From an uncultured Flavobacteriales bacterium (GTDB lineage: Bacteria > Bacteroidota > Bacteroidia > Flavobacteriales_G > Salibacteraceae): a DNA stretch of 64,000 nt. The DNA lies in contig CAJQLE010000003.1 in the NCBI GenBank assembly GCA_905479105.1, forward strand, positions 124,001-188,000. The letters are read 5' to 3'. The notes below the pieces were generated by a model that saw only the letters and a list, made by a program, of their open reading frames with translations, did not search any database and was not told the origin of the DNA. Made by a program: the position numbers and the translations under genes. Below are positions 1 to 64,000 of the stretch, piece after piece (the first letter of the stretch is position 1; each line of letters opens with the position of its first letter).

Positions 1-1295
1 TATAAGTTGGATGAGCCTCCAGAATAAGCATAAACCTTAGCTCCAATTGCATCTCTATTTGACATACAACCTTCAAGTTTAACAGTCAGCAAGTCTGATA
101 CCTGAGGTGTTTTGTTTTCCCAGATCATAGATTTTATATTCCATGAGTTATGCACTGCAATGTCAGTTACGCGATCATTGTTTAAATCGCCTATGGCATT
201 TGAGAATGACATAAGGGAGTCACCCGGAAAAGTGAAGCTGGTGAATGGGCCACCTCCACCATTTAAATGAATTGCACTTGGGTTTGTATTATTTGTTGGG
301 GCGTATTCTGCGGAAACATATAGGTCTTGATCACCATCTGATTCCATGTCAAAGAAATTATTTCCCCAGCCAAGTCCTCCTGCAAAGTCAAGGCCCATTG
401 CCGTGCCCACTTCTGTGAATGTTCCATCATTATTATTGCGAAGTAGCTTACTATCAACAACTCTATCAGTAATATGAATGTCTAGGTCCAAGTCGCCATC
501 AAAATCTCCAACCGCTAGCCCCATAGCATCTAATTCCTGATAAGCCCCAGATGCTATACTTACATCAGAAAAGGTTGAGTCACCATTATTTTTGTATAGT
601 GTATTTCCATCGTGTAAATCATTACCAACGTACATGTCCACATAACCATCATTGTTATAATCAAGAACGACTGCATGAAAGCTTCGTTTAAACCCATTTG
701 CTGTGCCTGAAATCGCTGTGACATTCTGAAAAACCCCATTCTGGTCTTGAAAGAACATTCTGTTTTGATGATTAGTGCTATAGGCACATAAATAAAAGTC
801 AAGCAGACCATCATTATTAAAATCCCCGAAAACGCCTCCTCTCAGAATAATGCCAGTGATACCAGAAAGACCTACTGATGCTGTTACATCACTGAATGTA
901 CCAATCGAGGTTTGATTAAAAACTTGAACTCCACTCCATTCAGATATGGAGAATAAGTCTTTATCGCCATCATTGTCATAATCTATCCAAACTGAGTAAT
1001 ACTGAGCACTGTAAGCAGTATTTATCACGAAGGACTCAGTAAAGGTTCCAAAATGATTTTCATAAAAATGAACTTTATCACCGACCCAAGTTGTTAATGT
1101 GATATCGTCCCAACCATCTTCATTAAAGTCTGTGAAAGATACGCCACCGGTATAGAAAGGGAAAACGCTATAACTGGCGAAGTTTGCCTTTTGCAATGGA
1201 ACTTTCGAGAAAACGGGCTGACTGAACAACTTCAAGCAGTTAAGCATCATCGAAGCCAGAATCAAGATGAAAAAAAAATTTATCCGGTTGATCAT
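1..1295 (-). CDS. secreted FG-GAP / ASPIC-UnbV repeat protein, 3' part outside the window
   Basis: Partial gene read leftward; about 431 codons are visible and the C-terminus lies beyond position 1. ATG at 1295-1293 begins a hydrophobic signal peptide (MINRINFFFILILAS...) and the frame stays open to the edge. Ca-binding FG-GAP/VCBS repeats of the form DxNxDGxxD follow, for example DFNEDGWDDITLTT near residue 60. The last visible residues (GCMSNRDAIGAKVYAY) match the beginning of the ASPIC/UnbV domain of the next three genes, so this is the fourth member of a tandem paralogue family. It lies 40 bases downstream of the preceding paralogue's stop, same strand, and is probably co-transcribed. A surface-exposed or secreted adhesin-like role is inferred. 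The missing end should hold SprB repeats and a T9SS tail like its neighbours. Confidence 0.85.
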   Translation of the reverse strand, partial: MINRINFFFILILASMMLNCLKLFSQPVFSKVPLQKANFASYSVFPFYTGGVSFTDFNEDGWDDITLTTWVGDKVHFYENHFGTFTESFVINTAYSAQYYSVWIDYDNDGDKDLFSISEWSGVQVFNQTSIGTFSDVTASVGLSGITGIILRGGVFGDFNNDGLLDFYLCAYSTNHQNRMFFQDQNGVFQNVTAISGTANGFKRSFHAVVLDYNNDGYVDMYVGNDLHDGNTLYKNNGDSTFSDVSIASGAYQELDAMGLAVGDFDGDLDLDIHITDRVVDSKLLRNNNDGTFTEVGTAMGLDFAGGLGWGNNFFDMESDGDQDLYVSAEYAPTNNTNPSAIHLNGGGGPFTSFTFPGDSLMSFSNAIGDLNNDRVTDIAVHNSWNIKSMIWENKTPQVSDLLTVKLEGCMSNRDAIGAKVYAYSGGSSNL

Positions 1296-1335
1296 TGATT
1301 TAACTATTTGTCTTCGAATAAAAAACCTGGAAGCT

Positions 1336-3963
1336 TCACGATCGAATTATTTTGCATGATTGCCCATCATTTGTACTGATAATAATGATACCAGTTTGCT
1401 CGGTGAATATATTAGCATTACCTGAATTATCAAAGATTACGTTGTGTTGAATAGATTGACCGAGTATATTTTGGATAATCAAATTCTTTTTGGATAAAAT
1501 GTCAGAGCATTCGATCGAACTCACTAAAATGGAGTTTGCTTGATTGGTGCAAATCAAGTCGCATTCGTTTGACCTAATAATTTGATCACCATTAATATTG
1601 GAGTTTGGAACGGTCAATTCAATTTCTCGAAGGCAGAGACGCGAATCGTTGATTTGTGCAATGTATTCTCCCGCAAATAGATTAATTGCAGAATCACCGG
1701 TTTGATTTTGCAGATCATTCCAGACTATCGAATACGGAGAAGTGCCTCCGAAAACATCAAGAGAAATCGCCCCTTTTCCGGCTGAATTAGTGTCAGGAGT
1801 GACGTAGACATAGGCAAGGATTTGAGCAGGTTCATTGACAGAGAAAGAAGTATCCTTGGAGCAGTTGTAACTATCACTTATCGTTAACCTATAATTACCA
1901 GCGGGGACGTTAATTGAGGAAGAAGTCTCTTCAGTAGACCATAAAAAATCATAGGGGTCAGAACCACCGGAGGGTAAAACAGATAAAATACCACTGCTAT
2001 CATTATGGCAAAGCGCATCTTCGGAAGAGCCATTGAAATAAATAGGAGTGAAGTTGGTTGGGCCGTTTATTGTTACAGAATCGCTTACCGCGCATTCACC
2101 TTGATCAGTGACGGTTACATAGTAAACACCGGGATTGAGATTACTAAGACTATTTGAAGTAGATTGATTCGACCATTGATATGAGTAGATAGCGCTTGAT
2201 TCAGAGGGAATTAGAAGTATTGAACCATCATTAAAACAACTGGCAATTTCCGATTTTATGGTGTAATCAGGGTATTCTCTTTCAATTATGGAAACGGGAG
2301 AAGAAGCTGCAGAAACACCAAATTGGTTTATCACTGTAACAGTGTAAGTTCCCGCGGATGATATGTAGATGCTATCTGTATTTTGTCCACTAGACCAGTT
2401 GACAATTGGATAGGTTCCATCTAATTTGATTAGAATACTATCATTATCACATAAAGTAGCGTTGTTGTTCTCAAAATCAGGGACTAAAATTACTGGAGCA
2501 GGAGAGGGAAGTGCGCATTCCTCAATAACAAGGGATTGATCCGAAGAGATATTAGACAGTGTGGTCGTATTACCAGATGGCCATTTTACTTTTAGGGAAT
2601 CTAGGGTGGGCGCATTGACAATTGGAATAATTAAATTGCTTGAGCTTTGTCCTAAAAAACTTTGAGACCCATGGAATGAATATAGCCGAGCTACACCATT
2701 TGAATAGCTATACATTAGGGCGCCAATCCCATCTTTGTTTGAAGCGCATCCCTTTAATCTGATTGAGATGGATGAATTCGAAATATTGGTTTGATTCTCC
2801 CAAATTAATGCTTGGGTTTGCCAAGAGTTATGCACTGCAATGTCTGTCAATCGGTCATTATTGAAATCTCCTAATACACTGCTAAATGAATATAGAGTGT
2901 CTCCAGTTATATTTGAATTGGTAAAAGGCCCTGAGCCATTATTAAGAAAAAGCGCACTAGGCACGGTCACATAAGCTGGGTGTGTAACTCCCGCAACATA
3001 CAGGTCTTCATCCCCATCTAGATCTGCGTCAAAAAAATTATTTCCCCATCCAAATCCTTGGGCAAAATCAACCCCCATTTGTGTCCCAACCTCGGTGAAA
3101 GTTCCATCATTATTATTTCTCAATAATTTACTATCGGTTAACCGGTCAGTAATATGAATGTCTAAGTCTAAGTCACCATCAAAATCCCCAACAGCCAAAC
3201 CCATTGATTCCATTTGTAAAAAGGTGCCAGATCCAACACTTACATCTGTAAATGTAGAATCACCATTGTTTCTATAAAGGGTATTACCATCAAATATGTC
3301 GTTCGCCAGATAAAAATCTACTAAACCATCGTTATTGTAATCAATCAAGGCACCCTGAAAGGTTCTCTTCAATCCGTTTCCTGTTCCAGATATAAACGTG
3401 ACGTCTTGAAAAACATGATTTGAATCTTGAAAGAACATGTGGTTTTGGTTAACTAAATTATACTCGCAGACATATAAGTCCAATAGCCCGTCATTATTGA
3501 AGTCGCCAAAAAGTCCACCTTTGAGAAGTGAAAAAGGAAAACCGGCTAAGCCAAGAGCAAGTGTAGCGTTTACGTAATTTCCTTGGTGGTTTTGAAGCAC
3601 TTGAATCCCCCCTAGTTCTGATATGGAAAAAAAGTCTTTATCTCCGTCATTATCGTAATCAATCCAAACGGAATAAATATGCTTGGTGTAATTCGTCAGA
3701 ATTGGAAACGTTTCTTTAAAAACACCGAAAGTATTCTCATAGAAGTGAACTCGTGCGCCAAAATCTGTTGTAAGCGTTATATCGTCCCAACCATCTCCAT
3801 TGAAATCGTAAAAAGACATTCCACCGCCATATGTAGGGAAGGCACTGTAACTAACGAAGTCCGCCTTCAATGATTCAAGCTTTGTGAAAACGGGCTGACC
3901 AATACCGTAAATAGGTATAACCAATAAGAGCCCCCAATTAAGAATGGAAACTAGTGATTTCAT
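1336..3963 (-). CDS. secreted FG-GAP / ASPIC-UnbV / SprB repeat protein with T9SS tail (875 aa)
   Basis: N-terminal signal peptide (MKSLVSILNWGLLLVIPIYG) followed by about seven FG-GAP/VCBS repeats (residues 45-385) with Ca-binding signatures such as DFNGDGWDD, DYDNDGDKD and DFDGDLDLD. An ASPIC/UnbV domain (about 400-485, starting GCASNKDGIG) comes next, then a linker, three SprB-type repeats (about 570-800; e.g. GGSDPYDFLWS, GGTSPYSIVW) and a short C-terminal module ending GQSCKIIRS that resembles a T9SS sorting domain. Such proteins are exported and anchored or released by T9SS in gliding and non-gliding Bacteroidota; an adhesive function is inferred. The start ATG overlaps the stop of the upstream paralogue by the sequence ATGA, implying translational coupling. 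Its third SprB repeat is nearly identical in DNA to that of the paralogue at 6727-9375. Confidence 0.93.
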   Translation of the reverse strand: MKSLVSILNWGLLLVIPIYGIGQPVFTKLESLKADFVSYSAFPTYGGGMSFYDFNGDGWDDITLTTDFGARVHFYENTFGVFKETFPILTNYTKHIYSVWIDYDNDGDKDFFSISELGGIQVLQNHQGNYVNATLALGLAGFPFSLLKGGLFGDFNNDGLLDLYVCEYNLVNQNHMFFQDSNHVFQDVTFISGTGNGLKRTFQGALIDYNNDGLVDFYLANDIFDGNTLYRNNGDSTFTDVSVGSGTFLQMESMGLAVGDFDGDLDLDIHITDRLTDSKLLRNNNDGTFTEVGTQMGVDFAQGFGWGNNFFDADLDGDEDLYVAGVTHPAYVTVPSALFLNNGSGPFTNSNITGDTLYSFSSVLGDFNNDRLTDIAVHNSWQTQALIWENQTNISNSSISIRLKGCASNKDGIGALMYSYSNGVARLYSFHGSQSFLGQSSSNLIIPIVNAPTLDSLKVKWPSGNTTTLSNISSDQSLVIEECALPSPAPVILVPDFENNNATLCDNDSILIKLDGTYPIVNWSSGQNTDSIYISSAGTYTVTVINQFGVSAASSPVSIIEREYPDYTIKSEIASCFNDGSILLIPSESSAIYSYQWSNQSTSNSLSNLNPGVYYVTVTDQGECAVSDSVTINGPTNFTPIYFNGSSEDALCHNDSSGILSVLPSGGSDPYDFLWSTEETSSSINVPAGNYRLTISDSYNCSKDTSFSVNEPAQILAYVYVTPDTNSAGKGAISLDVFGGTSPYSIVWNDLQNQTGDSAINLFAGEYIAQINDSRLCLREIELTVPNSNINGDQIIRSNECDLICTNQANSILVSSIECSDILSKKNLIIQNILGQSIQHNVIFDNSGNANIFTEQTGIIIISTNDGQSCKIIRS

Positions 3964-6596
3964 AGATTAATGATTTTGCACTGCACATCAAGGCTTTCGC
4001 TTTGAATCAGGAGACCACCTTTTTGCTTGCAATTGATTAGTCCGCTATTCTGTGATGTCAAAACGAAGTCAAAATTGAGTTTTTGCCCATGTAAGTTGAA
4101 AACTTCAAATGATTTTTTTGATACATCTAAATTACAAATACCAGAACTATTAACCACTATTCCATGAAGTTGACTTGAACAACTTATTTGACAGACATCC
4201 TTTGTTGATGAGCCTAAACCCGCAACTAGGATATTAGGAACGCTTAATGTCAATTGCCTCTGACATAGGTTCCCATCTTCAATGTCAACGGTATAATCAC
4301 CGGGGGCTAAATTAATGGCCTCTTCACCCAATTGAGAATCTGACCACGTGATGTTGTAAGGAGGCGTGCCACCAAAAACGTCCAATGCAATCGAGCCCAC
4401 ACCCGAAGAGTTCGTGTCAGGGATGAGATATATGTAAGCAAGGATTTGGTCTGGTTCATTTATTGTGAATGATGTATCTCTTTGGCAATTATAATTATCT
4501 GCCACAGTCAAGTGGTAATTTCCAGCTGGCATAGCAATCGATGAAGTGGTTTCCTGGTTAGACCATAAGTATTGATACGGTGCTGATCCGCCCGTGGGAA
4601 ATACAGATATAATGCCGCTGCTATCAGCATGGCAAAGAGCATCTTCAGAAGAGCCATTGAAATGAATATGAGTGAAGTTGGTTGGGCCGTTTATAATAAC
4701 AGAATCGGTCACTGCGCATTCACCTTGATCAGTGATGGTTACATAGTATACACCAGGATTGAGATGGCCAAGACTATCAGATGAAGATTGATTAGACCAT
4801 TGATATGAGTAAAGAGCGTTTGAGTCAGCGGGAATTAGATGGATTGAACCATCAGTAAAACAACTTGCTATTTCTGATTCTATAGTGTAAGCAGGGTATT
4901 CTCTTTCAATTATCGAGATTGGAGAAGAAGCTGCGGAAACTCCAAATTGATTTGTCACTGTAACAGTATAACTTCCTGCAGAATTGACATAGATGCTGTC
5001 AGTAGTTTCACCACTGGACCAAGAGATAGTGGGGTAATGACCATTAAGAGTTAAAAGTATGGAGTCACCTCCACAAATGGTCAACCCTAAAGAATCAAAA
5101 TGTGGAGCTAATATGGTCGGTAAAGGCCTCGGGCTGGAACATTCACTTATAATTAAAGTTTGGTTAGACTCAAGGTTATAATGAGATGTTTGTTGACCTG
5201 ATGGCCAATAAATAATTAGAGAGTCTAAAAGATTAGACCCTATTAATGGGACTATTTTTTCATTCGAGTTCTGCCCCATATAGCTCTGGGATCCATGGAT
5301 AGAAAAAAGTCTTGCGCTGCCTCCATCATAGGCGCGAAATGTTGTGCCAATAGCATCTTTATTAGACTCACATCCTTCAAATCTGATGGAAAGAGATGAG
5401 TTTGCGACTTGTGTTCTGTTTTCCCAAATTATTGACTGCATATTCCAAGAGCAAAGCACTGCAATATCAGTCAAGCGATCTTTGTTGAAGTCACCAATAG
5501 TATTACAAAACGCAAATAGTGAGTCTCCAGGAATACTAAAACTTGAGAATGGACCGGAGCCATTATTAATAAACATGGCACTAGGTAGCAGATTGTTGAT
5601 TGGTTCGTACTCTGTTGTGACATACAAGTCTTCATCTCCGTCTTGGTCCGCGTCAAAAAAATTATTTCCCCACCCAAATCCGTTTACAAAATCTACGCCC
5701 ATACTAGTGCCTACTTCTGTGAATGTTCCATCATTATTATTTCGTAATAACTTACTGTCTTGTCCTCTGTCTGTTATATGAATGTCGAGGTCTAAATCAC
5801 CATCATAATCACCCAAAGCTAATCCCATAGCATCAAGTTGAACATATGCTCCCGATTGAGCACTAACGTCTGTAAAGGTAGAGTCACCGTTATTTTTGTA
5901 AAGGGTATTGCCATCGTGAAAATCATTTGCTATATACATGTCTAAAAGCCCGTCATTATTGTAATCGATGATCACAGCATGGAAACTTCTCTTAAACCCA
6001 TTGGCAGTTCCAGCAATGGATGTCACATCCTGAAAAACATTATTCGTGTCTTGGAAAAACATTGTGTTTTGATGAGCCAAGCTATAAGCGCATAGATAAA
6101 AATCAAGGAGACCATCATTGTTGAAGTCCCCAAAAACACCACCTCTCCGAGCGACTCCATTCAAACCAGAGAGTCCAACCATTGAAGTGACCTCTGCATA
6201 TGTACCGGCCGCATTTTTACTGAATACTTGCATCCCACCAGATTCTGAAACGACAAATAGTTCTTTGGACCCATCATTATTGTAATCAATCCAAACTGAA
6301 TAATACTGACCATAAAGGCTCGTGCTAATAGGAGAAACCTCTGTGAAATTTCCAAAATGATTTTCGTAAAAGTGAACCCCATCACCTTGCCAAGTGGTTA
6401 TCGTAATGTCGTCCCAACCGTCATCATTAAAATCCAATGCTGACATTCCCCCACCGGGAAAAGGTAAAACACTATAGCTAGTAAAATCAGCCTTTGCTCT
6501 TGGTACAAGGTTGAATGACGGCTGACTGTTAACGCTCCAGCTAAATTGAACCAGTAATACCACAGCCAGAAGTTTAAGAGTCATTCGGGATTTCAT
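3960..6596 (-). CDS. secreted FG-GAP / ASPIC-UnbV / SprB repeat protein with T9SS tail (878 aa)
   Basis: Same architecture as the genes on both sides: signal peptide, seven FG-GAP repeats with DxNxDGxxD calcium loops, ASPIC/UnbV domain, three SprB repeats and a C-terminal module (FEVFNLHGQKLNFDF then ...VQCKIINL). I place the start at ATG 6596, which opens directly into the signal peptide (MKSRMTLKLLAVVLLVQF). An in-frame ATG at 6638 would add 14 residues that lie over a promoter-like element and is unlikely. The stop overlaps the next gene's start by four bases, so the two form a translational unit. Its second SprB repeat matches the 6727-9375 paralogue at DNA level, while its third is clearly diverged, as expected after gene conversion. 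Surface adhesin-like role inferred. Confidence 0.92.
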   Translation of the reverse strand: MKSRMTLKLLAVVLLVQFSWSVNSQPSFNLVPRAKADFTSYSVLPFPGGGMSALDFNDDGWDDITITTWQGDGVHFYENHFGNFTEVSPISTSLYGQYYSVWIDYNNDGSKELFVVSESGGMQVFSKNAAGTYAEVTSMVGLSGLNGVARRGGVFGDFNNDGLLDFYLCAYSLAHQNTMFFQDTNNVFQDVTSIAGTANGFKRSFHAVIIDYNNDGLLDMYIANDFHDGNTLYKNNGDSTFTDVSAQSGAYVQLDAMGLALGDYDGDLDLDIHITDRGQDSKLLRNNNDGTFTEVGTSMGVDFVNGFGWGNNFFDADQDGDEDLYVTTEYEPINNLLPSAMFINNGSGPFSSFSIPGDSLFAFCNTIGDFNKDRLTDIAVLCSWNMQSIIWENRTQVANSSLSIRFEGCESNKDAIGTTFRAYDGGSARLFSIHGSQSYMGQNSNEKIVPLIGSNLLDSLIIYWPSGQQTSHYNLESNQTLIISECSSPRPLPTILAPHFDSLGLTICGGDSILLTLNGHYPTISWSSGETTDSIYVNSAGSYTVTVTNQFGVSAASSPISIIEREYPAYTIESEIASCFTDGSIHLIPADSNALYSYQWSNQSSSDSLGHLNPGVYYVTITDQGECAVTDSVIINGPTNFTHIHFNGSSEDALCHADSSGIISVFPTGGSAPYQYLWSNQETTSSIAMPAGNYHLTVADNYNCQRDTSFTINEPDQILAYIYLIPDTNSSGVGSIALDVFGGTPPYNITWSDSQLGEEAINLAPGDYTVDIEDGNLCQRQLTLSVPNILVAGLGSSTKDVCQISCSSQLHGIVVNSSGICNLDVSKKSFEVFNLHGQKLNFDFVLTSQNSGLINCKQKGGLLIQSESLDVQCKIINL

Positions 6597-6621
6597 GGAA
6601 GATTTAATCAGAATGGTCGGC

Positions 6622-6640
6622 CAAAAATACCAATTCATCT
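6622..6640 (-). promoter_or_regulatory. candidate promoter of the 6596 paralogue
   Basis: The minus strand reads GATGAATTGGTATTTTTG, ending with TATTTTTG, which fits the Bacteroidota -7 element TAnnTTTG. The identical block, with one T/C change, precedes the paralogue at 9375 at a similar distance (about 25 bases from the chosen ATG). Conservation of a non-coding block ahead of two paralogues supports a regulatory role. No convincing -33 TTTG is present. Confidence 0.5.
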
Positions 6641-6726
6641 AAGAATCAGGTTTATTTCTGAGTCTGACCAACCCTTTAAAAGTTTGATGTAGGAATTTGA
6701 TGTTCTGTTTTTATGTAAAGCGCCTT

Positions 6727-9375
6727 TTAGAACCTAGTGATTCTAAGAACTTTGCACGACCTTCCAGTGTTATCACGGATTAAAAACACTCCCTGTTCAT
6801 CCGTAACAATTTCTTTTTTGGTCGCACTAATTTGTCTCGACTGAAAATTTATCGGTAGCCCCTGAATATTAAAAACATTCATTTCCTCAGTAGAAAAAGG
6901 TTGAGGACATCGGTCAGGTAATTGAACCAATATAGAGTTTGCTAGATTGGTGCAAATCAAGTCACATTCTTTTGACCTAATAATTTGATCACCATTAATA
7001 TTGGAGTTTGGAACGGTCAATTCAATTTCTCGAAGGCAGAGACGCGAATCGGTGATTTGTGCAATGTATTCTCCGGCTATTAGATTAATTGCAGAATCAC
7101 CTGTTTGATTTTGCAGGTCATTCCAAACTATTGAATACGGAGGTGTGCCGCCAAAAACATCAAGAGAAATCATCCCTTTTCCGGCTGAATTAGTATCTGG
7201 AATGACATCGATATAGGCAAGGATTTGATCAGGTTCATTTATTGTGAATGATGTATCCCTCTGACAACCATAACTATCTGCCACTGTCAAGTGGTAATTT
7301 CCAGCTGGTATTGCAATCGATGAAGTGGTTTCCTGGTTAGACCATAAGTATTGATATGGTGCTGATCCGCCTGTGGGAAATACAGATATGATGCCACTGC
7401 TATCATCATAGCAAAGCACATCTTCTGTAGAGCCATTAAAATAAATAGGAGTGAAGTTAGCCGGGCCGTTGATTATAACAGAATCGGTCATAGCGCATTC
7501 ACCTTGATCTGTGACAGTTACATAGTATACACCAGGGTTGAGATTGCTAAGACTGTCTGAAGTTGATTGATTAGACCATTGATATGAGTAAACAACGCTT
7601 GAGTCAGAGGGAATTAGACGTATTGAACCATCATTAAAACAACTTGCTATTTCTGATTCTATGGTATAATCAGGGTATTCTCTTTCGATGATTACAACTG
7701 AAGCAGACGTTGCTGAAGCCCCAAATTGATTTGTCACTGTAACGGTGTAGATGCCCGCGGAATTAACGTAAATGCTGTCGCTTGTTAATCCGTTAGACCA
7801 TACAACATTTGGGTAATCTCCATTTACACAGAGTAAAACTGATTCCCCAGAACAAGAAACCAATCCTTGAGAAGAATAATTTGGAACCATAATAACAGGC
7901 AGAGGTCGAGTAAGAGAGCATTCACTAACTATAAGTGTTTGATTTTGCTCTATGCCGTAAATTGTTGTCGAGCTCCCATTTGGCCATGTAACTGTCAGAG
8001 AATCCAATGTTGCCCCATTAAGAATCGGAATAATCTTTTTATCTGAATTTTGCCCTAGAAATGTTTCACACGACTGAAAAGAATACAGTCTAGATTGAGT
8101 GCCATCATAGGCTATAACTTGCGAACCGAAAGCATCTTTGTGAGTCGAACAGCCCTCTATTTTTAGGGTGATTCTACCAACATTGACAGGAGTTTCATTC
8201 TTCCACATTTTCATGGGATCATTATTTGAACTTAGGACCCCGACATCAGTCAGTCTATCATTGTTGAAATCGCCTAAAACATTGACAAATGAATATCCAG
8301 AATCTTTTAAAAGCTGAATGTTACTATAATTGCCAGATCCATCATTGATGTAAAGAATGCTTGGTTCGGATAGTCCGATTGGTATATAAGTGCTAGAGAC
8401 ATACAAGTCCTCATCACCATCAAAATCTGCGTCAAAGAAATTAGTGCCCCAGCCGAATCCATTATAAAAGTCAACACCTTTTTGTGCCGCTACTTCGCTA
8501 AAAGTCCCATTCGAATTGAGTTGGAGTAGGTTGCTATTGATTTTATCTGTCACATAAATATCAAGGTCCAGATCACCATCAAAATCTCCAACGGTTAGCC
8601 CCATCGCATCAAGCTCAACATTTGTTCCTGTTATTTGACTGACATCTGTAAAAGTACTGTCACCATTATTTTTGAAAAGAGTGTTTCCATCATGACCATC
8701 ATTGGCTAGGTAAATGTCAATATTCCCATCGTGATTGTAATCTATTAAAACACCGTGAAAAGTAGCTTTGAGAGAGTCTCCTGTTCCTGAAATATTTGAA
8801 ACATTTTGGAAAAAATGGTTTGTGTCTTGAAAAAACATTTTGTTCTCTTCATCGTAGCCGTAGTTGGGTAAATATAGATCCACTAAGCCGTCATTATTAA
8901 AATCGCCAATGGATGCACCCGTTCTAAATATCCCACCACCAAGACCGGATAAGCCTACTTGAGCTGAAACTTCAATGAAGTTCATGTTTCCTTGGTTTTT
9001 ATATAATTCAACCCCATCAAGCCTTCTTATACTTAAAAAATCTAAATCGCCATCATTGTCGAAGTCAATCCACATAGAAGAAAATTGTTGATGTAAACCT
9101 GTGGTTATGATGTTCACTTCTTCGAACTCTACACCAAATCGATTCCTAAAAAATTTTATTGTTCTTCCTGTATCGGTGCTCATTGTGATGTCATCCCAAC
9201 CATCCTGATCAAAATCCCTAAAAGATAAACCGCCTGACCAAAAAGGGAGGACGCTATAAGTCTCCGTAAGTCCCAATTCAGGAGCTTTGTCCACAAATTG
9301 AGGTTGTGCTACTAGAATGCTTTCAAAAAGAAAGAATACAAGAAGGGCCAAAAAGTGTACGCGACTTTTTTTCAT
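6727..9375 (-). CDS. secreted FG-GAP / ASPIC-UnbV / SprB repeat protein with T9SS tail (882 aa)
   Basis: First gene of the leftward paralogue array. Start chosen at ATG 9375, opening into a typical signal peptide (MKKSRVHFLALLVFFLFES); the longer frame from 9417 would cover a promoter-like block. FG-GAP repeats (DFDQDGWDD, DFDNDGDLD, DFNNDGLVD, DYNHDGNID and others), an ASPIC/UnbV domain (GCSTHKDAFGSQVIAYDG), three SprB repeats and a basic C-terminal tail ending SCKVLRITRF follow. The third SprB repeat and the stretch after it are almost the same DNA as in the 1336-3963 gene, whereas the second SprB repeat matches the 3960-6596 gene. It is separated from the next paralogue by 130 bases, so that gene can have its own promoter. 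Function inferred as secreted or surface adhesin. Confidence 0.92.
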   Translation of the reverse strand: MKKSRVHFLALLVFFLFESILVAQPQFVDKAPELGLTETYSVLPFWSGGLSFRDFDQDGWDDITMSTDTGRTIKFFRNRFGVEFEEVNIITTGLHQQFSSMWIDFDNDGDLDFLSIRRLDGVELYKNQGNMNFIEVSAQVGLSGLGGGIFRTGASIGDFNNDGLVDLYLPNYGYDEENKMFFQDTNHFFQNVSNISGTGDSLKATFHGVLIDYNHDGNIDIYLANDGHDGNTLFKNNGDSTFTDVSQITGTNVELDAMGLTVGDFDGDLDLDIYVTDKINSNLLQLNSNGTFSEVAAQKGVDFYNGFGWGTNFFDADFDGDEDLYVSSTYIPIGLSEPSILYINDGSGNYSNIQLLKDSGYSFVNVLGDFNNDRLTDVGVLSSNNDPMKMWKNETPVNVGRITLKIEGCSTHKDAFGSQVIAYDGTQSRLYSFQSCETFLGQNSDKKIIPILNGATLDSLTVTWPNGSSTTIYGIEQNQTLIVSECSLTRPLPVIMVPNYSSQGLVSCSGESVLLCVNGDYPNVVWSNGLTSDSIYVNSAGIYTVTVTNQFGASATSASVVIIEREYPDYTIESEIASCFNDGSIRLIPSDSSVVYSYQWSNQSTSDSLSNLNPGVYYVTVTDQGECAMTDSVIINGPANFTPIYFNGSTEDVLCYDDSSGIISVFPTGGSAPYQYLWSNQETTSSIAIPAGNYHLTVADSYGCQRDTSFTINEPDQILAYIDVIPDTNSAGKGMISLDVFGGTPPYSIVWNDLQNQTGDSAINLIAGEYIAQITDSRLCLREIELTVPNSNINGDQIIRSKECDLICTNLANSILVQLPDRCPQPFSTEEMNVFNIQGLPINFQSRQISATKKEIVTDEQGVFLIRDNTGRSCKVLRITRF

Positions 9376-9400
9376 GGAAATATTACAACCATTTGTCTTA

Positions 9401-9419
9401 CAAAAGTACCAATTCATCG
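9401..9419 (-). promoter_or_regulatory. candidate promoter of the 9375 paralogue
   Basis: The minus strand reads GATGAATTGGTACTTTTG, containing TACTTTTG, a match to the -7 element TAnnTTTG, about 25 bases upstream of the ATG at 9375. The same block occurs at 6622-6640 ahead of the next paralogue. Confidence 0.5.
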
Positions 9420-9465
9420 AAACAATAATAATTTTATTATTTGTAAAGTCATCAAGGGTTCTTCG

Positions 9466-9497
9466 TTTGCAGAACTGACTATTATCAGCTACTTTTG
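9466..9497 (+). promoter_or_regulatory. suf operon promoter (Bacteroidota -33/-7 type)
   Basis: TTTG at 9466-9469 and TACTTTTG at 9490-9497 are separated by 20 bases, matching the primary sigma consensus TTTG-N19/20-TAnnTTTG known for this phylum. Transcription would start near 9503, leaving a leader of about 70 bases before sufA. This is the best promoter match in the window. Confidence 0.7.
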
Positions 9498-9513
9498 CAC
9501 ATATTTTAGAAGT

Positions 9514-9534
9514 TATTTAGAATAAATCTAAATA
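9514..9534. promoter_or_regulatory. palindromic operator candidate in the suf leader
   Basis: Perfect 8-base inverted repeat TATTTAGA / TCTAAATA with a 5-base spacer, lying just downstream of the predicted suf transcription start. Its position would let a dimeric regulator block transcription. No regulator gene is adjacent. A mere AT-rich hairpin is the alternative. Confidence 0.4.
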
Positions 9535-9571
9535 GAACTAAACTAAACGATAAATAAAAGGTTTACACACT

Positions 9572-9898
9572 ATGATCAAGGTTAGCGATACTGCAAAAAA
9601 TCAGGTTTTGAAACTAAAGGCTGATGCTGAAGTTGAAATGGACGCTTTTATCCGTGTTGGAGTGAAAGGTGGAGGATGTTCAGGTTTGACGTATGTCATG
9701 GACTTTGATACTTCAGTCAAAGAGGATGATAAAGTGTTCGAAGACAAAGGAGTTAAGATCGTGGTAGACAAAAAAAGCTTTCTATACTTAATAGGCACAG
9801 AGCTTGATTTTTCAGGCGGTCTGAATGGGAAAGGATTTGCTTTTGTTAATCCCAACGCGAGCAGAACGTGCGGTTGTGGGGAGAGTTTTTCAATATAA
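9572..9898 (+). CDS. sufA: A-type Fe-S carrier protein (SufA/IscA/HesB family)
   Basis: This 108-residue protein has the three conserved cysteines of A-type carriers: one in GGGCSGL near residue 37 and two in the C-terminal CGCG motif ([10 protein letters not shown]). A-type proteins accept Fe-S clusters from the SufBCD scaffold and pass them to apo-enzymes in the cytoplasm. Length is normal for the family. It is the first gene of a plus-strand operon behind a strong promoter match and is followed 17 bases later by sufB. An ErpA-like target specificity cannot be excluded from sequence alone. Confidence 0.93.
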
Positions 9899-9915
9899 AT
9901 TTCAAAGAAGAGAGA

Positions 9916-11364
9916 ATGGCTTATACAGAAGCAGAACTGGCCAAAGAGCTTAAAGACAAGAAATATGAATTCGGATTTGTTTCCAATTTCGAGTCAGATA
10001 AGGCTCCTATAGGGTTGAATGAGGACATCATTCGATTGATCTCGGCAAAGAAAAACGAGCCTGAATGGATGCTAGAATATCGACTGAAAGCATTCAAAGT
10101 TTGGCAAGAAATGACTGAGCCAACCTGGGCTCATGTGCATTATCCTAAAGTTGATTTTCAAGATATCTACTATTATTCAGCGCCTAAGACAAAGAAGAAA
10201 CTTAACAGTTTGGATGAACTGGATCCTGAGCTTAAGAGCATGTATGATAAGCTTGGTATTAGCACAGAAGAGCAAAAACGTTTGGAAGGAGTTGCTGTGG
10301 ATGTTGTTATTGACAGTGTAAGCGTTGAGACTTCTTTCAAGGAGAAATTAGGAGAGCTAGGAATCATTTTCTGCTCTTTCTCAGAGGCGGTTCAGAATCA
10401 TCCTGACCTAATAAAAAAATACTTAGGATCTGTTGTTCCTAACAATGACAATTTTTACGCAGCACTTAATTCAGCGGTATTTACAGATGGGTCATTTTGC
10501 TATATCCCAAAAGGTGTGCGATGCCCCATGGAGTTGAGCACATATTTCAGAATCAATGAGGCTCAAACGGGGCAGTTTGAAAGAACTCTCGTTGTGGCTG
10601 ATGCTGGAAGCTATGTGAGTTACTTGGAAGGCTGCACCGCTCCAATGCGTGATGAAAACCAATTGCATGCAGCTATTGTAGAATTAATCGCCTTGGATGA
10701 CGCTGAAATTAAGTACAGCACTGTTCAGAATTGGTATCCTGGAAATGCAGAAGGCAAAGGTGGGATCTACAACTTCGTTACAAAACGAGGTTTGTGTGAA
10801 GGCCGAAACTCAAAAATTAGCTGGACCCAAGTAGAAACAGGTTCCGCTATTACTTGGAAATATCCGAGTTGCATATTGAAAGGTGATAATTCAGTGGGGG
10901 AGTTTTACTCGGTTGCTGTAACCAACAATTACCAGCAGGCTGACACCGGTACTAAAATGATTCACATAGGAAGAAATACGAAAAGCACGATTATCTCAAA
11001 AGGTATTTCAGCAGGAAAAAGTAATAACAGCTATAGAGGGTTGGTGAAGGTTTTACCGAAAGCAACAAACGCTAGAAACTTTAGTCAATGTGATTCTCTT
11101 TTGATTGGCAGTGAATGCGGTGCACACACATTTCCATACATCGAAGCACAAAACAAAACAGCAAAAATTGAGCATGAGGCTACGACCTCAAAAATTGGTG
11201 AAGACCAAGTTTTTTATTGCTTGCAACGAGGAATTGACGAAGAGAAAGCAGTGAGTTTGATAGTCAATGGCTATGCTAAAGAAGTATTGAATAAACTTCC
11301 TATGGAGTTTGCCATTGAGGCCCAAAAGCTGTTGAGTATTTCCTTAGAAGGAAGTGTCGGATAA
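9916..11364 (+). CDS. sufB: Fe-S cluster assembly scaffold SufB
   Basis: 482 residues from the ATG at 9916, which has a purine-rich AAGAAGAGAG just upstream; an earlier in-frame start at 9868 would overlap sufA and is rejected. SufB is the core scaffold of the SufBC2D complex. Recognisable features are the beta-helix core and the conserved cysteine block [20 protein letters not shown] near residues 395-415, which includes the cluster-building cysteine region. The C-terminal helix [20 protein letters not shown] is typical of the family. It lies between sufA and sufC in the usual Bacteroidota order. Confidence 0.96.
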
Positions 11365-11412
11365 CCATAGTGCTCCATTTTAAATTTTTGAACAAGAAAA
11401 CAATAACTAATC

Positions 11413-12177
11413 ATGAGTGATTTTTTAAAGATAAAAGGACTGAAAGCTTCTATTGAAGGAAATCAAATCCTAAAAGGCATTGACCTGGAAATTAATCCTG
11501 GAGAAGTTCACGCTATTATGGGTCCTAATGGAAGCGGTAAAAGCACCTTGTCATCAGTGTTGGCAGGCCGAGAAGAGTATGTAGTTGATGGTGGTGAAGT
11601 TTCTTTTTTAGGCCATGATCTCTTAGATCTTGCACCAGAAGAACGAGCACGAGAAGGTCTTTTCTTGGCTTTTCAGTATCCTGTTGAGATTCCGGGCGTG
11701 AGCAATATCAATTTCCTTAAAGCAGCCATCAACGCTAAGAGAAAGCATCAAGGGTTAGAGGATATTTCCGCAAAAGACTTCATGATGATGGTGAAGGAAA
11801 AACAAGCATTGGTTGAGTTGAAACAGTCGCTTGCAAACAGATCTGTGAACGAAGGCTTTTCTGGCGGGGAGAAGAAAAGAAATGAAATATTCCAAATGGC
11901 TATGCTTGAGCCTAAGCTTGGTATTTTGGATGAAACAGATTCCGGTTTGGATATTGATGCGCTGCAGATTGTAGCCAATGGTGTAAATAAGTTAAAGAGA
12001 GAGGACAATGCTTTCATTGTTATCACGCACTACCAGCGCCTATTGAATTATGTTGTCCCTGATTTTGTTCATGTTTTATACAATGGACGTATCGTAAAGT
12101 CAGGAGACAAGTCCTTGGCCTTGGAGCTTGAATCTAAAGGATACGATTGGATTATAAACGAATTAGAGCCCGCATAA
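11413..12177 (+). CDS. sufC: SUF system ATPase SufC
   Basis: 254-residue ABC-type ATPase of the SufBCD complex. Walker A is GPNGSGKST (about residues 36-44), the ABC signature is the SufC-type FSGGEKKRNEI (about 150-160), Walker B is LGILDETDSGLD, and the switch histidine lies in VITHYQR. ATP-driven SufC dimerisation remodels SufB-SufD for cluster assembly. The start ATG is 48 bases after sufB. Length and motifs are complete, so the protein should be functional. Confidence 0.96.
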   Translation: MSDFLKIKGLKASIEGNQILKGIDLEINPGEVHAIMGPNGSGKSTLSSVLAGREEYVVDGGEVSFLGHDLLDLAPEERAREGLFLAFQYPVEIPGVSNINFLKAAINAKRKHQGLEDISAKDFMMMVKEKQALVELKQSLANRSVNEGFSGGEKKRNEIFQMAMLEPKLGILDETDSGLDIDALQIVANGVNKLKREDNAFIVITHYQRLLNYVVPDFVHVLYNGRIVKSGDKSLALELESKGYDWIINELEPA

Positions 12178-12230
12178 AGCATTGAGCAATTGAGAGAATT
12201 CACCAATTGCTATCGATTAGAAAAAGAGAA

Positions 12231-13487
12231 ATGTCAAAACAAGATTTTTTAAGCCAGTTTGATCAAATTGCCGCAATTCTTCCGTTGCAGGGAAAGGCAA
12301 GAGCAATTATTCATAATGGATTAGACTTTCCGACTATTCGAGATGAATATTGGAAGTATACCCGCACGGCCTCAATCACATATGGAATATTCAAGCAGAA
12401 TAATCCGGCTATTGAGTCTTTAGACGGGTACCTTATACCAGCTTTAGATGCTCATTTGGTTGTTTTTGTAAACGGAGAGTATAGCAAAGAGTTGTCAAAT
12501 AGTAACTTACCTCAGGGCATAAAAGTGGTGGCATTATCAGAAGCCAGTGCGTCAGATAAAGACGCAATGTGTGAGCACCTTGGGTTGCATATCAATAGCG
12601 AAAATCAGGCCTTTAATACTTTAAACACGAGCTATTTTAAAGATGTTGCTTTCGTGAAGGTTGAAGACAATGTTGAAGTAACTAAACCAATTCATGTACT
12701 CAGTATTTGCGCGGGAGATAACCAAGCTGTGAATATGCGCAACCTTGTTGTTTTGGGCGCTAACTCTAAAGCCAACGTCATCACTCAGTTTGAAGGGGAA
12801 GGTAATACGGACTCATTTACCAATGTGGTTTCTGAGGTGGTTGTTGGTGATGGAGCCAAAGGAGGGTTGTACATCATTCAAAATGAAGGAGAAACGACTT
12901 CACATATCAACTCTACTCAAGTATCTCAATCTAATAGCAGTCAATTTAGTGTCATTACAGTCACTAAATCAGGCAAGTTGGTTAGAAATAACCTGAACTA
13001 TTCAGTGAATGGTGAAGGCTGTGAAAGCAATATGTACGGAGTATATTTTACGCGAGATAATCAACACGTAGATAATCATACTTATGTGGATCATTTGCAA
13101 CCTAATTGCAATAGCAATGAGCTTTACAAAGGGGTGATGAATGATAAATCAACCGGAGTTTTCAATGGAAAAATCATGGTTCAAAGAGAGGCTCAAAAAA
13201 CAAATGCATTCCAAAGCAATCAAAACATTTTATTATCAGATACTGCCTCCATTTTCACAAAGCCTGAATTGGAAATCTATGCGGATGATGTGAAGTGCTC
13301 TCATGGCTGCACCGTTGGTCAGTTGGATGAAGAAGCCACTTTTTACCTTCAAAGCAGAGGGTTGAGTAAAGATGACGCGACCAAATTGTTGATTCAAGCA
13401 TTTGCATCTGATGTCATGGAGAAAGTTGAAATAGAAGCGCTTCGCGATTCTTTAGAGACGTTCATTCATAACCAATTTGCAGTTTAA
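12231..13487 (+). CDS. sufD: Fe-S cluster assembly protein SufD
   Basis: 418 residues from ATG 12231 (AAAAAGAGAA upstream); the open frame reaches back to 12207, but those extra residues look like leader. SufD pairs with SufB and contributes a histidine to the cluster site. The conserved C-terminal block KCSHGCTVGQLDEEATFYLQ (about residues 355-375) carries that histidine and is diagnostic. The stop codon TAA shares its last base with the ATG of sufS (TAATG), so the two are translationally coupled. The N-terminal third is less conserved, as usual for SufD. Confidence 0.94.
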   Translation: MSKQDFLSQFDQIAAILPLQGKARAIIHNGLDFPTIRDEYWKYTRTASITYGIFKQNNPAIESLDGYLIPALDAHLVVFVNGEYSKELSNSNLPQGIKVVALSEASASDKDAMCEHLGLHINSENQAFNTLNTSYFKDVAFVKVEDNVEVTKPIHVLSICAGDNQAVNMRNLVVLGANSKANVITQFEGEGNTDSFTNVVSEVVVGDGAKGGLYIIQNEGETTSHINSTQVSQSNSSQFSVITVTKSGKLVRNNLNYSVNGEGCESNMYGVYFTRDNQHVDNHTYVDHLQPNCNSNELYKGVMNDKSTGVFNGKIMVQREAQKTNAFQSNQNILLSDTASIFTKPELEIYADDVKCSHGCTVGQLDEEATFYLQSRGLSKDDATKLLIQAFASDVMEKVEIEALRDSLETFIHNQFAV

Positions 13488-14704
13488 TGCTTGACATTGA
13501 ATCCATAAGAAAGCAGTTCCCCATTCTTGAGCAGCAGGTGTATGGTAAGCCTCTAGTTTACTTTGATAATGCAGCATCATCGCAGAAACCATTGCGTGTA
13601 ATCAATGCTCTAACTAAATATTATTCAGAAGAACATGCTAACGTTCATCGCGGGGTGCATTTCTTGAGTCAACAAGCAACTGATAAATTTGAGGCGGTAA
13701 GAAAAAAGTCGCAGGCATTCATCAATGCTGAGCATGATCATGAGATTATTTTTACCAGAGGAGTTACTGAATCAATCAATCTTGTTGCCTCCAGCTTTGG
13801 TAAGGTTTTTATTGAAGAAGGTGATGAAGTGTTGATCTCCGCCATGGAGCATCACAGCAACATCGTTCCCTGGCAATTGATGTGCAACGATTGGGGCGCA
13901 GTATTGAAAGTGATTCCAGTCAATGATGAAGGGGAGTTGATCATGGAGGAGTTTGATCAGGTGCTTTCAGGTAAAACGAGAATTGTTGCCGTAAACCATG
14001 TGAGTAACACGCTCGGGACAATCAACCCTATTAAGGAAATCATTACTAAAGCACATAAAGTTGGTGCAGCAGTTTTGATTGATGGAGCTCAAAGCGGGCC
14101 TCATATAAAGGTTGATGTTCAGGATTTAGATTGTGATTTTTACTGTCTTTCTTCCCACAAAATGTATGGTCCAACTGGAATCGGAGTTTTGTATGGCAAG
14201 GAAGAATGGCTGGAGCAAATGCCTCCTTATCATGGTGGTGGTGAGATGATTGAAACTGTAACGTTTGAAGAGACAACCTACAATAGCCTTCCCTTTAAAT
14301 TTGAAGCTGGAACGCCCAACATTGCAGACACGATTGCTTTTGGCGAAGCACTTGGCTTTATAAGTGAGTTGGGAATTGAAGAAATTGCCCATTGGGAAAC
14401 GGAACTTCACAATTACGCTGTAGATAAGCTGATGGAGATTGAAGGAATGCGTTTTGTTGGCACCGCCAGGGAAAAAGCTGGTGTGATTTCTTTTCTTGTA
14501 GGAGATATGCATCCTTATGATTTAGGAACTATTTTGGATCAGCAAGGGATTGCCGTGCGAACTGGCCACCATTGTACTCAACCACTCATGGATCGCTATA
14601 AAATTCCTGGCACTGTCAGAGCCTCATTTGCGGTTTACAATACCAAGGCGGAGGTAGATGCTTTTGTTGAGGGTCTGAAGAAGGCTGTTAAAATGTTATC
14701 CTAA
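13487..14704 (+). CDS. sufS: SufS-type cysteine desulfurase
   Basis: 405-residue PLP enzyme, group II cysteine desulfurase, which removes sulfur from L-cysteine for cluster assembly. The PLP lysine is in SSHKMYGPTG (about residue 225) and the persulfide cysteine in RTGHHCTQPLMDRY (about residue 362), both at the expected spacing. The N-terminus (FPILEQQVYGKPLVYFDNAASSQKP) is characteristic of SufS. It starts inside the sufD stop codon. No sufE or sufU sulfur acceptor gene follows: the next gene, after 46 bases, is radA, so an acceptor must be encoded elsewhere. Confidence 0.95.
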   Translation: MLDIESIRKQFPILEQQVYGKPLVYFDNAASSQKPLRVINALTKYYSEEHANVHRGVHFLSQQATDKFEAVRKKSQAFINAEHDHEIIFTRGVTESINLVASSFGKVFIEEGDEVLISAMEHHSNIVPWQLMCNDWGAVLKVIPVNDEGELIMEEFDQVLSGKTRIVAVNHVSNTLGTINPIKEIITKAHKVGAAVLIDGAQSGPHIKVDVQDLDCDFYCLSSHKMYGPTGIGVLYGKEEWLEQMPPYHGGGEMIETVTFEETTYNSLPFKFEAGTPNIADTIAFGEALGFISELGIEEIAHWETELHNYAVDKLMEIEGMRFVGTAREKAGVISFLVGDMHPYDLGTILDQQGIAVRTGHHCTQPLMDRYKIPGTVRASFAVYNTKAEVDAFVEGLKKAVKMLS

Positions 14705-14750
14705 AAAAGCATTTATTTTCTTCAAATCAACGCATATTCGTGGTTGACTT

Positions 14751-16118
14751 ATGGCCAAAACTAAATCAGCTTTCGTTTGCCAAAATTGTGGCTCAAACTA
14801 TCCTAAATGGACAGGCAAGTGCAGTGCTTGTGGTGAGTGGAATACCTTGATTGAAGAAATCATTCACAAAGAATCAAAGAGTGGTTTGCGCAGGAAATAT
14901 TCCGACAACCTCTCTAAGAAGCCAGTTCCGATTACAAAGGTTAGCGCTGATGTAGCAGAGAGAATTGCTATTCCTGATTCTGAATTGAGTCGAGTGCTCG
15001 GTGGAGGGATTGTGCCAGGAAGCGTAATGTTGATTGGTGGAGATCCGGGAATCGGAAAATCAACCTTGCTTTTACAACTTGGGTTGAATTTTCAATCGGC
15101 TAAAATCTTGTATGTTTCTGGAGAGGAAAGCGCTAATCAAATAAAGATGCGCGCTGAGCGTATCGGCAATTTGCACGATAATTTGCTCTTGCTCACCGAT
15201 ACTTCTCTCGAGCGAGTTATGGAGCGAATTGATGAATCTGAGCCGGATTTGGTAATTATAGACTCTATTCAAACCATGCAGAGCCCAGAAATTGACTCTG
15301 TGCCGGGTTCAGTAGCTCAAATCAGAGAATGCACTGGGGAATTAATTCAGTTTGCAAAGGAGTCAAATACACCCGTTATTCTCATTGGGCACATTACCAA
15401 AGAAGGCAACATTGCTGGCCCTAAAGTGATGGAACACATGGTTGATGTGGTGCTTCAGTTTGAAGGTGATCGTCAGCATTTGTATCGTTTATTGCGAAGT
15501 TCTAAGAACCGTTTTGGTTCTACCAACGAGCTAGGTATTTATGAAATGCAAGGAAGCGGTTTGAAAGAAGTAGATAATCCATCACAAGTCTTGCTTTCTC
15601 AGCGAGATGAAGGATTAAGTGGTTCAGCTATTGCGGCAAGTATGGAAGGCGCGAGACCTATGATGATAGAAGTGCAAGCCTTGGTGAGCACAGCGGCATA
15701 CGGAACGCCACAACGCACAACTACTGGATTTGACCAACGCAGGCTGCATATGCTTCTGGCTGTTTTGGAAAAGAGATGTGGGTTCGCTATCGGCAAGTTT
15801 GATGTGTTTTTAAATATGGCTGGAGGCATCCGAGTGGATGATCCCGCGATTGACTTGGCTGTAATTTGTGCAGCACTATCTAGCTCAGAAGACTACCCAA
15901 TTCCAGGTCAAACATGTTTTGCCGGTGAAGTTGGATTGAGTGGCGAGATTAGACCAGTAACCCGAATCGAACAGCGAATTCGTGAGGCGGAAAAACTCGG
16001 GTTTGAAGAAATCTATATTTCTGGTTACGGATTGAAAGGGCTAGACTTAAAAAGCTTTGGAATAAAGATTCGGCAAGTGAAGAGAGTGGATGAAGTATTT
16101 CAAGGTTTATTCGGATAA
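14751..16118 (+). CDS. radA: DNA repair/recombination protein RadA (Sms)
   Basis: 455 residues. The N-terminal zinc finger has CxxC pairs (CQNCGSNYPKWTGKCSACGEW), the RecA-like core has Walker A GGDPGIGKST (about residue 95), the RadA-specific KNRFGSTNELG motif is near residue 250, and a Lon-like domain (about 290-450) follows. RadA is a hexameric ATPase/helicase that promotes branch migration during homologous recombination. It stands 46 bases after sufS on the same strand and may be read through from the suf operon. Its 3' end overlaps the opposite-strand glycosyltransferase gene by 12 bases. Confidence 0.95.
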   Translation: MAKTKSAFVCQNCGSNYPKWTGKCSACGEWNTLIEEIIHKESKSGLRRKYSDNLSKKPVPITKVSADVAERIAIPDSELSRVLGGGIVPGSVMLIGGDPGIGKSTLLLQLGLNFQSAKILYVSGEESANQIKMRAERIGNLHDNLLLLTDTSLERVMERIDESEPDLVIIDSIQTMQSPEIDSVPGSVAQIRECTGELIQFAKESNTPVILIGHITKEGNIAGPKVMEHMVDVVLQFEGDRQHLYRLLRSSKNRFGSTNELGIYEMQGSGLKEVDNPSQVLLSQRDEGLSGSAIAASMEGARPMMIEVQALVSTAAYGTPQRTTTGFDQRRLHMLLAVLEKRCGFAIGKFDVFLNMAGGIRVDDPAIDLAVICAALSSSEDYPIPGQTCFAGEVGLSGEIRPVTRIEQRIREAEKLGFEEIYISGYGLKGLDLKSFGIKIRQVKRVDEVFQGLFG

Positions 16119-17654
16119 GCCCTCAACTTCTGGCTTCCACCACTTGCTATGCCCCACTTTGTATATTCCTAGCTCATGATGATAGCCGATAGTGTCTGTA
16201 ATGTGGTATTTTAAAAAGGTGACACTGTAAAACGAGGTGTCTAATACTAAGGCATAGTCAACGCCATTGTCAATCAATGGATCAAGATCCTCTTCATTAT
16301 AAAGGCCCGAAAGCTTGGTGTAGCCAGCACGATTCAAAAAGAAAAGACTGATGTTGCTGCTTTCATCTTGTGGGACAACAAACTTGGAAGACTTTGGAAT
16401 GTTGTTATCTTCTAAAAACACTTCAATGTCATAGAGGCTTTCAGATAAATCAAGGTCATAGAACCAGCCTTGATAGCTCGATTGAGATTTTTCAACGGCT
16501 GCATTGCTTGTTTGCCATGAAACTATTGCAAGGATTAGTATGCTAATATATTTGATCCGATCATCTTTTAATCTTGTTTCCAATGATTTTAAGGCTTGAA
16601 CGATAAAACCTAAAATCAAGAAAAAGAAAGGAATGAAGTAATAGTCATGATCTTCTAAATTGATGAAGAAAAGCAAACCATATGTTATGCTTCCCAAAAG
16701 CAGAAACAGGTTGGTTAATACGATTTCTTTCTTAGCCGATTTAATAAGGAGAAGAACCATAATAACGGCTGATATAGTCACTCCTGCGAACCATTTTGTG
16801 AAAATAATCGGCAACCAAAATTCAATGATCCTTGTCCAAATTCGTGAGATGGCCTCACCATCAAGTTGCCAAATAGGTCTAATGGATGTAGCAAAATAAG
16901 GTGTTTGATGCAATTCGTTGTACCAAGAAATATATTGATACCAAACGATTATGGGGATGAGGGTTATCAATAGAAACAGAAGCACTTTGAAAAGGCTTTT
17001 TAGATTTTTTTCATGAAGTGCTTTGGTGAAAACGCATGCTCCGATCAAAGCGAATAAGGGCAGTAACATTGATATTTTAGTCAATCCAGCCATGATGAAT
17101 GCCACGCTGGAAAAAATTAAATATCCGTTCGAAGGAGACTTGTGATACTTGACCAACAGACTTGATCCAATGAGAGCCATTCCAAAAGCTGCAGCATCGG
17201 GTAATGTGCTAACAGTATAATTCATAAAAGTTGGCGAACATAAAAAGAGAAACATTGAAATGATGGCAAATAGCTTATTCTCAAAATACATAATCAAGCC
17301 ATCAAGCATCGCTAAAAGGCCTATGATAAGAGGTAAGAAAAGAATAAACCGAAGAATAACAGGATTATACCCAACGACACTGTAAGCCTTTCCAGCTAGA
17401 AAGTAGAATAGAGGAAACTCACCTCCTGCACTGCCATCATCTCCAAATTGATTGAAAATCTTCGGTTTGAAAATGCTGTTTCCTTCTTCATCAAATATTC
17501 TTGCCATTGATGCGCCATCGGATTGGCGCCATTGGTGAATCCCTTGTGGAGGCTGAGTAATGGTCTGGTCTAACCCTAAATCCAAGAAGAAATAACCAAA
17601 AGCAATCAGAAATAGTAAGTGGTAAACGATTTTGTGCCTGATCAACTTTTGCAT
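16107..17654 (-). CDS. multi-membrane-spanning glycosyltransferase (GT39/ArnT-like)
   Basis: 515 residues with about ten to twelve predicted membrane segments and a short soluble C-terminal tail. The first periplasmic loop holds an HQWRQSDGASMARIF segment, typical of GT-C fold enzymes of the dolichyl-phosphate-mannose/ArnT class, where acidic residues in this loop act in catalysis. Such enzymes use a polyprenyl-linked sugar donor on the outer face of the inner membrane. The divergently oriented neighbour at 17720 encodes a DPM/DPG-synthase-like enzyme that could make exactly such a donor. Substrate unknown. Confidence 0.75.
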   Translation of the reverse strand: MQKLIRHKIVYHLLFLIAFGYFFLDLGLDQTITQPPQGIHQWRQSDGASMARIFDEEGNSIFKPKIFNQFGDDGSAGGEFPLFYFLAGKAYSVVGYNPVILRFILFLPLIIGLLAMLDGLIMYFENKLFAIISMFLFLCSPTFMNYTVSTLPDAAAFGMALIGSSLLVKYHKSPSNGYLIFSSVAFIMAGLTKISMLLPLFALIGACVFTKALHEKNLKSLFKVLLFLLITLIPIIVWYQYISWYNELHQTPYFATSIRPIWQLDGEAISRIWTRIIEFWLPIIFTKWFAGVTISAVIMVLLLIKSAKKEIVLTNLFLLLGSITYGLLFFINLEDHDYYFIPFFFLILGFIVQALKSLETRLKDDRIKYISILILAIVSWQTSNAAVEKSQSSYQGWFYDLDLSESLYDIEVFLEDNNIPKSSKFVVPQDESSNISLFFLNRAGYTKLSGLYNEEDLDPLIDNGVDYALVLDTSFYSVTFLKYHITDTIGYHHELGIYKVGHSKWWKPEVEGLSE

Positions 17655-17704
17655 CTGTGATCGAAATTAGCTTTTATTTCAGCACGTCAATTTAATTACC
17701 CACT

Positions 17705-17712
17705 TACATTTG
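17705..17712 (+). promoter_or_regulatory. -7 promoter element before the GT2 gene
   Basis: TACATTTG matches TAnnTTTG and ends only 7 bases before the ATG at 17720. If used, the transcript would be leaderless or nearly so. No clear -33 element is visible. Confidence 0.35.
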
Positions 17713-17719
17713 TCGCTTT

Positions 17720-18412
17720 ATGACGAGCCAACAAATTGATCTAGTATTACCCGTTTACAACCCTCAGAAGGGATGGCTAGAATACGTCCAAAAAAAACGG
17801 AAGGCCCTTTCAATAGCTTGTGGTAAGACGGTCAGATTAATTATTGTTGACGATGGGTCAACTGAAATGTTAGAAGCTCAAAAAATTCAAACAAGCCCTG
17901 ATATTGAGCTCGTAAGGTTCCCTAGAAATCAAGGGAAAGGCGCAGCTCTAAGGCGTGGCTTTGAAAAAGCCAACGCACCAATTGTGTTGTTTACAGATAT
18001 TGATTTCCCCTATGAAATTGCCAGTATGGTGCAAGTCGCACATTCGATAGAAAATGGCGCTGATGTGAGTTTGGGATATCGTGAGGATGATTATTACGCC
18101 CGCGTGCCTTGGTTTCGGAAACTATTATCCGAATCGTTTCGCTTCGTGTTAAAAACCATTCTTCGTTTTCCCATAACAGATACTCAGTGTGGACTTAAAG
18201 GAATGAGCCAACGGGGAAAGTCCATTTTCCTTCAAACGAAGATTAAAAGATTCTTGGTTGATATGGAATTCATTAAACGGGCTGTAAAATCTAAAGAAGT
18301 GAAGATTGAGCCAGTAATAGTTCAACTTAGAGAAGACGTGCTTTTCAGTAAAATGGGGATTCGAGTAATTGCAGGTGAATTGGTGAACTTTATACGGGTC
18401 TTCTTTGTCTAA
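17720..18412 (+). CDS. family 2 glycosyltransferase, polyprenyl-phosphate hexose synthase-like
   Basis: 230-residue cytoplasmic GT-A enzyme. The N-terminus VLPVYNPQKGW, then IIVDDGSTEM, the NQGKGAALRRGF segment and the metal-binding LFTDIDFPYE motif follow the order seen in dolichyl/polyprenyl-phosphate beta-glucosyl- and mannosyltransferases. A later TDTQCGLKGM block is also typical. It lacks C-terminal membrane segments. It probably loads a sugar onto undecaprenyl phosphate for the membrane GT-C enzymes nearby (16107-17654 and 20871-22265); that link is inference from neighbourhood. Confidence 0.8.
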   Translation: MTSQQIDLVLPVYNPQKGWLEYVQKKRKALSIACGKTVRLIIVDDGSTEMLEAQKIQTSPDIELVRFPRNQGKGAALRRGFEKANAPIVLFTDIDFPYEIASMVQVAHSIENGADVSLGYREDDYYARVPWFRKLLSESFRFVLKTILRFPITDTQCGLKGMSQRGKSIFLQTKIKRFLVDMEFIKRAVKSKEVKIEPVIVQLREDVLFSKMGIRVIAGELVNFIRVFFV

Positions 18413-18468
18413 TCTGAAGTTGATTCAATTATCAATTATTACGCGAGACTATTTATTAATAAGAACCT

Positions 18469-18642
18469 ATGTTCGGACTATTTAAAGGAAAATCAGAGCT
18501 AGAAAAGCTCAATATCAAATACAAAGCGTTGCTCTCTGAAGCGCATAGACTTTCAACCATTGATCGACAGTTGAGCGATAAGAAAGTCAGTGAGGCCAAT
18601 GATGTTTTGGGGAAAATTGAGCAATTGAAGAAGAGTGAGTAG
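18469..18642 (+). CDS. small Lacal_2735-family protein (57 aa)
   Basis: Short gene starting MFGLFKGKSELEKLNIKYK and ending LGKIEQLKKSE. It is charged, helical and without cysteines. The start MFGLFK...SELEKL and the ...AHRLST...D.K..EA pattern match the small Lacal_2735-type family widespread in Flavobacteriia, whose role is unknown. It follows the GT2 gene after 56 bases on the same strand. Confidence 0.8.
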   Translation: MFGLFKGKSELEKLNIKYKALLSEAHRLSTIDRQLSDKKVSEANDVLGKIEQLKKSE

Positions 18643-18762
18643 ATTGCACTAGCCATTTTTTTGTTTGGTCATGAAGTACTCGAAGTAGATATTTATTCCT
18701 CTAATTATTCATTGGATTGTCAGTTGAATTCATAATATTTGGTGCAACCTACTAAACAATCT

Positions 18763-19164
18763 ATGAAAAAATTACTCGCAGCTGCTTTTCTGATTTTGGC
18801 TTTAAGTACTTTAAAAGCACAATCTTTTAAGAGTGGTGAAAACACTAAATGCGAAGTACAAGTTGCCTTTGCAATCTCAGAGGGTGATGGTTTCGGTGAA
18901 TATTCTATAACGCGATTGGTTCCTTTGCAGCCAGGAGATGTCCACAGTTTTAGAAATGAGGAATTCGCGAGCAGACAGATTTACAGCAAAGTTGAATGGG
19001 ACGAAATGTTCATTGTTCGTTTTGAGCCAACAGGAATCACCCACTTTTTAGATGCTACAGTTCCCAATGGTTATGAAACTTATTTGAATGGAGGTTGTGC
19101 ACTTACACAGAAAACATTCTTCAGCCGTGATGGCGAATTTATAATTGACGCTTCGTCCAATTAG
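18763..19164 (+). CDS. small secreted protein of unknown function (133 aa)
   Basis: The start ATG at 18763 is chosen because it opens into a clean signal peptide (MKKLLAAAFLILALSTLKAQS, cleavage after KAQ); the frame extends 8 codons further upstream. The mature part is about 110 residues with two cysteines (GENTKCEVQ and NGGCALTQ) that may form a disulfide, and is otherwise beta-rich in appearance. I do not recognise the family. It ends shortly before a strong terminator that also serves the opposite gene. Confidence 0.75.
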   Translation: MKKLLAAAFLILALSTLKAQSFKSGENTKCEVQVAFAISEGDGFGEYSITRLVPLQPGDVHSFRNEEFASRQIYSKVEWDEMFIVRFEPTGITHFLDATVPNGYETYLNGGCALTQKTFFSRDGEFIIDASSN

Positions 19165-19181
19165 AATAGATAAATCAAAAT

Positions 19182-19215
19182 AAAAAAAGGCGATCCATTT
19201 GGATCGCCTTTTTTG
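19182..19215. terminator. bidirectional intrinsic terminator
   Basis: Stem GGCGATCC / GGATCGCC (19189-19196 and 19201-19208) with a 4-base loop, preceded by an A-run and followed by a T-run, so it works for both the 18763 gene and the convergent carboxylase gene. Confidence 0.88.
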
Positions 19216-19220
19216 TTGTT

Positions 19221-20762
19221 TTAAAGTGGAATATTACCGTGTTTCTTTTTCGGTAATGAGCTAACCTTATTTTCTAGCATTTCGAAAGCCTTGATTAGCT
19301 TCTCCCTAGTTTTTTCAGGTTTAATTATTTCATCAATATATCCTCTAGCAGCTGCGTTATATGGATGAGCGAAAAGCTCTGCATATTCATCTTCTTTTTC
19401 TTTCAGCTTCGCAGCTGAATCGTCAGCTTCTGCGATTTCTTTTCTGAAAATAATTTCAGCGGCTCCCTTCGCTCCCATTACAGCAATTTCTGCTGATGGC
19501 CACGCATAATTCATGTCAGCGCCAATATGTTTGGAGTTCATTACATCATAAGCTCCACCATAAGCCTTTCGTGTAATAACCGTTACTCTTGGAACCGTGG
19601 CTTCACTAAATGCATAAAGCAGTTTGGCTCCGTTAGTAATGATGGCATTCCATTCTTGATCTGTTCCGGGTAAGAAGCCTGGTACATCTTCAAACACGAG
19701 TAGAGGAATGTTGAAGCAATCGCAAAAACGAACAAATCGGGCAGCTTTCTTAGATGAGTTAACATCCAACACACCGGCTAATACAGCAGGTTGGTTTGCC
19801 ACGATTCCGATGCTTCGACCAGCTAATCTGGCAAAACCAACAACAATATTTTCAGCGTAATCTTTATGAACTTCTAAAAATGATTCTGAATCTACTGTGC
19901 CAGAAATGACTTCACGCATGTCGTATGGCTGATTGGGATTCTCAGGAATAATTTTGCTTAGTACATCACGCGTCTCATCTCCAGTTGTATAAGGCATCAT
20001 TGGCGCCTCATCTTCACAATTCGATGGCATATAGCTTAGAAGTTGCTTGATTTTTTCTAGTGCCTCAATTTCATTCTCACAGGCAAAATGGCTTACTCCA
20101 GACTTAGATGCGTGTGTATCCGCTCCTCCAAGTTCTTCAGACGTCACATCTTCATTAGTAACTGTTTTAACTACGCTGGGTCCTGTAACGAACATATAGC
20201 TCGTGTTTTCCACCATGAGAATGAAGTCTGTTAATGCCGGAGAATATACTGCTCCTCCAGCGCATGGCCCTAGAATAGCACTAATCTGAGGGATAACTCC
20301 ACTTGAAAGTGTATTGCGATAAAAAATATCAGCATAACCACCAAGAGAGACAACGCCTTCTTGGATACGTGCACCGCCAGAATCATTTAGACCAATCACA
20401 GGCGCGCCATTTTGCATGGCTAAATCCATGATTTTTACAATTTTTTCTGCATGGGCCTCGGCTAATGACCCGCCAAGAACAGTGAAGTCTTGAGAAAAAG
20501 CATATACTAATCGACCGTTTACTTTTCCGTAACCAGTTATTACTCCGTCACCATAAAACTTTTGTTTGTCCAATCCAAAGTTGGTGCTTCGGGGTGTTAC
20601 TAACATGCCCATTTCCTCGAAGCTTCCTTTGTCAAAAAAGAGTTCGATGCGCTCTCGAGCGGTTAGTTTTCCTTTTTTGTGTTGTGATTCTATTCTTTTT
20701 TCACCCCCACCTAGTTTAGCTTCAGCGATCTTACTATCTAGTTTTTCAAGCTTTTCGTTCAT
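19221..20762 (-). CDS. pccB: acyl-CoA carboxylase beta (carboxyltransferase) subunit
   Basis: 513 residues, complete. It has the two-half crotonase-like carboxyltransferase fold with the oxyanion-hole segments [10 protein letters not shown] (about 120) and the C-terminal [21 protein letters not shown] (about 400-420). The opening [20 protein letters not shown] is typical of propionyl-CoA carboxylase beta subunits in this phylum. It would transfer CO2 from a biotin carrier to propionyl-CoA or a related acyl-CoA, yielding methylmalonyl-CoA. The methylmalonyl-CoA epimerase at 34359 belongs to the same pathway. No alpha or biotin-carrier gene is adjacent, so substrate remains inferred. Confidence 0.9.
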
Positions 20763-20870
20763 TCTGCTTTGATTGTATTAATCTTGTGAAAAGACCCCCG
20801 AAGGGAAGCCCAAATCTAAGTAAACTTGATATTCCTAAGCTGCATTAAGTCATGCGCAATTGAGTAAGTC

Positions 20871-22265
20871 ATGAAATTTCGATTGAATAGTCCAAATCTT
20901 GCTTTTTTGCTGGTACTGCCTGTTTTTAGCTACATCAATCTCAGAGCGTGGTTCTTGGCATTTACCTATGATGAGTCGTGGACATTTTTGGGTTATGCAA
21001 CCGAAGATTTTTGGAAAGTGGTCACGAATGAGTTCCCAGCAGCAAATAATCATGTATTGCATTCTTTGATCATGGGTTGGGTCTATGAACTTTTCGGTCA
21101 ACAGGAATATATACTCAGGCTGCCAGTGCTATTGTCCTTTGTTGTCTTTGCCTATTTCAGCTATGAAATCTCTAAAAGTTTATCGAAAAAAATGTGGTGG
21201 TTGCCATTTATCATGGTCATTTATCAGCCCTATTTGCTCGATTACTTTGTCGCTGCACGTGGCTACGCTTTAGCCCTGGCTTTTATGATGGGCGCTATTT
21301 ACTTTTTATTCCGGTTTTCTAAGCAATTACGCTTGAAGTGGGCTTGGTATTCTCTAATATTTGCTGCTTTAGCTGCGTATTCAAATTTCACCTACTTGCT
21401 ATTGTTTATAGCGATTTCCATGGGAGTGACGCTTTTGGGCTTCACCCAGAAAAAAAAGTTTGGAGCTATGCTTCCTGTCGTAACTATTGGATCAATATTA
21501 GGATTGATGGTCTACATACCAATCACTCAATTGATCATGGCGAAGGAGTTATACTATGGAGGTGAAGATGGTTTTTTTGAAGACACCCTTATGACATTAG
21601 CGCGAAGCTTCATTTATGGATATAGTGAATCAAATGTTCTTGCTTGGGTTTTCGTTCTAATAATTGCCTTGGCTGGAGTTTTCGCTATGCAAAAATTGTT
21701 TTTAAAAGCGAAGTTGAGCATGGGTTTTTGGATCACATTTATACTAATCATTATTGAAATTGGCAGCATTCTTCAGCATCATTTGCTCGACTCTCCTTAT
21801 CTTATTGATCGCACAGCAATTTTCTTTATTCCACTTATTCTTTTTGCATGTTCCTGGATTGTGTTCCAATTCAAAGAGAGCATAATTAGAAATATTGTTG
21901 CTTTTATGTTTGTGGGCTTATCGATACTAAACCTGCTCATAGCAGTCAATTTTAGCTACTTATTGGACTTTAAAGAACATTCGGATACCAAAAGTGCGAT
22001 GCTTCTAATCGCAAATGACCATGAATTGCCTGAAGATGGTTTCGTTTTGGGTAAATCCGTTTATATGAATGCTACTATCAATTTTTATAGAGTAAAACTT
22101 GGCTTGGAAAGGATAGAGCAGTCAGGTTTGGAGTTTTGCGAGGAAACTGAAAAAACGAAATACTATTGTCTATTCGAAAAGGATATTTCGTGTTTGGAAA
22201 ATAAGGATGTAGAGTTGATGCAATACTTTCCAATCTCCGAAACGTATCTCTATCGAGCGCCATAA
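20871..22265 (+). CDS. multi-spanning membrane glycosyltransferase-like protein (464 aa)
   Basis: About ten hydrophobic segments spread over the first 370 residues and a soluble C-terminal portion with four cysteines (EFCEE, YYCLFE, ISCLEN). The first loop contains YDESWTFLGY, an acidic pair in the position of the catalytic Asp/Glu of GT39-type GT-C enzymes, followed by NNHVLHSLIMGW, also usual in these proteins. Likely transfers a sugar from a polyprenyl carrier at the inner membrane; substrate unknown. It is divergent from the carboxylase gene and is followed by a terminator. Confidence 0.7.
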   Translation: MKFRLNSPNLAFLLVLPVFSYINLRAWFLAFTYDESWTFLGYATEDFWKVVTNEFPAANNHVLHSLIMGWVYELFGQQEYILRLPVLLSFVVFAYFSYEISKSLSKKMWWLPFIMVIYQPYLLDYFVAARGYALALAFMMGAIYFLFRFSKQLRLKWAWYSLIFAALAAYSNFTYLLLFIAISMGVTLLGFTQKKKFGAMLPVVTIGSILGLMVYIPITQLIMAKELYYGGEDGFFEDTLMTLARSFIYGYSESNVLAWVFVLIIALAGVFAMQKLFLKAKLSMGFWITFILIIIEIGSILQHHLLDSPYLIDRTAIFFIPLILFACSWIVFQFKESIIRNIVAFMFVGLSILNLLIAVNFSYLLDFKEHSDTKSAMLLIANDHELPEDGFVLGKSVYMNATINFYRVKLGLERIEQSGLEFCEETEKTKYYCLFEKDISCLENKDVELMQYFPISETYLYRAP

Positions 22266-22269
22266 AATG

Positions 22270-22301
22270 AAGAAGGCCCTATTCAAAATAGAGCCTTCTT
22301 G
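22270..22301 (+). terminator. intrinsic terminator after the GT39-like gene
   Basis: Arms AAGAAGGCcCTATT and AATAGaGCCTTCTT form a 14-base stem with one mismatch and a 3-base loop, directly after the stop codon. The A/T-rich ends suit both directions. Confidence 0.7.
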
Positions 22302-22328
22302 CAACCTAACTAAACAGAGAACGATTTC

Positions 22329-23234
22329 TTAAAACATCAGCTGCAGTCCCACATCAAAAGGCATGAGTTCATTAGCAGTTTGATTGGATTGAAATAATGG
22401 ATTCAATCCATAGTTGGCGTAAATATTTACTGGTCCATAACCTACGGATGCTATTGCATGGAAGAGGAACGGAGTTAAATTGTAATCTGATCTAACTCTA
22501 GGCTTATAGGTTTCACCTCCCGAAGTATATTCTTGCTTTAAACGAGAATTAATTCTCCAAGAAACTTGTCCGCCAAACGCAAGTCTGAATGCCTTGTCTT
22601 CATCTTTATTGGTGCTGAATCCGAGCATTAGTGGAGCAGTAATGTAAGTTGCTTTGAGTTTATTTTTACTCAAGTTGACAGTGCTATCCGTGTTATAGGT
22701 GAAAGGAGAAGTGTTGTTAAGAGTAACATATTTACTTGTAAATGTGTAGTTAGCAAAATGCATTCCTAGGCCGGTAACTAACTCAACATGTTGTTTGTAG
22801 AGTCTAAAATCTTTTTCAAAAAGGTTTAAATCCCAACTAACGCTGCGTCCGTAATCAAGCTCTAAGTTCTGATCTGATCCTACTAATGGAAGACCTTTGT
22901 CGCCATTGGTATAACCATTTACGCCAATTCTGATACCAGCCCAATGACTAACATTATCGCCTTTGCCTTTTTTATCACCCTTTTCATTGGTGTCGCTTAC
23001 GATTACTTCTCCGTCAACAATTACAGTATTAGTCTCTTTTTCAGTATCGTTTAAGACGATGATTTTCATTCCAGCCACTTTCACGATTGTCGAGTCTTGA
23101 CCTTTCTTTGGTGAGATGACAACTTCAACATCGTCAGAATTATTTTTCGTGGAGTCAGCTGGCGTTTTTTCTTGAGCCTTAGCACTTGTAGCGGCTATAA
23201 AGGCAAGTAACAATAGGGTGATTTTGATTTTCAT
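22329..23234 (-). CDS. outer-membrane beta-barrel protein (301 aa)
   Basis: Signal peptide MKIKITLLLLAFIAATSAKAQ, then an acidic/lysine-rich linker (residues 22-95) and a C-terminal barrel-like half of alternating polar/hydrophobic strands ending in phenylalanine (VGLQLMF), the usual outer-membrane insertion signal. It resembles the PorT-like/OmpW-like proteins often encoded beside ECF sigma/anti-sigma pairs in Bacteroidota. It is the last gene of the leftward cluster sigma - anti-sigma - this gene, separated from the anti-sigma gene by 57 bases. Function unknown. Confidence 0.8.
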   Translation of the reverse strand: MKIKITLLLLAFIAATSAKAQEKTPADSTKNNSDDVEVVISPKKGQDSTIVKVAGMKIIVLNDTEKETNTVIVDGEVIVSDTNEKGDKKGKGDNVSHWAGIRIGVNGYTNGDKGLPLVGSDQNLELDYGRSVSWDLNLFEKDFRLYKQHVELVTGLGMHFANYTFTSKYVTLNNTSPFTYNTDSTVNLSKNKLKATYITAPLMLGFSTNKDEDKAFRLAFGGQVSWRINSRLKQEYTSGGETYKPRVRSDYNLTPFLFHAIASVGYGPVNIYANYGLNPLFQSNQTANELMPFDVGLQLMF

Positions 23235-23291
23235 AATTTCTTGATTTAATATGAGACGGGGCGGGTCTATAAAAGTTACAGAGAGCTTTAA

Positions 23292-24335
23292 TTATTTATA
23301 GCTAACCCTTTTAAAACCAAAGTTTCCGGCTAAAAACTCAATAGTTTTTTTGTCAGAATCATCATCTGAAGTATTGAGTGCGACATTATCTCTATCATCA
23401 ATGGTCTTTACAATACTTTCTTTCATCAATGCCATAGTTGTTGGAGTTTTATCTGGGCTTAGCCCGAAAAATTGCTTCCCAATGAATTGGGTTAAATTAA
23501 GTTCTTCCGTCTTATTTGCAGACGCATAAGCGACCGGTTCTTCCTCTGTCCATTCTGAAACTTTAGGCTGATAGGAGATGGACGCTCGTTCATTCACTGA
23601 AGCCTTAACCTGGGAGATTTCTGAATTGAGTTTAGAAATCTGAGCCAAAGGTGCGCTGCGCTCAATGGATAATTGTTTAACATTATTCTCAGTTTGAGCA
23701 GATTCGCTTTGAGCATAGACTTCTTCAGACTTAAGCTCATCCCGTTCTATCTTTTGATTAATCATTGGTTCAATGAAGGTGTAATCTTCAATGCCGTTTC
23801 TTGGCACATACATTTCCTCATTAATAACATTCCAAATCGTTACACTGCCTAAAGCAATAACAGCGATAGCTGCTGCGCGATATACAATTTGAGAAGTGTT
23901 TTGCCAAAGAGGGATAGACTTCCTTAAAGAAGACTTTGAAGGATACACAATATCAAAATCTGGACTTAAAATAGTTTTTTGGTAGAGTGAATACTCCTTT
24001 GCTATGACAGAATTTGAAGCGATGAAGCTTTTCATTTCATCACTTTCCACATCATTAAGCTGTCCTTCAACGGAGCGAATTAATAGCTCTTCGTAGTTGG
24101 TTTCGTTGATATTCTTAGAGCCACTAAAATCTATTTTTAATACGCTTTTATCGAAAGATGGTCCTGAAGAGGATTCCAATGTTTCAAAATCTCTTAGTGC
24201 ATCTATTTCATCTGCAATTTCAGGGTTGAGGATTAAAAACGCATCAAAAGAAGTCTTCAGCTCAACGCTCAATGCTCCGTCAATGTAATCCATTGCGTAG
24301 ACTTCGTAATTTGATATGTTTATTTCTTCACTCAT
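23292..24335 (-). CDS. putative membrane anti-sigma factor (347 aa)
   Basis: The N-terminal about 110 residues are soluble and acidic (NYEVYAMDYIDGALS...), resembling the sigma-binding zinc-free domain of Bacteroidota anti-sigma factors. A single membrane segment follows near residues 155-175 (RAAAIAVIALGSVTIW), then a periplasmic serine/glutamate-rich region. Its ATG overlaps the stop of the ECF sigma reading frame by ATGA, the classic sigma/anti-sigma coupling. Since the sigma frame is now interrupted by a TAG, this gene may be orphaned or may be translated independently. Assignment rests mainly on topology and context. Confidence 0.7.
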   Translation of the reverse strand: MSEEINISNYEVYAMDYIDGALSVELKTSFDAFLILNPEIADEIDALRDFETLESSSGPSFDKSVLKIDFSGSKNINETNYEELLIRSVEGQLNDVESDEMKSFIASNSVIAKEYSLYQKTILSPDFDIVYPSKSSLRKSIPLWQNTSQIVYRAAAIAVIALGSVTIWNVINEEMYVPRNGIEDYTFIEPMINQKIERDELKSEEVYAQSESAQTENNVKQLSIERSAPLAQISKLNSEISQVKASVNERASISYQPKVSEWTEEEPVAYASANKTEELNLTQFIGKQFFGLSPDKTPTTMALMKESIVKTIDDRDNVALNTSDDDSDKKTIEFLAGNFGFKRVSYK

Positions 24336-24814
24336 AATACCGCTTCAATACTTCCTATATATTCTTTTAATTTTTGCCTTCCTCTGAATATGTAAACCTT
24401 TACTTGTGAAAGGGTCAACTCTGTTACCTCTGCTATCTCTTCATAATTATATCCTTCATAATCACGAAGTAAAATCACACTTCTCTAAATTTCAGGAAGT
24501 GTATTCAAGGCTTGATGCAAAATCTCTTGTAGGTCGTGAGATTTTTGAGAGGGGCTTTCAGTAATTACAGTTTGATCAATGTCTTGATGTTTGCTAGCTC
24601 TTCTAAAACCATCTATTATTTTATGGTGCACAGTCGTAAACAAATAGCTCTTGACCTTAGAAGGGTCAACGTTTTCTTTACGTTCCCATAATTTCACGAA
24701 AGCATCTTGCACGCCATCCTTTGCAGCATCTTCATTCTTGCACATAGAATATGCGAATCGATACATGCCGTCTGCATGTTGGTCTACTATCCTATTGTAT
24801 TCTTTTACAGTCAA
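24332..24814 (-). pseudogene. ECF sigma-70 factor interrupted by an in-frame TAG
   Basis: From the TTG at 24814 the frame reads MTVKEYNRIVDQHADGMYRF (region 2.1), VQDAFVKLWERKENVD (2.3-2.4) and a linker, then reaches TAG at 24487-24485 right after ALNTLPEI. Past the stop the same frame continues for 50 codons with a normal region 4: RSVILLRDYEGYNYEEIAEV, then SQVKVYIFRGRQKLKEYIGS, ending in TGA that overlaps the anti-sigma ATG. The usual residue at the stop is Gln (LPEIQR), and CAG to TAG is a single transition. The 109-residue truncated product would lack the -35 binding helix. True nonsense mutation, phase-like SNP, stop suppression or consensus error are all possible. Confidence 0.85.
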
Positions 24815-24906
24815 GGTTGGTTCAGTTGCATCAATGAGACGACCTCATTAATGCAAAGTTACAGGCAATTGAAAAAAAATTCAAAATCCCTTCAATATTT
24901 ACTGAT

Positions 24907-24914
24907 TATGTTTG
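24907..24914 (+). promoter_or_regulatory. -7 promoter element before the TrkA-type gene
   Basis: TATGTTTG, an exact TAnnTTTG match, ends 19 bases before the ATG at 24934. No matching -33 element is obvious. Confidence 0.45.
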
Positions 24915-24933
24915 TTCTAAGATAAGACGAAAG

Positions 24934-25626
24934 ATGTCAAAAAGATACGCAGTTATTGGTCTAGGCCAATTTGGTAGAGCTATTGCCTCCGTGCTTGCAG
25001 GAAAAGGAGCAGAGGTAATTGCCATCGATAACAACCCTAGTAATATTGAGTCAATAAAGGATGATGTGGCGCATGCCATTACTATGGACGCGACAGATCG
25101 AAAAGCATTGATGTCTCAAGGAATCAATGAAGTTGACGCTGTTGTATTGGCAATTGGAAAGGATTTTGAAGCCTTATTGCTTATTGCATCGCACTTATTG
25201 GAGATGAATGCTAAAAGAATCATTGCGCGTGCACATGGAAAACACCAGCGTATGATTCTAGAACGTCTTGGTGTTACAGAAATTTTATCGCCAGAAGATG
25301 AAGTAGGTAAAATCGTTGCAGAGAGGTTGCTAAATCCAAACATTTTAAGCTATTTGGAACTGCCTGATAGCTATGAAATTGTTGAGATAAAAGCACCTAA
25401 AGGAATAATAAACCGGTCTTTAGAGGAGATAGGTTTAAGAGATAAATACAAATTGACAGTCATTACTATTAAGCGTGAATTCTTGGAAAAACAGAATGGT
25501 CAAACTATATCTGAACAGCACGTACTAGGCGTTCCCAGTTCTCAAACTACGATTACGGAAAACGATACTTTGATGGTGTTTGGGTTGGTAAAAGACATTC
25601 AACGCTTTACCGATATCAATTGCTAG
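24934..25626 (+). CDS. TrkA/KtrA-type K+ uptake regulatory protein (RCK)
   Basis: 230 residues. The N-terminal RCK_N Rossmann domain has the dinucleotide motif GLGQFGRAIASVLAGKG and the acidic AIDNNP at the end of the second strand; the C-terminal RCK_C domain follows from about residue 140. Such cytoplasmic gating subunits bind NAD(H)/ATP/ADP and c-di-AMP-type ligands and control a KtrB/TrkH membrane channel. No channel gene is adjacent, so the partner is elsewhere. The small size and single RCK pair favour KtrA over the double-unit TrkA of proteobacteria. Confidence 0.88.
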   Translation: MSKRYAVIGLGQFGRAIASVLAGKGAEVIAIDNNPSNIESIKDDVAHAITMDATDRKALMSQGINEVDAVVLAIGKDFEALLLIASHLLEMNAKRIIARAHGKHQRMILERLGVTEILSPEDEVGKIVAERLLNPNILSYLELPDSYEIVEIKAPKGIINRSLEEIGLRDKYKLTVITIKREFLEKQNGQTISEQHVLGVPSSQTTITENDTLMVFGLVKDIQRFTDINC

Positions 25627-25714
25627 ACGTCTAGGATTACAGTCTTTGTGACCTTTTATACACTTTGACCAGTTTTCAATTCGTTATTTTCGTCATCCTA
25701 ACTATATAGACATA

Positions 25715-28120
25715 ATGAGATTTTATTCGATTTTGGCGGCTTTGCTGATTATTACTTTTTCCTCGCAAGCCCAGCAAGAGTGTGGGCAACATATAATTGA
25801 AAACGTTGAGCGATTAGCTGATCCAGAGTTTGATGCGGCATTTACCGAAGCTGATGAACAAGCAAAATTGGAATCTAACAACTCTACCACACGAGCCGAA
25901 ACGCGCGTTATTCCATTGGTCTTTCATGTACTTCATCAAAATGGCCCCGAGAATATTAGTGATGCTCAAATTCTAGATTGTATTCGAAGTATGAACTTAG
26001 ATTTCAACGAAGGAAATATTGAGTTGGATGAAATCATTCCTGAGTTTCAAAATGACATTGGAAATGCTGAAGTCGAGTTTCGATTAGCAACACTAGATCC
26101 AACCGGAAACCCAACCAGTGGGATAGACCGAATTGAATCGAATAGAACTTTTATTGGGGATGAAACTGCAAAATTGAATATCTGGCCCAGAGCGAAATAC
26201 ATTAATATTTGGGTGACGGATGTTATTACTGTAGGTGGCTTAGTGAATGGCGCTGCTGCTTACACTAGACGACCTTTTGCAGCTCAAAACAGCCCAGGCA
26301 CAGATGGAATCATTACTAATCACCGATATGTAGGTAGAATTGGCACATCTTCAGTTCAAAGAAGTAAAACTCTCAGCCACGAAATGGGGCATTTTTTCAA
26401 CCTAAAGCATACATGGGGTGATTCAAATAATCCGGGCTGTGATGGAACATCTACCAACCCGAATGATCCATGTTTTGGAGTAAATAATTGTGCGGATGAT
26501 GATGATGTTGGTGATACACCTAACACGCTTGGAGTAGATAATGGATCATGCAATCTCAACGCATCTGGCTGCAGCAGTGGGACAATAAGTAATGTCCAAA
26601 ACTTTCTTGATTACTCTAGTTGCGATGCCATGTTCACTAAAGGGCAAGTATCTAGAATGAGAAGTGCTTTAAGTAGTTCTACCGCTCAAAGAAATCAGCT
26701 TTGGATGGCCTCTAATTTAGAGGCAACAGGCGTAAGTGTGTTGACAGCGGCAAACTATTACGTAGAGCGCTCTATCGCTTGTCGAGGCGAGTTTGTTCAA
26801 TTTTTTGACGAGTCAACTTATGAACCAGAGTCTTGGAGCTGGGAGCTTATTTGCCCATCAGCTACATTGACATCAAATGAACAGAATCCAATATTTGAAA
26901 TGAGGGATCAGGGTATTTACACCGTTAAATTAACTGTAACCCAAGGAGGAGTTACTGAAACTATAGAAGATGTAGATGCTTTTGTGGTCTCTGATGTTTA
27001 TGGTTCTGCCATGCCATTTCAAGAGACTTTCGATGGAGAAAATCGAGGCTGGGTTTCTACTACTACTCGCACTGACAATAGCGAATATGGTTGGAAGCTT
27101 AGCAAAGCACACGGGTTTAATGATAGCTACTCATATAAAATGAATAATTATGGTCAAGAATCAACAGATGGATTTGATCTTTATTTCTCAAGCGTTGATT
27201 TTCGTCCAATGACCGCGATATCTATGAACTTTAAAGTTGCTTATGCAAGACGCAGCAGCTTAGACGGGGATAGATTGTCGTTGTCGGTTAGCGATGATTG
27301 TGGAGAATCTTGGACTTTATTTTGGACGGGGATATCATCATTTATGAATAATGGAAAGTCAAATACATCATCTGCTTTTTCTCCAGAAAGTGCTTCAGAT
27401 TGGATTTCCGTTAATGTGCCAACGATTCCTTTGTCATGGGTTTCTCAAGATGCTATTTTTAGATTTCGATTCTCTGCTGGGGGAGGAAACAATCTCTACC
27501 TTGATGACATCAATATTGATGGTAATTATGAAGATGTACCTTATCTAGTTTATCCATTGGATCAATCTCCAAATAGGCCAAATGACGTAAACTTAAATTG
27601 GAGAGCCGTTGATAAAAGTTCTGAGTATGAATATGAGCTAAGTAAGTCTGAAGAGTTTACTTCACTCATAACTTCTGGCACATTGGCAACTATAGATGAT
27701 GAATTCTCTGAAGGAGCTGACACAGAATATAAAACAGAGGCTCTAGAAAATGGCACGACATACTTTTGGAGAGTGAGAGCCAAGGTTGGATCGTCTATGA
27801 GTGATTGGAGTGAAGTTTGGAGCTTTACGGTTGATGAAGAGGGCGTTGGCGTAAATGACTTGAGTAACGCATCTGGATTATCTATTTATCCAAACCCAAC
27901 ATCTAACCGTGTTAATGTAACGGTTAATGAGGATCTGCAAGATGTATCTATCGTCATCTATAACTTGAACGGACAGATTGTTCAAAGATCATATGTTGGC
28001 CCAATGAATGCTTCAAGTAAAGTTAGTCTTTCAACAAGCGACTTAAGCTCCGGTAGCTACATTCTTGAAGTTTCTTCTTACAACCAAAAGTGGAATCAAC
28101 TTTTGATGATCTATAGATAA
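25715..28120 (+). CDS. secreted pappalysin-type (M43) zinc metalloprotease with T9SS tail
   Basis: 801 residues. Signal peptide MRFYSILAALLIITFSSQAQ. The catalytic domain (about 60-340) has the extended zinc site HEMGHFFNLKH (HExxHxxGxxH) near residue 222 and a Met-turn region (CDAMFTKGQ) near 305, which together identify the M43 pregnancy-associated plasma protein-A family. A PKD-like domain (about 350-430), a MAM/jelly-roll-like region (about 440-610), an Fn3-like domain (about 615-710) and a T9SS type A sorting domain (LSIYPNPTSNRVNV...) follow. It is thus an extracellular endopeptidase exported by T9SS. Substrate unknown. It ends three bases before a convergent transporter gene. Confidence 0.93.
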   Translation: MRFYSILAALLIITFSSQAQQECGQHIIENVERLADPEFDAAFTEADEQAKLESNNSTTRAETRVIPLVFHVLHQNGPENISDAQILDCIRSMNLDFNEGNIELDEIIPEFQNDIGNAEVEFRLATLDPTGNPTSGIDRIESNRTFIGDETAKLNIWPRAKYINIWVTDVITVGGLVNGAAAYTRRPFAAQNSPGTDGIITNHRYVGRIGTSSVQRSKTLSHEMGHFFNLKHTWGDSNNPGCDGTSTNPNDPCFGVNNCADDDDVGDTPNTLGVDNGSCNLNASGCSSGTISNVQNFLDYSSCDAMFTKGQVSRMRSALSSSTAQRNQLWMASNLEATGVSVLTAANYYVERSIACRGEFVQFFDESTYEPESWSWELICPSATLTSNEQNPIFEMRDQGIYTVKLTVTQGGVTETIEDVDAFVVSDVYGSAMPFQETFDGENRGWVSTTTRTDNSEYGWKLSKAHGFNDSYSYKMNNYGQESTDGFDLYFSSVDFRPMTAISMNFKVAYARRSSLDGDRLSLSVSDDCGESWTLFWTGISSFMNNGKSNTSSAFSPESASDWISVNVPTIPLSWVSQDAIFRFRFSAGGGNNLYLDDINIDGNYEDVPYLVYPLDQSPNRPNDVNLNWRAVDKSSEYEYELSKSEEFTSLITSGTLATIDDEFSEGADTEYKTEALENGTTYFWRVRAKVGSSMSDWSEVWSFTVDEEGVGVNDLSNASGLSIYPNPTSNRVNVTVNEDLQDVSIVIYNLNGQIVQRSYVGPMNASSKVSLSTSDLSSGSYILEVSSYNQKWNQLLMIYR

Positions 28121-28123
28121 TTA

Positions 28124-29086
28124 TTAAGCTTCAGTTGGAAGTTTTTTAGACTTTCTGAAGCTCACAAGATAGACTCCACTGAAGATTAAAGCTGCGGATA
28201 GCACTTTGATCCAGTGGAGTTTTTCCATTCCTAGAAATATGCTCATTGACCCAGCTAACACCGGTTGTAAGTATATGTAAGCACTCACTATCGAAGGACT
28301 TAAACTTTTCATTGCATATACGTTTAGGAAATAGACCAAAAACGTGACGCAAATAATTACGTATGCCACTCCAAATAAAACGTCAGTCGGCATTGCAGAC
28401 CAATCTACTGCCAAAGCCTGGTCGTATCCAAATGGAAAAACCATAACACAGCCAAAGGTGAATACCCATTTAATTACGGTCATTGCCTCATACTTTGCCA
28501 TCAGAGGTTTTACGGTTACGAGATACACTCCATAGCTTAAGGCATTAATAAGGATCATTCCATCGCCAAGGGGGTTGCCCGATTTCCATTCAATTTGACT
28601 TAGACCTAATATTACAGGGAGAACAATAAGCATCAATGAGCCAATCAATCCAAGACTTATCCCGGCAATTTTAAAAGGGGTAATTCGCTCTTTAAGGATA
28701 ACGGCAGAAGCCAATAACACCAATACTGGATTAGATGTCATTATGACACTAGCGTTTATTGGTGAGGTCAGGTTAAGGCCGTTGAAGAAGAATAATTGAT
28801 TCATGGCTACTCCGAAGAGCGCAGCTTGAATGAATCGAGGGTAGTCTTCTCGCTTTATTTTTTCTTTTGAAATAAAACGGTGCACAATCCAAAAAAGAAT
28901 CGTTGCGCCAAAAACCCGATAAAAAATGAATCCAGAGGGTCCAATATAAGTAGGCATAATTCCCTTAGCCACTATATAGTTGATGGCGTAAAATATACCA
29001 ACAACAAAAAGAGCTAAATGAGCCTTAAGGACGCTACTCACTGAGGGCTGCTTTAATTTCGGAAACATTTTTCTTGCTGTTTCCAA
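28124..29086 (-). CDS. EamA/DMT-family transporter
   Basis: 320 residues with ten predicted membrane helices forming two EamA repeats (about 25-155 and 180-310); the second repeat ends with YIYLQPVLAGSMSIFLGMEK, a typical EamA segment. Members export or import small metabolites such as amino acids or nucleobases; substrate unknown. The start at 29086 lies inside the upstream arsC-like gene; an in-frame ATG at 29068 (MFPKLKQP) is an alternative. Overlap with that gene suggests translational coupling. Confidence 0.85.
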   Translation of the reverse strand: METARKMFPKLKQPSVSSVLKAHLALFVVGIFYAINYIVAKGIMPTYIGPSGFIFYRVFGATILFWIVHRFISKEKIKREDYPRFIQAALFGVAMNQLFFFNGLNLTSPINASVIMTSNPVLVLLASAVILKERITPFKIAGISLGLIGSLMLIVLPVILGLSQIEWKSGNPLGDGMILINALSYGVYLVTVKPLMAKYEAMTVIKWVFTFGCVMVFPFGYDQALAVDWSAMPTDVLFGVAYVIICVTFLVYFLNVYAMKSLSPSIVSAYIYLQPVLAGSMSIFLGMEKLHWIKVLSAALIFSGVYLVSFRKSKKLPTEA

Positions 29087-29384
29087 TAAATGCTTTTTCC
29101 TTGATCATATAGATTGGTCTTCGAAGAAAGGTATACTCAGTAAGAATTAGCTCACCCAATTGATCATCCGTTAATAGCTTTTTATTCCAGCCTTGCTCTC
29201 TGAATTTTATGGCTCTTTTATTAAAAATGGCTTCATAAGAACCCTCTTGAGCTTTAATTTTATCCAATTTTTCTTTGGAAATATGTTCTTGTTTGATGTC
29301 CTGAAGTTCGAAACCGTCTGTTCCTGTTTCCTTCATGATACGCTTACAAGTGTCGCAAGTAGCTAAGTAGTATATTTTGTTCAT
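29034..29384 (-). CDS. ArsC/Spx-family thioredoxin-fold protein (116 aa)
   Basis: The start at ATG 29384 gives MNKIYYLATCDTCKRIMKE with a CxxC pair near residue 10, the redox site of the ArsC/Spx/YffB fold. The length fits the family. Conserved LRRPIYMIKEKAFIGNS near residue 85 corresponds to the arginine-proline loop of arsenate-reductase-like proteins. Whether it reduces arsenate, acts as a redox-active reductase or binds RNA polymerase like Spx cannot be settled here. It overlaps the downstream transporter gene by about 50 bases. Confidence 0.82.
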   Translation of the reverse strand: MNKIYYLATCDTCKRIMKETGTDGFELQDIKQEHISKEKLDKIKAQEGSYEAIFNKRAIKFREQGWNKKLLTDDQLGELILTEYTFLRRPIYMIKEKAFIGNSKKNVSEIKAALSE

Positions 29385-29504
29385 TGATGATCTTTTCGGC
29401 CTCAAAGTTAGTGCTTGTCTTCAGTAAGAAATCAAATCAAATTCATATGTTTTCAATGAAGTGCCAACCGGCTTAAGCGTTTTCTTTGTACCTAGCGATT
29501 TCAA

Positions 29505-30608
29505 ATGGCAAAAAAGCGAAACAGCCCAATCAGACAACTGATGAGCCCCGGGAAAATCCTCATTCCCATTGGGATTGGACTTGCTATTGTTGCCTACTTC
29601 ATATTCAGTGATTATAACGAACAAAAAGAAGCTTTGAGCACCATTAGTTGGACCTGGAAATCTACTATGTGGTTTGCTGTAGCGCTTATTATGGTTGCGC
29701 TTAGGGATGTGGGTTACATGATCAGAATTCGAATTCTTACGGATAACAAGCTGAATTGGCGACAAGCCTTTGATGTCATTATGCTTTGGGAGTTTGCTTC
29801 TTCTATCACGCCATCAGTTGTAGGAGGTTCGGGAGTTGCGATTTTCATTGTAAACCGAGAAAATGTTCCTCTTGGAAGGAGCACGGCAGTGGTCATGATT
29901 ACGGCATTCTTAGACGAATTATTTTACGTTTTGATGGTTCCATTGGTCCTGCTGATTGTTGGGCTAGACAATCTTTTCCCCTTGAGTATGCAGAAAGAAT
30001 TTTTTGGTTACATGCTCGGTGCCAGAGAAATATTCATGGTTGGGTATGTTTTCATCTTGATGCTATTAAGTGCGATTTGGCTCGGGATTTTCAGGTTTCC
30101 AAAAGCTGCGAGGTCACTTCTTTTGAAATTGTTTTCCTTAGGGTTTTTAGAGCGTTGGAGAAAAGGAGCTGAAGAAACAGGTAATGATTTAGTCATTACA
30201 AGTGCTGAGCTCAGATTGAAACCATTTTCTTTTTGGTGGAAAGCATTTGTCGCCACATTTCTTTCTTGGACAGCCCGATTTTGGGTGGTAAACTTTTTGA
30301 TTCTGTCATTTACAATGATCGACCTCTCTCTCTTAGATCACTTCTTGATTTATGCACGCCAATTAGTCATGTGGGTTATTCTGTTGATTTCACCCACTCC
30401 TGGTGGAAGTGGAATTGCTGAAGTTGCTTTTTCGGGCTTTTTACAAGAGTTTATTGCTCCTGCAGGTTTGGCCATTTCAATTGGTGTGATATGGCGTCTT
30501 ATCTCCTATTATCCCTACTTACTAATGGGGGCTATTATATTGCCTCGATGGATTCAACGCGTTTATCTTGGAAGGAAATTGATCACTTTTAAGAAGCCAG
30601 AATCTTAA
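29505..30608 (+). CDS. lysylphosphatidylglycerol synthetase-like / UPF0104 membrane protein
   Basis: 367 residues with eight or so membrane helices. SPTPGGSGIAEVAFSGFL near residue 305 is the characteristic glycine-rich motif of the UPF0104/AglD/MprF-N flippase-like family, and SITPSVVGGSGVAIFIV near 110 is its internal counterpart. Homologues span the inner membrane and are thought to flip lipids or lipid-linked compounds. Predicted in-frame start is the ATG at 29505. The preceding gene is divergent, so it has its own promoter. Confidence 0.83.
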   Translation: MAKKRNSPIRQLMSPGKILIPIGIGLAIVAYFIFSDYNEQKEALSTISWTWKSTMWFAVALIMVALRDVGYMIRIRILTDNKLNWRQAFDVIMLWEFASSITPSVVGGSGVAIFIVNRENVPLGRSTAVVMITAFLDELFYVLMVPLVLLIVGLDNLFPLSMQKEFFGYMLGAREIFMVGYVFILMLLSAIWLGIFRFPKAARSLLLKLFSLGFLERWRKGAEETGNDLVITSAELRLKPFSFWWKAFVATFLSWTARFWVVNFLILSFTMIDLSLLDHFLIYARQLVMWVILLISPTPGGSGIAEVAFSGFLQEFIAPAGLAISIGVIWRLISYYPYLLMGAIILPRWIQRVYLGRKLITFKKPES

Positions 30609-30687
30609 GCTTCAATTATTCTTAACGATTCTTCTTGGTCCATTCTATAATTCAAGAGAATCTTAGTAAGACTTTACTTTCGTAATT

Positions 30688-31839
30688 ATGAATGATAAAA
30701 TGAAATTTGAGACCAAGGCAATACACGCTGGTATAGAGCCTGATTCGGCTACTGGTGCAATCATGACGCCTATTTATCAAACTTCTACTTATGCGCAGCC
30801 ACGCCCAGGAGAGCACAAGGGTTATGAGTATAGCAGAACGCTTAATCCAACAAGACACGCACTTGAAAAGAACCTTTCTGCATTGGAAAACGCAAAACAC
30901 GGCTTAGCTTTTGGAAGCGGTTTAGCAGCGATAGATGCCTGTATGAGATTGCTTGATCCGGGAGATGAAGTAATCAGCACGAATGACCTTTATGGAGGGA
31001 CGTATCGCTTATTTACAAAAGTTCATGAGCGATATGGCTTGAAATTTCATTTTGCCGGGATGCAAAACTCTGGTGGTATTGAAAACCTCATCAATGAAAA
31101 CACCAAAATGATATGGGTGGAAACTCCAACAAACCCTACCATGAATATCATTGATATTGCTGCATTTGCTGAGGTTGCCAAGAAGCACAAACTGATCCTT
31201 GTGGCGGATAACACCTTCGCATCACCATTTCTTCAAAACCCATTGGATCTTGGGGCGGACATTGTAATGCACAGTGTTACGAAGTATATCGGAGGACACA
31301 GTGACGTGATCATGGGATTTTTGGCCTTAAATGATGACGTTTTACGGGAAAAACTAGCATTCATTCAAAACTCAGTCGGTGCAGTTTGTGGTCCGATGGA
31401 TGCGTTTTTAGTGCTGAGAGGCATCAAAACCTTGCACTTGAGAATGGAGCGCCATTGTGAGAATGGAGCGAAGGTTGCACATTGGCTGAAGGCTCATCCA
31501 AAAGTGGACAAAGTACATTGGCCAGGTTTTGAATCTCATCCAAATCATGCAGTGGCTAAAAGTCAAATGAGAGATTTTGGCGGTATGATTAGCTTCTCTC
31601 TTGTCGGGGATAATATTGATCAAGCATTTGACCTTATTTCAAAAATGCGTGTATTTACTATAGCTGAGTCGCTTGGTGGTGTTGAATCTTTAGCCGGTCA
31701 CCCTGCAACGATGACTCATTCAGCAATTCCAAAGGAAGAACGAGCCAAAATTGGAATTACGGATTCTTTGATTCGTCTTAGTGTTGGTATTGAGCATATT
31801 GACGACATCATCGCTGATTTGGAGCAAGCCTTGTCATAA
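30688..31839 (+). CDS. cystathionine gamma-synthase/lyase family PLP enzyme
   Basis: 383 residues; the ATG at 30700 (MKFETKAIHAG) is an equally plausible start. PLP-binding lysine in HSVTKYIGGHSD (about residue 200), the YQTSTYAQ and YEYSRTLNPTR substrate-loop segments near 30-55, and SLGGVESLAGHPATMTH near 330 identify the Cys/Met metabolism PLP family. These motifs suit cystathionine gamma-synthase or gamma-lyase in transsulfuration, cytoplasmic. Distinguishing synthase from lyase would need close comparison. It stands alone between other transcription units. Confidence 0.9.
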   Translation: MNDKMKFETKAIHAGIEPDSATGAIMTPIYQTSTYAQPRPGEHKGYEYSRTLNPTRHALEKNLSALENAKHGLAFGSGLAAIDACMRLLDPGDEVISTNDLYGGTYRLFTKVHERYGLKFHFAGMQNSGGIENLINENTKMIWVETPTNPTMNIIDIAAFAEVAKKHKLILVADNTFASPFLQNPLDLGADIVMHSVTKYIGGHSDVIMGFLALNDDVLREKLAFIQNSVGAVCGPMDAFLVLRGIKTLHLRMERHCENGAKVAHWLKAHPKVDKVHWPGFESHPNHAVAKSQMRDFGGMISFSLVGDNIDQAFDLISKMRVFTIAESLGGVESLAGHPATMTHSAIPKEERAKIGITDSLIRLSVGIEHIDDIIADLEQALS

Positions 31840-31891
31840 CGAGGCATAGAAAACTGAAGGATTTTTATTCGGTTTATTCCATATTTGAACC

Positions 31892-32827
31892 GTGAACAAA
31901 TCTTTCTTTATTGCCTTCATTAACTTTTGTCGATGGCCTAATTTGGTCATGATTGTCTTGCTGTTTCTATTGTTTGACCAATTTTTGATTGATCCACTTA
32001 GACATCTTGTTGAGGCTGAGCAGGCGTTGCAACGATGGCAATTCGCTTTACTGATTCTAGATGTTCTGATCGTTACGGTTATAGGGTATTGGTTGAATGA
32101 TCATTATGATAGAAAGGTTGATGCAATTAATAGACCTGACCGGTTTTTGGTTCGTTTTCGCATAGCTGAATCACAGTTTTACAGTTGGGTTTTTTCTCTG
32201 CTCGCGGTAGGCGTGATCATAACGATATACCTCGCCATTCAAGCTGATAAATTAAATTGGATATGGATCTACCCTCTCACCATCACATTGCTCTGGAGGT
32301 ACGCTAAAAACGGAAAGCGCTGGGGTATTTGGGGCAACATTCTTGTGAGCTTATTTATCGCTTGTATTCCTCTGTTATTTCTATTGGCCGAGCAATCATT
32401 AATCACTGAGCTACGCGCAAACCATGAGGATAATTATAATCGCTTTATTCTTGTGCTTTCGCTATTTACTCTTTTGATGTTTTTACTCAATCTGTCACGA
32501 GAGATCGTAAAAGATCTTCAAGACATGACCGGTGACGCGGTAGCTGGTTCAACATCAATTCCTTTATTAGTCGGTATAGTTAGGACAAAAACCATTATTG
32601 TATTCGTTTTAGCGTTAAGTGCATCTGTCCAGTGGAGTTTGTTTTTTGTGTTGAATAATTCTCAAATCGTTTTTGCCTATTCTGTATTGGTTTCAATATT
32701 GCTTTTAATTACTGTTGTAAGACTCATGAAATCTGATACTTCAGCAGGATTTGGTCAGGGAAGTTTAATGCTTAAAATTCTTATGATTTTTGGTCTTTTT
32801 GAATTAATCTTCATTCCAATTGCTTGA
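31892..32827 (+). CDS. UbiA-family prenyltransferase
   Basis: 311 residues with about eight or nine membrane helices, starting at GTG 31892. The first Asp-rich motif is NDHYDRKVDAINRPDR (about residue 68, NDxxD) and the second is EIVKDLQDMTGDAVAGSTSIP (about 205), both diagnostic for UbiA prenyltransferases. It resembles the geranylgeranylglycerol-phosphate geranylgeranyltransferase-like branch found in Bacteroidota. A role in quinone or other lipid biosynthesis is inferred; the acceptor is unknown. The next open frame overlaps its end. Confidence 0.88.
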   Translation: MNKSFFIAFINFCRWPNLVMIVLLFLLFDQFLIDPLRHLVEAEQALQRWQFALLILDVLIVTVIGYWLNDHYDRKVDAINRPDRFLVRFRIAESQFYSWVFSLLAVGVIITIYLAIQADKLNWIWIYPLTITLLWRYAKNGKRWGIWGNILVSLFIACIPLLFLLAEQSLITELRANHEDNYNRFILVLSLFTLLMFLLNLSREIVKDLQDMTGDAVAGSTSIPLLVGIVRTKTIIVFVLALSASVQWSLFFVLNNSQIVFAYSVLVSILLLITVVRLMKSDTSAGFGQGSLMLKILMIFGLFELIFIPIA

Positions 32828-32879
32828 ACTGATAATTGACAAAGGAATTTCTATTAATTTCTCACCCTATTTAAGATTT

Positions 32880-33431
32880 ATGAGAAACCTTGTCCTTCCC
32901 ATTTCAATAGTAATGTCATTATTCTTTGCTTCTTGCGGCCCGTCAGGCGATTTGTCTGTTGCTGAAGAAGCAGAAGTGGTCAATGATTTGCCAGCAGTTT
33001 TGGTAAATGGAACCAATGAACTAGATCTTTCTGAGTATTTCATGCCTTTTTCAATGTATGTGCCTGATTCTAACCGAGGAATTCCAGAGGTTATTGAAAC
33101 AGGTTATGGCGAAACTATCGTTAAGGTTGGCCCAACATTTAACATGATCATTGCTGAAGGCGGGGATATGGCGAATCGCAAGAACGAAATTTCAGATGAT
33201 TTGATGTATTCGAACACAATTATCGAAGAAGGCGATGGATTTATTATCTTTAAATCCGAAATTGAGGGTTCATTTGTGGATCCAGAGTTTCATTTTTATG
33301 CAGTTAAGAATATAAATGGCGTTGATTTTGAGTTCAAGGATAACAAAGATGAAGGTCCATTTGCTGAGAGTATAGCACGTTTTATGGTAGAAAGTATCAA
33401 TCATATTATACCAAATAAAAGTGCATCATAA
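32880..33431 (+). CDS. lipoprotein of unknown function (183 aa)
   Basis: The start at ATG 32880 opens into a lipoprotein signal peptide (MRNLVLPISIVMSLFFASCG) with the lipobox ending at Cys 20. The longer frame from 32820 would add residues inside the UbiA gene and is rejected. The mature part is acidic, lacks recognisable motifs and has one long beta-rich stretch. Unknown family; envelope location inferred. Confidence 0.78.
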   Translation: MRNLVLPISIVMSLFFASCGPSGDLSVAEEAEVVNDLPAVLVNGTNELDLSEYFMPFSMYVPDSNRGIPEVIETGYGETIVKVGPTFNMIIAEGGDMANRKNEISDDLMYSNTIIEEGDGFIIFKSEIEGSFVDPEFHFYAVKNINGVDFEFKDNKDEGPFAESIARFMVESINHIIPNKSAS

Positions 33432-33509
33432 CGTCAGAATAAATGGAATGCTAAATTTGTGCTTCTAATGAACCCATTTGAAACCAATTCAAACGAAACC
33501 AATCTTCAG

Positions 33510-34298
33510 ATGAGGCTTTTGCTCGCGTTTCTTCTTATCCTCAGTACCAGCCTTTCATTTGCTGGTAATATCGTACTTGAAGGCAACTATCAAGGCAAGA
33601 ATCTTTATGTAAGAAATCCTTTTGCTGGGTCAGGTGTGGGTTTTTGTACGTATGAAGTTACCGTGAATGGTAGTGTTACTACTGACGAATGGAACTCAAG
33701 CGCATTTGAAGTTGATTTGACACTTCACAACCTTGATCTTGGAGATCACATTGTCGTTGTTATAAAACATAAAGATGATTGTGCACCAAAGGTTTTAAAC
33801 CCTGAAGTTCTGAATCCGAAAAGTACATTCGAAACTCAAAGCATTGCGATATCAAATGAATGCATCTTAAAATGGTCAACTACCAACGAAGCTGGAGTTT
33901 TGGCTTATGTGGTTGAGCAATACAGATGGAATAAGTGGGTATATGTTGGTGAGGTAGAAGGCGCAGGCCGGACTGGGGCGGTAAATAACTACTCTTTCAA
34001 AATTACGCCTCATTCAGGTGAGAATAAGTTCAGGGTTAAGCAAATAGATTACACTGCCGTTCCTCGTTATTCTCCAACAGCTACCTACATGTCTAGTAAA
34101 CCAGTAGTTGATTTCAACCCTAAAAAGGTTGAAGCCAATATTGAATTTACAGCGGAAACCATGTTTGAAGTGTTTGACATCCATGGAAATATTGTGAAGA
34201 AGGGTTACTCCTCTAAGATCGATGCGACAAACTTGAAGAAAGGACTTTACTATTTGAATTTCGACAACGCTACTAGCGAGTTTATGAAGAAGAAATAG
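33510..34298 (+). CDS. secreted protein with T9SS-type tail (262 aa)
   Basis: The start at ATG 33510 gives the signal peptide MRLLLAFLLILSTSLSFAG. The N-terminal part starts NIVLEGNYQGKNLYVRNPF, a domain often seen in Bacteroidota secreted proteins. A middle region (about 110-200) looks Ig-like or Fn3-like (ILKWSTTNEAGVLAYVVEQ), and the C-terminus (FEVFDIHGNIVKKGY...LKKGLYYLNF) resembles a T9SS type A sorting domain. Probably exported and surface-attached. A terminator follows 26 bases after the stop. Confidence 0.78.
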   Translation: MRLLLAFLLILSTSLSFAGNIVLEGNYQGKNLYVRNPFAGSGVGFCTYEVTVNGSVTTDEWNSSAFEVDLTLHNLDLGDHIVVVIKHKDDCAPKVLNPEVLNPKSTFETQSIAISNECILKWSTTNEAGVLAYVVEQYRWNKWVYVGEVEGAGRTGAVNNYSFKITPHSGENKFRVKQIDYTAVPRYSPTATYMSSKPVVDFNPKKVEANIEFTAETMFEVFDIHGNIVKKGYSSKIDATNLKKGLYYLNFDNATSEFMKKK

Positions 34299-34323
34299 TG
34301 TTAAGACATATTTTTATTTTTTT

Positions 34324-34348
34324 CCCCTCCTAGTGAGGGGGTTTTTTT
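34324..34348 (+). terminator. intrinsic terminator
   Basis: Stem CCCCTC / GAGGGG with a 5-base loop, followed by a run of seven T after an extra G. It ends the secreted-protein unit just before the epimerase gene. Confidence 0.85.
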
Positions 34349-34358
34349 GATCGGACGT

Positions 34359-34760
34359 ATGAGAAAAATTGAACACATAGGAATTGCGGTTAAAGACTTA
34401 GCAGCAGCCAATGAGAACTACTCTAAGCTTTTCAATGCGGCTCCTTATAAAATGGAAGGCATAGAGTCAGAAGGCGTCAATACTTCATTCTTTTTAATCG
34501 GAGACTCGAAAATTGAATTGCTTGAAGCCACCAATCAAGAAAGCGCAATTGCGAGATTTATTGATAAAAAGGGCGAAGGCATTCATCACATAGCTTATGA
34601 TGTCAAGGATATTGTAGTTGAAAGAAAACGTTTAATCGAGGAAGGCTTTCAGGCTATTGGCGAGATCAAGAATGGTGCGGACAATAAACTGGTTTGTTTC
34701 TTTCACCCTAAGAGCGCCAATGGGGTTCTTGTGGAGCTATGTCAGGAGAGGAGCAAATAA
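34359..34760 (+). CDS. mce: methylmalonyl-CoA epimerase
   Basis: 133-residue VOC-fold protein starting at ATG 34359 (MRKIEHIGIAVKDLAAAN). The metal-binding residues of the family are visible: His in IEHIGIAV, the GEGIHHIAYDVKD block near residue 75 and Glu in VLVELCQ at the end. It interconverts S- and R-methylmalonyl-CoA in propionate metabolism, consistent with the carboxylase beta subunit at 19221. The 3' end overlaps the opposite-strand HAD gene by 24 bases. Confidence 0.92.
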   Translation: MRKIEHIGIAVKDLAAANENYSKLFNAAPYKMEGIESEGVNTSFFLIGDSKIELLEATNQESAIARFIDKKGEGIHHIAYDVKDIVVERKRLIEEGFQAIGEIKNGADNKLVCFFHPKSANGVLVELCQERSK

Positions 34761-35366
34761 GGCTTCTAAAGAATCGTTATCCTTCATGTGGTAAGCTTTT
34801 ATACCAAGCTTCAATGCACCTTCAATATGCTGAGGGGAATCATCTACAAACAATGTGCGCTTAGGGTCTAAGTTGTGTTCATCAAGAATGATCTGAAACG
34901 CTTCTTTATTCGGCTTCCTAAGCTTGATTTCATGCGATAGGTAAGCTTTATCAAATAAGTCCTTGATATCCTCTACTTCTGTTTGTTTCTTCAAAGTCTG
35001 ATTGAATGCTTTGTAATGGATACTGTTGGTATTGCTCAGTAAATACGTAGGAAAAGCTTCAGCGATTCTTCTAACAGTGTTGATCCTTCCCTCGGGGAAG
35101 TCCAGCAACAAGGCATTCCAGGCATCGATTATTTCTTGATGTGTGGCATGCAGAATGCTTTCTTGAATGGATGAGACAAACTCTTCTTCAGAGACCTGTC
35201 CTGTTTCCAGGAGATCAAATAAACCAGATTGCTGAAGTTTGGAGTATTGCGCTTCAAAATTCGTGAAGCCAAGTTGCTTAAAAGCTTGAACTGTGAGGTT
35301 GTAATCGATGTTTAAGATTACACCGCCCAGGTCTAAAATTACAGCGTCAAAATCAGTTTTTTTCAT
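34737..35366 (-). CDS. HAD-superfamily hydrolase (209 aa)
   Basis: Motif I is ILDLGGVILNID (catalytic Asp near residue 11; the second Asp is replaced by Gly, as in YihX-type members), motif II LLSNTNS (about 115), motif III Lys in LRKPNKEAF (about 150), motif IV LFVDDSPQHIEGA (about 175). This fits the HAD-IA subfamily with an alpha-helical cap. Such cytoplasmic phosphatases hydrolyse small phosphorylated metabolites; the substrate is unknown. It is the last chromosomal gene left of the tRNA that carries the integrated element. Confidence 0.88.
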   Translation of the reverse strand: MKKTDFDAVILDLGGVILNIDYNLTVQAFKQLGFTNFEAQYSKLQQSGLFDLLETGQVSEEEFVSSIQESILHATHQEIIDAWNALLLDFPEGRINTVRRIAEAFPTYLLSNTNSIHYKAFNQTLKKQTEVEDIKDLFDKAYLSHEIKLRKPNKEAFQIILDEHNLDPKRTLFVDDSPQHIEGALKLGIKAYHMKDNDSLEALFAPLLT

Positions 35367-35391
35367 TTGTATTGCGAAAGGTACGAATCAA

Positions 35392-35399
35392 TATATTTG
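35392..35399 (+). promoter_or_regulatory. possible tRNA promoter -7 element
   Basis: TATATTTG matches TAnnTTTG about 70 bases upstream of the tRNA. The -33 element is not convincing, so this is tentative. Confidence 0.3.
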
Positions 35400-35467
35400 T
35401 CGCCCTTTTGAAACGCAGTGACTTGCCTTCGTAACTCGGAGTAGATTAGAACAGAATCAAAAGGAAT

Positions 35468-35541
35468 GGTCCTATAGCTCAGTTGGTTAGAGCACCTGAC
35501 TCATAATCAGGTGGTCCCTGGTTCGAGCCCAGGTGGGACCA
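35468..35541 (+). tRNA. tRNA with CAT anticodon (elongator Met or Ile2)
   Basis: Cloverleaf is complete: acceptor stem GGTCCTA / TGGGACC, D arm with AGCTCAGTTGGTTAGAGC, anticodon stem CCTGA/TCAGG around loop CTCATAA (anticodon CAT), variable loop, T arm CTGGTTCGAGCCCAG, then discriminator A. CCA is not encoded. The CAT anticodon can be elongator Met or lysidine-modified Ile2; I cannot separate these by eye. The 3' half serves as the attachment site for the integrated element, and its sequence is repeated at 52148-52197, so the gene was restored on integration. Confidence 0.93.
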
Positions 35542-35546
35542 CGAAA
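35497..35546 (+). repeat. left attachment repeat (att, 50 bp)
   Basis: Bases 35497-35546 (from TGACTCATAATCAGG in the anticodon arm to CACGAAA past the tRNA) are identical to 52148-52197. It marks the left boundary of the integrative element. Confidence 0.92.
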
Positions 35547-35547
35547 A

Positions 35548-35582
35548 AACCCTCATCGTTTTGCTAGCGTTGGGGGTTCTTT
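35548..35582 (+). terminator. terminator downstream of the tRNA, supplied by the island
   Basis: Arms AACCCTCATCG / CGTTGGGGGTT (one mismatch, one G-T pair) with a 9-base loop, followed by CTTTATT. A different hairpin follows the right att copy, so the tRNA now uses an element-borne terminator. Confidence 0.65.
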
Positions 35583-35761
35583 ATTATGAGCCAGAGGTCG
35601 TCTTTGTTTTATTGAAAGTGTTGGTACGACTAGGTTTCATGATTGTTTAAAAAACAATAACTCACCTTTTTGCTCAACCAACTTTCGCTAAAAAAGAACC
35701 CAAAATCGTTCTGTATGCTCAAAGCATTAAACTGGTGTAAAGGTACAAAAAACATCCTTTT

Positions 35762-35794
35762 AGACAGTTTTCAGACAGTTATGAGACAGTTAAT
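35762..35794. promoter_or_regulatory. left arm-type sites: three 11-bp phased AGACAGTT repeats
   Basis: AGACAGTT begins at 35762, 35773 and 35784, exactly 11 bases apart, i.e. on one face of the helix. The same motif with the same period lies at the right end of the island next to the recombinase start. This arrangement fits recombinase arm or excisionase binding sites. Confidence 0.6.
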
Positions 35795-35812
35795 GTACCT
35801 TCAATGACGATG

Positions 35813-36262
35813 TCAATTTGATGTATTACCCCTAGATATTTCAAGCTGATGCTTGTGGACCATCTGCCTTGATATATTTAATAATTCAGCTATACCAGTA
35901 GTAGACATTTCAGGCATAGTCTTCATTACCATTCTAATCTTATCCCTTGTCTTCAGTTTAGGATTTTCTCTAATCCTTACCATTCTAGCCGTGATTGATA
36001 GATATCGCTTCAGTTCACGGTAGTGTAAACTATCCTGTTTTGATTGTCTTTCAGACAGTTCTTTTCCGTAATTGTATGTCCAGTAATGAATTTCATGTAA
36101 CGGTTTTCGATACTCATCGTAGCAGTCTATGCTATGTTTCTCCCATTTATTTCCCTTTAGACGATGCTCCCAGATGTAACTATGTCCGTTGTATCTTACC
36201 CTATGGTTCTTCTTCCTAGACAGCTTCTCCAGGTCGTCATCTGACCAACTTGTTCTTGACAT
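35813..36262 (-). CDS. putative HTH DNA-binding protein of the island (149 aa)
   Basis: Basic, tryptophan- and tyrosine-rich N-terminal half (RVRYNGHSYIWEHRLKG, HEIHYWTYNYG) and a C-terminal helix-turn-helix: MSTTGIAELLNISRQMVHKHQLEIS (residues about 117-143). The first half recalls small zinc-free DNA-binding modules, but I do not recognise a family. It is the only gene in the left end of the island and lies beside the phased AGACAGTT repeats, so a role in excision or regulation is a fair guess, not shown. The start ATG at 36262 is followed by a normal open frame. Confidence 0.65.
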   Translation of the reverse strand: MSRTSWSDDDLEKLSRKKNHRVRYNGHSYIWEHRLKGNKWEKHSIDCYDEYRKPLHEIHYWTYNYGKELSERQSKQDSLHYRELKRYLSITARMVRIRENPKLKTRDKIRMVMKTMPEMSTTGIAELLNISRQMVHKHQLEISRGNTSN

Positions 36263-36568
36263 TATAAGTGAATTTTAAGCGTTCACTTATATAATTACCT
36301 GGTTTACAAGAAATTTGTGAAGGTGTAAACCTTTTTCATGTTAACTTATTGAATATCAACACAATAAAATTTAAAAACAACGTCCTTTATATACTGACAT
36401 GTCTAAGTTTATTTATCTCTTCGAGATGTTTACTGTGACTACATGTTAAGGGTTGTGTTGAGTAAGTCCTAAGGGTGACTATAACACCCCTTACTACCAC
36501 ATATCTGGGTTAACAAATACTACCCTTTACTGCATTGAAAGGAATAGGATTCATCACGCTATGGTTAT

Positions 36569-36987
36569 GTTATACAGCTTGACCTTATTTGCTGCATTAT
36601 CTTATGACATGGTATATTTTTTTTTCTTTAAAAAAAACTAAAGACCAACATGCTATATGTTGACTATGCTATATGTTGACTCTCTAAAGGTTTGATTAAT
36701 CCCTTGTAAAGTTTAATGCTTTGAGGTAAAGAGGATTTTTCCTAAAAAAATCTTAAAACATGAAGTAACCGTTTGTGTAACTGTGACATAATAGATGGTG
36801 TTACCCTAGTGTAACCAATCACACCGTTAATTATTCAGTTATCACCTCTATCAACAACAACTAGCATCGACATTCAAAGAATAACTGTAATGCTTCATTA
36901 GTTCTACTGAGTGTTATGCGCCCCCTGATACGTTTAAATGTTGTTGCTAGGAACGGGTTAGCATTGTTACTGGGTAAGCTGTATAAC
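36569..36987. repeat. 12-bp perfect inverted repeat pair flanking about 395 bp
   Basis: GTTATACAGCTT at 36569-36580 and its exact complement AAGCTGTATAAC at 36976-36987. It encloses non-coding DNA only. It may be chance, remnant ends of a small inserted element or recognition sites. Confidence 0.5.
36650..36681 (+). repeat. 16-bp tandem duplication
   Basis: ATGCTATATGTTGACT occurs twice in immediate succession, with no mismatch, within the non-coding left part of the island. Confidence 0.9.
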
Positions 36988-37247
36988 TGATGGCGCATGG
37001 GCGAAACGTATAAAGGAATCACAGTTGCAGTTCTTACGCAGATTTTGTTTTACCTGGTCCAAGTAGCTTCCAACGTTTATTAGGTGCTACAAGTATTCGG
37101 CAGTTCTTATGCTACACCGACCACATGGGAATTAATCTCTTTCTGAGAGTTGACAAGATACGGATAGATACAGGCATGGACAAGGCCTCGTTTTCCACAT
37201 GGGTTTAGAAACTGTTGATTAAATCAATAACAGTGGTTGTCTAGACA

Positions 37248-37485
37248 CCAAAGTATTGTAGAGAGGATGCCATACACCCAGATGTGGCATGTAAAAAGTG
37301 TAAACTTAGCTAGTATAATACTAAGTATATCCTTACTATGTTTACAGTTATGTGATTCGCTGTATTGGGTTATACTATACATGTGAAATCTTAACCAAAA
37401 CAGAAAACCGATTTATAACAACCCACCCCCAAGGTGATTCGATGCCTTAGGTTTTAGGTTTCAGGTTTTAGTTGATTTTCAATCA
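37248..37485 (+). repeat. composite island repeat, copy A (interrupted)
   Basis: It starts ACACCAAAGTATTGTA and continues through GGGTTATACTATAC and CAGAAAACCG to GGTTTTAGGTTTCAGGTT, the core of a repeat also seen at 45401, 46485, 48245, 49251 and 50869. This copy is split between about 37281 and 37362 by some 80 bases containing a TGTAAAC...GTTTACA palindrome. Confidence 0.75.
37299..37346. repeat. cruciform inside repeat copy A
   Basis: Outer arms TGTAAAC (37299-37305) and GTTTACA (37340-37346) and inner arms CTTAG (37305-37309) and CTAAG (37321-37325) form a nested, imperfect cruciform inside the segment that interrupts copy A. The geometry recalls the attC-like sites elsewhere in the island. 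Confidence 0.45.
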
Positions 37486-37641
37486 ATTACTGAGGTTTTC
37501 GATAGCCACCCCCTACACTCCAGAGTAACCCCTAACATTTACTCGGGACCCAATCCAAACTGAATGATTATTTTAATACTCACTAAGTGAGATACTGAAT
37601 AGATGTAACTATATTGGCTACCTGAATTAAATGATTCAAAT

Positions 37642-37842
37642 ATGAACCGAATAAAAGAGGTTTTGGAAAAAAAGGGAATCAAACAAATATGGTTGGCTGA
37701 AAAGCTTGGTAAGAGTTACAATATGGTTAACTCTTATGTAAAGAACAGAAGACAACCAAGCTTGGAAGATTTATACAGAATTGCAGAAATTTTAAACGTG
37801 GAAGCCAAAGAACTTTTACTAGACAATAAGAACAAAAAATAA
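37642..37842 (+). CDS. XRE-family HTH regulator of the R-M operon
   Basis: 66-residue protein with a Cro/C1-type helix-turn-helix: IKEVLEKKGIKQIWLAEKLGKSYNMVNSYVKNRRQPSLEDL, so nearly the whole protein is the DNA-binding domain. It lies one base upstream of hsdM on the same strand, in the position of controller (C) proteins of restriction-modification systems, which delay or balance expression of the restriction subunit. That role is inferred from position. The region upstream has no obvious operator repeat. Confidence 0.85.
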   Translation: MNRIKEVLEKKGIKQIWLAEKLGKSYNMVNSYVKNRRQPSLEDLYRIAEILNVEAKELLLDNKNKK

Positions 37843-37843
37843 T

Positions 37844-40267
37844 ATGGCAATAAAGAAATCAGAATTATACAGTAGCCTTTGGGAAAGCTGTGATAAGTTA
37901 AGAGGAACTGGTGGTATGGATGCATCCCAGTATAAAGATTATGTACTTACCATGTTATTTGTGAAGTATGTATCAGATAAGTATGCTGGTAATCCTATGA
38001 GTTTAATTGAGATTCCTAACGGTGCTTCATTTTATGATATGGTAGCATTGAAAGGACAACCAGATATTGGTGACCGTATCAATAAGGAGATACTTAGACC
38101 CTTGTTTGCATCTAATGGTTTGGAAGGTTCTTTGGAGATTGTAGATTTCAATGATGATGAAAAATTAGGTAGTGGAAAAGAGAAGGTTGATTTACTATCT
38201 AAGTTGATTGCCATCTTTGAGAACCCAGCATTGAACTTTAAAAACAACCGTGCAGAAGATGATGATGTACTGGGTGATGCTTATGAGTTCTTGATGCGTC
38301 ACTTTGCTACCGAATCTGGTAAGAGCAAAGGACAATTTTATACACCAGCTGAGGTGTCTAGAATATTATCTAAAGTTATTGATGTAGATAAGGCTGACAA
38401 GCCTTCTTATACTGCTTATGACCCTACTTGTGGTTCTGGTTCATTGTTATTAAAAGTAGCTGGTGAAGCACCTAATGGTTTGACTTTGTATGGTCAAGAA
38501 AAAGATGTGGCAACCAAAGGCTTAGCGGTAATGAACATGTGGCTTCATGGTTATCCAGAGGCTTCTATTGCTGGAAAGAACACGATTTCATCACCTCAAT
38601 TTACTGAGGATGGTAAGCTTAAACGTTTTGATTTTGTGGTAGCGAATCCTCCGTTTTCAGTAAAGAACTGGGATAGTGGCATTGTGCCGCTTGATGATGA
38701 ATACAATCGTTTTAGAGGTTTTGGAGTGCCGCCCGATAAGAATGGCGACTATGCTTTTTTACTTCACATCATTGCATCTTTAAAGAGCACTGGTAAAGGT
38801 GCTATTATTCTACCTCACGGTGTTTTGTTTAGAGGAAATGCAGAAGCTGAAATTCGTAAAAACATCATTGAGCGTAAATGGATAAAAGGCATCATCGGGC
38901 TACCTGCCAACTTGTTTTATGGTACAGGTATTCCAGCATGTATTATTGTAATTGATAAAGAAAATGCAGAGGAACGTGAGGGTATCTTTATGATTGATGC
39001 CAGCAAAGGATTCATTAAAGATGGGAACAAGAACCGATTGAGAGAACAAGACCTTCACAAAATTGTGGATGTGTTCAACTTCCAAAAGCCAGTAGATAAA
39101 TTCTCTCGTTTTGTGCCATTTGAAGAAATTGAAAAGAACGAGTTCAACCTCAATATTCCACGATATATAGATACCCAAGAGGAAGAAGATATACAAGACC
39201 TCAACGCTCATTTAAGCGGTGGAATACCTAATAAAGATATTGAAGGTCTGAATCGTTATTGGGAAGTATATCCTAGCCTTAAAGCCAATTTATTCGCTCA
39301 TTTAAGAGAGGGTTATTCCAAAATAACTGTGGATGCTACGGAAATAAAAAACACCATTTACAATCATCCAGAGTTTACAGGCTATAGCGATAAACTGAAT
39401 GCCGTATTTGTTTCATGGAAAGATAAAGTTTACCAAGAGTTGCAAGGTATTAACGATACCAATGCTCCCAAAAAATTAGCAGACTTGATTTCCGAAACCT
39501 TGTTGAACGAATACAAGGACAAACCGCTAGTAGACAAACACAATATGTTCCAGCATCTGATGGATTACTGGAATGATATCATGAAAGATGATGTGTACCT
39601 ATTGGTAGAAGATGGCTGGATAGCTAAGACCAAACGTGTTTTAGAAACAAATAAGAAAGGGAAAGAAGTGGACAAAGGCTGGACCTGTGACCTTATTCCT
39701 AAGCAACTGGTTATTGACAAGTATTTAAGTAGTGAACAGACAGCGTTGAACGACTTAAATGCCAAACTAGAAAGTACACAAGCTGAAATAACAACAACCC
39801 AAGAAGAACATGCTGGTGATGAAGGTTTGTTAAGTGATGCTACAAATGATAAAGGGACCATTACCAAAACCACCCTTACCCAATACATTAAAGAAATTAA
39901 AGCTGACCCAACTGAAAAAGAAACATTGGCTTTGGCAAATGCGTTATTGAAACTATTCACCGAAGAGGCAGCACTAAAAAAACAAGTAAAAGCCGAAGAA
40001 GCAGAATTGGATGATTTAACGTTAAAGCAGTTTGGGAAACTTACCGAACCAGAAGTAAGAGCCTTAGTGGTAGATGACAAATGGATTGCCTCTTTAAATG
40101 CCTTAATGCAAAGCGAAATAGATGCCATTTCTCAACGCTTAACTGGGCGAATTAAAGAATTGGCAGACCGTTACGAAAACACTTTGGGAGAGTTAACCAC
40201 TAGTACCAAGACCCTAGAAGAAAATGTAAGTAATCATCTTGAAAAAATGGGATTGGTATGGAGTTAA
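37844..40267 (+). CDS. hsdM: type I restriction-modification methyltransferase HsdM with long C-terminal extension
   Basis: 807 residues, clearly longer than the roughly 500 usual for HsdM. Residues 1-150 are the HsdM N-terminal helical domain; the N6-adenine MTase core has motif X/I GQFYTPAEVSR and DPTCGSGSLLL (about 185-205) and catalytic motif IV NPPF in VVANPPFSVKNW (about 268). From about 470 on, the sequence has further domains and long heptad-like coiled coils (e.g. ALNDLNAKLESTQAEI), unlike the canonical enzyme. It modifies adenine at the sites chosen by HsdS and is the required partner for restriction. The end overlaps the hsdS start. Confidence 0.93.
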   Translation: MAIKKSELYSSLWESCDKLRGTGGMDASQYKDYVLTMLFVKYVSDKYAGNPMSLIEIPNGASFYDMVALKGQPDIGDRINKEILRPLFASNGLEGSLEIVDFNDDEKLGSGKEKVDLLSKLIAIFENPALNFKNNRAEDDDVLGDAYEFLMRHFATESGKSKGQFYTPAEVSRILSKVIDVDKADKPSYTAYDPTCGSGSLLLKVAGEAPNGLTLYGQEKDVATKGLAVMNMWLHGYPEASIAGKNTISSPQFTEDGKLKRFDFVVANPPFSVKNWDSGIVPLDDEYNRFRGFGVPPDKNGDYAFLLHIIASLKSTGKGAIILPHGVLFRGNAEAEIRKNIIERKWIKGIIGLPANLFYGTGIPACIIVIDKENAEEREGIFMIDASKGFIKDGNKNRLREQDLHKIVDVFNFQKPVDKFSRFVPFEEIEKNEFNLNIPRYIDTQEEEDIQDLNAHLSGGIPNKDIEGLNRYWEVYPSLKANLFAHLREGYSKITVDATEIKNTIYNHPEFTGYSDKLNAVFVSWKDKVYQELQGINDTNAPKKLADLISETLLNEYKDKPLVDKHNMFQHLMDYWNDIMKDDVYLLVEDGWIAKTKRVLETNKKGKEVDKGWTCDLIPKQLVIDKYLSSEQTALNDLNAKLESTQAEITTTQEEHAGDEGLLSDATNDKGTITKTTLTQYIKEIKADPTEKETLALANALLKLFTEEAALKKQVKAEEAELDDLTLKQFGKLTEPEVRALVVDDKWIASLNALMQSEIDAISQRLTGRIKELADRYENTLGELTTSTKTLEENVSNHLEKMGLVWS

Positions 40268-41553
40268 TGGAGAAACTAGGATATAAGCAAACTGAGGTGG
40301 GTTTGATTCCAGAAGATTGGGAGGTGATTTCAATTGACGATGCAATAAAAAGCACACAGCTAGGCGGTAACTATCAAAATTCTGAAAGTGAAAATGATTA
40401 TCCTTTGATGAAGATGGGGAATCTAGATAGAGGTTTTTTTAAATTTAATAAAATTGAATTTGTTGTAGGACAGAAACCAAGCAAACGAGATTTGCTGAAG
40501 TATGGTGATGTTATTTTCAACACAAGAAACACTCTTGATTTAGTTGGAAAGGTTGCAGTTTGGAAAAATGAACTAGATAAAGCATATTTTAATTCGAATT
40601 TACTGCGTTTTGAATTTGATGAGAATAAAATCTCATCAAGTTTCTTTTTTAATTATTTAATTAATACTAAAAGAAATATTTCTCAATTAAGAGCTATTGC
40701 CACTGGTACTACAAGTGTCGCAGCAATTTACAGTAGAGATTTAACTAAAGTTTTAATAGCGAAACCAACCCTCACCGAACAAAAAGCCATAGCCACCGCC
40801 TTAAGTGATGTAGATGACCTTATTGCCAATTTGGATAAACTCATTACCAAAAAGAAAGCCATTAAACAAGGTGCTATGCAGCAGCTTTTAACACCACCAC
40901 AAAAAGGCGGTAAACGTTTATCTGGTTTTACTGGGGAGTGGACTGAAATAAGATTAGATGACTTAATCCATGATTTTCAAAATGGATATGCTTTTTCAGC
41001 AATAGGTTATGAAGACCACGGTATAAGAATAATTACTATGGCTCAAATTGGACTCGAAGGACAGTTTCAATTAAATGAATCTAAAGGTAATTATTGGGAT
41101 GCATCACAGCTGCAACCTCTAAAAGATTTTGTTTTGAAAAAAGGTGATTTAATAATGTCTATGACCGATGTGACACCTCAGAAAAACTTAATTGGAAGGA
41201 TGACTATAATTGAAGATGAGGGTCCATTTTTTCTTAATCAACGTGTTGGTCATTTACGTGTCAATAAAGAAAAAGCCAATACAGTTATTTTAAAACATCT
41301 ATCTAACATGAGAAGTTGGAGAACTTATTCAAAAGGCATTGCATCACTAGGTGTTCAAGCTAATATAGGTACAACAGATATTAAGAATGGAACATTTAAC
41401 CTTCCTCAGATTGAAGAACAAAATGCAATTGCTCAAATTCTTTCCGATATGGATACAGAAATCAAGCAATTAGCCACTAAAAAAGTAAAATACCAAGCCA
41501 TCAAACAAGGGATGATGCAAGAATTATTAACTGGTAAATCAAGGTTGGTATGA
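40258..41553 (+). CDS. hsdS: type I restriction-modification specificity subunit HsdS
   Basis: 431 residues with two target-recognition domains (about 20-165 and 215-370), each followed by a conserved coiled-coil region (LTEQKAIATALSDVDDLI and IEEQNAIAQILSDMDTEI), the standard HsdS plan. The two halves together should recognise a bipartite DNA site. It starts at 40258, overlapping the end of hsdM by ten bases; ATG 40267 is an alternative. The stop overlaps the hsdR start. TRDs are the most variable part and probably differ from relatives; the recognition sequence cannot be read from the protein. Confidence 0.92.
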   Translation: MELMEKLGYKQTEVGLIPEDWEVISIDDAIKSTQLGGNYQNSESENDYPLMKMGNLDRGFFKFNKIEFVVGQKPSKRDLLKYGDVIFNTRNTLDLVGKVAVWKNELDKAYFNSNLLRFEFDENKISSSFFFNYLINTKRNISQLRAIATGTTSVAAIYSRDLTKVLIAKPTLTEQKAIATALSDVDDLIANLDKLITKKKAIKQGAMQQLLTPPQKGGKRLSGFTGEWTEIRLDDLIHDFQNGYAFSAIGYEDHGIRIITMAQIGLEGQFQLNESKGNYWDASQLQPLKDFVLKKGDLIMSMTDVTPQKNLIGRMTIIEDEGPFFLNQRVGHLRVNKEKANTVILKHLSNMRSWRTYSKGIASLGVQANIGTTDIKNGTFNLPQIEEQNAIAQILSDMDTEIKQLATKKVKYQAIKQGMMQELLTGKSRLV

Positions 41554-44500
41554 GTAATCAAATAGGTAAACCAGAACGTGCCTCCCAAAACAGAGTTATT
41601 CAACTTTTCCAAGATGAATTAGGATACACCTATTTGGGAGATTGGGAAGAAGAAGTTCGCACCCAGCCCATTGAAGAAGACTTATTGTTTAAGTATCTAA
41701 CAAAAAACAATAGGTATTCTAGTGAGTTGGCTCAAAAGGCATTAGATGCACTAGTAAAAGCAGCTACCAATCTTTCTGATGATTTATATGAAGCCAATAA
41801 GGAAGTATACAAGCTACTTCGCTATGGTGTAACAGTTCGTGAAGAGTTAGGTCAACCCAAAGAAACGGTTTGGCTAATTGATTGGAAGAATCCAACTAGT
41901 AATGATTTTGCTGTAGCAGAAGAAGTAACTGTAGCTGGTAAACATACAAAAAGACCAGATGTGGTGCTCTTTGTAAATGGTATTGCCCTTGGAGTAATTG
42001 AGTTAAAAAGAAGTAAAGTTGGTGTTGAAGAAGGTATTCGTCAAAACTTAGACAATCAAAAACCAGAGTTTATAGAAAAGTACTTCACCACCATGCAATT
42101 GGTTATGGCTGGTAATGATACCCAAGGTTTAAGATATGGAACCATTGAGACATCTGAGAAGTACTACCTAAAATGGAAAGAAGATGGTGACAAAGAGTTC
42201 GATTACTTATTGGACAAACACATCTCTCAACTTTGTGAAAAGTCTAGAATCTTAGAGTTGGTTCACGACTTTGTGGTATTTGATAAAGGCGTTAAAAAAC
42301 TATGCAGACCTAATCAGTACTTTGGAATTACAGCAGCACAGGAAAACATACGTACTAAACAAGGAGGTATTATTTGGCACACCCAAGGTTCTGGTAAATC
42401 CCTTACCATGGTTTGGCTTACCAAGTGGATTCGAGAGAATGTAAAAGATAGTAGAGTGCTTATCATTACAGACCGTGAGGAACTGGATGACCAGATAGAA
42501 AAACTGTTTACTGGTGTGGATGAGAAAATCTACAGAACCAAAAGTGGTAGAGACCTCATCAATGTATTGAACCACAAAACAGAAATGTTGATTGGTAGCT
42601 TGGTGCACAAGTTTGGTAGAAAATCCGATGAAGGTGATTACGATTCTTTCATTGAAGATTTAAAAGCCAGTTTAGGAAGCGACTTCAAAGCGAAAGGTGA
42701 TATCTATGTGTTTGTAGATGAATGTCACCGTACCCAATCGGGTAAGCTGCATGATGCTATGAAGCTGATTTTACCAGATTCATTATTCATTGGGTTCACT
42801 GGTACACCACTACTTAAAAAAGACAAACAGAAGAGTATTGAGATTTTTGGTCCATATATCGGTAATCCATACAAATTCGATGAAGCAGTTGAAGATGGTG
42901 TGGTACTGGACTTATTATATGAAGCTAGAGATGTGGAACAGTTCATCACCGACCAGCAAAGTATAGACGAATGGTTCGAAGCCGAAACCAAAGGCTTAAC
43001 TGATGTTGCTAAGGTAGAATTGAAAAAACGATGGGGAACCATGCAAAAGGTTCTGGGTTCTAAATCAAGACTTGAGAAGATTGTTTTCGATATCGTAAAA
43101 GATTTTAAAATAAAACCAAGATTATCCACTGGTGAAGGAAACGCCATGTTGGTATCGGGTTCAGTGTATGCAGCGTGTAAATATTATGAGTTATTTCAGA
43201 ATGCTGGATTTAAAAGCTGTGCCATCATTACATCTTACCAACCTCATCATGGTGATATAAAAGGAGAAGAAACAGGAGAAGATAATCCCACCGATAAGCT
43301 GTTGAAGTATGAAGTGTATACTAAAATGCTTAACGGTAAAACCACTGAGGACTTTGAAGCGGAAGCAAAAGCTAAGTTTATAAAAGAGCCTAGTAAAATG
43401 AAGCTGCTTATCGTTGTAGATAAGCTATTAACTGGTTTTGACGCACCTTCTGCATCTTACCTATACATTGATAAGAAAATGCAAGACCATGGCTTATTTC
43501 AAGCAATATGCCGTGTTAATAGAATTGATACCGATGATAAGGAGTATGGTTATATCATCGACTACAAAGATTTATTTAAAAGCCTTCAAAATTCCATACA
43601 GGATTATACATCAGAAGTGTTTGATAATTACGATGAAGATGATGTCCAAGGATTATTGAAAGATAGGCATACAGAGAGTAGGGAGCGATTAGAAACGTCT
43701 TTGGAAGCAGTAAGAGCCATGTGTGAGCCTGTTCATCCAAAAGATGAGCCATCGTTCATAAAATTCTTTTGTGGAAACACAGAGAACCCACAGGACATTA
43801 AAGATACCGAAGAGAAAAGAGTTGCCTTGTATAAAGCAGTGGTATCATTAATAAGAGCCTATTCTAATGTGGCTAACGAAATGCACAAGTTGGGTTATAG
43901 CGATGCAGAAGCCAATTCTATTAAAGATGAAGTAAAGTATTACTCCGACTTAAGAGAAACCATTAAACAAGCAAGTGGTGACTATCTGGACCTTAAACGA
44001 TTTGAGCCTGGTATGCGTCAGCTGATGGATATGTATTTGGATGCAAAATCAAGCACCAAAATATCTGATTTTGAGAACAAATCTCTAGTGGAGCTAATTG
44101 TTAAGCTCGGCAATGATATTGATGAGACAGCTCCCGATAGAAAGAAGAAAAGACAAGAAGCCGTTGCTGAAACTATTGAGAACAATGTAAGGAAGGTAAT
44201 CATAGAAGAATCACAAACCAATCCTAAGTATTACGAGAAGATGTCGAAGTTATTGGATGAGATTATCCAATTAAGGAAACAAGAAACATGTGACTACCAA
44301 GACTACTTAGAAAAGATTAAAGAGTTAGCTTCTAAAGTTGCTGAACCTTCAAGTGGTGAGTCATATCCAAATTCAATCAACACAAGAGCGAAGCAAGCAC
44401 TTTATGATAATTTGAATTCTGATGAAGAATTAGCGAATGTTTTAGACCATGTTATTCTAGATAATAAACTGGATGGCTGGCGTGATGGTGGGATAAAGGA

Positions 44501-44594
44501 AAAGAAACTGATGTTGGCAGTAAATGGTGTTATAAGTGACCCAGAAAGGACATTGGAGTTGATGAAAATAATAAAAGCACAAAGTGAGTACTAA
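41550..44594 (+). CDS. hsdR: type I restriction endonuclease/translocase HsdR
   Basis: 1014 residues. The N-terminal nuclease domain carries the PD-(D/E)xK signature RPDVVLFVNG...GVIELKRSK (about 130-155). SF2 helicase motor: Walker A HTQGSGKSLTM (about 275), motif II DECHRTQSGK (about 390), motif III VGFTGTP region (FIGFTGTPLL), and the helicase C-terminal half including DKLLTGFDAPS (about 625). It cleaves unmethylated DNA after ATP-driven translocation in complex with HsdM/HsdS. The C-terminal HsdR helical domain is present. All motifs look intact. Confidence 0.95.
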   Translation: MSNQIGKPERASQNRVIQLFQDELGYTYLGDWEEEVRTQPIEEDLLFKYLTKNNRYSSELAQKALDALVKAATNLSDDLYEANKEVYKLLRYGVTVREELGQPKETVWLIDWKNPTSNDFAVAEEVTVAGKHTKRPDVVLFVNGIALGVIELKRSKVGVEEGIRQNLDNQKPEFIEKYFTTMQLVMAGNDTQGLRYGTIETSEKYYLKWKEDGDKEFDYLLDKHISQLCEKSRILELVHDFVVFDKGVKKLCRPNQYFGITAAQENIRTKQGGIIWHTQGSGKSLTMVWLTKWIRENVKDSRVLIITDREELDDQIEKLFTGVDEKIYRTKSGRDLINVLNHKTEMLIGSLVHKFGRKSDEGDYDSFIEDLKASLGSDFKAKGDIYVFVDECHRTQSGKLHDAMKLILPDSLFIGFTGTPLLKKDKQKSIEIFGPYIGNPYKFDEAVEDGVVLDLLYEARDVEQFITDQQSIDEWFEAETKGLTDVAKVELKKRWGTMQKVLGSKSRLEKIVFDIVKDFKIKPRLSTGEGNAMLVSGSVYAACKYYELFQNAGFKSCAIITSYQPHHGDIKGEETGEDNPTDKLLKYEVYTKMLNGKTTEDFEAEAKAKFIKEPSKMKLLIVVDKLLTGFDAPSASYLYIDKKMQDHGLFQAICRVNRIDTDDKEYGYIIDYKDLFKSLQNSIQDYTSEVFDNYDEDDVQGLLKDRHTESRERLETSLEAVRAMCEPVHPKDEPSFIKFFCGNTENPQDIKDTEEKRVALYKAVVSLIRAYSNVANEMHKLGYSDAEANSIKDEVKYYSDLRETIKQASGDYLDLKRFEPGMRQLMDMYLDAKSSTKISDFENKSLVELIVKLGNDIDETAPDRKKKRQEAVAETIENNVRKVIIEESQTNPKYYEKMSKLLDEIIQLRKQETCDYQDYLEKIKELASKVAEPSSGESYPNSINTRAKQALYDNLNSDEELANVLDHVILDNKLDGWRDGGIKEKKLMLAVNGVISDPERTLELMKIIKAQSEY

Positions 44595-45312
44595 TCAAGA
44601 AACCATAGCTTTTGCCAACATTGAAATAGATGTAGTTCGAAAGGATATTAAAAACATGCACTTGGCTGTTTATCCACCGCATGGTCGTATCCGATTGTCC
44701 GCACCCAGTAAGACAGATGCTGAAGTGTTAAGATTATTTGCAATCTCTAAACTTGGCTGGATAAAGAAACATGTAAAGAACTTTAAGGAACAAGCCAGAG
44801 AAACAAAGCGTGACTATGTTTCTGGTGAGAGCCATTTCTTTATGGGTAAACGATATCTGTTGGATGTAAATCACCATGATGGTTACAACAAAGTGAAACT
44901 AATAGGTACTAAGAAAATCCAATTATGGGTAAAACCAGAAGCAACAGTTCAAGACAAAGCTACCGTCATCAAGGAATGGTATAGAAAGCAATTAAAGAAA
45001 CAATTACCTCAACTTATAGCTAAATGGGAAAAGGTTGTTGGTGTAAAGTGCAATGATTGGGGCGTGAAGCAAATGAAGACGAAATGGGGTGCTTGCAATA
45101 CCGATGATAAACGCATTTGGCTAAACCTTGAACTAGCTAAAAAACCAATTCTTTGTTTGGAGTACATCTTAGTTCATGAGTTGGTCCATCTACATGAGAG
45201 AAACCACAATGATAGGTTCATTGCACTGATGGATAAGTTCATGCCCAAATGGAGATTACACAGAGATGAATTAAATAGCTTACCCATCGTCCATAATGAT
45301 TGGGGGTATTAA
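44584..45312 (+). CDS. YgjP-like (DUF45/M48-type) metal-dependent hydrolase of the R-M operon
   Basis: 242 residues, starting at GTG 44584 inside the hsdR end. The zinc site is HELVHLHERNHNDRF (HExxH plus a third His), preceded by the conserved MKTKWGACN motif of the YgjP/SprT-like DUF45 family. Members of this family are often found as the last gene of type I R-M operons; their function is not established, though a protease or DNA-repair role is proposed. The overlap with hsdR shows co-transcription and likely shared fate. No membrane segment. Confidence 0.88.
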   Translation: MSTNQETIAFANIEIDVVRKDIKNMHLAVYPPHGRIRLSAPSKTDAEVLRLFAISKLGWIKKHVKNFKEQARETKRDYVSGESHFFMGKRYLLDVNHHDGYNKVKLIGTKKIQLWVKPEATVQDKATVIKEWYRKQLKKQLPQLIAKWEKVVGVKCNDWGVKQMKTKWGACNTDDKRIWLNLELAKKPILCLEYILVHELVHLHERNHNDRFIALMDKFMPKWRLHRDELNSLPIVHNDWGY

Positions 45313-45334
45313 TACCCGTGTAAGTTCAAGCACA

Positions 45335-45400
45335 TTGCAATCCTCGTCCCTGCGGTTGCAAAGAGCGCATTAAAACAGCCGCTTATACTAAACGTTGCAA
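45335..45400. repeat. attC-like imperfect palindrome (site a)
   Basis: Outer arms TTGCAA at 45335-45340 and 45395-45400, inner arms GCGG (45352-45355) and CCGC (45379-45382) with 11- and 12-base spacers, all after the YgjP stop codon. Nested short arms with near-equal spacers fit the geometry of integron attC sites. It abuts repeat copy B. Confidence 0.45.
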
Positions 45401-45599
45401 GCAATTGAAGAACTCGAATAGGCTTCAATCATCACCCGACTCGATGCCAAAGTCTTGAAAAGACGATGCTATACACCCACACATTGGGTTATACTATGCA
45501 TCTGAAATCTTAACCAAAAAAGGAAATTGATTTAGAATCATACACCCCCTGAGGTGATTTGAGGGTGTGGGTTTTTGATTTCAGGTTTTAGTTGGTTTG
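45401..45599 (+). repeat. composite island repeat, copy B
   Basis: GCAATTGAAGAACTCGAATAG then GGCTTCAATCATC, CCAAAGTCTTGAAAAGAC, CACCCACACATTGGGTTATAC, CTGAGGTGATTT and TTTCAGGTTTTAGTTGG. It corresponds in order to copy E at 49251 across roughly its first 190 bases. Confidence 0.8.
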
Positions 45600-45663
45600 T
45601 GTGAAGGCTTTCTATTTCATATTTTCGTGAGATAGGTAATGAATTATCTTAAAACAACTAGAA

Positions 45664-45753
45664 ATGAAAACATTGCTCACTACCTCAATCATGTTGCTAA
45701 CATTCGGATTAGTAACCGCTCAGAATAACAATACTGTTGATTTATTTAATTAG
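45664..45753 (+). pseudogene. orphan signal-peptide ORF (29 aa), probable remnant
   Basis: Encodes MKTLLTTSIMLLTFGLVTAQ followed by only nine more residues before TAG. The first twenty residues are a perfect secretion signal ending in TAQ, the cleavage pattern of this phylum. Either a tiny secreted peptide or, more likely, the 5' end of a lost secreted-protein gene whose body was removed by insertion or deletion next to the 45750 lipoprotein gene (which converges with it and overlaps by four bases). Confidence 0.55.
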
Positions 45754-46001
45754 TCATACTTCCCACAATCCTCTTTTGCTAATCTTCTTACTTCCTCACT
45801 GAATTTATTAGTTCCTACATAACTTTTAGGTATTTTACTTCTGTATTTATCGTTACATTTTAACATTAAATCTGTATCAGTTCCTCCATATCCATAATCT
45901 CTTCCATTTAAATAATTATCACACTTACATGCAGATGGACCACAACTAAATAGAAATAAACTAATACTTAATACCATTAATACCATTAATACTTTTTTCA
46001 T
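45750..46001 (-). CDS. small lipoprotein (83 aa)
   Basis: Signal peptide and lipobox MKKVLMVLMVLSISLFLFSC, cleavage before Cys 20, then a mature chain of about 64 residues with further cysteines (CKCDNYLNG, MLKCNDKY, EDCGKYD) that can form disulfides. Unknown family; outer-membrane or periplasmic anchoring inferred. It is oriented against the island's R-M operon and stands alone as a single-gene unit. Confidence 0.72.
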   Translation of the reverse strand: MKKVLMVLMVLSISLFLFSCGPSACKCDNYLNGRDYGYGGTDTDLMLKCNDKYRSKIPKSYVGTNKFSEEVRRLAKEDCGKYD

Positions 46002-46037
46002 AATTCCTAATTTTTATTTATATTCAAATATATTAAT

Positions 46038-46466
46038 GTGGAAATAAAAGGGAACAAGTCTACTATTGCGGAACTGGCTGAACAGAGAAATAAACAAGGA
46101 GTCACATACCAAGGCAAGGGGGTTTATAAAATCGTAGAGGTCGGCAACACGTTTAAGGTAAGTCTCAAGAGGATGGAAAGAGATGCGAGAGAAAAGGCAG
46201 ATGACCTGGTAAAAAACATGGGAGGAGCGCAATACGCTGATATTTCCCTAGATAAAGTAGGAGCCGCTTATGGGTCATACGCACAGGTCAGACTAACCAT
46301 TGTCGTTCAAGATTATATGCAACAACCTGTGCTAAAAAGAGGAGAGGACAAAGAAAATGCGATTGAAAAAATCAAAGAGTTGAACTCTTTAAAGGAGCAA
46401 GGAATAATTTCAGAAGAGGAGTACAATAAAGCCGCTGCACCATATAAAGCTATCATTCTCAAATAG
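46038..46466 (+). CDS. SHOCT-domain protein (142 aa)
   Basis: Starts at GTG 46038 (MEIKGNKSTIAELAEQRN). The first 100 residues are a charged, mixed alpha/beta domain without recognised motifs. The C-terminus IEKIKELNSLKEQGIISEEEYNKA (about 113-137) is a SHOCT short C-terminal helical domain, common at the ends of membrane or oligomerising bacterial proteins. No membrane segment is present. Function unknown; it is a single-gene unit between lipoprotein 45750 and repeat copy C. Confidence 0.72.
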   Translation: MEIKGNKSTIAELAEQRNKQGVTYQGKGVYKIVEVGNTFKVSLKRMERDAREKADDLVKNMGGAQYADISLDKVGAAYGSYAQVRLTIVVQDYMQQPVLKRGEDKENAIEKIKELNSLKEQGIISEEEYNKAAAPYKAIILK

Positions 46467-46484
46467 GCCACGAATCTGAATTAG

Positions 46485-46566
46485 GACAGAAAACCGATTT
46501 AGAACAACGCACGCCCTGAGGTGATTCGGTGCCGTGGGTTTTAGGGTTCAGGTTTTAGTTGGTTTG
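46485..46566 (+). repeat. composite island repeat, copy C (partial)
   Basis: GACAGAAAACCGATTTAGAAC, CCCTGAGGTGATTCGGTGCC, then GGGTTTTAGGGTTCAGG and TTTTAGTTGGTTTGG. Matches the second half of copies A, B and E; the upstream half is missing. Confidence 0.75.
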
Positions 46567-46583
46567 GGAAAGTGTTTGGGAGT

Positions 46584-47096
46584 TCAGCCCTTACAATGCT
46601 CGTCAATTATACCGTGAATATCTTCAAAACCTAACTCAACTGCCTTTTTCCAGTCCTCACAAGCTCCTGCCTCATCATCTAAATTGACCTTTGCTATCCC
46701 TCTGTAGAATATGGCCTTTTCATGTGTAGGGTCGAGCTTAATTACGGCATTCATCTGAGTTAATGATTCCTGAAACATCTCCTGCTGACCGTACATATAG
46801 CCTCTATTAAAAAGTGCTGCTGTGTTTAAGGGTTCTAACTCAAGTGCTTTAGCTACGTCATCATATGCCTCTTGGCGTTTATTGAGACACCGATATGTAA
46901 TTGCCCTATTCACATAGGCATCAGCAAAATTCGGGTCAAGATTAATTGCAGATGTGAAGTCCTCATAAGCACCTTGATAATTATCTCCTTTTCTCAGTCT
47001 AACTAATCCACGGTCAAAAAAATAAAGACTATCGGAAGAAGTTCCATCTAGAATCCTGTATTTCTTTCCTTCTCTCTCAATTATTCTGCGTGTCAT
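46584..47096 (-). CDS. TPR-repeat protein (170 aa)
   Basis: Four tetratricopeptide-type repeats are visible from about residue 25 to 155 (ALFNRGYMYGQQEMFQESLTQ, AIFYRGIAKVNLDDEAGACED and others) with the expected Gly/Ala/Tyr/Leu spacing, after an N-terminal stretch starting MTRRIIEREGKKYRILDG. No signal peptide. Mediates protein-protein interaction; partner and function unknown. Leftward single-gene unit, its 3' end next to repeat copy C. Confidence 0.75.
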   Translation of the reverse strand: MTRRIIEREGKKYRILDGTSSDSLYFFDRGLVRLRKGDNYQGAYEDFTSAINLDPNFADAYVNRAITYRCLNKRQEAYDDVAKALELEPLNTAALFNRGYMYGQQEMFQESLTQMNAVIKLDPTHEKAIFYRGIAKVNLDDEAGACEDWKKAVELGFEDIHGIIDEHCKG

Positions 47097-47206
47097 CGTG
47101 ACTTAATTAATAATTTCTTCTTTATTCAGGGCAAGTATAATTGCTGCTATTTAAAACTACAAAAGGCGAGTATCCTATTTCATCAAACAACATTCTTCAA
47201 ATCATT

Positions 47207-47629
47207 TTAGAACGAGTCTAGAAATGATGGGTTTTCCTCTACCATTTCTGCGATTTTATCCATTGTCATCTTAGTTCCATTATGAATTGCCCTCTCCACT
47301 TTGCTCTGAGAAGCCTTTTTATGCCAGATAAACATGTAATTTCCTTCAACCCAATCCACATTCCAATAGAATCCCCCATAGCGAGAACAAATCACGAAGT
47401 CATTGGAGGAGTCGGTTTTAAATTCAAGCCCTTTTTTTACTAAAGTATCAATATCGTATTCATCGGCATTCATGGCAGCGATACTGAATAGTTCATCATC
47501 TTGAGAATGACGGTTGTTGGAATCATTGATGTTAAAGTCCTGTATGAACTGACTCTCTCCACCGAGGTACTTTTTGGCGACTACATCCTTAGGAATTAAA
47601 AGATTGACGAGTTCTATTGCGATTGGCAT
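47207..47629 (-). CDS. hypothetical cytoplasmic protein (140 aa)
   Basis: Acidic protein starting MPIAIELVNLLIPKDVVAKKY. It contains the YGGFYWNVDWVEGNYMFIWHKK region and no signal peptide, membrane segment or recognised catalytic motif. Compact alpha/beta composition suggests a small globular protein, perhaps an immunity or regulatory type, but I do not recognise a family. Leftward unit between the TPR gene and the 47728 gene; about 100 bases separate it from the latter. Confidence 0.6.
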   Translation of the reverse strand: MPIAIELVNLLIPKDVVAKKYLGGESQFIQDFNINDSNNRHSQDDELFSIAAMNADEYDIDTLVKKGLEFKTDSSNDFVICSRYGGFYWNVDWVEGNYMFIWHKKASQSKVERAIHNGTKMTMDKIAEMVEENPSFLDSF

Positions 47630-47727
47630 AATTGTAAATCAAATATATATCGGGACTTTCAAAGAGTGCATCAACATTTAGCGTCCTGGACGTAATCTTG
47701 ATGCCGAGTTCAATAGTACCATGACAT

Positions 47728-48198
47728 TCAAACTGACCTGCCTTTATGTCGACATATCATTTCATCTCTATCCTCGTCTAAACCTGACTCAATTGACTCA
47801 ATTTTCTCTTTGTAATTATTGAGTAATATATACTTGGCAGTCTCAGTGTCATCTTCACCTCTTAGGGCATTGGTGATTATTATTTGGTCTGTCAAATAGC
47901 GTAATTTCTCCATTCTTCTCTCCGCCCGAGCTTTTTGCTCTTCCAATTCCTTCTGGTTAATCTGTTTTTTGAGTGTCTGATTTTCTTGGTAAGTATTTAT
48001 GACGTCTGGAAACACTGCATCGCCAAATTTGGTGGAAATGACATAAATTACTCCTGATATAGATGGTATTAATAATACTGACAAATCAACCCACTCATCT
48101 CGGCCATTAATATCACCTTGATAAACATGTACTATAAAAAACAGCACTCCACCTAATCCGCCAAAGAAGACAATGAATGCTGTTATTTTTTGAAACAT
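47728..48198 (-). CDS. membrane protein with two N-terminal segments and coiled coil (156 aa)
   Basis: I place the start at ATG 48198 (MFQKITAFIVFFGGLGGVLFF), because the longer frame from 48282 runs through repeat copy D, which is not coding elsewhere. Two hydrophobic segments lie at about 5-25 and 38-58; a coiled coil from about 75 (NQTLKKQINQKELEEQKARAER) and a basic C-terminal end follow. Possibly a membrane-anchored island protein; function unknown. Confidence 0.6.
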   Translation of the reverse strand: MFQKITAFIVFFGGLGGVLFFIVHVYQGDINGRDEWVDLSVLLIPSISGVIYVISTKFGDAVFPDVINTYQENQTLKKQINQKELEEQKARAERRMEKLRYLTDQIIITNALRGEDDTETAKYILLNNYKEKIESIESGLDEDRDEMICRHKGRSV

Positions 48199-48244
48199 AA
48201 TTAGCTCGAAAATAAAGTTTTGATTCTTATTGCACCCGACACAA

Positions 48245-48322
48245 CACCAAAGTATTGTAAAGACCTTGCTATACACCCACATATTGGGTTATACTATACA
48301 CTAATAATTCTAATCCAAAATC
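48245..48322 (+). repeat. composite island repeat, copy D (partial)
   Basis: CACCAAAGTATTGTAAAGACC then TGCTATACACCCACATATTG and GGGTTATACTATACACTAAT. Corresponds to the middle part of copies A, B and E. Confidence 0.75.
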
Positions 48323-48340
48323 ATTTAAAATAGAAAGCTG

Positions 48341-48397
48341 CACCTAACACTACCTAAGCCACATTAAAACGATGGCTTAGCTGCAAACCGTTAGCAC
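48341..48397. repeat. attC-like imperfect palindrome (site b)
   Basis: Outer arms CTAAC (48344-48348) and GTTAG (48390-48394), inner arms CTAAGCCA (48354-48361) and TGGCTTAG (48373-48380), perfectly complementary over eight bases, around a loop containing ATTAAAAC. Nested arms with 5- and 9-base spacers and CTAAC/GTTAG ends are the layout of integron attC sites. It precedes the lipoprotein gene at 48449. Confidence 0.55.
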
Positions 48398-48448
48398 TCA
48401 TTGTAAAAGTAGAATTGTTATTTTTACACAAAAAATAAAACTTAACAG

Positions 48449-49003
48449 ATGAAAAAATTATTTTGCCTATTAATTGTTACATCCCTATTTGTTTCTTGCT
48501 CTGAATCTTCGTCAGAAAATGTCAATACGAAAAAAGAAATTATTGAAAACGGGGACCCATTAAGCGGAATTTTCACCTCATATGACGCTAAAGCTGAAAC
48601 CTTATTAAAGAATATGAATCTCTTTGCAAAAGCAGATTTTTCTTATGTGAAGCAACTGTTAGGAGAGGACTTTACATTACAAACAGCAGGAGATACCGCT
48701 ACTGTTGCATCAGGTGGAGCTGAGGCAATTACCTATTGGAATAATATTCATAGTATTTATGGAGACATCACCTTTTCGGAAGGTAGACTTCAAACGTTTG
48801 AATTAAATAATGGCGAAGTGTGGTCGGCTTACTTTGGCGAGCTTTACGCAGTGGGCAAATTTTCAAAAGAGAACTACGCCATTCCATTGCATGTTTGGAT
48901 TCAATGGGAGAACGATAAAATTATTCGTCAAGTTGACATGTTAGACTCAAAGTTTATTGCGGCAGAAATAACGGCAAGCGAAGCATCTAACAATAATGAA
49001 TAA
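48449..49003 (+). CDS. SnoaL-like/NTF2-fold lipoprotein (184 aa)
   Basis: Lipoprotein signal MKKLFCLLIVTSLFVSC (lipobox VSC, Cys 17). Residues 50-170 have the alternating pattern of a SnoaL/NTF2-like cone fold (AEAITYWNNIHSIYGDITFS, WSAYFGELYAVGKF, IPLHVWIQWENDKIIRQVD). Such periplasmic or surface proteins may bind small ligands; function unknown. It stands in a single-gene unit ending at a terminator and preceded by attC-like site b, i.e. a cassette-like arrangement. Confidence 0.75.
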   Translation: MKKLFCLLIVTSLFVSCSESSSENVNTKKEIIENGDPLSGIFTSYDAKAETLLKNMNLFAKADFSYVKQLLGEDFTLQTAGDTATVASGGAEAITYWNNIHSIYGDITFSEGRLQTFELNNGEVWSAYFGELYAVGKFSKENYAIPLHVWIQWENDKIIRQVDMLDSKFIAAEITASEASNNNE

Positions 49004-49036
49004 GGGCTGATTTAGTCCCGTCTTAAGTCATCAAAA

Positions 49037-49059
49037 GCCCTCTTTTTAGAGGTTTTTTT
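49037..49059 (+). terminator. intrinsic terminator
   Basis: Stem CCTCT / AGAGG with a TTTT loop, followed by seven T. About 35 bases after the 48449 gene stop. Confidence 0.8.
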
Positions 49060-49201
49060 GATTTAAATAAATAATACATTAAAAATATTTAGGATAATGC
49101 CTATCAATAAGAGTTAAATGAAAGTTCAGGAGTGTATTTTATTAAAATAAACTCTAATGGAAACAGTGCTTATTAAAAGGTAATCAAAGAATAAAACGAA
49201 A

Positions 49202-49253
49202 TGCTAACAATGTATAAACCCCATTAAAAGGAGATTTATACTAATCGTAAGCA
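49202..49253. repeat. attC-like imperfect palindrome (site c)
   Basis: Outer arms TGCTAAC (49202-49208) and GTAAGCA (49247-49253, one mismatch), inner arms GTATAAA (49212-49218) and TTTATAC (49235-49241), with 3- and 5-base spacers and a loop with ATTAAAA. It shares the GTTAGCA-like end with site b and joins repeat copy E directly. Confidence 0.55.
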
Positions 49254-49511
49254 ATTGAAGAACTCAAATAGGCTTCAATCATCATCCGACTCGATACCAA
49301 AGTATTGTGAAGACGGTGCTATTCACCCACATATTGGGTTATACTATACCCTAGAAACCGCATCGAAAACAGAAAACCGATTGAAACCAATCCATCCCCT
49401 GAGGTGATTTGAAGGTTTAGGTTTTAGATTTCAGGTTTTAGTTTGTTTTGAGGGATAATTGACGTTTTTTGAGTCAAAAAGCACTAAAAATGGTCAAAAA
49501 GAGGTGAAAAC
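49251..49511 (+). repeat. composite island repeat, copy E (longest)
   Basis: Covers all segments: GCAATTGAAGAACTC and GGCTTCAATCATC (a hairpin ATTGAAG/CTTCAAT), CCAAAGTATTGTGAAG, CACCCACATATTGGG (hairpin), CAGAAAACCG, CTGAGGTGATTTG, GGTTTTAGATTTCAGG, then GGGATAATTGACG and the palindromic TTTTTGAGTCAAAAA. The last part is shared almost base for base with copy F. Confidence 0.85.
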
Positions 49512-49696
49512 AATCCATTTTGGACAAAAACTCAGTTTATTGAAATCTTAATATTTCCGATTAAGAGAATAAAAAGCAATGAATTATTCTTGTTGCAGAC
49601 TTTTTACGTGGAGGTCTATATAGTTGACCAATCAAAATCAATAGTAAAGGTAAGAAATTCACATTAACTATCTTTGAGTGAATACATCAAAAGAAC
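49512..49696. other. non-coding, between repeat E and the LamG-like gene
   Basis: Nothing recognised; AT-rich with no open frame. It probably contains the promoter of the 49697 gene. Confidence 0.5.
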
Positions 49697-50758
49697 ATGA
49701 GAATATTACTAACGCTATCAATTGTTCTGATAACCCTAGAGGGTTACTCACAGAACATTCCTTCATACGTTCCGACTAATGGACTAGTTGGGTTTTGGAC
49801 GATGAATGGAACACATTTAGATTCCTCACCTAATCAGAATCCAACCACGAACTATGGTGTAACATTTGGAGGATATCGTGACAACCCGAACAATCAGGTT
49901 GGGATTTGGGAACCTGATACGAATTGCAATACTGGTTTGGTAGTTACACAACTTGATACCTCAGGGATGTATGATGGTTTCACATTAAGTTTTTGGGTTA
50001 AGTTAGATTCAATTCAAGATTGTGATGGTCCAAGATATCTCCAGATTGGTAGTTCTTTCCAAATTGGGGTTTATCAACACGGAAATATTCCACCAGGTGG
50101 TTTATGGTATGGACATAATAATGGAATTAATAATGTTGGTATGGATATTACATACAATGTGCTGGACTGGAACCATATTATCTACACATACGACTCGGAC
50201 TCCATAAGACTTTATATTAATAATAGTTTACAAGGTTCGGTTGAGAATACTCTTATCTCTAATTCTCCAGGGATTAGTACACAACTTCGATTAGGACACT
50301 CACAGTCTAACTCTGGAAGTATAAATGGTGAAATGGATGATTTAGGTATTTGGAATCGTGTATTAGATATTAACGAAATAGGAAGTCTCTATGGAGGTTC
50401 TTGTCAGGTATATGATACTATCACAATCTTAGATACTATTCCATATTCAGTAACTGATACTTTATTTATTGATGTTCAACTTACATCAACCAATCCTATT
50501 CAATTTCAGAACACGATAAAGGTCTACCCAAACCCAACCAATGATTACCTTCAAATTGATTGTGGTGATATTTCTACAATGAATGGATACTCTATTAAAA
50601 TCATCAATTCATTAAGTCAAACAGTTTTTGATGAACCCGTCTCTCAATCAACATTCAATATCGATATGAATGGGTGGAGTGGAAATGGTCTATACTTCTT
50701 TCATCTTATTGATGGAAGTGGAAACATTACTGATATCAGGAAGATAGTCCTTCAATAA
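49697..50758 (+). CDS. secreted LamG-like domain protein with T9SS tail (353 aa)
   Basis: Signal peptide MRILLTLSIVLITLEGYSQ, then a concanavalin/LamG-type jelly roll (about 25-235), with NGLVGFWTMNGTHLDSSPN, FTLSFWVKLDS and RLYINNSLQGSVENT as its typical strands and GEMDDLGIWNRVLDINEI near the end. A linker and a T9SS type A sorting domain (IKVYPNPTNDYLQIDC ... YFFHLIDGSG) follow. It is an exported, surface-displayed glycan- or protein-binding candidate carried by the island, flanked by repeat copies E and F in direct orientation, and ends at a terminator. Confidence 0.85.
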   Translation: MRILLTLSIVLITLEGYSQNIPSYVPTNGLVGFWTMNGTHLDSSPNQNPTTNYGVTFGGYRDNPNNQVGIWEPDTNCNTGLVVTQLDTSGMYDGFTLSFWVKLDSIQDCDGPRYLQIGSSFQIGVYQHGNIPPGGLWYGHNNGINNVGMDITYNVLDWNHIIYTYDSDSIRLYINNSLQGSVENTLISNSPGISTQLRLGHSQSNSGSINGEMDDLGIWNRVLDINEIGSLYGGSCQVYDTITILDTIPYSVTDTLFIDVQLTSTNPIQFQNTIKVYPNPTNDYLQIDCGDISTMNGYSIKIINSLSQTVFDEPVSQSTFNIDMNGWSGNGLYFFHLIDGSGNITDIRKIVLQ

Positions 50759-50778
50759 AGTTGAATTAAATAATAGTT

Positions 50779-50808
50779 AAAGGAGAATCAGAAATGGTTC
50801 TCCTTTTT
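50779..50808 (+). terminator. intrinsic terminator
   Basis: Stem AAAGGAGAA / TTCTCCTTT with an 11-base loop and trailing T run; ends the LamG-like gene. Confidence 0.8.
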
Positions 50809-50868
50809 CATATCAATTCACCAACCTTCATCTCATAAACATCCTTCGCAATTAACCCTTCTTCAAAG

Positions 50869-50976
50869 AGTGATTCGACACCTTAGATTTTAGCTTTCAG
50901 GTTTTAGTCGGTTTTGAGGGATAATTGACGTTTTTTGAGTCAAAAAGGACTAAAAATGGTCAAAAAGAGGTGAAAA
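50869..50976 (+). repeat. composite island repeat, copy F (3' part)
   Basis: GTGATTCGACACC then TTTCAGGTTTTAGTCGG, GGGATAATTGACG and the TTTTTGAGTCAAAAA palindrome. About 77 bases match copy E with about three differences. It sits between the LamG-like gene and the end of the recombinase gene. Confidence 0.85.
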
Positions 50977-51005
50977 TGATGCGTTTTAGGTTGTATTGAG
51001 TTTAC

Positions 51006-52070
51006 CTAAACCTTAGGCATATCCGCCTCGGTTAATTCAGCCACCTCTAAGCCCCTTAAATACGTTAGGGACACATTCAGGCTTGAATGACCCATAACCT
51101 TCTGTAGCTTGACTAGTGAGCCTGTACGCTTGTAGATTTCTATAGCCCCAGAGTGTCTGAAAGAGTATAGAGTCTGATTGGTGTCAATCAGCTTAGATTG
51201 GCTCTTAAATCGCCTCCAAAGGCACTTAAAGTAGTCCTGGTTGTATGCCTTCTGATTACCACTGAACACATTACAGTTTAAGTCTCCAGCATGCAGATTC
51301 TCTCGGATGTACTTTGGGACAGGAACTATCCTGTTTCGTCCTGATTTATTCCGATGCCCTGATAGGTGTATTTGACTCAGGTCGTTGGAGAAGTCACCCC
51401 AACATAACTCCCTTATTTCTCTATGTGGCCTGAGGAGGCATCCGTATGTCAGAAGACAGCACAGGTAAAGGTTACTGTCAAAGTCCCTTATCTCATCTAG
51501 AATGAGGCCGATGTCTCTGAAGGGTTTATGGAGCTTAGCCTTTGCCTTTTTACTCTTATTCTTCAATAGGTCTCTCTCATCCATACCCAGGTTCACAGCC
51601 TCATTTATTAGGGCGTTTACATGTCTTCTAAAGGTGTTATAGCTTGTGGCATTGGTGTATCTGTTGAGCATAGCACTTAGTTCATCAGCGCATAGTTTAT
51701 TGCCATTGGAGGCATCGACAATATCCCTGTAGGTGTAACGAAGGGTTGTTTTGTATTTGACCGAGTAGTTGCTATTCAGCTTACTGTCTAAAGCAAGCTT
51801 GAGGTACTCTAGGTCAGATAACCGACCTGATTGGATTGTTTCTCTTCGATATGACTTTAGAACACCCCCTTTGGTGATGTGACTGTAAACCTCCGCAGCT
51901 AGTAAATTAGCCATTGATAGACGATGTTCTATGGGGTGGTCATTCGGGTGTAATGAGCTGTTAATTCTCTTGCCGCTATACAACCTTATTTTCTGATTAT
52001 TCAGATGAAACGAGATGAAGACTTTAAGGTCTTTGGTTTGACCAACCTTGGGGTAACTTAGATTTCTCAC
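51006..52070 (-). CDS. int: tyrosine recombinase (integrase) of the island
   Basis: 354 residues, starting at GTG 52070. N-terminal arm-binding region (about 1-80), a core-binding SAM-like domain (about 90-190) and the catalytic domain (about 195-345). The first catalytic Arg is in GCLLRPHREIRELCW (about 220), the box II YSFRHSGA (about 300) has Tyr where many relatives have His, then MGHSSLNVSLTYLRG with the His and the nucleophile Tyr near 340. It should catalyse integration and excision at the tRNA 3' end. Its start lies immediately beside the phased AGACAGTT repeats and 78 bases from the right att copy, the standard placement. Confidence 0.92.
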   Translation of the reverse strand: MRNLSYPKVGQTKDLKVFISFHLNNQKIRLYSGKRINSSLHPNDHPIEHRLSMANLLAAEVYSHITKGGVLKSYRRETIQSGRLSDLEYLKLALDSKLNSNYSVKYKTTLRYTYRDIVDASNGNKLCADELSAMLNRYTNATSYNTFRRHVNALINEAVNLGMDERDLLKNKSKKAKAKLHKPFRDIGLILDEIRDFDSNLYLCCLLTYGCLLRPHREIRELCWGDFSNDLSQIHLSGHRNKSGRNRIVPVPKYIRENLHAGDLNCNVFSGNQKAYNQDYFKCLWRRFKSQSKLIDTNQTLYSFRHSGAIEIYKRTGSLVKLQKVMGHSSLNVSLTYLRGLEVAELTEADMPKV

Positions 52071-52092
52071 AGACAGTTATTAGACAGTTAAA
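52071..52092. promoter_or_regulatory. right arm-type sites: two 11-bp phased AGACAGTT repeats
   Basis: AGACAGTTA starts at 52071 and 52082, again exactly 11 bases apart, adjacent to the recombinase start codon. It matches the triple at 35762. Binding here could also autoregulate int. Confidence 0.6.
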
Positions 52093-52147
52093 CATTTATT
52101 AAACGTTTAATGTCCTGGTATACAGTAACTTGTATGGGGTGAACTCA

Positions 52148-52197
52148 TGACTCATAATCAGGTGGTCCCTGGTTCGAGCCCAGGTGGGACCACGAAA
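52148..52197 (+). repeat. right attachment repeat (att, 50 bp)
   Basis: Identical to 35497-35546: a copy of the tRNA 3' half from the anticodon arm to CACGAAA. The 5' half is missing, so this is not a tRNA gene. Confidence 0.92.
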
Positions 52198-52235
52198 TAA
52201 ACCCCTAAGTATTCAAATACTTGGGGGTTTATTGT
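52197..52235 (+). terminator. original tRNA terminator, displaced by the island
   Basis: Stem ATAAACCCCTAAGTATT / AATACTTGGGGGTTTAT with one G-T pair, followed by TGTTT, immediately after the right att copy. In the empty site it would end the tRNA transcript. Confidence 0.75.
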
Positions 52236-52298
52236 TTGGTGTAAAACAATTTTGAAAGAATTTGAAATCGTGGAAAGAAAACTTGATTTTAAGAAGAA

Positions 52299-52523
52299 CT
52301 AACTCTTCAAGTCTCGAAAGATCCTATCCATCTCAGAAAGGTTCTTCTTCCAAGTATCCAAACTCCCATCTATTTGGTTCAGTTCATTGGTGATAATCTT
52401 CTCAATTTCGATTGTATAGACCTCCATTTCAATCAATATGTGATACATATCTTTAATAAAGGACGACTCAATTCCATCACGGAATTCTTTTCTACCATTA
52501 TCAATGAGATGATGCACTGGCAA
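52299..52523 (-). CDS. hypothetical small protein (74 aa), possibly remnant
   Basis: Starts at a TTG near 52523 and reads PVHHLIDNGRKEFRDGIESSF, then a helical, acidic chain ending MDRIFRDLKS. Coding-like composition, but no family is recognised and the N-terminus is open for a few codons only, so it may be the end of a larger broken gene. It lies opposite the start of the truncated paralogue at 52508. Confidence 0.4.
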   Translation of the reverse strand: MPVHHLIDNGRKEFRDGIESSFIKDMYHILIEMEVYTIEIEKIITNELNQIDGSLDTWKKNLSEMDRIFRDLKS

Positions 52524-52909
52524 TATATGACTTCCAAAAGGCTAGAGAAATTGCTACACATCTTGACTGTAGAGATGAAGGTAATTCTTGGGATGGTGAT
52601 TTAGTTTGTCCTAAAAGTCAAGCATTCCTTAAGATTATTATTCAGGAAGCAATCTACATGGCTGACAATAACTCTTTTGAGAAAGCTTTTGCTGCCATTG
52701 AAGAAATTAACGGAATAGCTTTCTATGGCAAATTATTTAAAAGTGGAGTGATTGAAAAAAACCAGTCTGAGCAAAAAGACGATTTATACTTGAGTGTAAT
52801 TTCAAAAGGAATATCACAAGAAGCGTTTACTAAAGATGAAGTTGAGATTTATTTAGTCAAAGTAAAAAGCGATTCAATAAAAAAAGAAATACGTAATTTA
52901 TTAAAATAA
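52508..52909 (+). pseudogene. 5'-truncated paralogue of the 52915 lipoprotein
   Basis: The ATG at 52658 starts an 83-residue frame, but in the same frame the upstream codons from 52508 read DDALAIYDFQKAREIATHLDC, clearly related to DEAITAYDFEGARSLLACYED in the intact gene at 52915. A TGA precedes 52508. The signal peptide and first part are missing, so this is a gene remnant. The intact paralogue begins five bases after its stop codon, a tandem duplication in which the upstream copy has decayed. Confidence 0.65.
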
Positions 52910-52914
52910 AAACC

Positions 52915-53637
52915 ATGAAAAATATTTTAACAATAGCATTAGTATCAGTGATGCTATATAGTTGCGGTAATAATGAGCGAGAAGAGTCGATGGAGAAGAC
53001 TGAAGAGTGTCTTGAGGATAAATATGATGATGGAGATGGTGCTTCAAAATACAAAACTATAGATGAAGCAATTACTGCTTACGATTTTGAAGGAGCGAGG
53101 AGTCTTTTGGCTTGCTATGAAGATCAGGAGTGGCTTGACGGGTCACGCTATACCGGTGCTAGTGGTGGTTCCGAAACCAATGAGCACGCGAAAAGACTAG
53201 AAAAAATTGTCACGGCAGAGGTTACTCACTATATGAAAAACGGAGAAGAAGCTTTAGCCAAAGCTGCAGCTCAAGAGTCAAATCTTAATATAATCTACAG
53301 CCAAGCATTACCTGCATTGGTAAACTCATTAATAGATAAGGGAGATATTGAAAAAGCTCTATCTATCCTATCAAAATATACATTCGCTTCAGCCTTGCCT
53401 CCTAATGTTTTCAGTGCGGACGATGAAATTAAAGATGCATATAATGATGAAGCAAACTTATTTAATGATATGGTAAATTCTTTATTTAACTACGCGCTCC
53501 TTGAAAAGGATCAAGCTATACTGCAAAAATGTCTATTACTCTACGTTCAAAATATCTCTGGTTATGAAAGTGACAGGGATTACAATACTAAAAACACTGC
53601 CAAAGCAAAGTTGAAAGAAGCAGGAATTGTATTATAA
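52915..53637 (+). CDS. lipoprotein of unknown function (240 aa)
   Basis: Lipoprotein signal MKNILTIALVSVMLYSC with lipobox ending at Cys 17, then an acidic linker and an all-helical mature chain (YKTIDEAITAYDFEGARSLLACYED, EEALAKAAAQESNLNIIYSQA and others), resembling tandem helical hairpins of TPR-like or Sel1-like proteins but without a clear family. Envelope-anchored. A 59-residue basic peptide gene follows after five bases, probably co-transcribed. Confidence 0.72.
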   Translation: MKNILTIALVSVMLYSCGNNEREESMEKTEECLEDKYDDGDGASKYKTIDEAITAYDFEGARSLLACYEDQEWLDGSRYTGASGGSETNEHAKRLEKIVTAEVTHYMKNGEEALAKAAAQESNLNIIYSQALPALVNSLIDKGDIEKALSILSKYTFASALPPNVFSADDEIKDAYNDEANLFNDMVNSLFNYALLEKDQAILQKCLLLYVQNISGYESDRDYNTKNTAKAKLKEAGIVL

Positions 53638-53642
53638 AATTT

Positions 53643-53822
53643 ATGTTTGGATTCGGTAAAAAATTAGGTATTTCTTTTTCTCTTAAACGGTTGGTTGGTA
53701 TAACTGGTTTAAAAAGCTCTATTGCTCATAAAACCGGTATTCCTCTTACAAAAGGTGGAGTAGAGCGTAAAGTCGGAAGGGGGATCATCAGAACAGTATT
53801 TGGAAAAATATTTAATTGGTAA
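53643..53822 (+). CDS. small basic peptide (59 aa)
   Basis: ATG 53643 (MFGFGKKLGISFSLKRLVGI) to TAA 53822, five bases after the lipoprotein stop. Sequence is strongly basic and glycine-rich with many Lys/Arg and few acidic residues (KTGIPLTKGGVERKVGRGIIR), like amphipathic or nucleic acid-binding peptides. No homologue is recognised. Because it is tightly coupled to the upstream lipoprotein it is likely translated; a structural, toxin-like or membrane-active role is guesswork. Confidence 0.55.
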   Translation: MFGFGKKLGISFSLKRLVGITGLKSSIAHKTGIPLTKGGVERKVGRGIIRTVFGKIFNW

Positions 53823-53841
53823 TAGTAATATCAGAAAATGA

Positions 53842-54182
53842 TTATCTCTCGTGATAATGATCGATGGCGATAGTTCCATAGAACTTAACGCTGCTTTCGG
53901 TGTCGAAGAAGGGAAGTTTTAAGTCTAAAAAATTACTTATTTTATTCCTCCACTCGCCACACACCAAGCATACTCCGCTTTGTTTGGCCATCGCTTCTAG
54001 GTAGTCTGATCGTAGTTTGATGTATAGATCTTGTGCCTTTAGTACTTCTATTTGTCAAGCTTACGCTGTCTTATGATCTGCTTGGCAGTTTCAACTGCTT
54101 CGGGCGGGTAGTCTTGGGCAGATTCAACAATCTTCACCAAGTCCGCAAGGGGTTTATTCTTGTATCGATCGATTAGGCTCAT
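53842..54182 (-). pseudogene. frameshifted small gene with a CxxC motif
   Basis: From ATG 54182 the frame reads MSLIDRYKNKPLADLVKIVESAQ ... IIRQRKLDK and then meets TAG. One base over, coding continues: IEVLKAQDLYIKLRSDYLEAM, then AKQSGVCLVCGEWRNK and on to ...IAIDHYHER with a normal stop at 53842. The junction is at GACAAATAG, where one missing A in the A-run would restore a single frame of about 113 residues. A genuine frameshift, a polymorphic homopolymer or a consensus error would all look like this. Function unknown; CLVC may bind metal. Confidence 0.6.
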
Positions 54183-54270
54183 AGGTCTGGTGTGAAAAAT
54201 AAAAATAAACCTCTTTTCAATAAAGCGTCAATTTAGATAAAAAGTAGTTCGTTTGCAGTATCAAGTAAGC

Positions 54271-55071
54271 ATGTCAAATTTTTGGAAGGATAAAGTCGTT
54301 TGGATTACCGGTGCATCAAGTGGCATTGGTGAAGCACTGGTGAAGCAGCTTGCCGAAAAGGGTGCGCGCATTATTCTTTCCAGCAGAAATGCCGACAAAT
54401 TAGCGGAGTTGAAAGCTAAGCTGCCGAATACTGAAGAGCATAGCATCCTGCCTTTGGATGTATCTAACGAAAATATTATCAATCAAGCCCTAATTAGCAG
54501 GAAAGAGCTAATTAATAGCGTGGATGTGTTGATCAACAATGCTGGAATAAGCCAACGTGCATTGACGTGGGAAGCATCGCGCGAGTCAGAACGATTGATT
54601 ATGGAAACCAATTTTTTTGGAGCTACGGCATTAACTAAGGCTGTTCTTCCAGGTATGATGAAGCGAAATGCAGGAAGCATCATTTCATTGAGTTCTCCGG
54701 CAGGAGCATTCGGATTTCCCCTTCGGTCGTCTTACTCTGCGTCTAAACATGCTATACACGGTTATTTTGACTCATTGAGGGCAGAACTCGATGCTGCCAA
54801 GAAAAACATTCATATCATGCTGGTATTGCCTGGAAGGGTAAGTACAAACATGTCATACAATGCACTGAAGCAAGATGGCAGTAAACAAGCTGAAGCAGAC
54901 CAAAGATTGGCATCGGGGTTATCGCCAGATGAATGTGCAAAAGGAATTATTAAAGCTGCTGAAAAACGAAAAGCAGAAATCTATTTTGGTCGCGAACAAA
55001 TCCTCATTTATATCAAGCGATATTTGCCCGGATTATTCAGATCTATCGTAACTAAATTCAAGCCTGACTAA
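54271..55071 (+). CDS. short-chain dehydrogenase/reductase (266 aa)
   Basis: The start at ATG 54271 (MSNFWKDKVVWITG). Rossmann motif TGASSGIGEAL near residue 15, NNAGIS near 90, catalytic Ser in SLSSPAGAFG (about 143) and YSASKHAIHG with Tyr and Lys (about 158-162), all classical SDR. Resembles DHRS7-like/retinol-dehydrogenase type enzymes. NAD(P)-dependent, cytoplasmic or loosely membrane-attached (a C-terminal hydrophobic patch is present). Substrate unknown. A two-domain VOC gene follows after two bases. Confidence 0.9.
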   Translation: MSNFWKDKVVWITGASSGIGEALVKQLAEKGARIILSSRNADKLAELKAKLPNTEEHSILPLDVSNENIINQALISRKELINSVDVLINNAGISQRALTWEASRESERLIMETNFFGATALTKAVLPGMMKRNAGSIISLSSPAGAFGFPLRSSYSASKHAIHGYFDSLRAELDAAKKNIHIMLVLPGRVSTNMSYNALKQDGSKQAEADQRLASGLSPDECAKGIIKAAEKRKAEIYFGREQILIYIKRYLPGLFRSIVTKFKPD

Positions 55072-55073
55072 CG

Positions 55074-56114
55074 ATGATAAATGGCATTCAACAAGTAGGA
55101 ATTGGCACGCCAAACGTGCATGATTCATTCAAGTGGTACAGACAAAATTTTGGATTTGATGTACCTGTGTTTGATGAGGCAGCCGAGGCTCCATTAATGA
55201 CGCAATACACTGGAGGTGTGGTGCAGTCGCGTCATGCGATCCTGGCCATGAACCTCAATGGTGGTGGTGGAATGGAGATTTGGCAATATACTAGTCGAGA
55301 GCCAGCTGCTCAATTGAGTTTTTCTTTGAAAAGACCAGGTCTTTTGGTAACGAGAATAAAGTGCGAAAACGCAAAAAATGCCCATTCTGAATTATCTAAA
55401 AGTAAGCCTAGCAACATCACCAATGACCCGATGAATAAGTCATCGTTTTCTGTGATTGATCCCTATGGCAATCCTTTTATCGTGGCTGAATCAAACAGCT
55501 GGTATAAGAAAAAGCCAGGGCAGTTTGGGGGCATTGAGGGAATCATGATTGGGGTGACCAATATGGAGAAAGCGCTAACCTTCTACCGTGATGTTATGGG
55601 CATCGATAGGGTGTTGTTTGATGAAGAACGCGTATTTGATGATTTAAAAGGCCTAGAGGGCGGTCATGAAACCTACAGAAGGGTTCGATTGACACCAAAG
55701 AATCGAAACAAAGGAGCCTTCTCTAAAGTGTTTGGTGATTTCTTCATTGAGTTATTGGAGTTGAAGTCGGGTGAGCCGATGGACCATAACATGAAAGGCC
55801 GCTTTTGGGGAGACCAAGGTTTTATTCACCTATGCTTTGACGTGAATCAGATGGATAGCATTAAAAAGCGTGCAGAAGAATTGAATAATGCATTTACGAT
55901 TGATACCGGAGATTCATTCTCAATGGGTGAGGCTGCAGGACGATTTGCTTATGTTGAAGACCCAAATGGTACACTGATTGAATTGGTAGAAACGGAAAAG
56001 ATTACCATCTCTAAGAAGTTGGGCTGGAGGATTAATCTCAGTCCTAGCAGAAAAAGAAAACCTCTGCCAGATTTCTTGTTCACCGTAATAGGAATGACAA
56101 GAGTGAAAGACTAG
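55074..56114 (+). CDS. two-domain VOC (glyoxalase/dioxygenase) protein
   Basis: 346 residues with two vicinal-oxygen-chelate domains: residues about 1-140 (GIQQVGIGTPNVHDSFKWYRQ) and about 150-300 (GIEGIMIGVTNMEKALTFYRD, ending AYVEDPNGTLIELVE). A metal-binding Glu is at the end of the second domain. The family includes lactoylglutathione lyases and extradiol dioxygenases; which reaction is catalysed cannot be told here. It follows the SDR closely, suggesting a shared transcript. Its 3' end overlaps the opposite acyltransferase gene by four bases. Confidence 0.85.
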   Translation: MINGIQQVGIGTPNVHDSFKWYRQNFGFDVPVFDEAAEAPLMTQYTGGVVQSRHAILAMNLNGGGGMEIWQYTSREPAAQLSFSLKRPGLLVTRIKCENAKNAHSELSKSKPSNITNDPMNKSSFSVIDPYGNPFIVAESNSWYKKKPGQFGGIEGIMIGVTNMEKALTFYRDVMGIDRVLFDEERVFDDLKGLEGGHETYRRVRLTPKNRNKGAFSKVFGDFFIELLELKSGEPMDHNMKGRFWGDQGFIHLCFDVNQMDSIKKRAEELNNAFTIDTGDSFSMGEAAGRFAYVEDPNGTLIELVETEKITISKKLGWRINLSPSRKRKPLPDFLFTVIGMTRVKD

Positions 56115-57370
56115 TTTGGTGAATTACTCAAGCTAGTAACCTCATCCAGTAAAAACTGGTAGTCGTCTTTTTGTTTGATATTTTTCCAATTATAATAGGC
56201 CATTCTAAATTCATCCACAACTTCCATTCCGATCATTGTGAGTATGATCATGATCATTGGAAAAGCGAATCCGTAAATTCCAAATGAAGCTAAACCAATG
56301 ATCAATAAAATAATCGCTTGGATAAGATAGAGAAGAACACCACCAATCACAGTTACAGTAGTAGTGAAGATTTTGTCCTTTATTTTATTTTTTATCAGCC
56401 AATTGGTGATGCTATTGGGTATTAAAACCATTAACCAAGCTAAACCGACAAAAGGGGCAAGCAGAATGATTTTGAATAGAAACTTAAATTGACTGTTGTT
56501 CTTGTTTAGAAGACCTTCGTTTTCAGGTCTGAGGATCAGTGATTGTGCTTTTGCTTTCCATTCATCGCTTAGAGCGTTTTCACCCAAATCGTTAAGCTTT
56601 TGAACCAAGTTGTTCTCTAAATCGAATCTACTTCTATCAGCCGGAGACCATTCAGAGCTGATTGTGTTGAAGTTGAGTCTCAATGCCATTAGCGCTTTTT
56701 CCGTCCATGAATCATCGCTGTATTCTTTCTCAATGATGAAGTCTTGCTCAAGTCTTTTTGTGATTTCTTTCGTCAAGGCTTCATACGCCTTATTTGGATT
56801 TTCTGCATAGAGCTCGTTATAATCACGGGCATCAATAGGCTCACCGAAGTTCACCATAGCGGTAGCTCTAAACTGTCTAAATTGAGTAGAGCTTGCTGCT
56901 TGAGTAATCACATAAACTTTTTCTCCTCCATGCTTATTGAGGTAGTCAAGTGCCAATCGTGCAGTGCCTTTTCTAAGCGGTTGAAGAACCTTTTCTTGAA
57001 CGCAGACACCTTCTGAAAAGATCAAAACTTTTCCATTCTTATCGAAGGTGTTATAGCATTCCTTAAAACTCTGTTCGTTTTTATTGAGTGATGTATAACC
57101 ATCTCGAAATCTATAAACGGGTAACATGAAAATTGCTCTGAACATGGCATTGAGCATTTTTTTCTCAAAAACATCGCCTCTCACCAAGACATACGTTGGT
57201 TGATGGTGAATCAGCGGACTGAATAGATAATCTATGGCTGAGTTTGGATGCGTGCTGGCAAAAATGATAGGTGCATCTGTTGGTAATGGCGCGTGATAGT
57301 GCACGTAGACGCGCTTATACCACATCCGCATTCCAAGTGTAAGCCAATATTTGAAAAAGTAAAAAATCAC
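56111..57370 (-). CDS. lysophospholipid/glycerol-3-phosphate acyltransferase-like protein
   Basis: 419 residues, starting at GTG 57370. The acyltransferase block I is ASTHPNSAIDYL (His...Asp catalytic pair, about 40), block III LIFSEGVCVQEK (about 115) and the LRKGTARLAL segment follow, as in PlsC-like enzymes. The C-terminal part (about 290-390) has three or four membrane helices. It acylates a (lyso)phospholipid at the inner membrane; the acceptor is not determinable. Confidence 0.85.
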   Translation of the reverse strand: MIFYFFKYWLTLGMRMWYKRVYVHYHAPLPTDAPIIFASTHPNSAIDYLFSPLIHHQPTYVLVRGDVFEKKMLNAMFRAIFMLPVYRFRDGYTSLNKNEQSFKECYNTFDKNGKVLIFSEGVCVQEKVLQPLRKGTARLALDYLNKHGGEKVYVITQAASSTQFRQFRATAMVNFGEPIDARDYNELYAENPNKAYEALTKEITKRLEQDFIIEKEYSDDSWTEKALMALRLNFNTISSEWSPADRSRFDLENNLVQKLNDLGENALSDEWKAKAQSLILRPENEGLLNKNNSQFKFLFKIILLAPFVGLAWLMVLIPNSITNWLIKNKIKDKIFTTTVTVIGGVLLYLIQAIILLIIGLASFGIYGFAFPMIMIILTMIGMEVVDEFRMAYYNWKNIKQKDDYQFLLDEVTSLSNSPN

Positions 57371-57522
57371 GAATGCAAATGTAGGTTTGAGAGGGTTTGA
57401 ATTGCGAGATTAATTTCATGAAACCCGATATCGTGTATTACTGAAAACTAGTTGTATTATTTACAATCAATCGACATGAATATCATGGAAGCTTTGTAAT
57501 CTTGCGTCAAAGAAATTTGGCA

Positions 57523-58878
57523 ATGGAAGTATTATCTATCAATCCTTGGAACCTTAAAGAAATTGAGCGTTTTAACACGCATACTGAGACAGAAACGAAT
57601 GAAATAATTGAGTCTGTGGATGCGCGTTTTCAAACTTGGAAACGATCAGCCTTCTCTGAGCGTTCAGCTTTGATGCATCGTGTAGCTGAAGTATTGATGA
57701 CAAATACGCAGAAATATGCAGAGCACATCTCTTTAGAAATGGGAAAGCCAATAGCAGAAGCTAAGGGTGAGGTTGAGAAGTGTGCCTGGGTTTGCCGTTA
57801 TTATGCTGATCATTCAGAAGAATTTTTACGGTCTAAGGTTATAGAAACAGATGCATCGAAAAGCTATGTCTCTTATGAGCCACTAGGTGTGATTTACGCC
57901 ATCATGCCTTGGAACTTTCCTTTTTGGCAAGTATTCCGTTTTGCCGCACCCACACTTACGGCTGGGAATACTGCTATTTTAAAGCACGCACCCAATGTGA
58001 CGCGATGTGCATTGGACATTGAAGAAATTTTTGCTGAGGCTGGTGCTCCAGCGAATGCATTTAGAACATTGATTTTGGATAATGATCACGCAAGTAAAGT
58101 AATTGAGCATCCATTAATCCGCGCTGTTTCTTTAACGGGAAGCGAAAGGGCAGGAGTGGCCGTAGCATCCACAGCAGGATCAGTTTTAAAGCCAAGTTTA
58201 CTTGAGTTGGGAGGAAGCAATGCTGTTATAGTTTTGGATGATGCGGACTTAGATGCAGCAGTTGAAACCGGATTTAAATCGCGGTTTCTTAATGCTGGTC
58301 AAAGTTGTATTGCGGGTAAACGATTCTTGGTTATGGATAGCATTTATGATGCGTATATCGAGAAGTTTAAAGCCAAAGTAGAGCAATTGAAGTTTGCTGA
58401 TCCAATGTCTGGCGATGCAAGCATAGGTCCTTTGGCCAGGGTTGATCTAGCAGAAGGGATAGAGCGCCAAGTGAATCAATCCATTGAAAATGGAGCAGAA
58501 TTGGTGTGTGGTGGTAAAAGAGATGGAGCTAGATATGATGCTACTATTCTTAAAAATGTAAAGCCGGGAATGGCTGCTTTCGATGAAGAAACATTTGGAC
58601 CAGTGGCTCCCTTTGTTCGCATCAAGGATTTGAATGAAGCGATTGAGTTAAGCAACATGTCATCTTTTGGATTGGGAGTAACCATCTGCACTGGAAATGC
58701 AGAGCGTATCATGCATAGAATTTCTGAGTTTGACGAAGGTGCTGTGTTCATCAATGAGTTGGTGAAGAGCGACCCAAGGCTGCCTTTCGGAGGAATTAAG
58801 AAATCGGGATATGGAAGAGAGCTATCAGCAGACGGTATTCACGAATTTGTGAATGCTAAGACGGTGTATGTGAAGTAG
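57523..58878 (+). CDS. succinate-semialdehyde/aldehyde dehydrogenase (NAD(P))
   Basis: 451 residues starting at ATG 57523 (MEVLSINPWNLKEIERF). The NAD-binding SLTGSERAG (about 205), the catalytic Glu in LELGGSNAVIVLDDAD (about 230) and the catalytic Cys in NAGQSCIAGKR (about 262) are intact, and the PFGGIKKSGYGRE block near the end is typical. The MPWNFPFWQVFR segment (about 130) and overall length match the NAD-dependent succinate-semialdehyde dehydrogenase branch. Substrate may be another aldehyde. It overlaps the LapA-like gene on the opposite strand by 23 bases. Confidence 0.9.
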   Translation: MEVLSINPWNLKEIERFNTHTETETNEIIESVDARFQTWKRSAFSERSALMHRVAEVLMTNTQKYAEHISLEMGKPIAEAKGEVEKCAWVCRYYADHSEEFLRSKVIETDASKSYVSYEPLGVIYAIMPWNFPFWQVFRFAAPTLTAGNTAILKHAPNVTRCALDIEEIFAEAGAPANAFRTLILDNDHASKVIEHPLIRAVSLTGSERAGVAVASTAGSVLKPSLLELGGSNAVIVLDDADLDAAVETGFKSRFLNAGQSCIAGKRFLVMDSIYDAYIEKFKAKVEQLKFADPMSGDASIGPLARVDLAEGIERQVNQSIENGAELVCGGKRDGARYDATILKNVKPGMAAFDEETFGPVAPFVRIKDLNEAIELSNMSSFGLGVTICTGNAERIMHRISEFDEGAVFINELVKSDPRLPFGGIKKSGYGRELSADGIHEFVNAKTVYVK

Positions 58879-59113
58879 GTTCTTCAATTTTCTTGGTTGG
58901 CTCCTTTTCTGTTTTCTTTTTTGAAGAACTAAAAGAGAAAGCGAGCATACCTATTAAGAATCCGACTGCAGCGCAAATCATCATAAGCAGTGCTTTCGAG
59001 ATTTCCAATCCCCAAATCAAGAAGGTTAAGTCTACCATTTCGGCATTCTGAATAATGAACACAACGAAGAGCAGTGCGATGGCAAGAACGACTATTGAAT
59101 AAATGCGTTTCAT
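58856..59113 (-). CDS. LapA-family (DUF1049) small membrane protein (85 aa)
   Basis: The start at ATG 59113 (MKRIYSIVVLAIALLFVVFI). Two membrane segments (about 5-22 and 40-62), the QNAEMVDLTFLIWGLEIS turn between them and a charged C-terminal tail (SSSKKKTEKEPTKK) correspond to LapA/LapM-like inner-membrane proteins. Role in lipid or envelope assembly proposed for the family only. It begins one base after the stop codon of the FG-GAP gene upstream and is probably co-transcribed. Confidence 0.83.
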   Translation of the reverse strand: MKRIYSIVVLAIALLFVVFIIQNAEMVDLTFLIWGLEISKALLMMICAAVGFLIGMLAFSFSSSKKKTEKEPTKKIEEPTSHTPS

Positions 59114-59114
59114 A

Positions 59115-61295
59115 TTAATGCAAGATAGAAATAGATTGGCTTGAAACGCCATTATTCGAGGTAAACTTGACGATATATAAGCCTGAATTGTACCCTGAAG
59201 TATTCATCAAGATCTTCTTTGAAGATCTAATTGCTTGCAGCAAAAGAGACCTCCCCTGTAAGTCAATCAGCTCTAAAGTTCCAGTTTCAGGATGCTGAAA
59301 ATTTATAGTTAAGGAATTATTTACGGGGTTTGGATAAACCTTGAAATTTTGGGAGAGAACTTTATGTTCTTGGCTTACACCAATTGCGAAATTGCTTGTC
59401 CTTGAATAGAATTTTAAGCCACCTTCTCCTGTGCCGCAAAGCAGTTCATAAATTCCGTCATTGTCAAAATCGACTGTTGATGGAGTCAATCTTCCAGCAT
59501 TGAAGAAAAGAGAATCTACATGCTCAAAGCTGTTGGTTAATACTTCGTTGACTTTAAAAACATCAATGCGTTTTTCATCGCTTCCAACGAACAGGAATTT
59601 ACCATTACCGAAAGCTGTGTTTTCGATCATTTTTGGGTGCGCATGACCTACACAGCAAGCTGCACTTATGTCAATCCCGCCCAATTCATTAATGGTAGGA
59701 GTAGAAGAGAAGAAAGGATTTTGAAATGAACCTGAGTTTTCGAAATAATGCACTGAGCCTAACAGGTTGCCAACGAGCAAATCAGGTAAGCCATCGTCAT
59801 TTAAATCTACTATTTCAGGAGAAGCATTTGACGATACATTTATTGCCATGTAATTGGATACAGCTATTGTAAATTCTGCTACACCCGCAATTGGATTGTT
59901 TTCAAAGTAGTGCAAAGCACCAGAACCATCACCAACGATTAAATCTTGGTCACCATCTGCATCCATATCCCCAAGGGCAATATTTGCAGCCACTATTTGC
60001 AGGTTTGATAGGCTGGCAAAATCATCATCGATCAATGTAAAACTCCCATTGCTTTCTTGCATGAAATAGTTGATGCGACTTCTATGGTATTGGCTTGAGT
60101 TTTTTAGGTAGTCACTTGCGATTAATAAATCTTGCTTTCCGTCACCATTCACATCGATTACTTCAGGATCGGTATTCGAACCAAGGTCAACCATATCTCC
60201 TAGAAGGAATTCTGTACTTTGAAGCTGATAATCGGCCGAGCTGCTTGAAAGGTTTCTGTAATACCAAACATGTCCATTGTTATATGAACTGTCCACAGAA
60301 TTATTTGTGGTCATGAGGAGGTCTAAAACCCCGTCTCGATCAATATCTAATTCATATCCGGCCACTAAATAATCTATTGCTACTGGATTGATGGAATTAG
60401 GGAAGTCAGTGGTTTGTTGATTGACATCTATTGTGGCTTCATTTTCATCGCCAATGTTTATTCCATAAACCACACTATTGGTTTGAATATCGCCAATTAC
60501 CAAATCTTTGTCTCCATCACCATCTGGGTCTATTAATAGAACAGTTGATCCAGCATGCCTTGACCCACGACCATTTGGGGGAACTACTCCTTTGCAGGAA
60601 ATGGCTTCAAGTTCAGATGAGTTTGAAGGTTCTTGAACCTTACCCCAGCACTGCGTTGGGACTTCAAAAACAAGGCTGTCGCATGAGTTATAAAGATCCT
60701 GAGAAAGGTTTCGGTGGAATTCAATGGAGTTTTCTGAGTTTACCGTTCCGAAGGTGAGGATGTCTATATCACCATCATTATCCACATCAACGATGGCTGG
60801 GATATCACCGGCTAATACGTATGCATTGCTCGTAAAAGAGCCATAATTAGATCTTATTTTATCAACGACCTTTTCAAAGGAGAGCTCTTGATTCGAAGTA
60901 TTTTTATAAACACGAAATGCGGCCTGATTATAAGTGAAAATGTCTGCCCTGCCATCACAGTTGTAATCTTTCAGGATGACAAATTCTTTCAGGTCACTGG
61001 GGAAATCCTTCTCAAATTCAGGTGAATAAGTGTATTCATCAGTTGATGGATTGTATAGATAGGTTCGAATCACATCATTGCTTCTGTCGAAAATGAAAAG
61101 ATCGTCATCACCATCTAAGTTCAAATCAATGAATGAAAACTGTGGATTTTCTAATCCTCCAACACAGGATTCGGCTAGGATGTTTCCAGCTATAGTGAAG
61201 TTTAAGGTTTGCTCTGTTTCGCGGAATCCAAGGTTGAATTGTGCGCTGAGTTGCAAGGAGCTCAACAAAGAGAGAAATACGAATGCTTCTTTCAT
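59115..61295 (-). CDS. secreted FG-GAP/VCBS repeat protein with T9SS tail (726 aa)
   Basis: Signal peptide MKEAFVFLSLLSSLQLSAQ. Several FG-GAP/VCBS repeats with Ca-binding loops spread over residues 45-620 (DLNLDGDDDLFIFD, DVDNDGDIDILTFG, DPDGDGDKDLVIGD, DIDRDGVLDLLMT, DVNGDGKQDLLIASD, DMDADGDQDLIVGD, DLNDDGLPDLLVGN), a predicted beta propeller, and a T9SS sorting domain (FKVYPNPVNNSLTINF ... GLYIVKFTSN). It starts in the TAATG overlap with the 61295-63523 paralogue upstream, so the two are coupled. Secreted binding or adhesin role inferred. Confidence 0.92.
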   Translation of the reverse strand: MKEAFVFLSLLSSLQLSAQFNLGFRETEQTLNFTIAGNILAESCVGGLENPQFSFIDLNLDGDDDLFIFDRSNDVIRTYLYNPSTDEYTYSPEFEKDFPSDLKEFVILKDYNCDGRADIFTYNQAAFRVYKNTSNQELSFEKVVDKIRSNYGSFTSNAYVLAGDIPAIVDVDNDGDIDILTFGTVNSENSIEFHRNLSQDLYNSCDSLVFEVPTQCWGKVQEPSNSSELEAISCKGVVPPNGRGSRHAGSTVLLIDPDGDGDKDLVIGDIQTNSVVYGINIGDENEATIDVNQQTTDFPNSINPVAIDYLVAGYELDIDRDGVLDLLMTTNNSVDSSYNNGHVWYYRNLSSSSADYQLQSTEFLLGDMVDLGSNTDPEVIDVNGDGKQDLLIASDYLKNSSQYHRSRINYFMQESNGSFTLIDDDFASLSNLQIVAANIALGDMDADGDQDLIVGDGSGALHYFENNPIAGVAEFTIAVSNYMAINVSSNASPEIVDLNDDGLPDLLVGNLLGSVHYFENSGSFQNPFFSSTPTINELGGIDISAACCVGHAHPKMIENTAFGNGKFLFVGSDEKRIDVFKVNEVLTNSFEHVDSLFFNAGRLTPSTVDFDNDGIYELLCGTGEGGLKFYSRTSNFAIGVSQEHKVLSQNFKVYPNPVNNSLTINFQHPETGTLELIDLQGRSLLLQAIRSSKKILMNTSGYNSGLYIVKFTSNNGVSSQSISILH

Positions 61296-63523
61296 TATTG
61301 TTTAATCAACCTGGCATTGTGTTGAGTTCCATTTTGAAAAATGGAAATGATGTACAAACCATCGGCATAAGAAGAAAGGTCGAGGTTGTAGTTTATTGCT
61401 TCTGTTGAGCTGATTCGTTTTTCTGAAAGCATATTACCTGAAATATCCATGATACGTATCCATATGGCTTCATTTGAACGGGCGTTAAATGAAAGGTTGA
61501 AGTGCCCATCAGATGGGTTAGGAAATACTTGAATGGCTGATTCGGAGGAAGATTTGTATTCGGCTATGCCTACTGCAATTTCTTTTGCCCGAGTTAATGC
61601 GAATAAGCCTCCAGTGCGCTGACCAACAATTAATTCATCTCTAAAATCACCATAAATATTTGCTCCGGTCATTGATGTGAATGTGGCATCTAAAATTATC
61701 GAGTCTTGCGGAATAAGATCTAGCGTATAATCGGAAATTGGTCCATATACCAAGATGGTACCATCTGCATTTGATTGCAGAATGTAAAGGTTGGTTCCAA
61801 GACTGTCAAGCTGCCGCGTGAAGTAAACAGAAGATTCTCCGCCAAAGGTTTGAAAGGTTTGCACATTCCCCATTTTAAACAAAGTGGCATTCATGCTAAA
61901 GTCATGTTCTTCTGGCGTTCCAGCATTTTCATGGTAGTGAAAACGCCCATAATAATCACCCACGATCAGGTCTAAAAGTCCGTCAAGGTTTAAGTCGAAA
62001 AGGAAAGGATGTGTGCTTAAATCGTAATCGATGCCTGCGTAATTGGCTTCGTCCAGTACGTAAAAAGGAGCTTGCGGAGTACCGTCATTTCTGAACAAGT
62101 GAAGAATACCTTGATCGGTGCCAATCACCATGTCATTATCCCCATCATCGTCTAAATCTCCAAAAGTGGGATGAATGTAACCGTAGCCGTAAGTTTTGAG
62201 ATTAGCAAAATTTTCATCTTGGAGCTTGTAAATGGCATTAGTCGAATCGCCAACGTTTTCATAGAAAGTCAATGAAGCGGGAGCAGTTCCGCCATAGATG
62301 GTGTAACCTTCATTACCTACTACAAGGTCTAATAGTTGGTCGCCATTCAGATCTACCATTGCCGGGAATGATCGTGCTCCTATATCTATCATTTCCCCAG
62401 AGAAAAAACCAGCTGATTCAAGCTCAAAATTGGGATTCAGATTACTTCCAGTATTCCTATAATACCAATCAACTTCCTTGGTTATGGAAGTGTCAAAAAA
62501 GGAAGTGGCGCCATCAGTCAATTGATTGGGAGCGACCAGCATGTCGTTAATTCCATCGCCATCAACATCTTCTATGTATGCTGCGGGAATATTTGGTAAA
62601 ATGACGGGTTGGTTATAAGCAGGAAATGTGGTGTCTGAAAGTGTTAGATCTATTTCTGCGTCAACATTATCCATGACGTTAATAAGGCTGCGGAGGTATG
62701 GATTGTAAGAATCGCCCGTTAAAAGGTCTTTAATGCCATCATTGTTTAAATCAAGAGAAGTAAGCGTTGTGCCTCCATGTCGTTGTCTTTGACTAGCAGC
62801 TCTTCCTGTATCGCACACATATTCCGTCCAACCTGTTTGAGAAATATATTCTCGCACATGACCCCAACAAGGATTCACGAGTCTATATTTTAGGCTATCA
62901 GCAGTGCCGTAAAGATCCATTGATTGATTTTCGATATAGAGCAAAACAAAAGGGGTAAGATCTACTTGACCTTGCACTAGCACATCTAAATCCCCATCCC
63001 CATCAAAGTCGCTAATAGCTGGTAAATCATTACTTGGAACTGTAAAGTAGAGTGAGCTAGCTCCCAGCCTTGAGTAGGTAAGGCTTTGTTTTATAAGTTC
63101 AAACTTCAATGCCGTATCGCTGATATTTCGATGTACATCAAATCCGAAATTATTGTATCCAGAGGAAAAGATGTCTTTTTTTCCATCACCATCATAATCT
63201 CTAAAAAGCACGAAGCTGCCGTCAAGCTTAGGTAGTAATTTGTGACTAGTCATATCCGCTGAAAAACCTCCATTGGCGTCACGCAAAAAAATGCGAGTCA
63301 CCTCGCCATCACGCTCAAAGGCATAGAAATCATTCAACCCATCTATGTTTACATCAAGAGATGAAAATTGAGGATTATTCAATCCACCAGCCCAAGGAAA
63401 ATTGAGTGTGTCTGTCCCATGAACTACAGCAATTTGATCTAGATGCTTGAAACCAAGGTTAAATTGAGCCTTCGCAGCTGCCACTAGCAGTAAAATTGAC
63501 AACAGACCAAACAGCTTTTTCAT
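61295..63523 (-). CDS. secreted FG-GAP/VCBS repeat protein with T9SS tail (742 aa)
   Basis: The start at ATG 63523 (MKKLFGLLSILLLVAAAKAQFNLGF); the open frame upstream is not used. FG-GAP/VCBS repeats (DVNIDGLNDFYAFE, DYDGDGKKDIFSSG, DFDGDGDLDVLVQG, DLNNDGIKDLLTGD, DVDGDGINDMLVA, DLDDDGDNDMVIGT, DLNLDGLLDLIVGD) form a predicted beta propeller, followed by a T9SS sorting domain (IQVFPNPSDGHFNLSF ... GLYIISIFQNG). Same architecture as its downstream partner but distinct from the ASPIC/SprB family at 1-9375. Secreted surface protein inferred. Confidence 0.92.
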   Translation of the reverse strand: MKKLFGLLSILLLVAAAKAQFNLGFKHLDQIAVVHGTDTLNFPWAGGLNNPQFSSLDVNIDGLNDFYAFERDGEVTRIFLRDANGGFSADMTSHKLLPKLDGSFVLFRDYDGDGKKDIFSSGYNNFGFDVHRNISDTALKFELIKQSLTYSRLGASSLYFTVPSNDLPAISDFDGDGDLDVLVQGQVDLTPFVLLYIENQSMDLYGTADSLKYRLVNPCWGHVREYISQTGWTEYVCDTGRAASQRQRHGGTTLTSLDLNNDGIKDLLTGDSYNPYLRSLINVMDNVDAEIDLTLSDTTFPAYNQPVILPNIPAAYIEDVDGDGINDMLVAPNQLTDGATSFFDTSITKEVDWYYRNTGSNLNPNFELESAGFFSGEMIDIGARSFPAMVDLNGDQLLDLVVGNEGYTIYGGTAPASLTFYENVGDSTNAIYKLQDENFANLKTYGYGYIHPTFGDLDDDGDNDMVIGTDQGILHLFRNDGTPQAPFYVLDEANYAGIDYDLSTHPFLFDLNLDGLLDLIVGDYYGRFHYHENAGTPEEHDFSMNATLFKMGNVQTFQTFGGESSVYFTRQLDSLGTNLYILQSNADGTILVYGPISDYTLDLIPQDSIILDATFTSMTGANIYGDFRDELIVGQRTGGLFALTRAKEIAVGIAEYKSSSESAIQVFPNPSDGHFNLSFNARSNEAIWIRIMDISGNMLSEKRISSTEAINYNLDLSSYADGLYIISIFQNGTQHNARLIKQ

Positions 63524-63613
63524 ACTTGAAAGACGTAAAATTAAAATGCTTCGTTGTATTCCATCACTCACAACAAAATGCATCACGTACATTTGTCCCC
63601 CAAGATAAAAATT

Positions 63614-64000
63614 ATGCTTCGAGTTTACGGTTTAGTCCTTGTTTTAGTTTGTCTTTCCAATGTTGGTTTTTCACAGGAAGACCCATCTATTGATTCAGCT
63701 GCAGCCGAGATGGTGGAAGAGGATAAAGTCAAGCATCAAGACTTGTTTTACATTGATTTAAATTGGGACCGTCTCTTGGGAGTTTCTGCTCCTATTGAGC
63801 AAAAGTGGTTTGGAAGAGGCATTGGCTTGGGGTTACTTTACGATCAACCTCTTAATAAAAATGGAAATGTGAGTGTTGCCGCAGGTGTTGATTTCACTTC
63901 GCACAACTATTATATGAATTCTATTGCCACACGATTCAAGGGCCCAAATAATTGCTATACAGACTTCAGCATTGTGAGAGATTCTGTTTATACGAGAGGG
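63614..64000 (+). CDS. outer-membrane or secreted beta-rich protein, 5' part only
   Basis: Partial gene running off the window. ATG 63614 starts a signal peptide (MLRVYGLVLVLVCLSNVGFS). The visible 129 residues continue with an acidic linker (EDPSIDSAAAEMVEEDK) and beta-strand-like segments (QDLFYIDLNWDRLLGVSA, GLGLLYDQPLNKNGNVSVAAG), suggesting an outer-membrane beta barrel. TACATTTG at 63588-63595, 18 bases before the ATG, is a -7 element match. Divergent from the FG-GAP pair. Function unknown. Confidence 0.75.
   Translation, partial: MLRVYGLVLVLVCLSNVGFSQEDPSIDSAAAEMVEEDKVKHQDLFYIDLNWDRLLGVSAPIEQKWFGRGIGLGLLYDQPLNKNGNVSVAAGVDFTSHNYYMNSIATRFKGPNNCYTDFSIVRDSVYTRG

What the first reader, a model, noticed from the sequence alone, without database searches (positions are those of the whole stretch)
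45335..49253. attC-like cruciform sites without a visible integron integrase
Three sites (45335-45400, 48341-48397, 49202-49253) have nested short inverted arms with spacers and a loop containing ATTAAAA, ending in CTAAC/GTTAG-type or TTGCAA arms. Two directly abut composite repeats and one precedes a lipoprotein gene. This matches the geometry of integron attC sites, as in CALIN arrays (attC clusters lacking integrase). Here the array would sit inside a tRNA-integrated island.
Basis: partly seen in the sequence, partly recalled or inferred. Interest (0 to 1): 0.62.

Follow-up and report, generated by a model that had tools for sequence, protein, structure and literature searches.

The report
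Integron cassettes with an unusual integrase
The hairpin sites in this bacterial island are real gene-cassette recombination sites, and the same genome and many related Bacteroidota carry complete cassette arrays whose adjoining recombinase lacks the protein domain thought essential for cassette capture, so a large group of integrons appears to have been overlooked.

Summary
Two of the three sites (48342-48396, 49202-49253) are genuine attC sites. A covariance model trained without any sequence from this genome finds both (E 6e-9 and 2e-9, bottom strand). They bound one 857-bp cassette carrying a lipoprotein gene. The third site (45367-45401) is only the right half of an attC; its TTGCAA "arms" are a coincidental palindrome. 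All lie in a tRNA-Met island.

The larger finding is outside the window. About 62 kb away in the same genome, and in many Bacteroidota, a tyrosine recombinase is followed by an attI-like site and one-ORF cassettes, each ending in such an attC. Starting from attI, 41 of 46 cassettes end in an R'' box complementary to that cassette's own first bases (1 expected), the signature of a circular intermediate. Two sister genomes are alike through the recombinase and diverge at the GTT core.

This recombinase is not IntI. It lacks the I2-bearing domain that current tools use to define IntI and that is reported as necessary for cassette capture. It carries instead an N-terminal domain weakly resembling the XPB and HARP fork-binding domains. 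It works like an integron with a non-IntI integrase. Recombination activity is inferred, not shown.

The parts
   Evidence: (fold); R3 without this genome E 6.4e-9 on bottom strand
49202..49253 (+). attC site (third): R'' TGCTAAC, L arms TATAAA/TTTATA, loop CATTAAAA, degenerate R' GTAAGCA
   Evidence: R3 E 1.8e-9 on bottom strand
48391..49247 (+). gene cassette of 857 bp: starts (G)TTAGCA, ends in the attC whose R'' TGCTAAC is its exact 7-base complement; absent from 12 same-genus genomes
   Evidence: run of 7; presence/absence; no homologue of its protein in 60 relatives
48449..49003 (+). cassette ORF, 184-aa lipoprotein-like protein, no Pfam or NCBIfam family
45367..45401 (+). right half of an attC site (L' and R' only); left half lost or replaced; start of the downstream repeat A module
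   Evidence: no model hit; right half matches L108 and L049 sites
45399..45598 (+). composite repeat (modules A-B-C); module A begins at an attC-type core in five places in three genomes
49249..49521 (+). composite repeat (modules A-B-C-D) directly after the 49202-49253 attC
51006..52070 (-). island recombinase (354 aa, Phage_integrase), probably targets tRNA-Met; not the cassette integrase
   Evidence: tRNA 3'-end repeat beside it
35468..35542 (+). tRNA-Met, one end of the island
52148..52206 (+). repeat of the tRNA-Met 3' part, other end of the island
   Evidence: 80% over 96 nt, near-identical over the tRNA part

Best explanation
The sites are attC sites of gene cassettes belonging to a Bacteroidota integron-like system. 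[quoted passage not shown] Each attC R'' box is complementary to the first bases of its own cassette, which makes sense only if the cassette was a circle whose attC was cut between G and TT. Inferred: the recombinase cuts the folded bottom strand of attC and joins it to attI, as IntI does, but without the I2 helix. Its extra N-terminal domain, weakly similar in fold to the XPB damage-recognition and SMARCAL1 HARP domains, may do the recognition of the folded strand. The two window sites are a small array without its own integrase, carried in a tRNA-Met island, and can probably be served in trans by the integron about 62 kb away on the same contig.
For: Independent covariance model: window sites at E 1.8e-9 and 6.4e-9. 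Covariation in 58 sites: 86.6% of cells paired against 72.3% shuffled, score 0.432 against 0.190, and 0.13 or less when slid. Family found in 30 of 60 relatives, often in same-direction arrays. Recombinase in the own genome at contig 3:234903-236120 followed by sites 233605 and 231650. In 18 loci with sites near such a recombinase, 17 have them on the 3' side in its own direction. Circular-cassette signature: 23 of 43 neighbouring pairs against 1.7% of random pairs and 2.9% of own junctions; followed from attI, 41 of 46 against 1.05 expected with permuted starts. Longest ORF on the attC strand in 43 of 43 cassettes, median length 898 bp. attI conserved between two genomes; two others diverge exactly at it. 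Draft-genome contigs end within 2 kb of the recombinase 3' side in 18 of 42 cases, and of the 5' side in 1. Strand preference: 88 G.T against 24 A.C on the bottom strand.
Against: No recombination was observed; everything is comparative sequence. One locus (L199) has sites on the 5' side of its recombinase. Five of 46 junctions did not fit the complementarity rule, and the first cassettes in L133 and L141 have no partner within 4.5 kb. The recombinase lacks the domain reported as necessary for cassette capture by known integron integrases (PMC7790495). The window array itself has no adjacent recombinase, and one of its sites is a half-site. The strand-preference count uses sites chosen with a bottom-strand model, so it leans that way. 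The N-terminal domain matches are weak (Foldseek E 0.2-0.4, Z 7.0 and 4.4).
Confidence: 0.86

Rival explanations
1. The sites are ordinary intergenic hairpins: intrinsic terminators, small RNAs or a dispersed palindromic repeat of the REP kind, and their likeness to attC is superficial.
For: They lie between genes and form hairpins; the loop CATTAAAA is conserved.
Against: No Rfam family matches. R'' boxes match the start of the same cassette far above chance, which terminators and REP elements do not explain. Sequence breaks lie exactly at the GTT core. Sites form same-direction arrays beside one recombinase family.
Confidence: 0.04
2. The attC sites are genuine but are worked by a canonical IntI acquired from elsewhere and not seen here; the adjoining recombinase is an unrelated Xer-like enzyme.
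For: attC structure is typical of integrons; I2 is reported as necessary for cassette capture (PMC7790495).
Against: No genome of 100 relatives reaches the TIGR02249 cut-off, including this 99.85% complete one. The attI-like core and the first cassette lie directly 3' of the recombinase in the 11 loci in which the chain holds from attI. attI sequence is conserved together with the recombinase gene.
Confidence: 0.08
3. The window sites are dead relics, carried passively in the tRNA-Met island and no longer recombined (this concerns only the window array and can be true together with the best explanation of the family).
For: One site is a half-site, the 49202-49253 site has a degenerate R' (GTAAGCA), and two sites are fused to composite repeats.
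Against: The 48342-48396 site is intact and the 857-bp cassette keeps 7 of 7 complementary bases; the cassette is absent from all sister genomes searched, so it arrived recently or has been lost often.
Confidence: 0.35

Closest known systems
Sedentary chromosomal integron (e.g. Vibrio cholerae superintegron, IntIA/IntI4, VCR attC sites)
   Same: Recombinase, attI, arrays of one-ORF cassettes with attC hairpins of about 55-140 nt, G|TT core, R'' complementary to the cassette start, cassette genes mostly without family
   Different: Recombinase lacks the IntI-specific domain (R-to-HxxR spacing 88-94 against 131-132), has an extra N-terminal domain, and the array lies 3' of the gene; R' boxes are GTTR(T/G)(G/C), only 3 of 54 fit GTTRRRY
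Inverted integrons of Treponema (intI read towards attI and the cassettes; PMC3607928)
   Same: Direction: recombinase and cassettes read the same way, attI 3' of the gene
   Different: Treponema intI is counted as an IntI; the Bacteroidota recombinases form a separate branch outside the IntI clade
CALIN (cluster of attC sites lacking an integrase, IntegronFinder; PMC9024848)
   Same: The window array: two attC sites 860 bp apart, no integron integrase within the window
   Different: An integrase of an unrecognised kind is on the same contig about 62 kb away; many such CALINs may be complete integrons once this recombinase is counted
XerA-type archaeal tyrosine recombinases (NCBIfam NF040815; PDB 4a8e, 5hxy)
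   Same: Best NCBIfam model (233-241 bits, cut-off 220) and best fold match (4a8e Z 23.7; IntI4 2a3v Z 19.6)
   Different: Adjoins attI and cassette arrays; has the extra N-terminal domain

Membership tests
Integron (platform) | attC sites: imperfect hairpins with R''/R' and L''/L' arms and AAC/GTT cores, structure conserved by covariation | tested here: met
Integron (platform) | R' core box GTTRRRY | tested here: not met
   GTT in 54 of 54 (required by the search rule), R in 54 of 54, but only 3 of 54 fit the whole box
Integron (platform) | Cassettes of about one ORF, same orientation, able to be circles (R'' complementary to own start) | tested here: met
Integron (platform) | attI beside the integrase gene, where cassettes enter | tested here: met
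   Divergence of L133/L134 at the GTT core 3' of the gene; conserved attI in L113/L114. Function not tested
Integron (platform) | Integron integrase IntI with the IntI-specific (I2-bearing) domain | tested here: not met
   TIGR02249 223.6 bits against cut-off 265 with the middle unmatched; IntI4 residues 176-240 unmatched; spacing 88-94 aa
Integron (platform) | Recombination of the bottom strand of attC as a folded single strand | not testable with these tools
   Only indirect: more G.T than A.C on the bottom strand, better bottom-strand folds
IntI protein family | Falls within the IntI clade | tested here: not met
   18 I2-bearing rows on one side of a branch with 100/100 support; the Bacteroidota rows are outside
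CALIN (the window array) | Two or more attC sites close together without an integrase nearby | tested here: met
   Sites 860 bp apart; no IntI in the window; IntegronFinder itself could not be run
tRNA-integrated genomic island | tRNA gene at one end, repeat of its 3' end at the other, recombinase gene inside | tested here: met
   (35468-35542 and 52148-52206)
HARP / XPB damage-recognition domain (N-terminal domain of the recombinase) | Same fold | tested here: inconclusive
   XPB Z 7.0 over 56 residues, HARP 4o66 Z 4.4 over 48 residues; Foldseek E 0.2-0.34

The most novel reading that the evidence does not exclude
Bacteroidota have a large, so far unrecognised group of integrons whose integrase is not IntI: an I2-less Xer/XerA-like recombinase that reads folded attC strands with a different device, perhaps an N-terminal XPB/HARP-like fork-binding domain. 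It is either a survivor of the pre-I2 stage or a separate invention of cassette capture.
Probability: 0.65. Interest if true: 0.9.

Novelty: new variant of a known kind. Interest (0 to 1): 0.85.

Why it matters
Integron integrases are defined, and searched for, by an extra domain that is described as necessary for cassette capture and as found in no other proteins (PMC7790495; also PMC9668308, PMC8352920, PMC2426708). Surveys that require it report almost no complete integrons in Bacteroidetes (PMC9024848). If arrays worked by recombinases without that domain are common in this phylum, integron diversity and the pool of mobile genes are underestimated, and the question of how single-strand attC recombination arose becomes testable with natural enzymes rather than evolved IntI1. 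Isolates with such arrays exist (Algibacter onchidii, Winogradskyella ursingii, Seonamhaeicola aphaedonensis), so the test is practical.

Tried and rejected
A first reading that the composite repeats were the attI or attC of the 354-aa recombinase was dropped: a tRNA-Met 3'-end repeat beside that gene makes it the island integrase. Site 45335-45400 as a full attC was rejected (no model hit; its fold equals shuffles). A canonical IntI in this genome was sought and not found. Rfam families were sought at the sites and none matched. Models R1 and R2 contain the window sites, so their E-values for the window are not independent; R3 was built without this genome for that reason. A wider home for the window cassette gene was sought and none found in 60 relatives. 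The N-terminal domain has no confident fold match; XPB and HARP are leads only. Ten literature searches of the open library found no report of such integrons; subscription papers and preprints were not searched.
Full report
What is at the coordinates. The window is contig 3:124001-188000 of a 2.79 Mb, 99.85% complete genome whose relatives are Bacteroidota. The sites at 48342-48396 and 49202-49253 have the layout of attC: R'' (ACCTAAC, TGCTAAC), a short spacer, L'' and L' arms, a loop with CATTAAAA, a spacer, and R' (GTTAGCA, GTAAGCA). The 48342 site folds better on the bottom strand (z -3.2; 1 of 200 shuffles as good) than on the top (z -2.0), as IntI substrates do. The site at 45335-45400 shares only its right half. 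Its TTGCAA repeats are self-complementary and its fold equals shuffles.

Is it more than chance? A first covariance model (R1) from five sites found members in 30 of 60 relatives. A final model (R3), built from 58 sites with none from this genome, finds the two window sites at E 1.8e-9 and 6.4e-9, both on the bottom strand, and not the third. In those 58 sites the arms covary: 86.6% of cells paired against 72.3% in shuffles, covariation score 0.432 against 0.190, and 0.13 or less when partners are slid. The alignment was fitted to the model's structure, so these counts lean towards it. G.T pairs outnumber A.C on the bottom strand 88 to 24, although the sites were collected with a bottom-strand model, so this leans that way too.

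Where the integrase is. No genome of 100 relatives, this one included, holds an IntI above the TIGR02249 cut-off. The best match in this genome is a 405-aa tyrosine recombinase at contig 3:234903-236120, about 62 kb from the window sites, and two attC-like sites lie within 4 kb on its 3' side. Regions around such recombinases were fetched from other genomes and from named public genomes. Of 18 loci with model hits, 17 have them on the 3' side of the recombinase and in its direction (P about 8e-10 if side and strand were random). L199 is the exception. Contigs of draft genomes end within 2 kb of the 3' side of the gene in 18 of 42 cases, and of the 5' side in 1, as expected of a hypervariable or repetitive stretch.

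Cassettes. In a circular cassette the two halves of the R pair are joined, so the R'' box of an attC should be complementary to the first bases of its own cassette, not to the next one. Over 43 neighbouring site pairs, 23 show at least 6 of 7 matching outer bases, against 1.7% of random pairs and 2.9% of own junctions. Without any attC model, starting from the attI core 3' of the recombinase and moving from junction to junction by this rule and the hairpin arms, the chain runs through 10 cassettes in Algibacter onchidii (L203), 7 in Seonamhaeicola aphaedonensis (L181), 6 in L179, 5 in G005 (L151) and 3 in this genome (L113). In all, 41 of 46 junctions obey, against 1.05 expected with permuted starts. 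The 46 junctions were themselves found by the rule, so the permutation, not the raw count, is the test. Cassettes have a median length of 898 bp and the longest ORF is on the attC strand in 43 of 43; 8 of 10 Algibacter cassette proteins have no Pfam family. The window cassette (48391-49247, lipoprotein-like ORF 48449-49003) obeys too, with 7 of 7 bases next to the core, and is absent from the 12 other genomes of the genus.

Gain and loss at the core. G010 and G004 are 82% identical through the upstream region and the recombinase, then read TATATAAAGTTG|TATGCC and TATATAGAGTTG|GTAGCA and share nothing after it. This genome and G010 contig 25 share the attI stretch TAGTGACTATC..TATTTACA.TTGTTA before different cassettes. 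The same gene end plus attC in this genome (contig 4) and G011 is followed by different sequence. Different attC-type sites in three genomes are followed by the same repeat, TAAGCAATTGAAGAACTC, with the change at the core.

The recombinase is not IntI. The spacing between the catalytic arginine and HxxR is 88-94 residues in the Bacteroidota proteins and 131-132 in IntI controls such as that of Vibrio atypicus. IntI4 (2a3v) residues 176-240, where the IntI-specific domain lies, have no counterpart. A tree puts the 18 I2-bearing rows on one side of a branch with 100/100 support and 28 Bacteroidota-type rows in a separate group (82/87). Catalytic residues are conserved in the alignment. A predicted model of the Algibacter protein (pLDDT 82) matches archaeal XerA (4a8e, Z 23.7) and IntI4 (Z 19.6). 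About 75 extra N-terminal residues fold, with good confidence (pLDDT 88), as beta-beta-alpha-beta-beta-alpha. The nearest solved folds are the N-terminal domain of XPB (Z 7.0) and the HARP domain of SMARCAL1 (Z 4.4), both weak. Both families bind forked DNA (from general knowledge), so a role in reading a folded strand is a reasonable guess, no more.

Known work. The I2 helix is described as necessary for cassette capture, as absent from other proteins, and as the innovation that made integrons (PMC7790495). IntI searches require it (PMC9668308; PMC8352920; PMC2426708). IntegronFinder 2.0 reports that only integrases without cassettes had been seen in Bacteroidetes, and adds one complete Bacteroidetes integron, in Salinibacter ruber (PMC9024848). 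The recombinase-towards-attI layout is known from Treponema (PMC3607928). No report of the present kind was found in the open library.

Verdict. What is new is the complete system behind them: an integron in the features that sequence can show, except that its integrase is not an IntI and its R' boxes are not GTTRRRY. Shown: the sites, the arrays, the circular-cassette signature, attI divergence, and absence of the IntI domain. Inferred: that this recombinase is the enzyme, that it uses folded single strands, and what the N-terminal domain does.

Noticed in passing
window 35468-52206: A 16.7-kb island: the tRNA-Met 3' part is repeated at 52148-52206 next to a 354-aa recombinase (51006-52070 -). 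It carries a type I restriction-modification operon and a YgjP-like peptidase gene (about 37844-45312).
   Followed up: partly
window 37245-37479, 45399-45598, 46473-46566, 48233-48320, 49249-49521, 50870-50987: Mosaic composite repeats (modules A-D), clustered in G004, G005, G010 and G012 of the genus, next to 3'-end fragments of the island recombinase; they look like scars of repeated island insertion.
   Followed up: partly
window 46559-48191: A 1.6-kb block 94-95% identical to G004 contig 5 (about 153.6-155.2 kb) that begins at a C module and ends near a B module of the composite repeat, suggesting exchange at that boundary.
   Followed up: no
L199:82-1695: attC-like sites on the 5' side of the recombinase, reading away from it: the only locus with the layout of classical integrons.
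   Followed up: no
L179, L181, L177, L158, L113, 3' of the recombinase: attI-like stretches with short inverted repeats before the TTGTTR core (for example ATAAACGCAATTGCGTTTATCCAATTGTTG), possible binding sites of the recombinase.
   Followed up: partly
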